This document shows positions 1 to 64,000 of a stretch of 64,000 nucleotides of DNA, piece by piece. The notes below the pieces were generated by a model, which searched no databases, was not told the DNA's origin, and saw only the letters and a list, made by a program, of their open reading frames with translations. The number at the start of each line of letters is the position of its first letter. Within the stretch, counting starts at the first letter, position 1. The translations under genes were made by a program, and so were the position numbers. Location of the stretch: assembly GCF_030463565.1 (NCBI RefSeq), contig NC_134644.1, positions 103,226,765 to 103,290,764 on the forward strand. Direction: 5' to 3'. The DNA comes from Pelecanus crispus (Eukaryota; Chordata; Aves; Pelecaniformes; Pelecanidae).

Positions 1-2291
1 TTGGATGGTAGTACAAGACAGAGATAGAAGCTCTTCAACACCAAAAGCAAATTAAATGAACATATAAGGACTGGAAGAATGAACTTTCTCAATGAACAAT
101 TAAAAGTCCACAAGTGCTGCCTCACAACCTAGTTGAGTGTGATGGTTGCTAAGCCTTCAAAAACTAGTCACCAAAGTTACCAAACCTCTGCAATACAACC
201 TACTCTTGTAGTGCTGCCTCAGAACATCACATATTGCTTCTAGCACTCTACTTTATCAGTACTACAAAACAGTGTGTAAACAGAGCAACTAAGTTCAGCA
301 GTATGAATTTTAAGGTTTCCTCCTTATTAAATCAGAATCCTGTGCAATCCTCAAACCCCTAGCATTGGCAAGGCCATAAGGAACACATAACCTCCAGACT
401 ACAGTACTTACCATAGAAGACCTACATCTGGGTCATAATAATAGTCAGTTCAAAACCTACATAGCCTAGCACAAACAGGGAAAATCCATCTTCAGCTGCA
501 TGACTTCAGGTCGGGCATACCAGACAGCGTCTATGACCCTATTTACAGTCAAATGCCGACCCTGCTCCCCAAAAGCTGTATCACCTTCTGCCCTTATTCT
601 TTCCTGCTCTTCACTTACCCCTCATTATCTCACAGTATGCATACTATTAGACCACTCTTTCTGCAGGGCTTCTGAGCAGTTTGGCAAGTCGCTACTGAGC
701 GGTCACATAAGCCGGTGCTGAAGGGGAAGTTTGCTAGTTTTGATGGAATAGACTTTGCAGCACTTAGGATCTTTAATGACTTTAAGGCAGTGAGTTACAA
801 CAGCATTAACCATGACATGCGTGACAACCGTAGGAACGTTACTAATAACATGAGAATGCTAAGTTTACTTGTAAACAGGGTACATTACTTGACCAGTTAG
901 AAGTTCATATGAATGTACTGAACTGAATGAGCTGTGGTAAGAAACTTAAGACAAAGGACAATGACCACTGACAAAGACATCGCAAAAGTGTATCTCAAGA
1001 AATACTGGACAAAACCATCTGCTACCAACATTTGTAACAAACAATCAGGAGTTTATTTTGCTGAACAAGCGTGGGGTGGAGGGGACACAAGTTCTTAAAG
1101 AAGATTCTCCCCAACACTAAGTAACAAAATTCTTTGTCTGAGCTAAAGTTAATGAATTGGAAAGACAATTTAGAAGGTCTATGGAAAGTTTACATCTACC
1201 AAGACTTCCGTCTAGAAGATGCTGAATCCAGACATACTCATTTAACAGTTTTGAGACATTCCCCAAGACTTCTCAGTAACTCTGATGGCTAAATTCCAGT
1301 CAGTGCAACTAAAAAGAACTGAAGGGCTTAACTAAGAGCTGCTAAGATGAATGTGGTTTAGATGCAGGGGACTGCCACATGTAACTTCTAGTAAAGGAAC
1401 TGCATCATTTCCCACAAGAGAAGAGTTGAGCAAAAACTGAATACAGAAAACTCTATTTAAACATATAAAACACCCCCCCCACTTTTTTTTTTTTTTTTTT
1501 AACTGCAGGGGTGACTGAACACTAGAACAGGTTGCCCAGAGAGGCTATGACATCTCCATCCTCGGATATATCCAAAACCCAACTGGAGAAGGTCCCAAGC
1601 AACATGCTCTAGCTGACCCTACTCTGAGCAGGGGCGCTGGACTAGCAATCTCCAGAAATCTCATCCAACTTCATCCTTCTGTAATTCCATTATTGAAGTT
1701 TCTAAGTCCTCATTTGTTTGAGTGCACAAAATCACTGGATGTACTGCAACACCAAACTTTCAGGTGCTCAAGTTACTCTAACATGGTAGAGAGCACCACC
1801 AGAAAATTTAACCATGAGTGAATTTTTTGGAGACAATAGCTACTGGCTTATCTCAGCGTAGCTCCAGTATCAGCTGTGTTCAGTATGCTCACTTCCCTAG
1901 AAGATATCAGAAGCTGCTCTGGGGTCCTAACACAACTTCTTCAGCTTAGCGAGTCAAATTGCTCATGAGACTGCTCCCACCACAGCTGGTGCTGCAGTGA
2001 TGTCCTCCATATCCACCCAGAAGGAAGAAGCAATGGAATCCAAATATTGTCTGGTGGAATAGAAGTGAGTGCTTGGCAAATACTTCTGCCAGAGGGGAGT
2101 CTCAAAACCCAGATCCACCCTCTGCAGTTACCACAGTTGACCACGTAAGTTAAACAGTCACTGATAGAGTCCTTTTGTGAATTTATACTTTTTCATTACA
2201 GCAAGCAACCTGTGACAAAATCTTAATTAAAACAACATTGAAGATTACTGTTAAAACTGTTAAATGTAATTAAAGGTATTCTATTACTCAC
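1..2291 (-). other. CLPTM1L: CLPTM1L intron 5 (partial)
   Basis: AT-rich sequence without a recognisable CLPTM1L exon on the minus strand. It holds a C8 run followed by T18 (1473-1500) and an old antisense CR1 tail. The 1905-2140 stretch is slightly richer in GC and open in one minus frame, but it resembles no CLPTM1L residues, so I treat it as intronic. Confidence 0.75.
1500..1690 (+). mobile_element. Degraded CR1 LINE 3' fragment
   Basis: The stretch contains AGAACAGGTTGCCCAGAGAG, then a diverged CATCTCCATCCTCGGATAT and AACTTCATCCTTCTGTAATT, in the order found in avian CR1 3' tails. It is plus-oriented, so antisense to CLPTM1L. It is heavily mutated and 5'-truncated just after a T18 run. 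Family assignment is by memory of the CR1 consensus. Confidence 0.75.
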
Positions 2292-2370
2292 CATCAAATC
2301 TTTCACTCTGTTGCTTAGCTGATCAATAAATAATATTGGAAGGTAATGCACTGTCTTCCCCAACTGAACC
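2292..2370 (-). CDS. CLPTM1L: CLPTM1L exon 5
   Basis: 79 nt, residues 205-231. It reads VQLGKTVHYLPILFIDQ, then LSNRVKDLM after the split Met codon. The donor is TTGATG|GTGAGT. The acceptor that preserves the protein is CATCCTAG|GGTTCAG at 2371-2372, and it lacks a pyrimidine tract. A stronger-looking acceptor (TTTTCTTTTTAG) lies 40 nt upstream at 2411-2412 but would lead to an early stop. The next exon is not visible in 1-2291, so intron 5 runs off the left edge. Confidence 0.92.
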
Positions 2371-5300
2371 CTAGGATGTTTAAACATGGATTTTATATGA
2401 CTGTAGTGATCTAAAAAGAAAACTACTTTTATTCAAATTAGCACTCATTCATCACTTTCAGATCTACCCGTGTTGATATTTCCCACCACCTGTTCAGGCT
2501 TTTAACACACAGCAAGAAAGAAGCCACTAGCCTAGAGTCTTTCACTGAGAGATGTCTGTATAAAAAAATCAGGCATGTCATATTTCTCCTTTTAAGTTTG
2601 TTTTTACTTTTCTGTAGACAGACAGATTAAGCAAAAAAAAAAAAAAAAAAAAAGACAAATGAAATTGATTGTGATGATGCTGAAGCTGTTGCATGACCAA
2701 GGGTAGAGGAAATTAAAAAGTTTGTTGAAGAGAAACGTGCTGAAGTTTACCACCATATATTTGTATCCTTTGTCTCAAGTATCCCTCTCCTACTGCAACA
2801 ATGACAACTCTCCACCATCTCCCCCACCCCTCTGCACCCCCAATGATATCTATCAGGTCAGCAACAGCACATGCTCTAGCTAGCATGGGACTATGAACAC
2901 GATGGCTGGTACGCATGCAGGAAGGCTAGATACTACTGGAGAGAGTGCACAAGGAGCAGAAATCTTCTCTGCCTTCTCCTCAACAGCAGCTCTCTTTTGG
3001 ATTTCTCTGCCACCTCACCAACCTGCATGAAACCAACAGAAACTTCCCAGCCTTTGAGCCCTCTACAAAATTGACCACTGGAAAGTTATTTAGTAGATTA
3101 TGACTGTATGCAATTGCTTTGTCAGTATCTTAGAAAAGTATTTAGCCTAATGCCCTAAGAAGGACAAATTCTTCAAGTTCTTCACTAGAAAGGCAGTTAT
3201 CTACACTGTGATGTCCTTGGTAAAAGTCTATGGAACTAGAATAATGGACCTTTTGAAAGCCTGAAAGTTGGATTTTAGTTGTTCACAAAAGAAAGAAGTC
3301 TCCATGCATGCTGAGAAAGACTGCATACTAAATATACAATGGGCAACAGTAATATAGAAAAGTACTAAATTGAGGCTCAGAAATACTGCTTGGTTATTTA
3401 ACTGAAGAGGTTTAGATTTCTATAACTACAATTAAATCTACTATTAGAGGAGGTAATTGCAGCAGGCTATTTCATATCCAAACTATTTCCTGTATAATGC
3501 AATGACAAAACAGCACTGATGCATATCTAAACATGACCAGAATAAATATCCTTGTTCATCAACCCCAGTCCAACCCCTTCTTGTTATGGGCCTATCTTAT
3601 GAGTTACTGAGTTTATCTATTCTGGCTGGGAAGCTATCCCAGAACCCCAGGGTCTGCTGATCAAGCAACTACTTGTGGATTTAAGAGGATACTTGTAGAG
3701 AAAGGCATCAACATACAGCAGCACAAGCCAATACAGCACTATTTGTATGGTTAACACTGGAAGTAATTTAAGCAAGCTGTGAACAGAAGCTACTGCCTGT
3801 ATTTAGTGGCCTAGAAACCTATCCCTGTTTTTTAGTATTTTCTTGAGAAAATGACATAATGTAGGAACACACGTTGTCAAAGTAAAATAAAGCCAGTCAT
3901 AAAGGGAGAAAAAAGATGTCACAGGAGATCAGCTGTGCCTCTTCAGCACTTGCAGTTTGTACAGATACTTTGCAGATGAAGGGTAACTGGAAAGGTCAAG
4001 GGACAGTACTTGCTTTAAAGGCCAGAAGTATGATTTGAGAACAAGGGGGTATGAAGTCTGCTGTAGCATTTTTCTTGGGTCTTTGTAGTTCTGCTTTGTC
4101 TTACTATGATAACTCCATACAAAAAAGTATTCTAAACTCTGAGCTGCCCAGGAACAAGATTATCTCCAGGAAGGTTTTCTAGTACATAATAACTTACTGT
4201 CACTACTGAAATGCAAGCATTAAGAGTTATCTATTCTTGTCTCCTAAGTGCCAGTTTAAACAGAAAATACTAAAGGAGGCCAGGGACGATTTTTGAAGAA
4301 ATGTGCAGCAAGTTTATAATAACAAATCTAGCAAAATTAAGTCATCGACTTACATCTTCATGTAACGGTGAACATCAGCAGGGAGGGACGATCCATCAAA
4401 CACAAAATCTTCCACCATGACATTTAAGGTTAATCTTGACCTCCAGTGAGAGACAGGTTCATCTAGAGCATTGGTCTGTTTTTCTGCTTCAATTTGCTTT
4501 AAAAATACAATAAACATACATACTGCTAAACAATACAGAATTTTGAACAGGGTAATACTCGTGACTCACGGAACCTATGGAGTCATTAACTGTATCACAA
4601 AACAGAAGCCCACTAAGAAACATTTCACCTTAATTTTGACCAGACCAAGTATTTTGCTCAAATATGACAGAATGGATTGTAAAGACCCACCATAATCTGA
4701 CACTGAAAAACTTCAGTGCCCATTCACAGCCTTGTTCATCAAGAACAAATATTCAGCTGATTAATCTTAATACCTTAGAAGTGTGGATACTAGCCAGAAA
4801 AAGTCACTTTGAAATAAGGACCGTAGAGCAATTAGATGTTACTTCAAAACAGTCAAAAGGATGTGGATATCAACCATATTAACCATTTTTGGGAGTAAAA
4901 AGATTAGACCATTTGTTTTGAACTTCTGAGCTTCCAAACGCTGTGTCAAGCAGCACTGAAACTGAGTACAACCTCAGCTTTCAGTAGATGCTTATCCCCA
5001 GAGCATTCTGCTTGGTTTTTTTCGGACAAACACCACCTGTTCTGACTTCTAGTGCTGGACTCTAGCCTCAACTCGTTTTCAACTTTATTCTGACAGGATT
5101 TAGAAACAGCACTGCTGGCTACAGGTATATTTCAGATTCCAAAGAATAACAGAGTGAAATTCTCAAGCTCCACGAAATATGAGGCACAACAGCCATTCAA
5201 AAGTATTTCATTAAATAACACCACATTTTTTCACCCCCAGGGAGTAATCATAGCATTTGTCAAAGGATACAATCTTATTCTCTTGAACTGAGGTGGAAAG

Positions 5301-8300
5301 TAAGAACATCCTAAAGGACAAGAAGCAATTTGACATTGGTCACTCACCAATGTCAAAATCAAGTTCAGATCTCTGTTTTATAAAAGCAAAGCATATTATT
5401 TCACAGGAATCCAATTCACTCTAGAAAGCATCATGCTGTTACAGAACAATAGATTATTTCTACCAAAAGCAATGATTCCTTAAAGTAATTAGCATTAACT
5501 AGGGAAGTGTTTTAATAGCAGCCAGTGTTATAGAGGGCTCTACCTCTGCTGTGCTGAGTGGTCTGCTATTAGTGTGCAGGCTGATAATCAAGAAGAGGGG
5601 TTTTGATTTTCTTTTTCCCCTAATATCACCACTGGTGTAAAGATGCAAGCACAGCAGATGCTAACACTAGAAGTGTCTATAAAAGAAATTACTTTTTTTG
5701 CAGTTGTTCACCTCTAGATAGAAAAACCACCTACCTGTGTGGCTGACTCTCCAGTGAGCAAATTAATCTCTTCTGGTTTAGGGACCATGTACGTGGTCAG
5801 AGGACTTACTATATGCACTTGCTTACCATCATGCCAAGGCAAAATGCCAGCATGATGAAGAAATATATATGCATACAATGTGCCATTATTTCGGGTTTTC
5901 TTTGGTACAGAGACATTCACTGTCCTAAAATACAAAATAAATACATTATGAGATGACATAGCACATGCTGAAATATTTTGCTTAACATATACGGATCACT
6001 GAAGATGTTCTGGAAGCAAACAAAAAAAGAGACATTTGGGTTACCTGGCACACAACAATTAGTTCTGGTTCATATGCCCTAATGAGCCATGGCTGGATGG
6101 GATCAATTCATATACTCCAGTATGTATCACAATGTTTGCATTTCCAAAGTTTTACTATTACTTTCAAATACTTTGTCCAATTCATACTTTATTACCCTAG
6201 ATAACACAGGACTGCATCATCAGTTCTTTTGTTGTTTTCCCCTGCCGATAGGTCATAGGGCCAAAATTATCACAGCACTTGTAGAAAATAGCCTTGCATG
6301 TGCTGAATATGTATCACAGATTGTACACGACACGAAGTTTAAAAAGAAAATCACAAATTTTGCCAAGCACTTTGCATTAATAAAAGATCTTCTCAGCTAT
6401 GGCATGCAAAGCACAGAACTCTAGACAGGCGACCCAAACTTGTCACTCACCTTGTGTTAGCCAAGAAATCATCCTACTTGCTACCTTGCATAATGCCTCC
6501 TCTATTCCTGTGAATTTGCTCAGGTTATTTTGCTCTGCATACTTTCAATGGCTTAGCAGACTCAGTAAAACAATTCTTATATTTTCAGGTCTGCCAGAGA
6601 TGAAGCTTAATATGACCTAAGCTGCAGACCAACGTGTTCTTTAATTATAGAAGACACAGAACATGAAAGAACCTGGGAGACTCTGCAACAACACAGTCAA
6701 GAATACGGTGACTATTTTAAACAAAAAAAAAGCGCGAGGCAGCAAACATGAAGCACAAAACAAGTAGTTCTAATAATTTCAGTTGTATAGAGGCATACGT
6801 AGACTATAGCATTATACTCAGAAATTTGCCTAAGGACACAATCTTTTTCCGTCTTAGCACCAACATCCCTTTAGAAGATCTCGAAGCTCTAAACTACCAG
6901 AAAAAGAAGGTTTACTTTCACGATTATTAGCACTGAAACAGTTACAGAAAAGCACGTCGCTAAAACACAGGAAAAGAGAACACGGTTTGACTTCCCAGTC
7001 CTATTCCAGGTCTGAAGCCATGGCTATTAAGAACAAAACATGCAGCCAGTAGACCGGCTACGCATGTTATTACAGGAAAGGCTCAAGCACTTCCAGGCAC
7101 TTTGACTTAGATTGTCACAACGGAAAGTCATTTTTACTATTACGAGCAAAGCACACTTTTGTAAAACATTTGCCTATATGGCTGAAAACAGTACGCTGAT
7201 CCAAACTAAACAACACTTAAGCTTAGCGCATCATGCATACGTTACTGATCTAGCACAGCTAGCAAGATGAATGTTTAGAGTAGAATCTGAAAATTAAGAT
7301 AGACAATATTGGACAGCGTTCAAGATTTGTAAAATGTGCAGGAGAGAAACAAGCATTTCTGTATTTACTAGTATAGCTTTGTTTTGCAAGCTTTGTTTCT
7401 TGCAACTATGAGATGATTTTCAATATAAGGAAAGTTTGTCTAAGAGCCTATTCCTCAGCGTCAGGTGAACTTAGCACACTATTTCCATCAAGGCAGGCAC
7501 TTTGCCAATGTTTAATTTATGAAATAGTCTAGGAACCCTTAACTAAAAAGAAAAGTACTGGTTTTATTAACAGCAGCGCTTTGTCCTCAACTCTAAGGCT
7601 GAAATGCAACTAACATCTTTCCTGCCTTAATGTGGCAAATATGGTTATTGGTGTATGAAAACAAGTGTGAACTGAAGAGCCTGTAACGCATGCAGAAACA
7701 GCTTTAACCCCAAAAGAAAGAATGCAAGGACAACTCCTCTACTCTTTCAACACAACTACCGTGAACAGTCTACCTTGTTTCATGCATACTTCCATACGTG
7801 TAACTACTAGTTAGGATGCATACTTCAGAATTAAAGAAAGAACTCATGGTTTGGATACTTACCTTTCAAATTTGGACTCAATGTCAAAATCCTCCACATT
7901 CAAAACCAGATCTATATTACTCTCAGCACCAATGTTTGACCGTGTGGTAGTATACACGCTTAACTGAAATCAAAACACAGCGCAGAGAAATCAGAGTACA
8001 GAAATATTAAATTCATGCATCAGTACGCTTAGGGTACAGGCCTGTATTTCAGCTTCGCTAGTTTCCCCAGTCACACGACAGTTATATACGCTGGGGAAGA
8101 AAACAACGTACTCAAAAGATAGCTTAACGCCGCTTTCAGCTACCCCTTCCCTCCTTTTGGGGGCAGAAGCACATCGTAAGGCAGCCCCCAGGCCCGTTTT
8201 AACAGGAGGACCTATTCTCCCAAGTTGAAGTCGGAGATTTCTAAGCGGGTCGAGCCGTTTCTCCAGCCAGGCCGCTCCGCTCGGCGTACGTGCCGGCAGA

Positions 8301-8833
8301 GAGGCGAAGCCGAGCAACCCGACGCGCGTCGGCTCCAGCCGGCCCGCAGCCGGGGCACTGCCCGCCGGGCAGGGGAGGCCTGCGGAGCGCCGGCAGCCGC
8401 GGCCTTGCGGAGGCAGGAGGAGGGAGCTGCGCGCCGGGGCGGCCCAGGCGTGACCGCAGCTGTCAGCCCGCTCCGCCCGGCGCCGCCGACAGAGGAGAGG
8501 GGCCCGGGCCGGCGCTACCGCTCCTGCCTCCGGACCGGGACCGGGACCGGGACCGGAGCCCTCGCGGTACCGCGGGGCCCGTCCGGCGGGCGCTCAAGGG
8601 CCGAGGCGGGGTCCGGCCGCCTCCCTGGGCGGCAGCGGCTGCGCCCCGCTCACCTGCAGCTTGGGCCTCCGCGCCAGGTAGGGCCAGACGCACCCGGCCG
8701 CGCCGCCCCCCGCCGCCGCCGCCGCGGGGCAGGGCCGCGTGTAGACGATGCCGTACATCACCCAGCACGTGTGCGCCACGTAGACGGCGAACACCCCCAC
8801 CACCAGGCTGGTGAACGAGCTGCGGCTCAGCAT
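2292..8833 (-). CDS. CLPTM1L: CLPTM1L, 5' half (exons 1-5), partial
   Basis: CLPTM1L (CLPTM1-like, also CRR9) is a multi-pass ER membrane protein reported to flip glucosaminyl-phosphatidylinositol across the ER membrane during GPI-anchor synthesis. Five exons (8833-8654, 7963-7863, 5924-5735, 4496-4354, 2370-2292) join without frame conflict into 231 codons. The human protein has about 538 residues, so slightly under half is present. Visible parts are an N-terminal transmembrane segment at about residues 8-30 and a luminal domain carrying N-glycosylation sequons NVS and NGT. Recognisable stretches include FTSLVVGVF, TRNNGTLYAYIFLHHAG, PKPEEINLLTGES and LPILFIDQLSNRVKDLM. The start is the ATG at 8833-8831, in a perfect GCCGCCATG context. 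The later transmembrane exons are outside the window. Identification is by residue-level resemblance to the vertebrate protein and is very secure. Confidence 0.97.
2371..4353 (-). other. CLPTM1L: CLPTM1L intron 4
   Basis: About 2 kb intron. It contains an A21 homopolymer (2633-2653) and a patch at about 2740-2960 with more C, open in a minus frame but without recognisable protein similarity. No mobile element was identified. Confidence 0.8.
4354..4496 (-). CDS. CLPTM1L: CLPTM1L exon 4
   Basis: 143 nt, residues 158-205 (the last codon is split AT|G). It reads QIEAEKQTNALDEPVSHWRS, then RLTLNVMVEDFVFDGSSLP and ADVHRYMKM, matching the human luminal domain with a few substitutions. The acceptor is TATTTTTAAAG|CAAATT and the donor is AAGAT|GTAAGT. 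Confidence 0.95.
4497..5734 (-). other. CLPTM1L: CLPTM1L intron 3
   Basis: 1.2 kb AT-rich intron bounded by consensus splice sites. I see no gene, repeat family or RNA in it. Confidence 0.85.
5735..5924 (-). CDS. CLPTM1L: CLPTM1L exon 3
   Basis: 190 nt, residues 94-157. It contains TVNVSVPKKTRNNGTLYAY, with two N-glycosylation sequons (NVS, NGT), then FLHHAGILPWHDGKQVH and TYMVPKPEEINLLTGES. The acceptor is TGTATTTTAG|GACAGT and the donor is CACAG|GTAGGT. The frame stays open 21 nt into the intron, so a naive open reading frame overshoots the true donor. Confidence 0.97.
5925..7862 (-). other. CLPTM1L: CLPTM1L intron 2
   Basis: 1.9 kb AT-rich intron. Open frames on the plus strand (for example 6089-6424) have no recognisable similarity and no coding character. 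Nothing else was identified. Confidence 0.85.
7863..7963 (-). CDS. CLPTM1L: CLPTM1L exon 2
   Basis: 101 nt, residues 61-94 (the last codon is split). It reads LSVYTTTRSNIGAESNIDL, then VLNVEDFDIESKFER, nearly identical to the human luminal segment. The acceptor is TTTTGATTTCAG|TTAAGC and the donor is GAAAG|GTAAGT. The phase matches exons 1 and 3. Confidence 0.96.
7964..8653 (-). other. CLPTM1L: CLPTM1L intron 1
   Basis: 0.7 kb intron that changes sharply from AT-rich (below about 8150) to very GC-rich as it enters the promoter CpG island. A GGGACC hexamer tandem array lies at about 8530-8556. Confidence 0.85.
8530..8556 (+). repeat. GGGACC hexanucleotide repeat
   Basis: About four units of GGGACC/CCGGGA in tandem inside CLPTM1L intron 1, within the CpG island. 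A short array that may vary in length between individuals. Confidence 0.85.
8654..8833 (-). CDS. CLPTM1L: CLPTM1L coding exon 1
   Basis: Encodes residues 1-60, starting MLSRSSFTSLVVGVF and ending LARRPKLQ. It contains the N-terminal transmembrane segment. The donor is CTGCAG|GTGAGC and the exon ends in phase 0. Between TRPC and PYLARRPKLQ this copy carries a run of about 13 Ala/Gly residues, longer than the short human linker. The underlying DNA is a GCC/GCG trinucleotide-rich run. Larger open frames on both strands across this exon are products of the GC-rich island and are not credible genes. Confidence 0.96.
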
Positions 8834-8940
8834 GGCGGCGGCCGCCCCCCGCAGCCCCCCTCGGGATCAGCCGGGCCGCCCTGGGCCGCCGCCGCTCGCG
8901 CATCCCCCACGCAGCCAGCCAGCCGCCCCGCCCCGCTCGT

Positions 8941-8949
8941 CACTTCCGG
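8941..8949 (-). promoter_or_regulatory. ETS-family site CCGGAAGTG
   Basis: Read on the minus strand the sequence is CCGGAAGTG, the GABPA/ELK class consensus common in TATA-less CpG promoters. It lies about 110 bp upstream of the CLPTM1L ATG, where a core promoter or 5' UTR start is expected. Confidence 0.55.
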
Positions 8950-9031
8950 CGGGCGGAGGAAGCGCCGCCCCGCCGCCTAGCAACCGGCTGCGGCAGGCGC
9001 TCGCCCCGCGGGCGGCGGGCGCGTCACGGCC

Positions 9032-9039
9032 TGACGTCA
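9032..9039. promoter_or_regulatory. Perfect CRE palindrome TGACGTCA
   Basis: An 8-bp palindromic CREB/ATF consensus about 200 bp upstream of the CLPTM1L start codon, inside the CpG island. A further CGTCA half-site lies just beside it, near 9022-9026. Full CREs within about 250 bp of a CpG-island start site are often functional. Function here is inferred from position only. Confidence 0.6.
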
Positions 9040-9104
9040 GCGGGGCGGCAGGCCTGCTCGCTCCCCGCACGCCGGGCCAGGGCCGGGCCGCCGCCGAGGC
9101 GGGG

Positions 9105-9168
9105 GGAGAGGGGCTGGAGGGGGGAGAGGGGCTGGAGCGGGGAGAGGGGCTGGAGCGGGGAGAGGCGG
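9105..9168 (+). repeat. 18-bp G-rich minisatellite
   Basis: Three full copies (9105-9122, 9123-9140, 9141-9158) and a partial fourth of the unit GGAGAGGGGCTGGAGCGG. The first copy differs from the others by one base. The G runs are suitably spaced for G-quadruplex formation on the plus strand, about 270-335 bp upstream of the CLPTM1L ATG. Confidence 0.9.
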
Positions 9169-9506
9169 CTCCTGTGCGGGCCGCTGTCCTCCCGTCCGCC
9201 CCCCGGGGGCCAGCTGCAAGAGAACAGCAGCGACTTTCCTTAATTAAAAGGAATTATAATACTAAAATCCTCCAGCTATCTTACAGGAAATTACCTGTGA
9301 TACACAGGCTGAAAGGTAGCGCAATATGATTTTAAAAGTTGGGAAGGGAGCAGCAGGCGCTGACGCTGGCAGAGGGCGGCAGTACCCGCAAGGGGAGGGA
9401 CGGCGGCCACCCCTCGGCGCCCAGGGGAGCGGCCCCGGGGCAGGGCTCCCGCCGAGCACGGCCTCACGCCCTGCTCTGGCAGGCCTGAGCTACCACATGC
9501 TGAGGG

Positions 9507-9652
9507 CCCATCCCTGGCAACGCTCAAGGTCAGGCTGGACGGGGCTCTGAGCAGCCTGATCTGGTTAAAGCTGTCCCTGCTCACTGCAGGGGGGTTGGGC
9601 TAGGTGACCTCTAAAGGTCCCTTCCGACCCAAAGCGTTCGATGGTTCTATGT
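9507..9652 (+). mobile_element. CR1 LINE 3' tail, relatively intact
   Basis: The order of words is that of the avian CR1 3' end: CCATCCCTGGCAACGCTCAA, GGTCAGGCTGGACGGGGCT, GCAGGGGGGTTGGGCTAGGT, GACCTCTAAAGGTCCCTTCC, ending near GATGGTTCTATG. It is plus-oriented and 5'-truncated, and much better preserved than the copy at 1500-1690. Open reading frames that start inside it continue into unique sequence and are not genes. Confidence 0.9.
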
Positions 9653-12600
9653 TGCCCCTCAAGGGAGCTGGGGAGGCTCTTCCAGGCCCTGCGCGGGGAG
9701 TTCTGTGTGGTCCTCGCGCATCCGCTCGTGCGGTGTCAACCAGGAGAAAGCTGAGGTGGGGCACGTACCTCAAGTACACCTCAGCCGAGCGCTTCGGGCG
9801 GAAGGCGTGCCGAGGCAGGAAAGGCGCAAGGCACGCGGTAAGAAGCGGCTGCCATGGCAGCTCGGCAAGGCGGCACAACCGGGAGCTTCCCTGCAAGGCA
9901 GGCGAGCGAGGGAACGAGCACACGGGCAGGTGAAAGGCTGGAGCGGTCTGGGGTGCTACCATAAGCACATCGCAGGATGCGTGGAGCTTGGAAATACCAC
10001 GGGGGAAGGTGGAGATGGGTATCTTCCTGAAGAGAAGAAAGTTCTGGAGAGTAACAGTTGAAAGCCAGGAAGATGAGGGAGGGGAAGGAGAGGAGGGCAT
10101 GATGTGAGGGCTCACAGCTCACGCCGCTACCGTCGCAGATTGCGTCACCTGAAAAGACGCCGAAACGAGAGCAGCGTGGAAGGGCCAGCTGCAGATTCCG
10201 ACCCCGCCGCTCCCTGTTGAACCCAAGCAGCACAGTGGCAGGAGCAGCAGGGCAGGGCTCTGCCGCTGCACAGAAGCAAAGTCAGGGCTATAGCCTGTCA
10301 CCTCTGGCAGGCCTCATGCTAGCCCGGCAGGCAGCAGGGAAAAACAGGGTTAAAACCAGATGGTATCAGATAGGGGAATCCTTACCCTTGGAAGAAAGAA
10401 ATTTTGCGTGCATTTTATGCATTTACACATCTGTAATATTTCATTAATAATTTCAATCACTTCCATTTTGCAATGAATAAGCGTTTGTGAAAGTGGAATT
10501 CTGTGAAATTCTGATAGCATCCTCTGGCAGTAGTTAAAACATTTTCTAGTGTACTCTAATTTGCTCTGTACTTACGAAAAGTTATTTGCATTTTAGAGCA
10601 GAAGAAAAAGGAAAAAGAAATTCAAGCAAAAAAAGGTTCAGGTTTTAAAGCTTTTCTTCATAAGAAAGCGTGCCACATTGCTGCATGACTAGTAGGACTT
10701 CACTGAAAGAAGAAATAACTAGATTAAATTTTGTTTTGGACAAATACAGTATTCAGTCTTTTTTCTTACATAGAATGAAGTTACATGCATTTGCTATCAC
10801 CTGCAGATGCCTATTCTTTCACACAAACCACTGCATGACTAACGTGACCTGGGCAAAAGAACATACTCAAAAGCTTCATCCACCCCATAACTTGAAATTA
10901 GAGACTAACATTAAGGAAAGCATTAACAAGCCTTCCCTTGAATCTTCATGTTATGATGAATGTACGTAATTTCTCTGGCAGATTTCCCCAGTGTTTCACT
11001 TGTATTCTTAAAAACATTCATATTAATGGTTCAGTTTACATCCACTAGACCTCATTATGCCTTTTTCCACCCTCTGTAAGAAATTTGTCATGTATGTAGG
11101 TAGGTATCTGAAGTGCTGGATCACTTCTTGTCTGTTTCCTGGATAAATAAAAGTTGCCAGAGCTACTTCCGTCTAATTTAGACAGACACGTTCTCCAGAC
11201 TTCTGGAGCCCCTTTTCTGAATCTTTTTTGGTCTTTCCATGTTGTTCTTCAAGCACAGAAAATGGAACTGGAGTCAATATCCCTGTCCTCCTCAAGGGAA
11301 ACAAAACAAAACAAAACAACCAATAACCAAGCCAGCCCCTCCCCACCCCCCCCCAACACTCTAAACCCAAAGAAAAACCCCTTAAAACCCTGTCATTTCA
11401 TACTCCCAGTTGTCAGGTAAACAAACACTGTTCTGCTACACACACTGCCACAAAGAACGTACAACAAAGCGTGCCTAAACATATACGGACTCAGTCTTAC
11501 TCACAATTATGATTTGTATCCTTTTCCTTATTGTAAACCTTGTTTATAAAAAAACCCCCTTAAATTAAAAAAAAAAATCCAGAGGAAACCAAACATTTTT
11601 TGTTTCATTTTTAATTTGGCTTCACGCTGAAAATTCAATTTACAAGCCATTCATAAGGAAAATGTCCAGTTGGGCAGAATGAGCCATGATTGTATACTGC
11701 ACATCAACACTTGTAGTGTATCATTTAGTTCCCTTTTAGTAAATCATCATACGACTTCTATAGCATAGTTTAAGCATCTACATCATTTGGCTCAGTTCAT
11801 CACACGCTATAGTCCATTTCAACCTATCAGACAACTAACAAGAAAAGAATGCTCAAATTGAGGTATTTCCTTTAAGAATTGACTGATCACTGGTATTCAG
11901 AGGTAATGTTAAATCATATAGTTCTAAACATTGAAAAATGTACAAAACCAAGTTCATTTTTAAAAAATATTATCCTTAGTCTTCCATGCATGTTAATAAA
12001 AAATATAAAAATCAAATTTGTAGCACTGAAGCTATACTTTTTGTTCTGCAAAAGTATTTCCACAATTGGAACCACAAGCTACAGTCATCTTTACTACACT
12101 ACTTGTTTTTGCCTTTCAGTTATGAAGTACAGTCAGTTCAGTGCAAAGGTCATAGTCTATGTACACATACCACAGGAGCCATAGGAGGGAAATTTACAGC
12201 AGAAAATATGCGTTCAGATTATTATTATTATCCAGTAGCACTATATACTGTTACAGATTTACACTGCATATCCAAGGGCTATTATAACAAAAAACTTGCA
12301 GCCAATATGCGTCTTTAAACACACCAGGTCTGCTTGTGCAGCCTTGAAGTCAACAGAAGTTGTACCGCTGATGGAACAAGCACGCAACACCTTGCAAGTG
12401 AGTTCCTACAGAACACTTTCCTGCTCTTGTCAGCACAGGTTTTCAACCAAAAGCATCCTCTTCATGGCAGTGCCTAACTTGGATTCAGTAGCGGTAAGAG
12501 AAAACTCCAAAATTTGGTCATTTAAAAGGTTAACTTTTTTGCTTTTGCATTTAAATTCTCAAGTGAGTTCAAAAACATAGCAATATTTTTTCCAAAATAT

Positions 12601-13284
12601 ATAAATGATATCCTCAATGCAAGTTTAACAATAATTCAAGAGATCAAAAACATTTTTTTCTGAATTGTTTCTCAGCTTGTTGATAACTCAATATTATTCT
12701 TCCAAAAAGATGAACTAGTACCTGCGATCATATTAGAAATATCTTGCACACCTGGAGAGATGCTGGGAATTAGAAAAAGGTTTAGAAAGTGGTCCCATTG
12801 AACAGATGCCAAATACTTTCAGCACAATGCTGCAACACTGAAGTTGTACAGTACATAATACAAGGTTAGCAGATGCTTAGTCTTGGTCCTCCTCCAGGAA
12901 ACAAAATCTATCACTTTTAAAGAAATTCACTTCTGACTTCTAACATTACTGTTTTACATAGAGCTCTTAATACCCTTAGAGCAATTGGAGAAAGCAATAT
13001 AAACAAATCACCAAGCACAAACAACCATATAGACAAGCAGCTGCAACACTTTCGCTTTTTGTCTAAGTATATACAGTTGCTAAGGAGAGATGTTTAACTT
13101 CAGGAATTCTAATCCACATATTTAAAAATGCAATTTCATTTTGAGATGTTTACTTAAAAACTGCTTTTGTAGTCTGGAAAGTACAGCATTGGCTAACCTA
13201 AACCTCCCTTCTGAAATATAAGAAATATTTTGCTTGAACTTCATTATAAAAGAAAACGTAGGGCAAAAATATATACTTAGGGCA
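9653..13284. other. Intergenic sequence
   Basis: GC stays moderately high to about 10.3 kb and then drops to AT-rich unique sequence. A (CAAAA)n tract lies at 11299-11320, followed by a C-rich run, and an (ATT)n tract lies near 12220-12235. Open frames on both strands in 9.6-10.3 kb are GC-driven and overlap each other. I see no gene that I can name. Confidence 0.7.
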
Positions 13285-13692
13285 TACAAGATCTTTAAAA
13301 GTTTATTTCTTTAGTACTTAAAATACAAAATTGTCTTCATGCTGGATAGTGAATAAAAGATGTGTATTTGGGTTTTCCCCACAAACATTCATAGACTTAG
13401 AAATAACCTATTGCCAGATGAATTTCATTTCCAGTACCATGGTAGGATGAAAAGTGTCTGAGCTTCAGCTTTCTTCAGTATCCATGAGGAGACTTTGTTT
13501 GCTATCGCATTTCTAGATGCTGCATTCGCAACTTGGAAGGAAACAGGCACACGCCGAAAGTGACAGTGGGCCAGAAGTTAATCCAATTTAAGGTTTCATC
13601 GTACTGTATTTCTAAATTTAATTTCTTATTGTTCATAGGGACAAGGAGAATCTCAGAAGGTCTTTCAGACCTGCTGTCACCTGGACACACCT
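13285..13692 (-). other. Possible unassigned terminal exon
   Basis: On the minus strand a good-looking acceptor (CTTTTTCTTTTCCCAC, then CCGTTGCAG) precedes an open frame from 13692 to a stop at 13502-13504. The frame includes NLEIQYDETLNWINFWP and FGVCLFPSKLR. A candidate AATAAA follows at 13307-13302. Together these look like a small last exon, but I recognise no protein family and found no upstream partner exon. It lies in the interval that holds SLC6A3 in human, yet does not resemble that transporter. It could be a chance arrangement or part of a lncRNA. Confidence 0.2.
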
Positions 13693-13898
13693 GCAACGGT
13701 TGAAATGTGGGAAAAGAAAAAGCAATCTTTTACTTAACGGCAGGCACAAGCTGCAGCAGTACACGGGCCCTTAGTTTTGGGTGGCATTACCAGAACATGA
13801 CCTCAACATTCACCTGCCACTTACGGCTCAGGGAGAAAAGTCCATGAACGTCACTTAAGCTTAAGAGGCAGCGAGGTCTCCCTCAGGCTGCAGCAAGC

Positions 13899-14138
13899 CT
13901 ACAAAGAACAGACAGCACAAGCAATAGCTAGGGCTACAAAAACTGAAGTCACCAGCCCGAGGCAGAAAAGATCCTTCTTTACTGTGGGAAAAGGCCGGCT
14001 GCACAGTGAAGGCTTTGCTGCCACGCTAGCCTCGATGGGCTTTTCTACTTGCTGGTTCAGGACCAAAAGTTCAGCCTGATTTTTCTCCAACTGACTCTTT
14101 GGCTCAGAACTGGCACTTTCAAATAACACTCCATTCAT
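13899..14138 (-). other. Unassigned 79-codon ORF with C-terminal hydrophobic segment
   Basis: The minus-strand frame from ATG (14138) to TAG (13899) has mixed, gene-like codon use and higher GC than its flanks. It has a polar, Gln/Glu-rich first two thirds (SQLEKNQAELLVLNQQVEKP). It ends in a basic-flanked hydrophobic stretch, VKKDLFCLGLVTSVFVALAI, followed by six residues and the stop. The layout is that of a tail-anchored membrane protein. A stop codon lies 10 codons upstream in frame. I recognise no family, and chance is quite possible at this length. Confidence 0.22.
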
Positions 14139-17100
14139 AATACCAAAATAATATTTTGATAGTATTATTAAAAATTCAGAAGTAATTATGACTTTTCTCT
14201 CGCTTCTAATATTTTTTGGTCAAAGAACTGAAGCTTAATGCTACATCCACACTACCGTACAGCACCCTTTTTGAGATCCCCATGCTAACCTCAAATAAGC
14301 TGGGATGTTTGCATGGCCCTGTGCAATTTAGCTCAGAATAAAGCAGCATGACAACTACGTTGGTAAAAAAAAAACCCAAGAAATAAGTTAATTAGCAGGA
14401 ATAACTTACTCAGGTGCAATCTGTGCTAAGGTGATTCTACTGTTTGTATTCCCCGAGTCTGATCATTTGAAAACTGCAAATACGTCTTTACCGGTTACAG
14501 ATTGCCTCCTAAAGTTAGCCTGCAGAGGAGTACCCTGCTCTGCCACTTTGCTAAAGAAAAAGGAACAAGCAGCCGCTGCCATCACACAACTAGTAAAATT
14601 ATTTTGCCTAACAAGCTTGCAAGACAATCTAGGCAGAGCGTCAACTGCTGCAAAAAGGTCTCGGCCTATTTCACAGAAACATAACCCCTCCATTCTATAA
14701 GCCTCTTAAATCCTCTGCTCTCTTGGTATCACCCACTCGAGTTTAATCCCATTACGCATGATAAAGCGCATCATACCATCTAGGGAAAAAGAAGCTGTTT
14801 TCTACAAAACAAATCATTCCTCCACTCCTAAGAGACAAAATAATATCTTGAAATAAACCTGAAAGGTTTCCTGGGGAAAGAAACTGTCTTAACCTGATCA
14901 CTATGAGATGCAGGAAATATTCACAGATTTAAGTCCAGGCACATCTAATGGACAATCTCTTTGCTGCTGCATTCTCTCAGTAGTTTTTACTTCAATATTA
15001 TATAATTTACGCACATTTTGATCTTGATCTCAGTGTGTTGGTGACTAACACGTATACCCAGTTCACTGCCTTAGCTATAGCATGGAACAATTGTGTTTGT
15101 TCCTCTGAGGTGGTGCTGGAAGATTTCACCTGTAAGGAGGTCTTACGAGGCTCCTGTCACGGTTTGAATACTTTTTTCCAGTCTTCGTAGGAAAAAGGCA
15201 GGGAGAGCAGATGAAACCTCACCAGCTGCACTGCCAGTGACCTAGAAATTACTTGGATACACGATGCTGCAGTACCTTCACGGAATCATTGTCTGACTAA
15301 GGAATGGTTGGCTTAATTTCTACCTAGCTCGGACTTCAAAATTACCTGAATGACAATCTCGGTCTTCCTGCTCATTTGTGAAACAGATCTTGTGGTTTTG
15401 CTGAACTGATTGATTATTAATAATTAATTATCAATGGCACTGATTACCAATTCTTACTTTCCATTTCGAACTGTTGGACCTACTCTTCCTCCTTTTTTGT
15501 AAAGGATCTAGCCATATTAATTAGGTAATGGAAGTTTTCCAAAGTAGCTAAAGTTCAGATACCTAAAAAGTAACAAACCATCTGAAGCACTTGGCTTACA
15601 GGGAAACTCTGTGCTTCAATATGAGTTTAGGAGCCGAACTTAAATTTTGCTAAAGTAAAACTCTTGGCCAACATATTTGTAATTTCTTAATGCTAGGACA
15701 CTCATGAAAGTGCTGCTAGAAAAAACCAGAGGCTTCACATTAAGCAAAACGCACCATTTCAGAAGGTCTTATAACCACACTCTGATCTGAAGGAAAATTG
15801 ATCTGACTTGTTGAAAGTTTTTATCAGATTTTTTTTTTGCATCCTAGTTCAGTTCCATAATACATGCAAAGCTATGCTTATATATTTTTTCTGAGTTCAC
15901 GGGATCGACAGCATGTGGCGTTCAAAGAACACAAGTTGCAGAACTTTAGTCCTTTTTTTTTTTTTCCTCCAAATGAGAATACCATTTTTGAAGAAGCAGA
16001 GAGCAGAATGTGACCAAAACAGTTAACACAAAAAGCTGTACTTAGCACATGATAATATAACATAGGAAAAATAATGTAATGGCAATACCAAAGATGGCCT
16101 TGTAAAGGAATTCATAAATGAATAAAAATACATCTGCTTTAGAAAATTTATCAAGCTATGCAAATGTTAAAAGTGCAACAATCCCTCTTCCAGAAAAAGA
16201 GTTTACTACCTATTATGGATACAAACATATTCCAACCAGCCCAATGCTTAAACTAGCTAAGAAACCTTTTCAGTTTGCATGAAAATATTAATAAACAGCT
16301 ACGTACAAAACTTGACTGTTTATGTCTGGCAGCTTTGCTGCTAAAGAGGTTGCATCACTTCCTTCCTGCACACGTGTCTCCTTTTCAACCTTTGTGACCT
16401 AAGGATTTGTACCTTCAAAGTGGGATTAGCAAACACACGCAAGCCTGGTTGCTTTTTATCATAGTAAGATTATTCTAGCTACAATAAATGCATTGAAACA
16501 TACAGTCTAATTCATTGGTACAAAATTAAGTGTACGACCTAATTTCTCCATAAGGCTTACAAATTGCCTAGAATGCCTTTTAAATGTGTCTGTTTACAGC
16601 AGCGGACTCCTGTGAAATCTGTAATACTGTGGTAGGGACAGTGGTTTAAACACGCTTTGCATGTCCTAAACATTTGCTTGGTTTTAGTGGGTTTTTTTTT
16701 TATGTTTGAAGAAATAGAAATGAAGCACACACAAAAAAAGACACTTTTTAGATATCTTGGATTTCGTGATTTTCTGTTACTTTAAATACAGTCAAAATAG
16801 AGACTATACTTGTTCAACCATACCAGAATAGCAAAGCTTTGGCTGGGCCTCTCATACAATATATAAAAGTTCAGTCTGATGCAAGAGCTCTACTGTCAAG
16901 GGATGGCAGTATTACATAGAAGCAGTAAAATGCTCATCAGAAATGTCACACGCCTTCACACCCTTGCATTTTTTGTGTAAGGATCATTTATTAAGTTACA
17001 TTGTTGCAAAGAACTGAAGTAATTTCTTCATATGTCTCCCTGTAAATTTAGGGGCTGTTGATATCTCCAGTTAAAATAAAACAATGTGTTTGTAGAATCT

Positions 17101-18319
17101 GTAATATTTTAATTGAAAGCATTTACATGTCCGTGTTTGCTGAAGAGGAAAGGAAGCTTTCACTTCTACCCTGACATTGCAGCAGGCAACTGAAACTTGG
17201 CTGTCACAACCCGGCTGTTCCACAGTTGGGTACCTCTTAAAAAGCTACTTATCTGGAACTACTAAAGCATTTCAGCAGTTGGAGTTTGATAGATCAGTTG
17301 TAATGAACATTGCTGCAGTAATGCAATGTGTTACAGCTCTCGGTCCTCAGTGAAGTCCTGAGTTTACCACCCTACAGTAACATGGCTTTTCTGTCACTAT
17401 GAGGCAGTCTACTATTATAGCCTTATATGCTACAGATGCCAAAATCACCTGAATTATATTCATTAATCACAGCTTTTGTGACATTACACATGATCTAACA
17501 ATGTTTCCATGCAGGCTAATCAGGACTTCACCCTATCATTCATCCTGTTATGTCTCTACCTTGTTCAACAATCTCACAAAAGAGGGAGCATCGCAATTCA
17601 TTACAGAATTTAAGTGTGGTTTTGGTTTGGTTTTTTTGTTTTGTTTTTTTTAAATGGTTGCTTCCACCAAGAGTACTTGCTCACCAAGCAAACAATGCGC
17701 TGGTTACTGGCCTTCTTCAGCAGCAGCTCTGGACCAAACTCGCTGACGCACACGGCTTTCAGTGCCTCTTCACCATGCAATGTGGCATTTGCTTCAGGGC
17801 CCGTCTACCGTAGGCTGCAGCGCCCTTCAACCCACTCTGCACAGCTTAGTTGCACACAAGTGCAGTTATTACCCTCACCACAATGAGAAACTGTCTCCCT
17901 CACCAAAAAAAATTTGAAACCAAACGAACCCTTTGGTTTTCAGAAGACAGATCCCCAAGGTACACACACCATACGTGCAAATTAGGCACACTCATATTTA
18001 GCCAACTTCGATCAGGTTTCTTTGTTCCTTCACAGATGTGTACAGAGTATCTCCTCCTCTGGAGCTTCTCTCACCCCAAAGTTGTCTATGGGATAGTAAG
18101 CTTACCTTTTTCGTCTTTTCAGACATGTGTCTCGGGGAACTCTATCTCATCCCCTGCAATCTGAAATTCTCAAATTCCCAAGCTCACATACAAAGCAAAA
18201 GATAACTATCTTTAGACAGCCAGCTTGAGCCACGTGCCATAAAGAGTCTTATAGAGGAGATGCAATAGGCCCAGACTACAGTTCATGGGCCTTTCCTTAC
18301 ATACCGACTAAAATACATA
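14139..18319. other. Intergenic AT-rich sequence, no gene seen
   Basis: About 4.2 kb of AT-rich sequence. T/G-only tracts occur at 16680-16700 and 17616-17652. Short open frames on both strands lack recognisable similarity. No SLC6A3 exon was recognised. No repeat family was identified with confidence. Confidence 0.7.
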
Positions 18320-18990
18320 CTGTAAAATCACAGAAAGTAGACCTCAGGAGATGATCAACAAAATCCAGTGTCTCTGTCTAAGCTGTCTGTTCTGTTTTCA
18401 AAACCTCCAGTGAAAGAAGGCTCCTCACCCCACCTGGAATAACCCATTCTCCCTAGCTAACTAGATGTATTGCAAGGAAATTTTAGCTAACTAGGTGTAT
18501 TATAAGGAATTTTTCCTAATGTTTAATTTGCCTTTCAAATGAACAGCATGTATCTACCATCAATGGGGAGAAAAGACTGTTCCTATCTTCTCTACAGCAA
18601 CTTTTTCCATATCTGAAGACCGTTATCATATCTTCCCTCAGTCTCCTCCTCTTTGGATTAAAGAATACTTCCGATCTTTTTTGAGTACTTTCTGTCCTCC
18701 AGACTCTTATACAGCTACTCCCTATCTTTCTCAGGTGCTCCAACACAGACAGGTACTTCAGGTAAGGCCTTATCACACCTTGGTAACACACATATACACC
18801 ACACTTCTCACAGGCTACACTGTTGATGCATCCCACTATGATTATCTTTTCTGCAGCAATGAGTTAACAGCCCTCAGTTTGTCATATTCTATTCTATCCC
18901 TGCCCCAAGATGTATTATGCAGTAATACCCACTCCCTCCTGTTCATGCAGCTGACTATTCCTACGCAAGCGTAGTTCCCCACATGCCTTA
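18320..18990 (-). mobile_element. Ancient CR1-like LINE relic
   Basis: Read on the plus strand it has the reverse-complement CR1 3' order: AATCACAGAA, ACCTCAGGAGATGATCA, GGAATTTTTCCTAATGTTTA, ATCATATCTTCCCTCAGTCT and CTTCAGGTAAGGCCTTATCA. It is strongly diverged, with indels, so it is an old insertion in minus orientation. The limits are approximate, and the upper part may extend to about 19080. Confidence 0.7.
18455..18514 (+). repeat. 30-bp tandem duplication
   Basis: Two adjacent 30-bp copies (18455-18484 and 18485-18514), both starting AGCTAACTAG and sharing GTGTAT/ATGTAT, AAGGAA and a T-rich end, with only four or five mismatches. It lies inside the CR1 relic and so arose after that insertion. 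Confidence 0.85.
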
Positions 18991-20105
18991 TTTTTCCACA
19001 CCATTTCTCCTATTTTTCCTGATCAGTTTTAATTCAAATCTTGTCTGCCAGTCTGCTGCAGCCCTGTCAGCCTTGCATGCGTTACCAAGAAAAATAAAAA
19101 AAATAATTATTACCTCTAAATGAGGACCTACCTCCACATACGCCACAGAAAGTATAATGTCTTACTTCCTCCCCCCCCACCCCCCAATTAAAGCCATTTC
19201 AGTTTGGAGACTTGCCACATACAGTTAGGGATTTCTAAGGACACATTCCAATACCCTAATGAGCTTCAAAAACACCTCCTGCTATTTAAAAAATAATAAT
19301 AAAAGCATTTGGTACAAATGTATTTCCTTCTGCTGAAATTCCTCCCTTTCAAATCTAGTTTTAAATTATTCTAACATGTGGAAGATTCAAATCTCAACAG
19401 CAGTTTTCTAATCACAAAACCATCATATTTTAGCGCAGCCCTACAAGATTAGTCACAGAAATGATATGAGAGGTTTTTTTGTTTGTTTGGAAGTAGAGTT
19501 GGCATCAGAGTTATTTTGTGACAGAGTCCTCCTTCCTACTCCTTGAGGCTTTTGTCACATTTCCTAATCAGTGAAGCTGTATCGTTTTGTAATAATTTAA
19601 AATTTTCTCCGAGACCTCCATTGGTAATTAAGGCATCTGGCTTTACAAAAGGAAAGATAAGAAACATCACTAATACAAGTGGTTGAGGGTGGTTTTTTTG
19701 TTTGGGTTTGGTTTTTTTTTTTGTTAAACAGTTCTAAACTATTTTAAGCTTCATATACGTTATATGCAGTATATGTAACGTTGCTATAGAGATTTAACTA
19801 GCATTTCTTCAGGATGTTCTGCAACTTGTTGCTGGCTTGGCCTCTGAAGTAACTGCAGCCTTTTCAAATGTGCTGATACAACAGAGTTTTCATAATGTTT
19901 TCCATGCTAAGTTATCTGTATGTACAGGCTTGCTACAAAAGAAACCTGTGATACCTGATAATCTAGATTAAATAAAATTGTGTAAATGTCTTCCATTTAA
20001 ATGTTGGGTGGACATGATTTGAATTGATTATAAGAGAAAAGCACAAACAGTTTTGTCATGTATTTGCAAACAGTATGTGGCATGTCAGTTTGGAAAAAAA
20101 TCATG
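18991..20105. other. Intergenic sequence downstream of LPCAT1
   Basis: AT-rich. It contains a C-rich run (19169-19186) and a T/G-only tract (19690-19726). No gene was seen. Part of it may belong to a longer LPCAT1 3' UTR if a more distal polyadenylation site is used. Confidence 0.6.
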
Positions 20106-20777
20106 TTTAATTGCATCCGGAAGATTACAGTAGAAAAGTGTTGGGGTGAGGGATAAGGAGCCTTTCCTTTTCATTCTACCATGGAATAGACTGAAAGAGA
20201 AACAATTTTGTCATTCAACAATAAAAAGTAATCCTTAGCAAGTTTTTGCTTACTGTTTCCAAACTGTTCACTGAAACCAAAACAAAGGGCCAAAATGTGC
20301 TTGCCTTGCTCAAGAGAATAATCCCACTGAAATCAACAAGACTGACTATGCAAATATGGACAGCAAAGTTTGGCCCCCCAAAAAATCCCCATAACTAGGG
20401 AAAACACTAATCACCAAAGTGCACTTAACACCATAGTAGCTACAGTTTCTTTATACATGCACAGTTTGTGCGACACTTTGTACATGAAACTAGCCAATGG
20501 AATATAAATAAGTGTGCCGCTTCCTTTTAAATATGAACATTAATAATGAAGCAGATTCACATTTTTGCCTTTCAAAGACCTTTTTGAAAAAATAAAAACA
20601 CCTTCCCCAAAGTAACCTGGAACATGTTAAATATAGCACATATGATTCAAAGAACAGTATTAAGGTAGAAGAACTTTCACACACAAAACTGGTATTTGCT
20701 GTATAGTTGGAGTGACTTATGAAAATTCCAAGAAAAGACAATCCTCTCACCAGGAGAGGAAGGTAACAGTTGTAGTG
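20106..20777 (-). other. LPCAT1: LPCAT1 3' UTR, probable
   Basis: Sequence directly after the LPCAT1 stop codon. The nearest plausible polyadenylation signal on the minus strand is ATTAAA at 20111-20106, giving a UTR of about 0.7 kb. No canonical AATAAA was found closer. The human UTR is longer, so the end is uncertain. It contains the 90-bp inverted-repeat element described separately. Confidence 0.4.
20287..20376. mobile_element. 90-bp element with GGGCCAAA/TTTGGCCC ends
   Basis: A 90-bp segment bounded by perfect 8-bp inverted repeats GGGCCAAA and TTTGGCCC, with CCACTGAAATCAACAAGACT near the middle. The ends and centre resemble a short palindromic repeat I remember as widespread in reptile and bird genomes. 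The interior has decayed and no target duplication is visible. Family assignment is tentative. Confidence 0.5.
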
Positions 20778-20962
20778 TTAATTCAGTTTCTTCTGCAGGG
20801 GCTTGTTTTTATCTTCAGTGTTTTCAGGGCTGAAGTCAGTACAGATCCCATTAGGAGCAGAAAGAGATGAAGTCTCCAAGCCACTCTCAGCTCCCATCTG
20901 ATCAGCATAGAGATAGTCTTCTGCAAAATGTGGGTGCAGTTCAGCAAATCTGTAGAAGTCAT
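20778..20962 (-). CDS. LPCAT1: LPCAT1 exon 14, C terminus
   Basis: 185 coding nt reading DFYRFAELHPHFAEDYLYAD, then a variable tail with TDFSPENTEDKNK, ending PLQKKLN and stop TAA at 20780-20778. KKLN is a di-lysine ER retrieval signal, conservatively different from human KKLD. The acceptor is a T run followed by AG|ATGACTTC. Confidence 0.97.
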
Positions 20963-23900
20963 CTAAAAAAAATTGTCATTACACAGAATCAGCTCTTTGA
21001 AACAGAAGGACGCTAAATTTGAATACTTACACATACATAATCACATGATCACTTTGGAGAAAAATAGCAGCAGTTAACATGCTACCCCCATAGCTTGTTT
21101 TAGCTTCTCAGCAGAAGTTTACCACATCCCCAAAGCCAAGATGCTGCAAAGAGTTATCTAAGCCCTCTTAAAACACTCCACACAGGAGCTTAGCTTGTAT
21201 GGTGAAGGGGTAAACAGGCTCAGATTTGCATTAAAATGCATGAGGAGCACCACATGCCCTGACATAGCATCTCACTGCTCACTGGGGGAAGGGCTGAAGC
21301 CCTCCAGCTGAGGAACAATGAACAGCAAGAGTAGTCATTTCTTAAAATCTGGGAAGTCTTTTGCAAACATGCCCTTTAATGCTCTGCACTCATAATTCTC
21401 TTCAACCTAACAGCAGCTGTCATTGCTGCCTTCTACTTTCAAGATTTCAGCATTTCAAAACTTCTAGTATTTTAGAAAAATAAGTGTGAGAAGATAATTA
21501 ATTTGTAACACATTATGAAGCAAAATTGATTTTCATGTTGGCTACTAATAAGACAATAAAAAGAGCAAGATTAGTTCTTGGGGGAGCAGGGAATCCTTAA
21601 CATCAAGAAGTTACATTTTGTGTTACAAATAAGGCACTGAAGCCTTGTCACTATTTGCCCATATGACTGTTTATTCAGACATGATTTGAACACAAGATAC
21701 TGTACAGGATCCCAGTCATAAGAAGCTATTCTTGTAACGTAAACTGACACTGGAAGAAGCTGGATGCAAACATTATCACCAACTCAGTCACCTACAGTGT
21801 ATCACACACAGCCCACTCAAATTCACTGTGTTATCCCAGAAGAGCTCATGATCAGACGATGCTGCGAGTTCCTTGGAGTGCAGCGCAGATGACAGCTGAA
21901 GTAGCCTCACAGAGGAGTGAAGCCCAGTTCCTCCGGGTACAACTGGCCTGCTGTGGAAGAAGGGAACTACCACCCCTTTCCCTCTCCACCACCCTTCTCT
22001 GTTTGAGACTGCGTGTTTTTCTCAGTATTGCAAAGGGCAAGAGAATGTCGTTTGGCTCACAGCAGCACTGAAGTTGTAGGTCAATCCTGCCTCTGAACTG
22101 TTGCAAAGGGATAGGTGGGGAGAATGCAATAAACAAATTCATACTTCCACAAACAAAAAAGTGGGTATCCTTTATCCACAGTTTATATGGAACTAAAGTA
22201 TTTTGGATCCTGTAACTTCAACAAAAGCTGATGATGTTCAGGTCATGAAAACAAACACTATCATCTATGTGGAAAAACCTGTAGGTACAACAGGCTGATT
22301 GATCATGTAAATGACAAAGTCTTCAAGTCAGGGGCTGGGGGGGGGGGGGAATCTTGTGCTGTGAAGCATTAGACTAGAAGAAAAGATCACCTTAGTTATT
22401 TACTTGGGAAAAAAAAATTACTTTGCTTCCTGCCCCTACTAAGAGGAAAGAGGCAAAAAGAAGGAAAGAACCCAAAGTGGAGTTCTTAAGACGGCTGTCT
22501 ATACTTCTGCATTAAGTATGCATATGTATTACAAGAACTTCAAGAGGTTTTTCTGCTGCCTTTGCAATACCATCCCACTACTTGATGCTCCTGATGGAAG
22601 CTGTATGCTCATGAATCTCCTCTAGTTCTTGTTCCACCTCAGCTACAAATTTAGTAATTTAGTAATTACTTTAGTGTACAGGAACTTAATAGGATAATCC
22701 TGTGGTTAATATAGGTAAGGATGCTACGTGTTATAGAACAAATAATTCTTCCTTCTCTGAACGTTCATCTGTATGGATATTCACAATACTGCCAATCCCC
22801 CCTTTCTTCTTGTTACTAGCAAGCAAGGCAGAGCCTTCAGAACACTTTCAGAGTCATCATTTGTCTATCAAGAACACATAGACAGTTTCCTAGAATTTCC
22901 AATGCCCACCTACAGAACCTATTCAAATTCTCCAGAATCGTGTCTTAAGATTGAGAAATCTTGCCTCTCTCTAGATTACTTAGATTAGGGATGAGCTTTG
23001 AATCAAGGTGCATTTAAACAGTTAAGCCAATAACACACTACTTAAAAGAATGGAAACAATACACAGATCTTCGGCAACTAGTGTATTTTCAACAATGCAT
23101 CAAAAATCCAGACTTCTAACAATTCAGATCCAACATTATCAATGTAGTTACAAAATCTCAATTTTGCTATTGGTTTTTCTGTTTACCTGCAACCTGAGCT
23201 TTTCCTTTGGGATCAGATCTCTGGCTTCAAGGACTCTACTATACGTGCAGCAGTTTAGCTTTGATACTTTGGATATTTTATTCTTTGTTCTCACAAGTAA
23301 GACTGAAGACTTAATATTCCTGCTTCACATTCTAACACCCTAGAAAGAAGCAGCTTGTAAGCAGACCCCTCTGCTCTGCGTATCCAAAGTAATGTCAGTA
23401 CTCTTCCACCAGATACAAAGTTTTGATTTCTTAGAACTTGTCCAGACAGTGCCTTCAGAAAAGGTGTAGTTTACAAATTTTCCACCTCTCCTTTCTCAGT
23501 ATTTAAGTGCAACAAATTGAGTAGTGGAAAGTTGCACATATTCTCAGGAAAGGCAAGAACTTTCAAGATAGAAATGCAATACCAAAAGTTTATTTTCATC
23601 TTCTAATTCTCTACCACAATAAATTGGGACATTTATTCTTACTATTAAGCGTTCAGATATGTTAAAATCACGGTGCAATGTTTCTATTATAAAATGAGCA
23701 CTTCTCTCAGAAAAAGATCCAAGCAAAGTTTCAAAGAAGTGACGTGACGTAAACACCATCCTACTTTGCGTAGCCTCACAAAAGACTACTCTTGACTGCA
23801 GGAAATAAAATAGTGAAAATGAGAGCTAAGCGCTTCAGTAGCCACTGCTGTGGCTCAGTGATCCAGATTTTCTTATGAGGGGAACATACCATGACCACTC

Positions 23901-26900
23901 AGGGGTAAAGTGCAGATTTAAATGCAACTAAGTACTATTAAAGATGGGTATGAAAATATGAATTCTTTGGTAACTCACATGAACTGGTCTAGGGTCACTT
24001 GTACACTATCTCAAATTTGGCTATTCTCAAACAATGACGTGTGCCAAAATTAGAGTTCTGCTAGGCTTACCAGCTTAGATTCTACGCTGATATTTTTTGA
24101 AGCTGCTGATGGGGGAAGGGGGAGAGGGGAAGAAGAGTTAAGTCAACCACCCAAATGAGTTGGGAGACAACAAGGAGCAACAGAGATAGGCAGGAAAAAG
24201 GTAATAAAGTAGGATGGACATGGAAATGCTGGGGACGTGACAGATGAGAGGCACAGAAAGGAAAGGGGTAATACAGCAGGAATCAAGGAGGCAAGACATA
24301 GCAGTCAGGAAAAAAAGAGAAGGGCAGTGGCAATGATTCTTATTCCAGCAACTCTGAAATATTTCTGTAGTTGAAGCTTTACATACATATTGTATGACAA
24401 ATATAGGAATTACTAGTGTAGATATTGTGATTTACTAACACTGGTGTCTTAAATTTGTAAGATTTTTACAAATTAAATACCTACTGATTATCCTGAAGGA
24501 AAACCACTAAACCAGGGCATGTCATAAGCAATTCTACTGGAGATACGTGATATGCTGGCTATCAACAACTCAGTTCATACTTAAATGATACAAATAAATT
24601 TAGAACCTGATTGCATAAAAGGTGAAGAATCCAAAGTAACGCACAAGTACTTTCATTCCCAGCATGATCTATTCACCCAGATCTCACAGTTTTTCAAATG
24701 CAACTTTCTCGCCTCCCTATCACCTGCATTACAGACTACATATTGAGGCAGCCTGGTTAATACCCCCTCATTTCCCTCCCCTGCCCCCCCCACTCATGAC
24801 TTATTTTCAAACACGCTGAGAAGTTATTATAGGAGTAGAGAGTCTTATAACCCCCTGTGTTCTGGGACGGCAAAAATAGTGGGGAACAGATACAAGAGAC
24901 AAAACAACAGGACAGAGCTAAGATAGCTTTCTTGAAAATACATATTCACATACATGGAAGTCACAGAATGGAATATGCTGAAAGAGCTAATCCAGGTAGT
25001 GCCTGACTTAACGTGGAAGGGAAAGCCTGAAAACATGTAAACATGACATTTGACATTAAAGGTGAAACTCAATTTTCTTTTCTTTTTAAATGTAAGTTTA
25101 CTTTGTCTGCAGTGCTTTTATCATTATTGAAGTCAACTAAAAAAGGTAAAGTTTAATAAAAATATAACTGGTTTGTATATCAACATGAGTTCAGACAACT
25201 TTGACATTTTGTGACAGTTCAGATCCACTTAAAATACTTACCATATGTAATCTCTCCTTTTTCTTCTTCATCTACAGCTCTAAAAAGATGCGTAACATTT
25301 ATCTGTGACACACCCATGGCAGTCTTCAGAATATGAGCTAAATCCTCTTCTGTTATAGTTCCATTTTTTGACTGGTACAGCTATGAATCAAGACAGCAAG
25401 ATAAACTGTTACAAAGCTGAATGCTAACTCCTATAAACAGCACCACACTAAGAAGTTATGCAAAATTAAAATTTGGTATTGGAAATTCTAGTCACTCTCA
25501 GATTGATGTGATTTACTTAGGATTTCTGATTAGTCTGGGTAAAAGATAGCATTGATTACTAGTTCACCTGTGAATGCTTATAAAGTAAAGCTTGCAATAT
25601 TCAGAAAAAACTAAGTTTACATGCCTAACCACTGGAATTTCAGTGATATTCAGAGACAAGACCTTAACACTAACACGTTTTGCAGATACGTAACTGAGAA
25701 TAATTTTAGTCCATTGAGCTACGTGTCCGAACTCCAAGAGAGTCTGCAGAATCAGGAGATATATTTACGTCAGCCTAAAGCAGATACTGTTTCCACTTAG
25801 TCAGATGTAAAACTCAAGATTCCTTTGACCAAAATCCAACTGATTCAACAGCCAGTTTGCAAAAAATGCCTACATCTAAATGGCGTTGCATTAATCAGGA
25901 GAATCCTACCCCGTACAGTGATGGGCTATAATTTTCTACAAATACTTATTCTAGAAAACAATAATTTGCATATTCTTAAGTCCTGAAGCAAACAGTTTCC
26001 TCACAGAAAGAGCTAGCTTTGCTACTGACAGGAGATTGATAACTACAAATAATTGTTCATAGTCTCATTCTGTCTTTGTATACGTACAGTGTTTTGCCCT
26101 GAAAAAAGGATCTGAGTATTTCAAAACACCTGTAATAAATACAGCTTCATTAAACCTTCTGAAATAACTCTGCCTGTGCAATAGAAATTGAGACAGAAGA
26201 ATTTTTGAAACATCCTTGCCTCATTTTCAAGCATGACAACACTGCAAATCTTGAACCACGTAAGGAATGCTATTTTGGAAACTTTCTTTTAGTTTCTCTA
26301 AATCATTGAGAAGGTGGGAACTGATGAGAGGGAACAAAACAGGCATAAGGATGTATTTTTCACACAAGCAGATGTTGCTGTCATGAGATGGCACACCTCG
26401 ATTGAATACAAAAAGTCAGTGGAATAAAAACATTGAAGTTCTGTGGAAGACAACATTCATGCTTAAATCGGGAATCTTGCTTTTACCTCCCTAGCACCTA
26501 ACCTGCACACTGTTTTAAAAGGAGTAGGGGCAAGGGCAAGACACTTGTTTAATAAAACCTGCTATATTTTCACAGATCAAGTAGTCAGAAGGTGATACTT
26601 GATGGTAAGGCTCACAAGCATCATACTGGCAAGATTTACAACACCCATTAGTTTCCTTAGCAATTAAGAAGGGGGAATGCGTAGCACTTACACTGGAGTG
26701 CTGCTCTTAGACTTGATTGCCATAATCCCCCCATCTCTTTTAATTGCCCACCACTTTAGAACTCTGGTGGCTCAGTAACTCCTATTTTTCAAGTTCTTCA
26801 GCCATATACTAAACACTTCCACTTTGAAAACTTGTTCAGCTATGTGAAATGTTGCACTTTATCCCTGAAAACAAACAAGGAAGTGCTTTGCAAAAAATAG

Positions 26901-29900
26901 CACATGGCAGAGGACAGCACCCGTTCAAAGTCACACATTCATGAACTGGCTAGATCCTTCAATGGCTCCCAATAAGCTGTGTTAATATCTTACTGCACAC
27001 GAACCCAGGGCAGGGGGGAAGAAAGGATTAAAAAAAAAAAAAAAAAAAAGAGAAAGGTTCTCTCTCCCTTTTTTCTAGAATACTGTGAACATTTCCTCAG
27101 CTTGAGACTTTTCTTAACCCTTCCAATCATCACTAGCAGGATAAAATGAGCCATACCTGCTTCTCCTTGCTGAATGCTTCCCCTTCTTAATACACACATA
27201 GAACTTCTTTGCAGTTCTACAGTTAACTTTGTTTTTTGCAATTAACCAGGGAACTCAAAATTATGTATTATGAATTGAAGAATAGAGCAGAAATAGAACA
27301 GGAATTTTCTAAGAAACAGTTCTATTAACTTAAATTTAGGTGCTTCCAAAAAGAAAATAACTACCCAGTCTAAGCTTTTCTTCCTCTAAAATGGTAGAAG
27401 TATATTGCACATTATGCATGACAGCTAAATTTCACTGAAATTCTGCCCAAAAGCCACCTTCAAGTTTACTTTTAAGCTTGTTCATTTTAGTATGTAGACA
27501 CAGAGCTGACCAAACAGCACCTGACCATTTCTCTATGCCATTATATAGATCAAACCGAGTAAGTAGAGGCAGAGACCTTTCTGCTTTTCCCTCAGAAGTA
27601 GCAGTAACAGCAGCTATTAGAGGCAGATTTCCCCCAACATTTGTAGGAACTAAATATTTTTGTTCCTTCCTCCTTTGCCAAATTTACTTGATACCGGCCA
27701 AAGGGTAAGAATGACAGACTACTCAGAAAATAAGGCTGCCATGTAGTAGTACCATGCAGTTGAATGTTCTCAACTCCATGCATTCACTAGTGAAGACACC
27801 ATATCAAGAGTTAGCACTCTTCAGTTTCAGTAACACTAAAGACTGTGTGAGTTCAAGGCAAAGGGAAAAGATGATGCAGGATGCAGCAGTTTGCATGCTG
27901 AAATAGCAATATTAAAGACATTAATTAAAAAGTAATAAATCAAGGTGTCAGGCAAACCCGCCGGAATGGCAAACATTAAGTATTGCTGCTGTCACCTTCC
28001 CAAAAAGCCTGCATTAACCATCTATGCTGATGCTACAACAAACTACTGAGGCTAGAACAAGATCAAGAGCACTTCTGGGAAGCGTTAAGTCTGGGCAGAG
28101 ACTGCAGGACCAACACAGAAACATGGTAATACTAAGAGGGAAGAAAATCTTATCAAAAGATAAAAGGGGGTAAAAAAATTAATCTCTATTAGCATGTAGG
28201 AAAAGTTTTTAAATATTTTATTAACTTGAAAAATAAGATTTGATTGAAACATTATAGAAGTAGTAAGCACAACTCATTAGTCTTTAGTTTAGAGGAATCA
28301 ATATAAAGGACTTCAGGTTTGAAACTCAATGTGCTGAAAGGAATTCTACCAGAGTTCCACAGAGAACAATTTCAAACTGCAGACATCCATAATTTTACAC
28401 AACTTAAACTTGCAGTGCATTCCCTCTGAACATCACCTCTTAATCTAATTTTCCATTCACGTTATTTTAAAATGTCATTAAGTATTAAAAGGGCATGCGA
28501 AACAAGCTTCTGTTAATTCTAGTGGCAATATTAATAATTTCTAAAAATAAGTAAACTACATAGAGGAAGAAAACGCTGCTTACCTGAAATGCCAATTGAA
28601 TTGTTTCTAGAGTTTTGGATGGCTTGCAGACAACTGACAGAGCAATAACAAATTCCCGAATGTCAATTATGCCATCTTCATTCTGTGAAGGAAAACCTCA
28701 GAATACTGCAATTTGTCTGAGAATAAATAACTAACAGTTGCTAAAGATGCATAATATTCAGAGAGATTGTTACATATGCCACTGCAAAAAAAGTCTCACT
28801 GAAATGGAATTACATCAGGGCAAGAACTGGGGTCGTCAAAGCTCTGCAGGCCCTTTTCACAGTCTCAGTCAGAAGTCATAATTCAAAGATTCTTGGAAGA
28901 CAGTGCTGCTACTGTCACCATTCACTTGCATATTTAAGATTTTTATGTTAAACCATCTGGATTACCAGGCTGAAATTAAAATTGGAGAACCAGAGGAGAA
29001 GGTAGCCTAATTTAAGTCCTGAATACATGACATCTGCTTTTTGGTCAAAGAGAGAACACTGTGGACATATCCACCTCCTGGTCCAAACAGCACCTCATCC
29101 AGACAAAGACAGTAGTCATTTCCCCATTCTGCTTGATTGCCAAAGGAATGAAAAACTGGCTCATCTGCCAAGTTCCTAGGTCCTTCAGGTTTCAGGCATC
29201 CTAGAAGAACAAGTGGTTTATTTACAAGGTAACTGAAGTATCAGCTAATAGGCATTGCATTCAGTTGCAATAAGCAGCAGCAGAGGTTTAGCCTGAACCC
29301 ATCTTTCTTCCTCTTCATATTTTGCATATAGAAAGAAAATCAGTTATGTCCAACTGATTCTCCTTTTAACTTCTACCTGAATGAATGTTTTATTTATGAT
29401 GATAGTGATGATAGGTGCTCTTACCTTGCTGAAAGGGAAATGCAATAGGCAAATACTGTGGTGAAGTGCTCAAAAGCACTTAATACTGGCCTAGATAAGA
29501 CCTCGGTGAATTCAACTGGATCACAACTGGGCTAAAGCGGAGTTTACCAGAAGTAGTACAATTTTGAAACATGATGTTGTTTCTTACCTCATCAAAAAGT
29601 GCAAACATACTTTCTAATGTGTGAGAAACTGGAAATTCCAAGTATGCTGAAAATTCTTTAAGATCAATCTTTTCTTTTTTCATTTTCATGGCACTTGCAG
29701 CATATTTATCAAGATCATCTTCAAGTGTTTCTGGCTTCAGCCTAGAAAGCATATTATTTTTGCACATTTTAAAAATAAATCCAGTTTTAAGAATACAAAT
29801 TTCAATATACCAAATGAAGCAATGGATGATAAAGGTGTAAAACATTACAAAATATGGAATCAGAATTACTAAGCAACTTCATAATAAAATAATGTATCCC

Positions 29901-32900
29901 TGTAATTTTAAGGCTCCCATTAGTTCTTGAACTGTATTAGAAATTACTCCAAGAGCTCAGGTACCCTGGTCATAAACTTGTGTCCTTTATTCTACCTTTA
30001 TAAACCATATGGGTAAGCAGTTCAACATGAACAAGAAACACAGCCTAGAACTAGCTAATGGATACCAGGCATGGAGAACTAGGTGGGATTTAGGTCACCT
30101 GAATATGGCTGTATTGTAGGACAGTAACATAAACCAATTATGTTTCCAAATTTACTAATGTCACTGAACAGGAAAGGCCTGATGCATCTTGCCTAAAAGA
30201 AATCAGGGATTACATAATAGTGATTATACTGTTAATCCTGTTTGTCAGTTCTTATTTTTCACATTCAGTCCAGAGTTGGACACCATTACGAGGTGACCTA
30301 AACAAAGTTATAGCAGTTAATACAGCTACAGAAATTCCTTCAGTCCTTCTGACTGCAAAACCAGATTTTGACTGATGAATGAACAGCTTCATATTTACTG
30401 CACGGTTGTTGTTTATTTTGTCAAGCTTCTTGGATTTGCTTTGTGAAAAGAAGTCTTACTATGAATATAAAAAAACTAGCACTGCAGGTATGTGGAGAAA
30501 AGTAAATTCCCTCCCTAATATAACATCAACCAAATCTTGATCAACAGGTTTCCTCTGAACTCATTTAGGGTAATGTGGGCATCCAAACTTTCCAGTCTGA
30601 AGACAAAAGAAGCCAATAAAGTCTTCTAAAATATTCTTCTGCAGTTATCTGTTTTGCTGTTTGCTGCTGCAGACAAGGAAAAGCAGTTATTTACAGAACT
30701 CACAAGCTCACACCAGAATTGTTCCCAGACTGCAGCTGGGACTCCTTAGCAGCTTCCGCTCAGTGACAAGAGTGAATAAAATACTTAATATCAGCATTCT
30801 CAGGAGCTTCTAAAATAAGAAGAGGGCATTTCTGATAGGAAGATTATCTGATATGTCAGCTCTGGACCTTGATCACTTGCTGAAATGACCCTTCCTAAAC
30901 ATCACTGCTTTTAAGTAAAAACACAACTACTATTCTGTCTGCCATTACCTAAACTGACTTACCAAAAATGTACTAACTAAACAATGCCAAGCCCTGTATT
31001 TCTGAATTATAAGACCTGAACATGCAAGAATTCTTCCAGAGACCCATGGCTACTACAGAACATTCATATGTTCTCCATCCTGTCATTAAAGCGCCTATCT
31101 TAAGTTTTGGTCCTAGACAGTATAAAAAGAGCAGCAAAACACTCCTCTGCAAACATTCATTTTCTATGATCAAGTAGAAAAGTAGCAAGAACAATGACAA
31201 AGGAATCCGTGGAGGATTTGACATACACTCAGAACTCAGCTTTTCACATGCAGGATTACATGTAAGAAGCGTCCACAGATAATACATCCTCACTGTAGTA
31301 TCTGAAATGGATTTTAACTGTAGGATGACAGCTGGCATTCAAGTCCTTCCTTGAGATAAGCCACCACTGACACAGAATACACAGTCTAACATCTGTCTCT
31401 AAATGAGAGAGACTTGGTTTGCAGTGAATTGACTCAAAATTCACCTTCTAGAACTGAGGGAGTACTCATTTGGTGAGTAGTATTTGAGACTTTCGAGACC
31501 TCTTCTTCACCAGTCAATTAAGTACAAAAAGCTAAAAAGTTTGAAGCCAAAACCTTGTACGGAAAGTAGCATGGCTTACCACGAATCTTACAGACATCTT
31601 GTGGTTTGGGTTTTGTAAATATAGAAACAGATGTGGGCCAATCTCAAAAAGAGTACATGGATCAGTGAGGCAAACTTACTGCTTCAGCTTGAAGCTGACT
31701 GCATTGTAGTTCTGGTAATCCAAGGTGGGCTTACTTCCCTCTAGCCCTTTCAGAATCAGAAAGTAATCGATGTGTGGATGACCGTGACCTACTATGCTGA
31801 AGTCTTTTAAAGCCAAGTGTTCCAAATCCCACAACAGGTTCTGAACCAGTGTGAAATGGTTTGAATGTCTCAATTCCTTTAAAATTGTTACTTTTATCTC
31901 AGTGGAAGCTATAAAAGCAAGAAAGCCAACAGATTGCTCATGAAATCATCTTTGTTTGCCTAATGGCTTCCATGCAGGATCTAGGCTTTACGATACATTA
32001 TGTGCTGTTGCGGTGTTTTGCTTCATTTTTTAGGCCAGTGTGCACTAAAAAGAACAAAAAGTCATTTCCAAATCCCTGAGGATGGAAAGGACTTTTTCAA
32101 GTTTAACAGCTGTGAACGTTAAATCCTTCACAGCAGACTTCACAAGGAAAACCAGATCCCTGTGAAGGTAGGATATTTTCAGTATAATTACCACTATTTT
32201 TAGCAAGTGAGATGTCTTACCTCTTTAAAGCTAGTTTTAGCTGCATTTGACTATTTGAAAACAAACTCCTTTCTTGCATGCTGGGAACCTGCCAAAAACC
32301 TTCCAGTGTCTCACAGAGCTGGAAGTTGCATAAGAACAGCTGGATCTTGTAGCCAGCTACTGTAAACTGCAAGCTCAGAGAAACATGCCCTAAGCCAGAA
32401 AAGCACAATATATTCGGTTTTATGTCTGCTGACGTACTTCTGTGCAACTTCTTGTAATGGAGAAAGGATACTGAACAGCTACAAAACTGACCTTCCGAAT
32501 ACTCTGGCACACCCTGCCTTGATCCACAAGGCAGGGGCTATCATGGCTGGTATTTGCTATGTTAAGCCTGATCCATGATCACCTCCTGTAATGGACAGTT
32601 TATCATGAATGCACATGGACAACATCCTCCAGAGGTTTCTTCTTGTTATAGATGATCTCTGAACACTCTGAAGTCATGGCACTGTGAGTTAGCTGTGAGG
32701 AGTTATTACTTTGGGGATGCAAAGCTGGACCACCATTTCAGGTACACATGGACAGCAGAAGTCTGCATTGTAGTCTGGATGGTAAAAGCTGTTGAGCAAG
32801 AACAGGCAGGCACCAGGCCTATGAGGTAATTATCTCCTCCTTGCGGATCTTATGAGCCTATAGGGGCTTTGCCTCGTAGGATCCTCGTGGCCAATTCTAA

Positions 32901-35900
32901 GGAGCTACTGATGGCCTAAAAGCCATGGTTCCATAAGAAAGGGGAACAACAATTAAGGCTACAAGGTCTTTCTAGCTCATTGGCAAAGTGAATGTGGGAA
33001 TTAGAATGAACAGAAGTTTGAGACAATAGGAACAAATCAATTCAAATCAGAACTTAAGGATCTTCTTACAAGCAACTACCCTAATGCAGCTCATAAAAAG
33101 TATCTCAAAAAAGATGGAGATGAGACTTAATTATACTGTATTAACACTTTCTGAAGGAGAAGATATCTGAAGAGGTATTTAATAAGGCACAAAATCCAAA
33201 TAAGCCTCAATGTCTAGAGCATGGTAATAGATCCAGTCAAAGTACAAATAGAGAATCACTTTAAACAGTGGGGTAATTAATTGTGGAATAAATCATCAAA
33301 TGAAGCAGAGGATTTACAATGTATGAAAGCTACAATAAAGATTGCATATAGCTTAGTAATCAGCTCATTGGCCAGACATAGATTATCAGGCTCAACAGAA
33401 GCATAGCTGCTTGAGGACTAATGAATGCAGAATTTGAGAAGATGAGACTATCATCAATTGATCTCATTCATACAGCAGTCACTTTATCACAGAGTACCCT
33501 GTACAGTTGTGTTAACAGAGCCCAAGCTCTTCACTAGATAAGCATGAGAACTCACTACTGTGGCCACATGGCTTTTGGATTGGATCCCATCCAGCTGAGC
33601 ACAGACTAAGCAAATTTTACAGACAACATATCTACAGGATTCATTAACATAATGTCAACAGAAGTAACTCTGTGTAACTTCAGTGTAGCAAACTGAGGTA
33701 TAATTTGATTTCAAAGAATCTAACCCCAAAACAAGTCTGGATTTGCCTTACTGTAAAAATCTTGCATTTAAAAGTGGATGTTACCTTGAAGGTATGCTAT
33801 TGCTCTAAAACAAGTATTAAGACTGGATGAAAAAATCCACTGGATAAAATTTACTGTTCCAGTTACTTAGGGATGTGACTGGATGATCTTAATGCCTCCC
33901 TGGCCTCAAAACCTTTGAATGAAGAGCAAAATGACTGCATCGGCAAATGTGCATTAGAGATGAAGTCATATTACAATCTTCATCCAATTATGCCAGAAAA
34001 ATACCATTGTAACAGCCTTCTTACTGACACATACCCAAATCAAGACAGGATAATATTTCACCAACGTACAATTGCTCAAACAAGACAGAGAACTCTTGGG
34101 TTGTAGGGAACCTCACTCACAAAAGTAATTGTTTTAGAGGCCAAAACAAAACCCCAGAAAAGCATAATTTGAAAGAACAGCTTTAAATTGAGCAGACAGA
34201 AGCCAGACAATTTAACAAGAGGATTAAACTGAATCCCAGGATTATCAACTGCATAATAAGAGACATGGGTGGTTTTTTGGGTTGGTTTTTTTTTGTTTTG
34301 TTTGCTTTTTCCCCCTCGTACTGTAAATTCAGAGCCTTTGGAAAAAAGCAAGAATCTTTGTTTCCCCTTAGAAGTCTCTCCTATCCTACTGGAAGTCTTT
34401 TCAGATGGAGGTCCCAACAATGAATTAATATATGCTTGTCATCTGAATGCATAATGTGTGCTTGTCCTACATTCCTTATTCTCCAAGAAACCTTTCTCTT
34501 CTTTTTTTTCATTTACGTACACAAGCTGAAGATGAAGGAAAAATTAGTAAAAGGAAATAAAGTACAGCATGGAAACATGAAACCATGCTCTATACTTCCA
34601 GGTGAGGAGACAAAAAATGGAAAAGAGTGTTTGTATATTAAAGCAGTTAATAGGATGAGGCTGTAAATTTAGTTTGTGGTTGTTCAACAGGATGAGAAGA
34701 AAAACAGGAGAAATATTGGAAGACAGCAGCAACAAGTTCTACTATTTGGTTTATGTGATTTTTTTCACTGTTTGCTGAAGCTTTTCTGAAAGGTAAAGCC
34801 AGAGGGAGCTGAAGCTATGAGAAGAGAGGAGCCACACTGCTATACTAAGGTACAGTTTCATTAGAAAGTCCATCTAGCAGTAGCCTACTCAAAAGATCAA
34901 CCACTTCTTTGTGCTTCTTGGGAAAGGGTGAACCCTCTGCCCTCACTATTATAATGCTAATCCAGTCACTAGACTGCTATGGCAGCACTGTTCTCCTTTC
35001 ATAGATGTCACAGGAAAGGATAATTGACTCGTAACTGTATCAAATACTAGGAATCCCACAGTATTCCTGACCCTCTTCAGGAGGTGTCTTCTAGTTTTGT
35101 TCAGGAATGAACACTTCAGACACACTCTGCTCACTTGTTAGACTCTGAAAATATGAATTTTACAGCCTGCTCATTAGGATCTGAGGGTGCTGCTTGCAAG
35201 TGGAGAACAGTATTGGTTTTAGAGTTTCCCCGATCGTAATATGACAACTTTCCATATATATCCATAAATGCAACATTATTATATGGAGGGAAAACTATAT
35301 AAACATAGATATATAATAAATATGCACCTTACATATAAATGTTGTATATGCTTACCCAAGGCTTCTCACAAGCTTTGCGAATTCCAAGAGACACGTGTCT
35401 GAAGGCAGACGAAGTTGTCCTTCAGCCAAAGCTAGCTGACAGTCTTCAAATGTATAGTCTGTCACTGAAACTCCCAACGCCCTTGAATAAACCAAAGAAA
35501 CACAGTAAGCAAGATAATCTAAGAAAACTGAGCAGAATCACTTTTTTTTTTTTAATAGCAAAAAATCCTGTAACAATTAGGCTCTCTATTCTAAAGAACT
35601 ATAAGGAAGAGCCCATAAAATAAAGTTCACATACAAAGAACGAAATATGGTACTCTACCCATGGCAGTACACCTATTTTGACTTTACAAGTACACAAAAA
35701 TATATAAAAAAGAACAAGGAAAAAAATTAGGCAGTGCATAGATTTTCAAATTCCTTAATATTTTCATAGAAGTGAATAACAAGGGTTTCAAAATTATTAA
35801 TCTAGAACAAAATACATATTAATAATTATGTTAAATATTTATATTATTATTACACCAACACATTAATAAATCAATAATCACCTGAGTAGAACAACTATTA

Positions 35901-38900
35901 CCTTCAGATAATATTAAAATTATACAACAGGCAACATTCCTCTATAAAGAATGGCCAGAACATAAAGCATAAAAGCAAGTAGAGATAAACTCCAAGCAAA
36001 CACAAGTTATTTTTAAGTATATGACATAAGAAAGGTAGAAGAAAAAATACTCCCAAGTTTTTAAATGCCAAACAATTAAGTACTCTTTTTTGCTTTACTT
36101 CTAACTTGATGCTCTGTAGTAATAGCAGCACCAAAAGATACTTCAAGGAAAGCCTGATATTGTAGTAGCACTATGCTTGCTGTGCCAAAACTGAAAGACA
36201 CTGGTTTGGAAGAGGCCTTTAAGAATTCAGTGTACAAACATAAGACACAATTTAGAAAGCAAGTACTGCTCCATATGAGTTACTCATCTGCCATACTTTC
36301 CATTATGTTTGATTTTACTTAGATTAGTACAGAACATTATCTCCTTTGTGCAGCCTTTTCTAGTTTGATGAAGTCTTCACAAAATTTTTCTCTTGACTTA
36401 CCTTCAGTCTTTTCACCTACAGGTTTTTCTACCTTACTACTAACCACCTTTTTCATCTGTGAAGTTAATATACAGTAATGGCAAGACTGATGCAAAACCC
36501 CAAGGCATGCCACAGTCATTTTGGCTTTGATGAAAACTCTGCATTCAATTCTACACTTTACTATAGACAGTTTGATCTGTAATGGCAGTTACCTCTCATG
36601 CAGTAACCACTTAATTTCTGTTAAGTAGCCTCTTCCCCAGAATCTTGTTACAAGGCCTTTGAATGCCTATGTAAATAACGTAAGCCTGTTCTTTTATCCA
36701 CCAATTAATTGTCAGACTTCAGGAATTGTAATACATTAGCAAGACATGCACTTAACAACAAACAGGAAGGAACAAAAGGAAAAAGCTAACTAAACCAAAA
36801 AGATACAGGTACATAGAAAAGGCATCTTAAAATCCTGCAGACTGTTGAAGGCTAGATTGCCTCATATGAGTGATCCTAAGCAATTAAATTCAGTTCCACC
36901 AAATTTTTCATTTCTTGATCTGTTCCAGTTTCATCACTCTACTCCTCCTATGAAGAGCATCCTAGTAGTATGTGCACATGAGTAAACCACCTTAACGGAA
37001 TGGACAAGAGGTTCTTGTGATACCGTATTTCATCCAATACGCTTATGGTTAACATAGTAATGAACATTGTGTAAAATCCAGATGCACTCCCCCATACTGT
37101 GAGGATTTAAATCCATTTCCAAGTTCCACCTGACTTAGAGACCAGGTCTTGCAGGTCTTGTCAATACTTATATGGTATTCAATATAGCATTGTATTATAT
37201 GATACAAAATCATTGGTATTATACAACACAAAATCAGTTTTCCTTGGAAGAAGAAAAAGGGGTGGATGAAAGGAGAGTCTATCCTGCCAGTTTAGATTAC
37301 TTCCTACTCCCTTCTTTTGTACTGTGTGTATACTAGATCATCCTTATAAATGTCGCTGTCAATTGTCAGTGAAATAGCTGAACTCCGAGGGCAACAAGGA
37401 CATACTATAAGCCATACTATCCAGAGTGGCTTACATAAAAGAATGTGGTAATAACCAAAGATCTTGTCCAGCCAGGCACATCACACCAAATTTCATCAGA
37501 TCTTAAGGCAACAGTAGGTATAACAGACAACAGAAGTACAGGAACTCACAGGCAACCAGCTGAAGCATAGCACAACTACACAGAAAAGGGGAAGCTTGTT
37601 AAAAATAAGTTAAAAAAAGAAACTGAAATGGTAAAGTGTTCATTTGTGGTACAAAATGACACACCATATCAGGGAATCAGGAGAAGCGACAAGACACTTA
37701 TCAAAAAAGATTCTGAAAGGACCGAAAAAAAAAAATCCAGTACAACTCAAACTGATTAAAGGTGGCAATTAGAACAAAAATACTTTAAAAAAACCAACAA
37801 CAACAACAAAAAAACCCCCAAAAACCCCAAACATGTTCTCTCAAGGAAAACAGAGAAGACAAGACAAGTTAAAACACAACCATAAGGTGGCAAGCCAAAG
37901 CAAGAAACGGTAACTTGTTAAAACTAAAAGCTAGAAGCTTTTCAAACACATCAAAAGAAAGATGACTAAGAAAGATCAGGCCACTCAACCTGGGGGGAGA
38001 GTAGAAGCCTGACTGCCATCCCAGAACCAATGCCAGATTTAAATAACCTCCTAAATAACGGTCCCCAAGCATGTTGAAGAAGCCTAACCAAAGAGGAATT
38101 TAAAAAAAACAACCAAACAAACCCCAACAAAAAACCCCCAACAAACCAAAAAATGAAAACCAATCACACAACCAACCAAAACCAAACTTATCATACAGAA
38201 CAAATTCCAAACAAAAGCAGGTATCACCTCAGACTCAGCCAAACCATAAGTGGAAAATACAACCTGCATCTTTTTATAGCTGTGTGCACCCCTTACAGAA
38301 GGAGCGGTATTTGGGCCAGACATAGTGCTATCAAATACAGGAAAATTCCCACTACAATTAATGGCTGCATGTATGCCCAGTGTCAACACATACACAACAC
38401 AGGACTGAGAAGGATAAAAGCATCTTCTCTTGCTCACCTGTTGGCAATTTTCCAGCCTTTCGACTTCCAAAAAGATCAAAATGAACTAAAACAGTGTGCT
38501 TATATATACATCCAAACTTTCAGAATTTCAAAGATCAGAAGTAAAAAAGGGGAAGAAACAACTTTTGCTCACAGTAAAGTTCAACCAAGGCCAGATAAAT
38601 TAGAGTTCAAGGGGCTCTTCAGTTCAGAAGATAAATTACAAGCTGTATAAGGCTAGCAGTTTAACACAAAAAGGACCTTGATTTCTGCTCAGTGTTGAAG
38701 AAACTGAAGCTGGGGAACATATAAAGTTCATTATTTGTGAATTTTTCAATTTATTCAAATACAGACTGGCATACTACAGTTCACTGTAAAGCCTGGGTAC
38801 AACTGCAACTCGCAGGATTTTCTACAGAACCGGTTACCAAACTATTCCAACTTATCTCCAGGGCAATCTTTCTCTACTTCAATTCAACTACTAGGAAAAA

Positions 38901-41900
38901 AAAAAAAGATCATTTCAATTTGAGATTTGAGATGCAAATTGCAAGTGCAACCCAGTGTTTTTAATAAACTAGGAATATAACCCAAGCTTTACCCATATCT
39001 TCATTTGGAATATTTTTTTTTTCCCTCTTTTCTTCATACTACCTCTGCTTTCACAGCCAGTTAACCCGAGCCTGGCCTTCTTAATGTTCAGCAATTTTAT
39101 ATGGCCAGACCTGTATGTCTGGCTTGACATACCTTGAGACTTTTTCCTTCCTTACCTTCCCTGAAATGCTGGCTTCATGATATCACACTACATGAAATTC
39201 CAAAGTCAGCAATTCATTTCAAAAAAATAATGCCAAACTAAAACCAAACAAAAACCCAAAAGCCTTCCTGCAAACCCAATCTGTTACACACAACAGTTGT
39301 ACTTGTTATATCCTGACTTCTCACACCAAACAGCTCCCTATGTCTAACACTTGTACAGTCATAATATAAAAATAAATTATCAACTTTCTCATTTTCTGCA
39401 TACCAATCCACTACGCATGCAAAATTCTGAACATACAACAGAATGTGACTGTTGTACTATTACGCAAAGTGAGAGAAAATAGTACAGGCAATATTGTGAC
39501 ATTCTGAATCTACTCTTCAACAAAAATATTTTCAAAATGTTTTACATTGTTAATAAGCAGAACTGTGAACTAATCCAGAAAATATTCCACAGGCTGCTCA
39601 AAAAACACGCCTTTAAATCAGCTATAATCTTTATAGGCTGCTGAAAACATTAAAAGGATATCAAATTTGGTATTTTACTTCACTATCAGATGTTTAGGAA
39701 AAAGACATACAAAACATGGTGGACAAATAACCCCAGCTTCTAGTAGTCATCTGTATAGGAACTTCCAGAACCAGAGACTATTTGTAGCACTGTGTTTTAG
39801 AATCATTGATGGACCAAATTTTTTACAGTGTATCTCAGCTCTGATGAATTCATTTTATATATCTGGTAGTGAATGCCACAATTTTGTGTATGTTTTAAAG
39901 AGTATTTCCATTTACTTTCAGCTGTTCTACCACTGAGTGCTTTCTATCTCTTCTGCTATGGAAAGTAACAGACTTCCCTTACTACGCATTTCCAGAACAC
40001 TCATGATTTTACTGACCTTCAAAACAACCCTCCATTTTTTATTTCCTTCCTTTTTTTTTTCCCCTCCCTTTTTCTTTTTCCTTCTTTCTTTCCCAAGCTG
40101 AAGAGCTTTCACCTATTTAGTTTTGGAAGGCCAGGGCAGATAGCCCCTTTTCTCTCCTTGGACTACTCCTACTTGTGACATTCTCCAAGCAAATGACAGT
40201 CCAGTCACAAGAGTCTGGAGTTCACATCAAGAATATAATATCTCATGATGGTTTAATTTTTAGACAGAAAAAGAAGCTGCTAACAGCTACATTTATCCCT
40301 TGTGTTAAGAAAAATAAATCCTGTAATTGTTGGTCTTATAGGTTTGTACATCACAAATCTTCAAGGGGTGAAAAATGAAGCAGGTTCTCTTTGTGTTGTC
40401 AGCACTCAAAAATCTAATACAAACCAGACTGTTGCAACATATTACTTTAAAAAATTTATTTCTTCCTTGAGAAAAACTTAGCAAGAAGCTGCATAGAGTT
40501 AACCCTGTTCATAACAATGTTTGCCTAATTGCCACACTTAGAGCATTCACAGAAATAAACAGTGCACAATATAGTTCTCATCTCCATTTTTGTATATGGT
40601 CCAAAACCTAAACGAATGGATGCTTTTTAACTCCAGCACTTCAGTAATTCCACTTATACTGATCCTCATGCCTTTGATGCTATAAAAATGACAAAAAAAG
40701 TCTGGAATTTCAAAGTTGAGTGCTGAGCCTCCAACCAGTGCTTCTGCAGAATCACATATAAAACTTCAGAGAGCATAGGCACAGAGCACAGCAGTTTTTC
40801 TGAAGTTAGATTTAGTTGGCCACTGAAAATACAACAAATAGTGTGAGATAGACCAGTAAGCTACTGCAAACCCACATCCTCAAGGCTATTCTTCAGCAAC
40901 TAGCATTACTGTATCACATACAGTAGCAGAGATCACATTCTGATACTGTCAAAGCCTGCAAGAAAAAAAAAAATCTGATTTTGACTATCTAGAAGATGAC
41001 AAAAGGTGAAATGGACACAGAAGACTATCTGTAATATCTTTTGCCTTCACCAGCATGCTGGAAAAAAGGATTCATTTCTCAAAAGCAAAAATGTAATCCT
41101 CATATGCCAAGCTGATAAGAGTTACTGCTTTAACAGTATGACATGCTCCAACAAAGGGAAAGTAATCCTGGCAAGGACTTGACAGAGAAAACATAAGGCA
41201 GACAGATGTTTGCAAGTTCCATGTCTAACACTCTACACTGTAATTGGTTTGAGCATCTACTGTAAATATAAAAACATGTCTTTAAATGTTTGTGTAAGTG
41301 GAGAAGAAAAACAAAGTTATTAGAAAAATGCAAACCACACTATGACATTTTGGTATTTCTACAGGAAGTCTGCCTTTCTGGGCTTGCCACAAAAGGAACT
41401 TCAAAGCTCCTGGCTAGTGTCACATATGTATTTATAATGCTGAGTTCAAATACCAGAAAGATCAGAAAAATGAAATGCTCAAATCAGGAATGCTGACAGA
41501 ACTTCAGTTCTGAGATGCTTCCAGTTTTGAAAAACATGGGGGTAAAAGCATCCAGTTTCCATCAGGTTTCAGTCTAAATGTCTGCCATATGAATAAAAAA
41601 ATTAACAAAGTTGCAATATTTTAACTTGGTTTTTTCCAAATGGTAGCATCAAAAGCACATTCTTCCCTATTTTGAAGATAGTCTCTGTAAGAGAAATGAA
41701 CAAACTAAAGCAAAACAAATTGTGTTGATATGTTAGTAAGTGTCCAACAGGTCTGTGTAATCTAAGTAGCTTACATCTGTAATTATGGGTGAGGTTACTT
41801 CAGACTTGCAAAAAAAGCTTGCAGTGCAGATTTTCACAATTAGCTGCCTGCACTACCGTTAGCTTATTTGTGTACGGAATGAATAGTGCTAAGTACATGC

Positions 41901-44900
41901 AACTAATTAGAAGATGAGCTACCAACACGCTCCTTTTAAATATATTTGCACCCTAATAGAATCATAGAATAGAATCATTTAGGTTGGAAAAGACCTTTAC
42001 AATCATCCTGTCCAACCATTAACCTACACTACCAAGTCCACCACTAAACCAATTAAGGGTAGAGTAGCAATTTTGTGTTTCCTGGCTTGGTGGCTGGATT
42101 ATTTTTAATGAAAGTAAAAACTAGGAATCATTAAGGCTGGAAAGGATCTCTAAGATCATCAGTCCAACCATCAACCCAACACCACCATGTCCACTAAACC
42201 ATGTCCCAGACTGCCACGTCTGCCCGTTTTTTGAACACTTCCAGGGATGGTAACTCCACCACCTCTCTAGCCAGCCTGTTCCAATGCTTGGCTACCCTTT
42301 CCATTAAGAAATTTTTCCTAATATCCGATCTAAACCTCCACTGGCACAGTTAGGTAACAAACTAACAAATTTTGCTTTGCAAAGTAGGAGTGGAAGAGTT
42401 ACCTACTTTTTCTTTAAAGCAGTATTTCCATACCCTGAACAGTACTTTGATTACTTAACAACTATCAGATGTCTTCCAGAATAAAAGTGCTAATGAAAAT
42501 TAGGTGTTCAAGAATCTATTCAACAGGCAAAAGGCTACAACCCCACAATGAAGAGGGACAACTAATATTTTTGTTAGGGGAAAAAAAACCCAAACAAACC
42601 ACACATGGGTATCAGTAAATTAGAAACTATGATGCAGAAAAACAATATGGAAAGGTAAAGACAGAAAAAGTTGCAATTGATGCAGCCAAGAAGCACAAGA
42701 CTGTTTTTAAAGCATAAGAAAAATATAAACAGTGACATACCTTATTACTAACTGAGGATAGTAAAATTGGCAAGAGGCAAAAAAAGCCATCCTATGCAAT
42801 AAATACATTAGAAAACAATTAAGATGACACATCTTACAAATAAAATCAAGTACTTTCCAATGCTTTAACAGTGGTAGAAATGCTTTATCACTTAGAAATT
42901 TTTAGAAGTAAATACTTGTGATGGCAAGGTCAGATGATTTGTTCCTAAAAGTTCTAGAAGGCCTGGGATTGAAGCCTCAAGTCTACACATTGACAATTTT
43001 ACAACACTACTGTAGTTCCAAAGTAAATAATGACTTAATACTTTGAAGATATTAAAAAAAAATTAAAAATGTAACAACATAGGCCAGAAAGCTTGACACT
43101 CAACTAGAAAATATATAGAAGAAACAGTAAGTGCTGAAACTAACAAATTAACACATCAAAATAATCCATGTTGACTGCCAGTGTAAGGTGTAACAGCTCA
43201 TGCACATGAAGACCAAAATGACAGCTTTGCAATTGTAAGTAATACTTACAAAAGTGAGCCAATATATGTATCTACATGGCATGACTTACTAGCATGGTGG
43301 TATTGGAACTGTATTAGAGCAATAAAGAACACATGAAGTGAATTAAAAAAATCAAGATGTCACCAAATTTTATTTATTTATTTTAAAGAGAGAACCTGCA
43401 TAGACTGTTGCCATATTTAAAAGCACTCAGCATTTTCAGTGATTTGAAAGTGACTCTAAAACACACTTCCCGATAGCATGCTGTAGACGAGATGGATAAC
43501 AACTAAACAGAGTAGCAGTCAGTCACTCAAACCAAACAGCCTGTACGAGAAAATCAAATGCATAGCATATTGATAGGGAGTAAGTAGGGGTCCATACTTG
43601 AAACACCATATTAATCTAATCTGCACATACCTTTTGTGCAGAATAAGAAAATGATCCAAAGACAAGCCACTGCTGCTGAATAATTACTCCATGCTTGGCT
43701 ATCCTGCATGAGTAATTCCAGTTCTGATTACAGAGATAATCCCCAAAACAGAAGAAACAGCGAGCTGAGTGACTCTAACAAGACTGCACATGATTCTAGT
43801 TTTTGCCGCAATACTACTGAATAAATATCTGTCAATGAGAAAAAAGGTTGAAGATCACAGACACTAAAATACTGGTAATTGCACAGATGAGATTAAGAAA
43901 CCCTTTTAGAAAGAAACTTTGGATTTTTACAGATGCTGTAAAGTGATCACCTACTAAGGCCTGGATCTTGCTCATCCTCCTGATGAGGACTGCAACAGAA
44001 GATATCACTACCAGTTAGCACTGCAGGAAGCAAATAGCCACAGGCTCAACTGGAAGGTCTGTAGAAGTTGAGCACCTTAAATTCATTTTCTACCATGACA
44101 GAGTGTCCTCTAAAATTTGGAAATGTATCACCTGGATTTTTGTGGACTTTAGTGACAGACCAGTGGACAAATACTGAAACACTATCAGTCAAGAAGAGAT
44201 CAGCTCATATTACATTTGACTCAGTTAAAACATAAACTAAGCTTAGTTTAGAAAAAAGTCTCTGAAATGAGGTCCTGAAAAGCAGCAGGAAAGGGTGCTT
44301 GCAGAATAGTAATCCGGACTGAGTAACTTCTGGTCACAACATTCACATCAATGAGATGATCATCCCCAACATGGTCCAGGAAAAACAAACCAGTGTGTTC
44401 ATACTCAAATGGACGGTACATGGCAGCAGAAAAGATGAATAACAAAGCTGGTGGGTTAACAGTTGAATGCATCTTCAAAAGTATACAATCCTTGTCATAC
44501 TGGATGAGAAGGAATACAACAAAGACATGTAGAGTGCTACAGCAGTTTAAAAATGGCACTTCCTTTGTTATTGCTCTGGCTGTCTGAGGGAACCTGAAGC
44601 ACAAGAGAACAGTTATGCTTGAAGTACTTGGCCTGAAACAGAGAGCCAAAAGGCCAGGCGCACTTTGGATTTCACTTTTTGGGCAAGTAAACTCATCTGT
44701 CCTGCAAGAAACTAATGTCCACCCTCCAGGAATGACAGCATCTCCTTTGTCAAACATTCAATTTACGTACAAGTGAACAGGAACTATCTAGAGACCCCCA
44801 TCACTCACATCTGTGGCGGCCCACAGAAAACCTAAACAAATAAGGCTAAACTAAAAATTCTCCATAGAGTCAACAAGTGGAAGCAGCATAAGAATCAGGC

Positions 44901-47900
44901 ATCCTATCAAGTGCTTTGTTCAACTCTTAACAGAAGCCATTCACAAGTCAAGATTATGATGAAGGCAAACAGATTTCAGGAGTGGAAATCATACCTGTTG
45001 TTGAACTCAGCAAGTTCTATCAATTCCCCTTGAAATCAGGGGGAAGACACAAGGTTTTGCCACAACACTGGTTCTAGACTCAAATGCATACAGCCACCTC
45101 TGCTGCTGTAAAATATCCAGTAGCATTAGACACTTCTTCCAGAAAAATATGATGGGGAGGAAGGGGAAAGCAGACATCTAAACAGATCCTGAAGTGACCT
45201 CTTGACATCAGAATAGTACACGGTCACTAACTCAATCTTCAAGAAAAGGAGACAAATCTAGATGCACCAGTAATACTGTCCTTTATTCAGCAATGCAGGG
45301 TGCAATGCTAGCACCAAATAGCACCTGAGGTGCTAGAGTTGCAACTGCTACAGCTCCAGAACAGACTGACAGCATCTGAGCTGATATCTCCTACGCCAAA
45401 AGCCACATGAATGAACTGGGAGAGTCTGGAGAACTGCCACTACAAGTAAGCATCTGGAAGTGGTCAGAAGTAAATAAATTTTGGCTACGTTGATGTTATT
45501 TTAACTGGTCTACAGTAATCCACAGTACCCAGGAGTCAGCATTCTGGTTTATTCCCATCTGCATTTTAACTTCAGAACTTTGACATCCAAACACATTTAT
45601 TTTCCTTTCACTTCAACACAGCATCTGCAGCCCTTTCTTCGTCTCAAAGCGAGCCATATTTGCTATCCCCTATTCTGACAGTCTTTCCTTTAGACCTGCA
45701 TCCCAGTTCTGTTACCCCAAATGCCTAATTCTTCAGAGGTGGGAGGGAGAAACAAAAGAAAGAGGAAAATAATCTCTTTCCTCTTACGCACAAATGGAAG
45801 GGAAGGTTTTCAACACACAGGTTGTTGTAAACTTCTGTAGTCTTTCAAAATTTCCCCTTATACCACACAATCTCTGTCATCCGACTGGCGTTCTGAATGA
45901 AGGTTTCATAACACAACCTTCTACCCAAAGTCTGAGGACAACACTATATGTAGTGCCAGCTGACTGTCTTAAATTAACTACAAAGGTCTTTGAGGCCACC
46001 GCAACTTTAGGACAGGTTGATTCACACAGATCCTTTTGTTTTTTCTTTTGTACAATGGATCAAATATTGATCTATTGTTATATTATAGGCCCAACATCCT
46101 TAAGGAAAGTCACAGAGTGGGGTTCTGCTTATAATCCAGAAAAGAATTACTAGTGTCTGTCTACAAATTGGCCTTTGGTTCAAACTGGTAACTTAGAAAC
46201 AGAAGAGAAGTTAGAAAAAAAGGAAATTAAGATTTCACAAGTTCTTTCAGAATTAGGGCTAGAAAGATTCATAAATGCTTCAAGAGTTATTAATGATCAT
46301 AGACCTGAGGGTTCTCTGTAAATACCGAGAAGAACTTCTACTGACTAATGGAAGATTTACTGAGAGGACAAAAAAATGAATGAACAAGAGAAGTTAATTA
46401 GAAATGCAACAAAAGAGAATGAAGGTCTGCCTATTCAATGTTAGCTTTATTATACACTATAGACAAGTGGTGTTAAGCATCTTCACATTAACATTCAACT
46501 TCAGTTAGCTGTTTGCATTGTGTCAGTGCTCTATTTCCAACACAGGCAGCTTTCCTGTGCTTTACTGTTTGAAATAACCACAGACTAACAATGAATACAT
46601 GAAACTATCCTTAACCTCATTAAAAAAAAAAGTCATAGCTTAAAATGCAACCTCAATAGCACAACATTCAGTTACATTAACTTCATAAAATTCAACTATA
46701 CCTTTTTTCCCCAGAGGAGTAAATACCCACAGGAGCAAGCAGAACTGGCTTGTTACATGAAGACATGTTAAAAAAACTAAGCAACTCCTGCAGTTCCTGC
46801 TGTATTTGTGGCTCCCTGGCTTCCTCATAGAGGAAGGCAACTTCTATATAGAACATTCTGTATACACTACTGCAGACTATAAGCTTCTTTGCAAGCAGGC
46901 AACTACACTGACTTGATTTCATGACATTTTCTTGATCCTAAAATTAAAATCACACATCTATTTTTATTGCATATTACAACATACTTACTCTGCCATTACA
47001 CGTCTGACGTTATTGGCATATAACACCGGATTTTTTCTTTCTTCTTCTGAAGGAATATACACAGGTAGAAACTGCATACAGAGAACTGAATTATATCAAG
47101 AATATTTAACATTTTAAACGATCTCTATTACAGCACTATGGTGAAAGATGTATAAAGTTTGTTGCTACTTACAAAATTGTATTAACAAAAGGGCTATAGA
47201 AAAAGTAAAAATTGAACTTTTAAATGCTTAAGGATGCATCATACTTCTAGAAATTCATATAACAGTGGCTCTTCTCATTTCTTACCTCATGGAGTATAGA
47301 GTTTTATCTTCCTTTCTTAAGTGGGACCAGGAATTTTTAAATAATTTAAAAGTATTAGCATTTTCTTGCACAAACTTTTCTCTTACATCCCGTATTGTTC
47401 AGCTCTTTTCAGATAACCAAGAAAAGCACCTGCTACATGAATGTTGTTCTATAGCTTAGAGAATTCAAATTCTCAGGACATCAGGTATTTACTGTTCCCC
47501 CTTCACATTTTGAAATCACATGACTGCTTTATGTACATATCAGAAGTGTTTTTATCTTCTGTTGTTGGAGGTTTTGAAAAATTTATCCTTCAAATTGGAC
47601 ACTGGATATTTATAATACTCAATTGAAATAAAAATTCTAAATAAATACAGATGGTCACAGAACAGTTGAGGCTCGAAGAGGAAAATTAAATCAGAACTGC
47701 TAGAGACCTGCAACAGAAAAGGCAGCTTTGAGAATGGGATGGCCTATATTAAAAGACCTGCCAGCTTTTGGCTATGTTTTTAAGCATTCATTGAAATCTG
47801 ATGTAAGCCCCAAGATCACGGCCAGTTTCACCTATAAAAATCCTCAAAGCATCCCATTTCTGCCAAGTAACTAACTTCTCAGATAGAAGAAACACAAAGG

Positions 47901-50900
47901 GATCACTCCAATTCCCCGCCTTGCTCAGTACCTAGACAGACTATTCCCTTAGCAGTGCAACGCAGTGAGATAATTTATGCACTAAGTGAACAAAATGTTC
48001 ATAAACCTGTGGAAAGCTTCTGAAGTAGAAAACAAATTTGTAATAAGCTTAGTTATATTTCATATAATTACCTATTGGTAATACAAAATGGGAATTATGA
48101 TCCAAAAATTTCATGCTGGTCTTTAAAAAAGTAAGAAAGAATTGTAGAATAAAGTTTATCATTTAAGCAAATACTTCTCAATAACTATGAAGTTAGCTGT
48201 ATTTTCAGAATTGCATAATGGTATGATCAGCAGTACCCAAAATGCTGCCATTGGATGTTTGTCTAACTGTTTCTTAGAAGTATTCAGTGATGGACAAATC
48301 TTTAATTTTGGGTTTTGCTACGGTCTCCCCTATATGCACCACTGCAGTTGAAAACATACAACTCCCGTCTTCTAGGTTTATGAGCAGGTACGCCAGCCTG
48401 ATGTGATGTAATATACAAAAGGACAAAGACTGTGAAGCTAACAGAGACAGAAAGACTGATCCTTCAAGTTCCAATTGGGCCCAACTCTATTTCTTTTACT
48501 TTGAGTTGCAAATTGCTATCAAGTCATTCATCCAAAACACAGGACAAGTTTGAATATGAGACAATTTCAGAAGTGTTCTACGTGTCTGTGCCTAACTGGA
48601 CAGAAATAGCACGATCATTTCAGCACTGCTAACAAAACTGAGAAGAACTCTCAGCTGCTGCAGACTGTGATGGACGTATGAACACCGAAGCTGACAGGAC
48701 AGCAAAACAAAGTGACATGAGCCAAAACAAATGTGCAGGTGATCACACACCCCTTCTTCTTCACAAGATTGGTTGCATGCCAGTTCCAAGTCAGGATGGA
48801 TGGATGGATAGGTGGGCCAATATTTATAGTAATCTATTACAAAATCTACACAGATGCTTGCTTCTCAATATACATGCTAGATGACATGAATTCTATGCCA
48901 GAACATAGATTATATGCTGAGGAGCCCAGACTAACAAACTTTGGATTCTGATTGCTCGCTGTTAGACCTTATGAGCTATCGTTTAATCAAAAACATACTG
49001 AACTTGTGTTGTTTTGCTGTACATCTCCCTGAGTTATTGGCTCTTCAGCAGCAATTCTGTTATCAAGGTTGGTATCTATTTGCCAGTATTCCTGTGCTGA
49101 TGGAACAAAGCAGGAATAAAAGCCAAGCTTTGGAGACTAGGGGGAAAACATGACTTTGAACACAGAACAACTCATTTTTCCTCTACGTTCCTCTATCTGC
49201 AGCACTTCCTTAAAAAAACAGATTCAACAAGTAGCTCTCAAGTACTCTGCCTCATACTTGTGAGCAGCCTGGTAAACAGCTCTGCTCCTCTACTCTCTGC
49301 CAGTTCCTGCTTTAGTATGGAGTATTATTTCAGAAAGTCACTAGCACCTTTTTTTTTTTTAAAAAAAAAAAAAAAAAGACGACCAAAGATTGTAACTTAT
49401 CCTTGTGCAAGTTCTGTATGTGCTACTGAAACTCAGCATCCTGCCAATCAGCTGTTTTTTCTTATCCCTGTGTGAGGCAGTCACTCCCTGACTCCCTGGC
49501 CCTTCTACCAAAAACAGGCCATTGGTCTGGAAACAAGATTTTTACTTTTTTTTTAAATATACTATTGATAGCTGAAAACATGCACCTAAATTGGTAAGAC
49601 AAACCACAGATTTCTACAGTAGACAACTGTTCAGTGGCTGGTATTTTGTGCATTCATTATTTTTGAGAAGAATTTGTAGTGTAAATAAGCATAAACAGAC
49701 CATAGCAATGATATGAATGTGATTAGCATATGTTATATGTTACAATAGTAACATCTATGTGTATGTAAATATGTAATAGTTCTTCCTACTAATTTACCCT
49801 GCCAGAGATAAGTAGCTACTTCATTATTAAAAAAATGTAAGCAAAAGAACTGCAGAACATTTGTCAAATATCCTATATAACACCTTTAAAACACCACACT
49901 TCTCCACAAAAATGTAATTACTCTCTGTAAGATGCATATGGACAGCAATTTAAAAGGAAAGGTTTTAATTGTTTTCGCATTTTCACTACAATAGTCTTCA
50001 GCCTTAGGATCACAGAGTGTTTTCCTCAAAACAAAGTTAAGAATATACATAAACTTAGATTTTGTGCTTTCCAATTTCACATTCTGAACAGTGCAGCCTA
50101 ATAAAAAAATTACCCAGACATACTAAATAACCTATCTGGCCTATAAGGAACCACTTAAAATGATTTTTCTCTAGAAGACAGTCCTTAGTTTGTACATCAG
50201 CATTCACACATTTGAATATCTAACACACACTAGCTAGTCAGTATACTAGCTGGAACAGCAATCAGGCGATTAAAAGACAAGAAAGTTGTTCACAAAAGAC
50301 TCTTTAAACAGAGTAAGAAATCTATGTACTTGATTTAAAAAGAAAGTAAAGTCTTAAGCCAAGTGGAAAACTGTATTTTGTTACTCCATTTTTAGGCTAC
50401 GTTTTCAGATACAGAAGCCATTTGTCTAAAATGTAAGTGGCATTTTAATCTGTTTTTACAGACTGTGTTAACATATAATGTTTGAATACAAACTTTCACT
50501 GCAGAATTAAGTACAATATTATGTACTCTTGATATTGCTCAGAATACACTGGGGTTTTTTACTGACCTCAATTTCCACAGAATTGTGAAACTGACACAAA
50601 GTAAGCCACAGAATTTCTAACCTAGAAGGGAAAAAAAAAAGGAAAAGGATGGAGAAAAAAAATTTACATGTAGTGAAACAGTAGTACATTATGCTCCAAA
50701 GTCTTCAAGTAAAATTCCTACTTGTAGGTATGATCATATTCAGATACAAAATTAACAGAAAAGGTCTTTGAGAGTACTTCTATACATTACATTCTGTACG
50801 GTGGAACAAAAGCAATTTACACTCAAGTTGCATCTTAAAAGATACCCAAAAGCAGGAAGACAAGCAGTAATACGATATACAAGTTACTAATACATACATT

Positions 50901-53900
50901 GAGATATGATGTATTCATAGTGTGTAAAGAAAGAGTAAGTCTGTTTCAGGACAATGCTGTATTCAGCAAGGTTAATTATAACCACTAAGATTTTATCATT
51001 ACCTGCGTTTGTAATCAAAAGTTCATTATACTTCAGAAGGCTGTTAATGAAATGCAGTACATGTGTTTTAGTAGCCTAAGACACAAGATACTGGAATAAA
51101 CTTGACCTTAGAAAGCAGTAAGATTCAAATCCAGGGAAGGATTTAGTAAACCTAAATTAGGGAGCAGCATCAGTAGCCACATTTTATACAATATCTAGGT
51201 AGTTACAGCACTCAATCACTGTGAAGGGAGGGCTGGTCAAAATCCTCTTAGGCAGATAAAGTACAGTGCCTAGAGGCAACACCCTACTCATTTTGCTATA
51301 CACTCATTCAGGGTTGCAACACGTTTGGGTTTTTTTTTTTTTCCCCCCTTCTTAGCTACTGAACTTCCAACACATTAAAGCAAAGAAAAGGAGCAAGAAC
51401 AACAGTGCAACTTACGAAGTTTACACCACTGACAGGAAACGTGAAAGTCTGGTTTCTAGGTCCTTGTCCAAGAACATTAAAAAACCCCAAGAAGTTACAA
51501 GTAAACTTTTCTCTCTGCCAACTCTGTAATCCTCAAAAATTAAACCTTAAATTGTACATATCAATTTAAAAACCTGACAGAACTTGTATCTAACTCAAGT
51601 CCAATACAGAGAAGATTTAAGTTGTATGCTACAGTCAATGGTTTTTTTCAAGGTAGAATCAGTTGATATGCTCCGAATACTGTCAAAGCAGTAAAAACAT
51701 TACTTTCCATACGTGGAAGAAAGTGTATAGTTTCCATGTCACATATTTTCAACCCATTTTATAGGCCACATCAACTTTGAACAAACATAATACTCCTGGA
51801 TACATTAACATTTCCAGATTAAGTTTTGGCTAACACTATGACACAAGAAGAGAGACATTTGCTGAGAAAGTGAAGACTATCAGTCTTAACAGTATTTTCT
51901 GCTAAGACATCAGAAATACATTTTAGGTCACTAAAAGTAGAGTAGAATTAATCCTAATTAAGTAAAGCTGTAATTTAAACTGACCCAGTGAATTTGTGTA
52001 ACATCACATGCTGCCTCAGATTCTGATTCAGCTTTAATTTAATTTAACTTTATCAGCAGAGGTCAGCACTTCTGAATAAGGGTTTTGTACACATTAAAGT
52101 GATCTGAGGCGACATGCAAGTTCCTTCCCTCCTCCTCCTCCTTCTATGTGTTCTTGACTCCAGGACATTCAGATGAAAGTAAGCTACTCACCTCTCTCCC
52201 CTCTGGCTGAGTTAATTTGCTAGATGAACTGCAGCGCAAATGCAATGGAAGAGGTAGGAACTCACAGGGGAGAACAGAAATCCCTGCATGCAGTAAATGC
52301 TGCAGTACCTACCTACTTTAGACATTATCATGGATTCATTTACTTCCAATGTGCCGATTTAACTGAAAGCTGAACCTTCAAAAGTGATCATAGATTTCCT
52401 CAAGACTCCAAATCTAGACATGTCCTTAATTAGACCTGGTTCCTAGTCCATTTGAAGGTGCAAAATGAATTGACAAAATTCTAAATTACTTGAGTCTTGG
52501 CTAATCCCAATGGTTTCCTCGTTACTACTAAAATATAGGTGGGACATTCAAAACAATAGTTTTCAAGGAGGAGGCTAATAGCAAACCATTAACCACAGAA
52601 TCCAACTCCCCTTTACTTGGGGTTCAAAATTTCTGGTTTTCATCTTCATCTAAACATTTTAGAACTTCTACTCCAACCCCAACATGAAAATAATGCTAAA
52701 AAAAATTATTTTTTTCAAAAAAGCAAGAACTGCTTCATTTAGTATTTTACATTAGATGAATTTGCTAAGGAACCTCTAGAGTAACATTTTGGTTTTTAAA
52801 AAAAAAAAACCAAAACCAAAAAACCCCAAAGTTACATTCAGGCAAGATAATGGAAACAGTATCTCTAAATTCCCTGAGTGGGTTGACTGTTTCCGTGGGA
52901 CTAGACTGATTTCAAACAACAGCCATACAGATTTTATACAGAAACACACCAAATCAGTTTGCAGGCAATAAAATACTCAGAGCAGAAGCAAGTTGTTTTA
53001 CTTCAGGTACTTGGCTGCAAAAAAAAAAAATATTTTTGAAATAATAACCTAAAATACATTCTGCAAACCACCAAAATTATAGCAGCAGAATTGTATGGTT
53101 TATACCTGGATTCCTCTAACTGAATATTATCTATTATTCCCTAATTATAATAAGAGACAGAAATTATTCCCAAAGAATAATCCAATAACCAGCAATTACT
53201 ACTTGATTATATGCACCTAGAAGACATGTAAATAAAAACTAATGAAGGAAAGCAATCATGATATAAGCAATAAAACATAAACCACTTACGCTCCTGGCCC
53301 TTGCCATGTCCATGTGATTGTATCCTAAGAAGAGAACCATGACAGTTGCAATTAATTATTGTACTTTAAACTTCTGTTACATTATATATAGTGTAACTGA
53401 TGACATATGACTAAAAGGTTTTCATGGAAACTTCAATGCCCTCTTTGCAAAAGTTCTTAGCCCCAGTAGGAATCAGGCTACCTTTTACATAGCTAGGAAA
53501 TACCCAGTAACCATCTCTTAGACACAGAATATCTATATTAATAGAACAATTAAAGATCCAGGGATTCTTCAATTGCTGTTAGCCTTGGAAAGGAAGTTAT
53601 TTACCATAAGCTGATGGTCCTTGATATGCATAGTCCATGTGTATTTTCCTAACCCATCCTGCTCAGAGCACTACACATGGACCTCCAAGCAATACATATG
53701 AACACTGTAACACTTCTGAAATGTTTGAGTCTGTGGAGATGAATGAAAGGACGTCTGCTCAACTAAAGCAACATGAAGCAGTAGGACAAGTAAGACCTTA
53801 CGTCTTACCTCAAAACAGTATTTTTCCAGTTGCCTTTACTCACAGACGACATACATCCACCTACCTGATCCAAGAACCAAAAGGTACAAGACATCTAAAC

Positions 53901-56900
53901 CAACCAATTTACTGTTGGGCAAGACCAGCAGCACTTTTAGATGGCTGAGATGAACAGTGTGTAAAACACTGAGAGGACAAATAGCAGTGAAAGAAGTGAA
54001 CAAGTTGTAAATAGCAAAAAAGGAACAGAGACCTGGAAACGAGTATATAACAGGTGACAAGAAGGAATATGTCAGTAAAGGTCATCACGCTTTTAACTAT
54101 ACGACTAAGAAACAGTGTAGGAAAAAACTGCAATACTTGGAGACTAGATTGAAGCATAGAAGTAAGAATCCAAAAAGCTGGAAATTAGTTCCAAGCTATT
54201 GTTCTGATCAACTGGGGAAAAAATGTGCAAGTCATTAATGGAAAGACAAGAGGACTTGGTAAATTCAGGTTCCTAAAAGACTAGATCAGAAAGACGTGTC
54301 TATCAACCTACTGATAATGTTCCAGTTCAGTTCTATGCTACCATCCAAAACCCTTTTAGAGAGTTTAAGTGACCGCATGTGCCATGATCTTGAAAAAAAT
54401 CAAGTCAAACTCATGTTTTAACTACCATTTAGAGCAAAAGGCTGTCATAAGTAAAAATGAAGGAAAGCAACACATCCATAAAAGGTGAAAAATGTGATTA
54501 ATGTGATAGATCAGCAGCTTGGAATAAGGTCAATATATCATGAAGGACTACTAAAAATTTGACTCTCAACAGTTATTTTAAATCTAACAAAATATGACAA
54601 AGAATGATTCCATCTCTAGCAATCAACATATGTGCATGAAAATACAGTTCTCCTTGTAGTGATCTCGTAGAACTTTAATGTCTATAGTTTTACTGTTTCT
54701 GGCAATTTTGATGTGTCTGATAATACTGTAAGTAAACACGTTATGGGGCTTGTTTTTTTCACAAGGAACTTTAATTTACAAACCCTGACCATTGCAAGGT
54801 AGATAGCTGATAATTTCTCCAGTCAGAGACTAGATAGAACAACAGCACAGCACTACACATATCCAGCTCAGCTCTCTAAATTGCAACAGTGTAGGAGGAG
54901 ACAAAGAAAAAAGTGAGCTCTATAAAGGTACCTTGCCTGGGCAATGGATCACTGAACAGTGAATATGTATTTTCAGAATCTAGACATTGTGCTGGCTAGC
55001 TGGCAAGACAAACTCAAATAAGCCATGTATCTATCAACAATCCTTTGCGAAATTCCCAATGTGAATGTCACAGCAGATGTGCATGCTTTTTCTGATCAAG
55101 AACATGAGCATGCAGCAGGGATGACGACTATAAATGCTACATAGTAGAAAACAGGATTCTGTTCTGCAAGAGGCAGACCTATTTTGTAGGAGATTCCTGC
55201 TAGCATATCCAGTATTTTTTATGATAAAAACAGCAAGCAGAAGATGGGAAGTGGTATTTTTCCATACCCAGTTTAGATACCTTTTATATTTAATCACAGC
55301 TACCAGCTTATGCTTCTGGACAGCATTCACTTTGATAGCATTCTGAGTACACTTTGAAACTTTTGCATCTAGATAATGAATCCTTTAAATTGTGCAAGTA
55401 CATCTTCCACATAATTTGTATTTGACAGAAGAAGATACTGAGAATCACACCAAGTTTCGAACAGCAGATTGGCTGTGTTTTTACACGCTCAGTCAACCCT
55501 GATACACCAAAGCAGCACAAGAGATGCTGCCAAACCTCTTAACAGCACAGTTACCTGTGGAAGACACTTGAATGTAAAAATACATTTAAATGGCTCTGTG
55601 ATATTTAAACAGGTATATAGCCTTTCATAATTACCAGCATTCTGACAGAAAATTCAAATGAAGGAAAAGCTGTACACACAAAGAAAATTAGTGTAAAAAT
55701 GAATTGCAAAAAGAATTGCTGTAGAACATATGGATGGAGCCATTAGAGCATTTCTTTTAATTAGAATATAGGTAATAGCTGTCTAGCACCCAATAGGCAA
55801 AATACTACCAAACTAGATAAACAGAAGTAAATTTTGAATTTCAAGTCTAAACAACATTTTAAGCCTTACAATTTCTTTCTGCTCATGCATCAAGAAGAGC
55901 AACATACTAGCATATGACTCCTAAAGAAACACTGACACAGGACCAGAGGCATCATCTACTGCAAACAATCACAAGCCCAAAGAAGAAAGGTAATCAGGGG
56001 CCAACCAGAACTAAATTTATTTGCTAGAACTGAATCTACATGATCATTTTGCCCCATGTTTCCGTCCACTGCGTAACAGTAGTATTTTACCTAGTTCTTG
56101 AATAGAGTACAAGGAAATAAACAGGTAAGAGTGCACACACCCACTACATTCACCCCAGGCTCTGATCTCCAAAACCTCACAAAACAGTCAGCTGCACTCA
56201 AGTCCAAGACTGTTCTCATCTGTACTGTGGAACTCAGAGCTCTGAATGCAGAACAGAGCAGGCAGTTCAAGATAAAAGCAGTGGGGTGACTGCACACAAT
56301 GCATATCTGAAATTCACTGGCTAAGCAAAGACCTTAAGAAATTTGCTTCTAAACCCAAAATTATAATATGCAGCAGGTTAAACAAGGCAACAAACAGGAA
56401 GCCAAAGACAGTGAAAAGTTTGCTGGAAATGCCATCTTAGTGTATGAAAAACAACGTTTTTCTTACTCCGTTGTTCTTACTTGCTACCTAACTCTTAATG
56501 CATCCTAACCAAAATAAGTCTCACCTTCATGTATCACATCATACTCCTCCTTCCTCTCCTCATTCTATCTTTGCTGCAACTCTTCTACAGCCCCCAAGCT
56601 AATATAAAAATTAAATAGTAATAGCAATTATTCCCTCCCCCCTCCTTAATGCTTCGTGGAAGTAGACCTTAGGAGGTTAAATGACTCAGTAAGGGACTGA
56701 AAACTTAAGTGTTTTACTTTATCCTAATACTTTTAATTGCTGTAAAGTTCCATACACAGATTCAGACCAACTCTGATGGATATCTATATAAATATTTACA
56801 GTTTCTTTTATGACATTTTGCTGTAATATAAAAACATTATGAAAAATTTCATTAAAATTTACATTGATTTACTTCAATGTAAAAAGCTCATAATATGGCA

Positions 56901-59900
56901 ATATGGACATTTCGGTATGAAAACGGATTTTTGAAGATACTTGCAAATTAATGTTTGATAGCTTTATATTGTTTGACATTTTTATAAATACATTTACTAC
57001 TAGCCAAAAGTAACAAGGTATATTAAGTATCAGGCACATGCATATTTGCAATTTAAACTGGCAGTGCAGTAAAGGTTTCAAAATGTTTTTAGAAAGGAAT
57101 CTTTCTTCTTGAAAATAAAACAATTATGTAACAAAAAGTCACAGGCAACCTGCTATAATGCACTTAATACCATGCGAGCCTAACAAGCTGCTATACTTGT
57201 CCCAGCATCCACAAAGATAATTTTTGGGTTTGTTACTGCAAACTAGTTGACTGCCATTGCACCTTGTCTCAGTCAAGAGCAAGTGGTGGTCTATTAACTT
57301 TGCTTAGGTTCTTTTAATTTTTTTAATCAAGCATATGTTTCATATCAACCTGTAAATTGACAGAAAGAACAATGGATGGAAACACTTTAAAACATAACCA
57401 CTCAGGTACCAAGAAGAAACAAAATCCTTCCTTGGATCAAGGCATTGTTAATGGGCTAGTCAAAGAGAGAGGACATGAGATCTTCTGATGTGACATGCAT
57501 CAGCAAAGAGGCAAGGTAGTCCTTATCTTACTTCTGACACTCCTCCCCTAAATAACTAACTCCCCCCTAAAAGATGGGGACAGACTGGACCTGAAAATAG
57601 CCCCAGAGGGCTCAAAAAGAAACTTGAAGTATAAAAGCTAGCAAAGTTCACTAGGAAGCATCTTCTAATTAACTGAGGAATGTAGACAGACAGGATTCTG
57701 GCTGCAGTAGAACAGGAAAGTAGCTACATCAGGTAAACTGAATAATAGTATATATATAAAAAAAATCCCTCCTTTGTGCTTTCCTGTAGGCATCCTCTTG
57801 AAGCAGATCAAGTGAGCTTTGTCTCCATTTGTTTGCCTATATCTTTACAAACGTTTGTAACAATTGTTTAATTTAGATATTGTAAATAAACACTATAATT
57901 TGCACATATAACTTACACGAATCTGATTTATATTGAAGTACTACTCCAAATTAGCTAGTGTCTAGTATTCCTTCACCAAGTGCACAGTGTATGTAAAACA
58001 TGGACAATGAGACACCTTATAAAGGTGCCGAGGTCCCCAACACATTATTCTATTATCATTTAACTAGTTGTGTTAATTTGTGATTAACCCCCCCACAGGC
58101 AGGAGGTGCAGAAGCATCTTCCAGCAATAAATAATATTAAAACACCCTCTCCAGCACACACTGCAGTAACAGGGAGCACATGGGAACACAGATCCTAGAC
58201 AGAAACTGACATTTGTCTTGTCATTTGTACAGTACTTCTTGTAACAACCTGAATAACTTTCAGAGCACTGTTTTAAAGCAGTAACCTAATAAAAGCAGAA
58301 GCATTTAAGTTGTCTCAGTTAAGACTATTTATATTGCTAGAGGCTTAAGGAATACATACTTAGCCAATAAGCATTTATTAATGCTTTCCAAATTTCTAAA
58401 TCTAATTATCTAACCTAAAAAATTACAGAAGTGCCAATGTATTTAGAGGAAAATGCCCCATATTTACTGCAAGCTGAACTTACCAGTTTGTTTGGATAAC
58501 GTAAAACCACTGGCTGCACAGGAACTCCAGGAATAAATGCTCCTACAAGGCACATATGACACATCATTACTTTATAGTGCATTTTGGTGCAGAAGAAATT
58601 TATTGCAGTAAAGAAGAAAATTATACAAATACTGGGCTAGTATACATAGGAATTAGTTGATAGTGAAAAAAATAAGATCTCCAAAAGTAGCCTCAAAAGT
58701 AATCTAAAAAGTAAGCATTGAAGAATGACAATGTATACCTGCCCTTTCAATAATTAAGAATGCTTGCTTGCATTCTCTAAATTATCCTCTACCACTTACA
58801 TAAATTTTCAGGTACACAAGTCAAAAGCCCAGTACCAAATTCAGCTTGATAAATGATTAAAAAGAGGAGTATGTGCAAGACAGTTAAGTCAATATATTCC
58901 CTATGGTCAACACTATTTTTTTTGTGAAGAACCTAAGCTTTCTTATGCAAAAGAAGGTTTCTATTTTTAGCTGAGCAACATCAATTTATATGAAATTTAT
59001 CATCTCTGAAGTAACAGAATTAATTTAACTTCTTTTCTCCCACCTTAGCTCCCCTCAGAAGGGCTTATTTGTTTATTCTGTAGCTATGGCAAATCTCATA
59101 GTTAGAAAGTATTGAACTAGAGCTATTGTACAGAAGTACCGCTTCATTTCATACGAAAAATATAGTTCTGATAAATAAGTAGCACAAGATCTATAAATAT
59201 CATTTGCTAATCATTTTTTCAGTTTCTAGCACAGAGACTGGGTAAGCATGATAACTATCTTGCTCAAGATTTCTCTAAGCTTCTTTGTCTTGTGAAAACA
59301 ATTAATAAAGACAGTCTTCACTCAAACTATGTTTTTTATAGCAATTTACTAAGTTCTGCCTAGTATTTCAATTAAAATTAAGAACTGAATGATGGAAGTA
59401 TACTGTATTCATAGCATTACATTTGCTTTAAGAATAATTGCATAGATGTAAAAGAAGTAATCGTTAATGGAGTATAAACATCTTTAAGTGAAGGTTGTCT
59501 GAACGGGATCCTGCAGAGATTTGGCTCTTGGCCCAGTGGTACTTTCTATTCAGTCTCCAAAAACAACAGCCTAAGCAACTTTTGAAAGAATCCGAAGATG
59601 ACAAAATCTGAGTGGTAGATGACGAGACCACCATTTAAACAAAACTAGACTATCTTCCCCTTCATGACTAGCTTGCACGAACACAAAACCAAAAAAATGT
59701 GTAGTAAGAGCAACGAGCATAGGCCACATGAGGAGAATGGGGAAAGGAATCCTGAAAGCAGTTACTTACATAGAGACCTAAAGTAATTTGATATAAGTGA
59801 AGAATTTTGAGGCAAAGGATTTCTGGGAGGCTGGATGGATACGGAAGCAGGATCCAGTAGGAAAAGTGAGAGAGTCAAGAGGCAGACAGCAGCATGTACT

Positions 59901-62682
59901 AGACCAGAGGAGAGGAAGACAGAGTAGGGAACTGAGGCAGAAAGTATATGATGCCTGAAATGTCTATGGCACAGAGGGAAGGCAGGAAACCAGAGCTTTA
60001 ATGAAGGACTCAGGCTGGTTTTCAAACCATGGACAGGATTCAGGTGGAGAGAGAGGGAAAGAGCGAAAGAAGTGGATGTTCTCCTAACCACCACTCATTC
60101 ATCTAAAAAGGTAAGAGCTGAGAGGGGAGGAAGAAAAGTTTTTTGAATGTTTGTTCAGGAGACAACACTGAGATTCCTTCAGGCAAATGACTCAGTGCAA
60201 GGAATCACAATGCTGACTCATTGCATGATATTCTAATAGCAATATGTAAGTTGTAAGCAACACAAGGTATAAGACACACAGTTAAGACCAGAACACAATG
60301 AGCTAGGCAGAAACCTAGGAAGAGTCAGAAAACACATTCACGACTGCATCGCTCACTGCAGCCTCCTCATTCACCATCTCCCTACCTATATCATAGATGC
60401 AAGTTTACATTAAACATTGGTGGTTCACTGCAGTCCTGGCATTTCTCCCTATTGTAACTGCAGTTTACAGCTGCAACAATGTTCAGTGTTATACCCTCTA
60501 CTAAAATGGTAAGCTACAAGGGTGATACTAACTGAAAAGAGCTTAGGAATGTGGATGTATAAAAAAAAAATTGTAAAAAATTACAGCCTCTGTAACACTG
60601 CTATACTGGCAAGATTCTTGTGCCATCTTCACCAGAATGCAACTCAGCAGAAGAGTTCGAGAGGAATCAACCACACACAACACAGCAACAAATGCTGCTG
60701 CTACAGCAGCCTGAAATAGATACACACTGATACTTTAAGCTTTACAGTCTAAATGCTGTATGACAGACGCAAAATAGGAAATGGAGGGGGCAAGAAAAAG
60801 ACAAAGAGACAACCACAAACAAAAACCCAGTAAGAAACATTAGTCCTCCAGCTCATATGCATCTCAGAAGCCAAGAAAAAAATATCTGAATTATCTAAAA
60901 CATTTTGCTCAACAGTGGAACTACAATCCTTTTCTAGCATCAGAAAATTTCTATTCCAATTCCATCCTACTGCAAGATTTTTTAACTCAACTTCTGCAAC
61001 AGCAAGCAAATTACAATGCAAGCAGTATTTCAGAAAAATGAAGATACAAGAACATTCTGTAGGGAACAGAGAAATGAGCATCATACCTACCAGGCTTGAA
61101 TGTAATTAGACAGGATCGGTTTGTGCAAGTGCCCTCTGGGAATATCATTATCTTGAAGCAAAAAAAAAAGTTGACTTTTTATAAATAAATCCACATTGAA
61201 ATATTTCTTAACACATCTTTTCAAAGCTAACATTAACTGATTACAGTAAAAAAGGTGTTTTCAGGGAAAACCAGTTCAGTTAGAGTAAAAAAAAAAAGTG
61301 CTCAATAGTCAAGTAAAGTTCTGTCTTAATAGTTAAAATATGTTTCTTTATCTGTGAATTTGCCCCTCTCTTGACCTCTGATAATAATTCTATTTGATTG
61401 GAACATTGACAGTGACCAGAAGACTTGTGAGTACAAGAGAATTTTCACAAAAGGTTTTGGTGCTGGTAAAAATATCATATTCTGTTTTACACCAAAACAA
61501 AATTCCTGCTCCCAAGCTACCTGCTTAAAGGCTAAGAAAAGGAAGACTGTTATTTTCTTTTTGCCTTTATTACTTGGCATGTGCACAGATGCCAGAATGA
61601 TAGAGGCTGAAAATACCTAAACGGAATTCTAACAAGGCAAAAAATGCTCAAGTTGAACCAAATTCAGAGGAAGAGGTTAGACTGTTAAAAAAAAAATGTT
61701 TCTGACAGCAAAAAGCCAAGAACTGCTGAAATTTTGTTGAGTTACAGAACAAGAGATTTAAAGGAAATAAATACATATCATAAGGGGACAAGGCAATGGA
61801 CTAGAATTAACATTACTAGTTTTATTGCCCACTCTGGTACTAGCTTGCTAGATATTCTGGAAATCACTTCAGCTCTGCAACTCGGTTTCTTCATCTGTAA
61901 GTAAGAATAGTTACTTTTTAAAGTGCTTTGAAATCTATTGATGAAAGTCATTATGTGAAAGCTATATATCACCTTTCTGTCACATTGTTTACAACTGCTT
62001 ATAATGCTTCTGTAGTCCAGTATGCAGATGTAACCACTGTAGTAGTAACAATGCCATGAAAGACATACTGTATCTTAATCTCAAAAGTTCACAAGAAGAA
62101 TGCTTCAAGTTTTCAAAATAATCACATGCTTCTAGAAAACTGAGACCTTAGGTAGTCATCCCTCCCTTCCCATTACTCTCTTCCAAGGCACATTATAAAC
62201 AGTCATATTTCAGATGCAGAAAAAACCCTGAGCCACTTATTTTAGCGATACTCCCCCAGGTATTCTACTGAGCACCTGATTATTTTCTTCTTAGAGGACT
62301 TTCTAAATCTGCTGCGGTCTGTCCATTTAATATCACTTAATAGAGCTGTATTCCCATGTACTTACCCAGTTTCCCCTTGAAACACACTGCAATGAAAAGC
62401 TGGTGTTTCATACAGATGAGAATCGTACATTACATCTTCTAGAAAGAGGAGGGGGAAATTCCACCCCCCACAAACCATCTAAAGCATCCCACAATGAAAA
62501 AAGTAAACTGCACATCCAAAGCCTGGAAATGCCAAATACCATCTGTCACACAGCAGCAGTATACAGTACCTGTGGCCATTTACCATCAGACTGAGCACGT
62601 CTCTTTATCTCTTCAACAGTTTTCCTGCGAGAATCCTGGTCTGACCGAGATACAAAAACCGGTCGGATGTATTTGATTAGAG
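20778..62682 (-). CDS. LPCAT1: LPCAT1, exons 4-14 (C-terminal 368 residues), partial
   Basis: Lysophosphatidylcholine acyltransferase 1 transfers an acyl group from acyl-CoA to lysophosphatidylcholine, giving phosphatidylcholine. It is known for surfactant lipid synthesis and lyso-PAF acetylation, and acts at the ER and lipid droplets. Eleven exons join in a consistent frame into 368 residues plus a stop, equal to human from about residue 167 of 534. Visible parts are IRPVFVSRSDQDSRRKTVEE, the acyltransferase motif FPEGTCTNR, and PVQPVVLRYPNKL. EF-hand-like loops follow, the best being DENEDGIIDIRE. The protein ends KKLN, a di-lysine ER retrieval signal (KKLD in human). The catalytic HxxxxD motif lies in an upstream exon beyond 64000. 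Introns span more than 40 kb. Confidence 0.97.
20963..25241 (-). other. LPCAT1: LPCAT1 intron 13
   Basis: 4.3 kb. It contains a G13 run (22337-22349) and a purine-rich segment (about 24100-24335). A slightly GC-richer patch at 21850-22140 is open in several frames without recognisable product. No mobile element was identified. Confidence 0.8.
25242..25380 (-). CDS. LPCAT1: LPCAT1 exon 13
   Basis: 139 nt reading LYQSKNGTITEEDLAHILKT, then AMGVSQINVTHLFRAVDEEE and KGEITY, plus one base. It holds a second EF-hand-like unit whose loop lacks the first acidic ligand (starts YQSKNG), and the first part of a third loop (DEEEKGEITYDD). The acceptor is TTGATTCATAG|CTGTAC and the donor is TATG|GTAAGT. 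Confidence 0.95.
25381..28583 (-). other. LPCAT1: LPCAT1 intron 12
   Basis: 3.2 kb of AT-rich sequence with an A20 homopolymer at 27030-27049. Nothing else was identified. Confidence 0.8.
28584..28682 (-). CDS. LPCAT1: LPCAT1 exon 12 (EF-hand loop)
   Basis: 99 nt, exactly 33 codons: NEDGIIDIREFVIALSVVCK, then PSKTLETIQLAFQ. With exon 11 it gives the loop DENEDGIIDIRE, which has Asp/Asn/Asp at positions 1, 3 and 5, Gly at 6 and Glu at 12, a complete calcium-binding consensus. The human loop (DESGSGEVDLRE) is less complete. The acceptor is CCTTCACAG|AATGAA and the donor is TTTCAG|GTAAGC. Confidence 0.96.
28683..29587 (-). other. LPCAT1: LPCAT1 intron 11
   Basis: 0.9 kb intron bounded by consensus splice sites. 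No repeat, RNA or gene is visible in it. Confidence 0.85.
29588..29741 (-). CDS. LPCAT1: LPCAT1 exon 11
   Basis: 154 nt reading LKPETLEDDLDKYAASAMKM, then KKEKIDLKEFSAYLEFPVSH and TLESMFALFDE. The last Asp-Glu are the first two residues of the EF-hand loop completed by exon 12. The acceptor is TGCTTTCTAG|GCTGAA and the donor is GATGAG|GTAAGA. The frame is open well beyond the true acceptor on the intron side. Confidence 0.96.
29742..35355 (-). other. LPCAT1: LPCAT1 intron 10
   Basis: 5.6 kb. A T/G-only tract lies at 34267-34312 and a very AT-rich stretch at about 35240-35340, close to the exon 10 donor. Several minus-strand open frames of about 100 codons (30973-31338, 32217-32510) have no recognisable similarity. 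Confidence 0.8.
35356..35481 (-). CDS. LPCAT1: LPCAT1 exon 10
   Basis: 126 nt reading ALGVSVTDYTFEDCQLALAE, then GQLRLPSDTCLLEFAKLV and RSL with a split Gly. This is the start of the C-terminal calmodulin-like region. The acceptor is TTTATTCAAG|GGCGTTG and the donor is CTTGG|GTAAGC. Confidence 0.96.
37786..38187. repeat. A/C-only low-complexity tracts
   Basis: Two tracts (37786-37832 and 38102-38187) made almost only of A and C, with words such as CAACAACAAC, AAAAACCCCAAAC and AACCAAACAAACC. They are separated by ordinary sequence. They match similar A/C or T/G tracts elsewhere in the window. Confidence 0.85.
40042..40094 (+). repeat. 53-nt uninterrupted pyrimidine tract
   Basis: Every base from 40042 to 40094 is C or T, including a T10 run and repeated CTTT/CCTT words. 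On the LPCAT1 transcript strand it is pure purine. Such tracts can form triplex structures in supercoiled DNA. No function is shown. Confidence 0.9.
41957..42058 (-). mobile_element. CR1 LINE 3' tail, copy A
   Basis: Starts with the reverse complement of the CR1 terminal repeats (AATCATAGAATAGAATCATT), then TTAGGTTGGAAAAGACCTTT and GTCCAACCATTAACC. It breaks off at ACCACTAAACCA. It is about 100 bp, minus orientation, the same strand as LPCAT1 transcription. Confidence 0.92.
42122..42356 (-). mobile_element. CR1 LINE 3' tail, copy B
   Basis: A second CR1 tail in the same orientation: GGAATCATTAAGGCTGGAAA, GTCCAACCATCAACCC, ACTTCCAGGGATGGTAACTC, CCAGCCTGTTCCAATGCTTG, ending near TAAACCTCCACTGGCAC. 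It is about 235 bp and separated from copy A by about 60 bp of non-CR1 sequence. Confidence 0.93.
46989..47071 (-). CDS. LPCAT1: LPCAT1 exon 9
   Basis: 83 nt reading FLPVYIPSEEERKNPVLYAN, then NVRRVMA and a split Glu codon. The acceptor is CTCTGTATGCAG|TTTCTA and the donor is GGCAGA|GTAAGT. Confidence 0.96.
47072..50566 (-). other. LPCAT1: LPCAT1 intron 8
   Basis: 3.5 kb of AT-rich sequence. It includes a short GGAT repeat near 48797 and the T12A17 inverted repeat at 49349-49377. No gene was identified. Confidence 0.8.
49349..49377. repeat. T12A17 inverted repeat
   Basis: Twelve T followed directly by seventeen A, a perfect homopolymer inverted repeat that could fold into a 12-bp hairpin without a spacer. 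It is also a likely site of length variation and of assembly error. Confidence 0.9.
50567..50621 (-). CDS. LPCAT1: LPCAT1 exon 8
   Basis: 55 nt completing Ala, then LEILWLTLCQFHNSVEIE. The acceptor is TTCCCTTCTAG|GTTAGA and the donor is ATTGAG|GTCAGT, a weaker donor than its neighbours. Ends in phase 0. Confidence 0.95.
50622..53289 (-). other. LPCAT1: LPCAT1 intron 7
   Basis: 2.7 kb of AT-rich sequence with an A/C-rich tract (52798-52830). No recognised element or gene. Confidence 0.8.
53290..53324 (-). CDS. LPCAT1: LPCAT1 exon 7 (35 nt)
   Basis: A very short exon reading DTITWTWQGPG, plus two bases of an Ala codon, identical in residues to human. The acceptor is TCTCTTCTTAG|GATACA and the donor is GGAGC|GTAAGT. 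Identified only because the neighbouring exons require it. Confidence 0.94.
53325..58483 (-). other. LPCAT1: LPCAT1 intron 6
   Basis: 5.2 kb of AT-rich unique sequence. Open frames up to about 100 codons on both strands show no similarity I recognise. No repeat family was identified. Confidence 0.8.
58484..58542 (-). CDS. LPCAT1: LPCAT1 exon 6
   Basis: 59 nt completing a Gly codon, then AFIPGVPVQPVVLRYPNKL, the fourth conserved acyltransferase region. The acceptor is TGCCTTGTAG|GAGCATT and the donor is AAACTG|GTAAGT, ending in phase 0. Confidence 0.96.
58543..61090 (-). other. LPCAT1: LPCAT1 intron 5
   Basis: 2.5 kb. It includes a purine-rich stretch (about 59780-60125) that is open on the minus strand for 110 codons because stop codons are rare in pyrimidine-rich sequence. 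No gene was identified. Confidence 0.8.
61091..61151 (-). CDS. LPCAT1: LPCAT1 exon 5 (EGTC motif)
   Basis: 61 nt reading IMIFPEGTCTNRSCLITFKP, plus one base of the next codon. The Glu-Gly-Thr-Cys motif is the conserved substrate-binding and active-site motif of LPCAT1. The acceptor is preceded by a long T run (TTTTTTTTTGCTTCAAG) and the donor is CCTG|GTAGGT. Confidence 0.96.
61152..62569 (-). other. LPCAT1: LPCAT1 intron 4
   Basis: 1.4 kb of AT-rich sequence with short A and T runs. Nothing else was identified. Confidence 0.8.
62570..62682 (-). CDS. LPCAT1: LPCAT1 exon 4
   Basis: 113 nt: two bases completing a split codon (Thr in human), then 37 codons. It reads LIKYIRPVFVSRSDQDSRRK, then TVEEIKRRAQSDGKWPQ. 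This includes the second acyltransferase motif region around FVSR. The acceptor is CCTCCTCTTCAG|CTCTAATC and the donor is CCACAG|GTACTG. Exon numbering follows the 14-exon human gene. Confidence 0.97.
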
Positions 62683-64000
62683 CTGAAGAGGAGGGAAAAC
62701 AAAAACAAGCAAAACAGCCTTTATTTCCCCTTTGTTTGAAAAAGATCCCCCCCCAGCAGTCCTCTGGACAAAAATTTTGGCACAAGTACATAACTATTTT
62801 ACTATATTACACTGCAAATGTAAATATTCAGTTGAATTATTGCAATTTTATTGCAATATTTTCATGAATTCCTGCGAGGAAAACAATTTTCATCATTTTG
62901 GCACTTTGTACTTGTTCAATTTTTAATAGACCAATACGCATCATCACAATTTAAAACATGATTGTACATATTTTGCATAGTTTTCTGCAACAAAGCAATT
63001 GTGGCTCACTACAGGCCATTTCCTCCTACCACAAAAATCGCAAAATCTATAGCCATTCACAACCCAGCAAAGTAGCAGAAACCTCCCAAGAGCTTCCAAA
63101 AGACATCCTGTGGGTCAAACTGCCACTGTCTTTAGAGCTTGTGTCTCCTATGACAGCTCAGCTTCACTGAAGGTACACTATCAAAGATATTCCATACATG
63201 GATTATGTTATCTTTTCTGAGAAATCACCACAATCAAAAGAAAAAGCATGCTTATTTTCTGAGCTGCCACCTGTTTGCTTGTTCCTCATACTAGATGAAT
63301 CAGATCTCAGGCACCCTCTTCCTGGTTCAGTGGGAAACCTCTTATACATAGCCAGACACAAAATGAGTGTGAGCAAGAATCAGAAATCAATCCACAATAT
63401 CCTGTCCATGCATGCCTGTCACAAGGACACCAAGGCCCACTTACAAAACAATAAGTAGCATATACAACTCTCTTGGCAGTGTCAAAAAGCACTACAAGAT
63501 AAGCATCTTCAAATATACTACGTCATGCTTTTATTTAAGCAGATCATCTTCAAATACCTTTTTATCATTTTTGTATCTTGTAATCTTATTCCAAGGTCCA
63601 AAAGTCACTAAAGTATTAGCTATTCTATTTGCCTAAAATACAAGTATAAAATACAATTTTCATATTTCCAACTACCGCAAGATGAGTTTGCTGATACTAG
63701 CTGTATAAACTTCTTTTGTCAAGGACAGACTTGCTGCATTAATGGATCAGCCAGTGCTTAAAGTGCAAAGAAAAAAACAGCATAAGGAATTACAGTCCTG
63801 TACTCAGCAAAAACTGCTGATTCTGGTGTTACCCCACCAGCAATTTAGTCAGCTCTCACCAAAACCCTTCTATGGTTCTGTGAAACTAATCTGTCACACC
63901 TTACAGCAAGTTCCCAAACATTCAGCCAGCCTCTGAAATACTGCTTTTATCGCACAAGTTGCCAAAGCTTAGGAGACAGCACATCAGAGAAAAGTTACCA
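62683..64000 (-). other. LPCAT1: LPCAT1 intron 3 (partial)
   Basis: Sequence upstream of exon 4 to the right edge. I searched the minus strand for the exon carrying the catalytic HxxxxD motif and did not find it, so exon 3 lies beyond 64000. Confidence 0.75.

Follow-up and report, generated by a model that had tools for sequence, protein, structure and literature searches.

The CLPTM1L-LPCAT1 interval of a bird as a site of dopamine transporter gene (SLC6A3) loss, and the limits of detecting its relics

Introduction

The dopamine transporter SLC6A3 (DAT) sets the duration of the dopamine signal and is a target of cocaine, and it is this role in dopamine signalling and in the action of cocaine that makes its absence from birds and reptiles notable. 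In mammals, including humans, the genes CLPTM1L, SLC6A3 and LPCAT1 occur in that order on a single strand.

The closest described case is that of Lovell et al. (2015, Sci Rep 5:14093; PMC4894405), who give CLPTM1L and LPCAT1 as the flanking genes of mammalian SLC6A3 and report the loss of SLC6A3 at this site in birds, crocodiles, turtles, lizards and snakes. They describe the chicken interval as approximately 12 kb long, gapless and without DAT; searches in other birds, among them 57 more species represented by shotgun sequences, confirmed that DAT is absent, and they report no trace of DAT in the alligator, the anole and the painted turtle (PMC4894405). Expression of SLC6A2 (NAT) in dopaminergic cells was proposed as compensation, NAT being expressed in dopaminergic neurons of zebra finch and anole, and how the loss had happened was called unclear (PMC4894405). 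A chick study of 2022 is in accord as regards NAT expression (PMC9679639), and a zebra finch paper of the same year treats the loss of SLC6A3 as given (PMC8910180). At the level of titles and the beginnings of abstracts, we found no report in the literature of SLC6A3 in any sauropsid.

We describe here a window of 64 kb, the whole stretch of DNA that was analysed, in which CLPTM1L and LPCAT1 occur with no SLC6A3 between them. The initial annotation of this DNA had noted that loss of the gene in birds and reptiles was already reported, and the account of Lovell et al., with the same flanking genes, bears this out (PMC4894405); the absence at the locus is a correct rediscovery of something in print since 2015. 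What can usefully be added is a calibrated detection limit, since an ordinary translated search is weak after approximately 300 My whereas a scan that allows for decay retains its power. A negative result from such a scan argues for physical removal of the gene, and so bears on how the loss occurred, which the 2015 authors left open (PMC4894405).

Structure of the locus

CLPTM1L and LPCAT1 are direct neighbours in a mammal-like order and orientation, as had been read from the sequence beforehand. Searched by tblastn with human query proteins, the window gave five exon matches to CLPTM1L residues 5-230, running from 8824 to 2280, and eleven to LPCAT1 residues 161-534, running from 62695 to 20781; the two sets are collinear and both lie on the minus strand. 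The spliced models of the two genes have no internal stop codons and AG/GT at their internal junctions, the first exon of the LPCAT1 model beginning 1 base inside the true exon. One further CLPTM1L match, on the plus strand at 46022-46132, was dismissed as chance (tblastn, E 0.32). The CLPTM1L start codon (ATG) occupies 8833-8831 and the LPCAT1 stop codon (TAA) 20780-20778, and the separation that had been put at about 12 kb is exactly 8834-20777, or 11,944 bp. There is no assembly gap here, the 64 kb containing not a single N. The features are as follows.

2292..8833, minus strand: CLPTM1L, exons 1-5, the remainder lying beyond the window start (tblastn with human CLPTM1L, and a splice-checked model)
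8833-8654, 7963-7863, 5924-5735, 4496-4354 and 2370-2292, minus strand: coordinates of the CLPTM1L exons
8001..10000: CpG island spanning the start of CLPTM1L, with G+C of 63-80% and CpG observed/expected of 0.67-0.97 in 500-bp steps
8834..20777: interval between CLPTM1L and LPCAT1, where SLC6A3 would lie by synteny; 11,944 bp, free of N and of any significant match to SLC6A3
9508..9651, minus strand relative to the consensus as typed: CR1 LINE fragment, 69% identity to a CR1 consensus
18307..19077, plus strand relative to the consensus as typed: old CR1 LINE relic, 64.8% identity (463 of 715 aligned bases)
20778..62681, minus strand: LPCAT1, 11 exons, from about human residue 166 to the stop codon (tblastn and a spliced model)

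Compared with a protein database in which each row stands for a cluster, the LPCAT1 model is 99% identical to entries from Buteo buteo and Aquila chrysaetos, which places the genome among the sauropsids and makes its owner a bird, probably a near relative of hawks and eagles; the next-best relatives are from a cockatoo (96%) and a tit (94%).

Besides the CpG island, within which it begins, the interval holds two pieces of CR1. The longer CR1 piece (18307-19077) was missed by blastn at E 0.01, and its optimised gapped alignment score was matched by none of 200 shuffles; as the consensus of the relic's true subfamily was lacking, an identity of 64.8% gives no age. The relic is strongly diverged neutral DNA that is still recognisable within the interval. 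Ten open reading frames, taken from 62 in 8000-21500, gave no Pfam match that passed a curated cut-off, the best E being 0.088, and the 64 kb contain no tRNA and no Rfam family at its gathering score.

Searches for SLC6A3 by standard methods

The queries were 108 of 120 fetched SLC6A3 proteins, those with lengths of 560-660 residues, from mammals, amphibians, coelacanth and lungfish together with 10 entries without a name, no ray-finned fish being named among them. A sensitive tblastn search of the whole window with all 108 produced a best E of 0.076, against 0.27 for a reversed, non-complemented control. With 12 representative queries the top tblastn match in the interval scored 25.5 bits, which was equalled by 16 of 100 dinucleotide shuffles, and an SLC6A3 profile HMM gave a best E of 0.1 there and of 0.25 when run on the whole window. 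The initial annotation had seen none of the characteristic SLC6 transporter motifs in the interval on either strand, and neither tblastn, the translated search that had been suggested as a check, nor the HMM found a significant SLC6A3 match there.

Two sub-threshold matches were considered as remnants and rejected. The best of the 108 queries (E 0.076) matched 17620-17844 on the plus strand, which is the wrong strand for SLC6A3, and this stretch does not appear among the top six of the decay-aware scan described below on either strand. A minus-strand HMM match to profile positions 393-416 (E 0.1 and 0.27) corresponds to the tblastn match at 20458-20390; it contains an internal stop codon and lies approximately 320 bp past the LPCAT1 stop.

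Among protein sequences, 6,750 relatives of human SLC6A3 were obtained, with scoring restricted to those 7,981 candidates that had the most words in common with the query, and the 120 best of these were considered. They extend down to 81% identity and comprise mammals, salamanders, frogs, coelacanth and lungfish; no sauropsid is present among the 110 that carry a name, the other 10 having none, although a list of the 120 best may miss short or partial sauropsid models. The 120 best relatives of LPCAT1 in the same database include birds, turtles, alligator, lizards and snakes, from which it follows that its coverage of sauropsids is good. Were there a full-length SLC6A3 from a sauropsid, it would be expected to rank beside the amphibian and platypus proteins.

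Expected decay and the power of standard searches

The loss is taken to be 280-319 My old. The median rate at avian fourfold sites is 0.00147 per site per My (PMC7116210), and multiplied by these dates it gives an expected neutral divergence of 0.41-0.47 substitutions per site. A whole-genome avian average of approximately 0.002, as implied by PMC5473641, raises the expectation to about 0.56-0.64. The monotreme rate of PMC8081666 was left out of the estimate, and the available text of PMC4844689 offered no usable rate for it.

The power of tblastn was assessed with 25 simulations of neutral decay per step, 10 queries and a threshold of E 0.001, success being the recovery of at least one exon. 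All 25 simulations succeeded at each step up to 0.3 substitutions per site, but only 15 of 25 did so at 0.4, 3 of 25 at 0.5 and 2 of 25 at 0.6, with none from 0.7 on. The profile HMM fared similarly over the same steps (25 of 25 up to 0.3, then 20, 2 and 1 of 25 at 0.4, 0.5 and 0.6, and 0 of 25 from 0.7). Ordinary tblastn thus loses its power at just the decay expected of a loss approximately 300 My old, and a plain negative is weak evidence.

A decay-aware scan for relics

The decay-aware scan uses a spliced profile in which each codon is scored for descent from an SLC6A3 codon at a neutral divergence of 0.4; frameshifts, gaps and intron jumps are permitted, the background is the local base composition, and the local threshold is 25. 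The interval was scanned with a profile of 12 proteins, and simulations were run with one of 10. The simulated gene was divided into 14 pieces, one of them merely 2 nt, with approximate exon lengths, and the simulations model substitutions and short indels only. With 20 simulations per step, at least one true exon was recovered in all of them at 0.3, 0.4, 0.45 and 0.5 substitutions per site, in 19 at 0.6 and in 16 at 0.7, against none of 20 controls without an insert. At 0.45 a mean of 8.0 of the 14 pieces was recovered and no chain scored below 256; at 0.6 the mean was 2.65 pieces and no chain scored below 152 (20 simulations each); at 0.7 the chains scored 127-182, and those of the controls without an insert 105-128.

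Applied to the interval, the scan gave chain scores of 126 on the expected strand, equalled by 28 of 100 shuffles, and 133 on the other strand. Natural control chunks of the window reached a maximum of 23.5 for a local score and 143 for a chain, and the reversed interval a chain of 148.7. The highest local peaks, at 9236 on the minus strand (34.3) and at 9345 on the plus strand (30.0), were equalled by none of 100 shuffles; they were discounted as an artefact of the edge of the CpG island, a reading based on the scores of 31.3 and 33.0 that the reversed sequence attains at the island edge. From 9500 onward, past the core of the island, the best local score on the expected strand was 23.4, equalled by 22 of 150 shuffles, and on the opposite strand 25.0, equalled by 5 of 150; the chains from this point on were ordinary (85 of 150 shuffles on the expected strand, 27 of 150 on the opposite). 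A profile set to a decay of 0.6 gave local scores that 44 (expected strand) and 8 (opposite strand) of 150 shuffles equalled, and chains that 85 and 39 equalled.

One stretch in the interval deserves separate mention.

12094..12246, plus strand, opposite to that expected: best sub-threshold SLC6A3 match, to residues 164-217, judged to be chance

It is the highest match of the interval in the 12-query tblastn search and, the island edge aside, in the decay-aware scan, two methods that are not independent. Its scan score of 25.0 exceeds the maximum of the natural controls (23.5). Its tblastn score is the one equalled by 16 of 100 shuffles, and its scan score is equalled on its own strand by 5 of 150 (8 of 150 with the 0.6 profile), which over two strands amounts to approximately 0.07 and is not significant; it also lies on the wrong strand and has no supporting chain. 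We judge it to be a product of chance, yet it is the single spot that deserves a check in an alignment of relatives.

The scan produced nothing convincing, and no relic was accepted in the interval. The initial annotation had presented the interval as apparently the deletion site itself, which could be read for relics; it stands as the site of SLC6A3 loss, but the reading by tblastn, HMM and decay-aware scan yielded no relic that we accept.

Discussion

SLC6A3 is absent from its conserved place in a bird, a conclusion that the evidence supports and that agrees with Lovell et al. (PMC4894405), and this locus is almost certainly the bird version of a loss site already known across sauropsids. 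The synteny is conserved and the sequence free of N, there is no significant exon match, and no named sauropsid SLC6A3 occurs among the best database relatives. Our essential contention is that an ancestor lost SLC6A3 from between CLPTM1L and LPCAT1, with both neighbours retained intact, and that the coding exons most likely went by physical deletion, in a single step or in several, and not by inactivation followed by decay at the site. Birds would, following the literature, take up dopamine by means of the SLC6A2 (NAT) that their dopaminergic cells express. Taken as a whole, the combination of a known loss locus, physical removal of the exons and takeover by SLC6A2 is one that we hold with good, if not full, confidence.

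The argument for removal comes from the simulations: relics were recovered in 20 of 20 cases at a decay of 0.45 and in 19 of 20 at 0.6, and none was accepted here, so the exons were probably removed physically, and the timing of this removal is, like the removal itself, inferred. The principal alternative is that small mutations silenced SLC6A3, whose exons then eroded in place beyond recognition. The failure of tblastn alone would be expected in that case, given that it finds an exon in merely 3 of 25 simulations at 0.5 substitutions per site, and the old CR1 relic, at 64.8% identity, indicates that old neutral DNA does persist in the interval. The decay-aware scan also misses some cases at 0.7 and beyond (16 of 20 recovered at 0.7), where the simulated chains (127-182) overlap those observed in the interval (126 and 133). 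Against this, the scan recovers every simulated relic at 0.45 and 0.5 and nearly every one at 0.6, and it yielded none that could be accepted, which leaves erosion in place an unlikely explanation. An avian rate as fast as that implied by PMC5473641 raises the chances of erosion and makes the case for physical removal somewhat weaker.

As the simulations contain no larger deletions, many such deletions over time would look like a single excision, and the two are indistinguishable here. A more specific version of physical removal, an excision early in sauropsid history by one or a few large deletions without prior silencing or erosion, may be proposed tentatively, and we find it slightly easier to doubt than to believe; it would have left behind a compact interval, its length constant at approximately 12 kb since the ancestor shared by chicken and raptors, in which the old CR1 relic survives and exon remnants do not.

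It might also be supposed that SLC6A3 was relocated and is still in the genome, only its synteny being broken. Some avian genes once thought missing were indeed identified later, their sequences often having evaded standard sequencing (PMC12954441), and the main text of that source makes no mention of SLC6A3, the dopamine transporter or LPCAT1. The genome-wide searches published for birds and reptiles were negative, however (PMC4894405), and the 120 best of the 6,750 SLC6A3 relatives include no sauropsid among the 110 that carry a name; we regard relocation as highly improbable. An assembly artefact, by which SLC6A3 was collapsed or dropped from the contig, is the least credible explanation of all, since the window has no N and the 11.9 kb interval agrees with the gapless interval of approximately 12 kb in chicken (PMC4894405).

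Having set these alternatives against physical removal of the exons, we return to the system that Lovell et al. described. The locus resembles theirs in that CLPTM1L and LPCAT1 flank a place from which SLC6A3 is missing (PMC4894405). The interval is of similar size, 11.9 kb here against approximately 12 kb in chicken, the published figure being given without a statement of how the interval was delimited (PMC4894405). Their account lists one LINE and one LTR element in a 15-kb region, and we find two pieces of CR1 LINE, the comparison being confined to LINEs (PMC4894405). The present analysis differs from theirs, as far as their account describes it, in that the search for relics is quantified and carries a stated limit of detection (PMC4894405).

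Repeats within and around the SLC6A3-less interval

The interval between CLPTM1L and LPCAT1 that lacks the dopamine transporter gene, SLC6A3, contains an old relic of a CR1 LINE at 18307-19077, which is 64.8% identical to a CR1 consensus over 715 aligned bases. Within this relic there is a tandem duplication of a 30-bp unit (18454-18513), the copies being 87% alike. Other CR1 fragments are present in the window:

CR1 LINE fragments, with a common range of 69-77% identity to that consensus
1496-1687, CR1 LINE fragment
9508-9651, CR1 LINE fragment
41963-42351, CR1 LINE fragment

Relative to the human CLPTM1L protein, exon 1 of the pelican gene (8654-8833, minus strand) carries an alanine/glycine-rich insertion of approximately seven residues, and the CpG island upstream of CLPTM1L includes an 18-bp tandem repeat (9103-9170; 3.7 copies, 96% matches).

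Should crocodiles or turtles possess orthologous copies of the old CR1 relic, it could help to date the SLC6A3-less interval.
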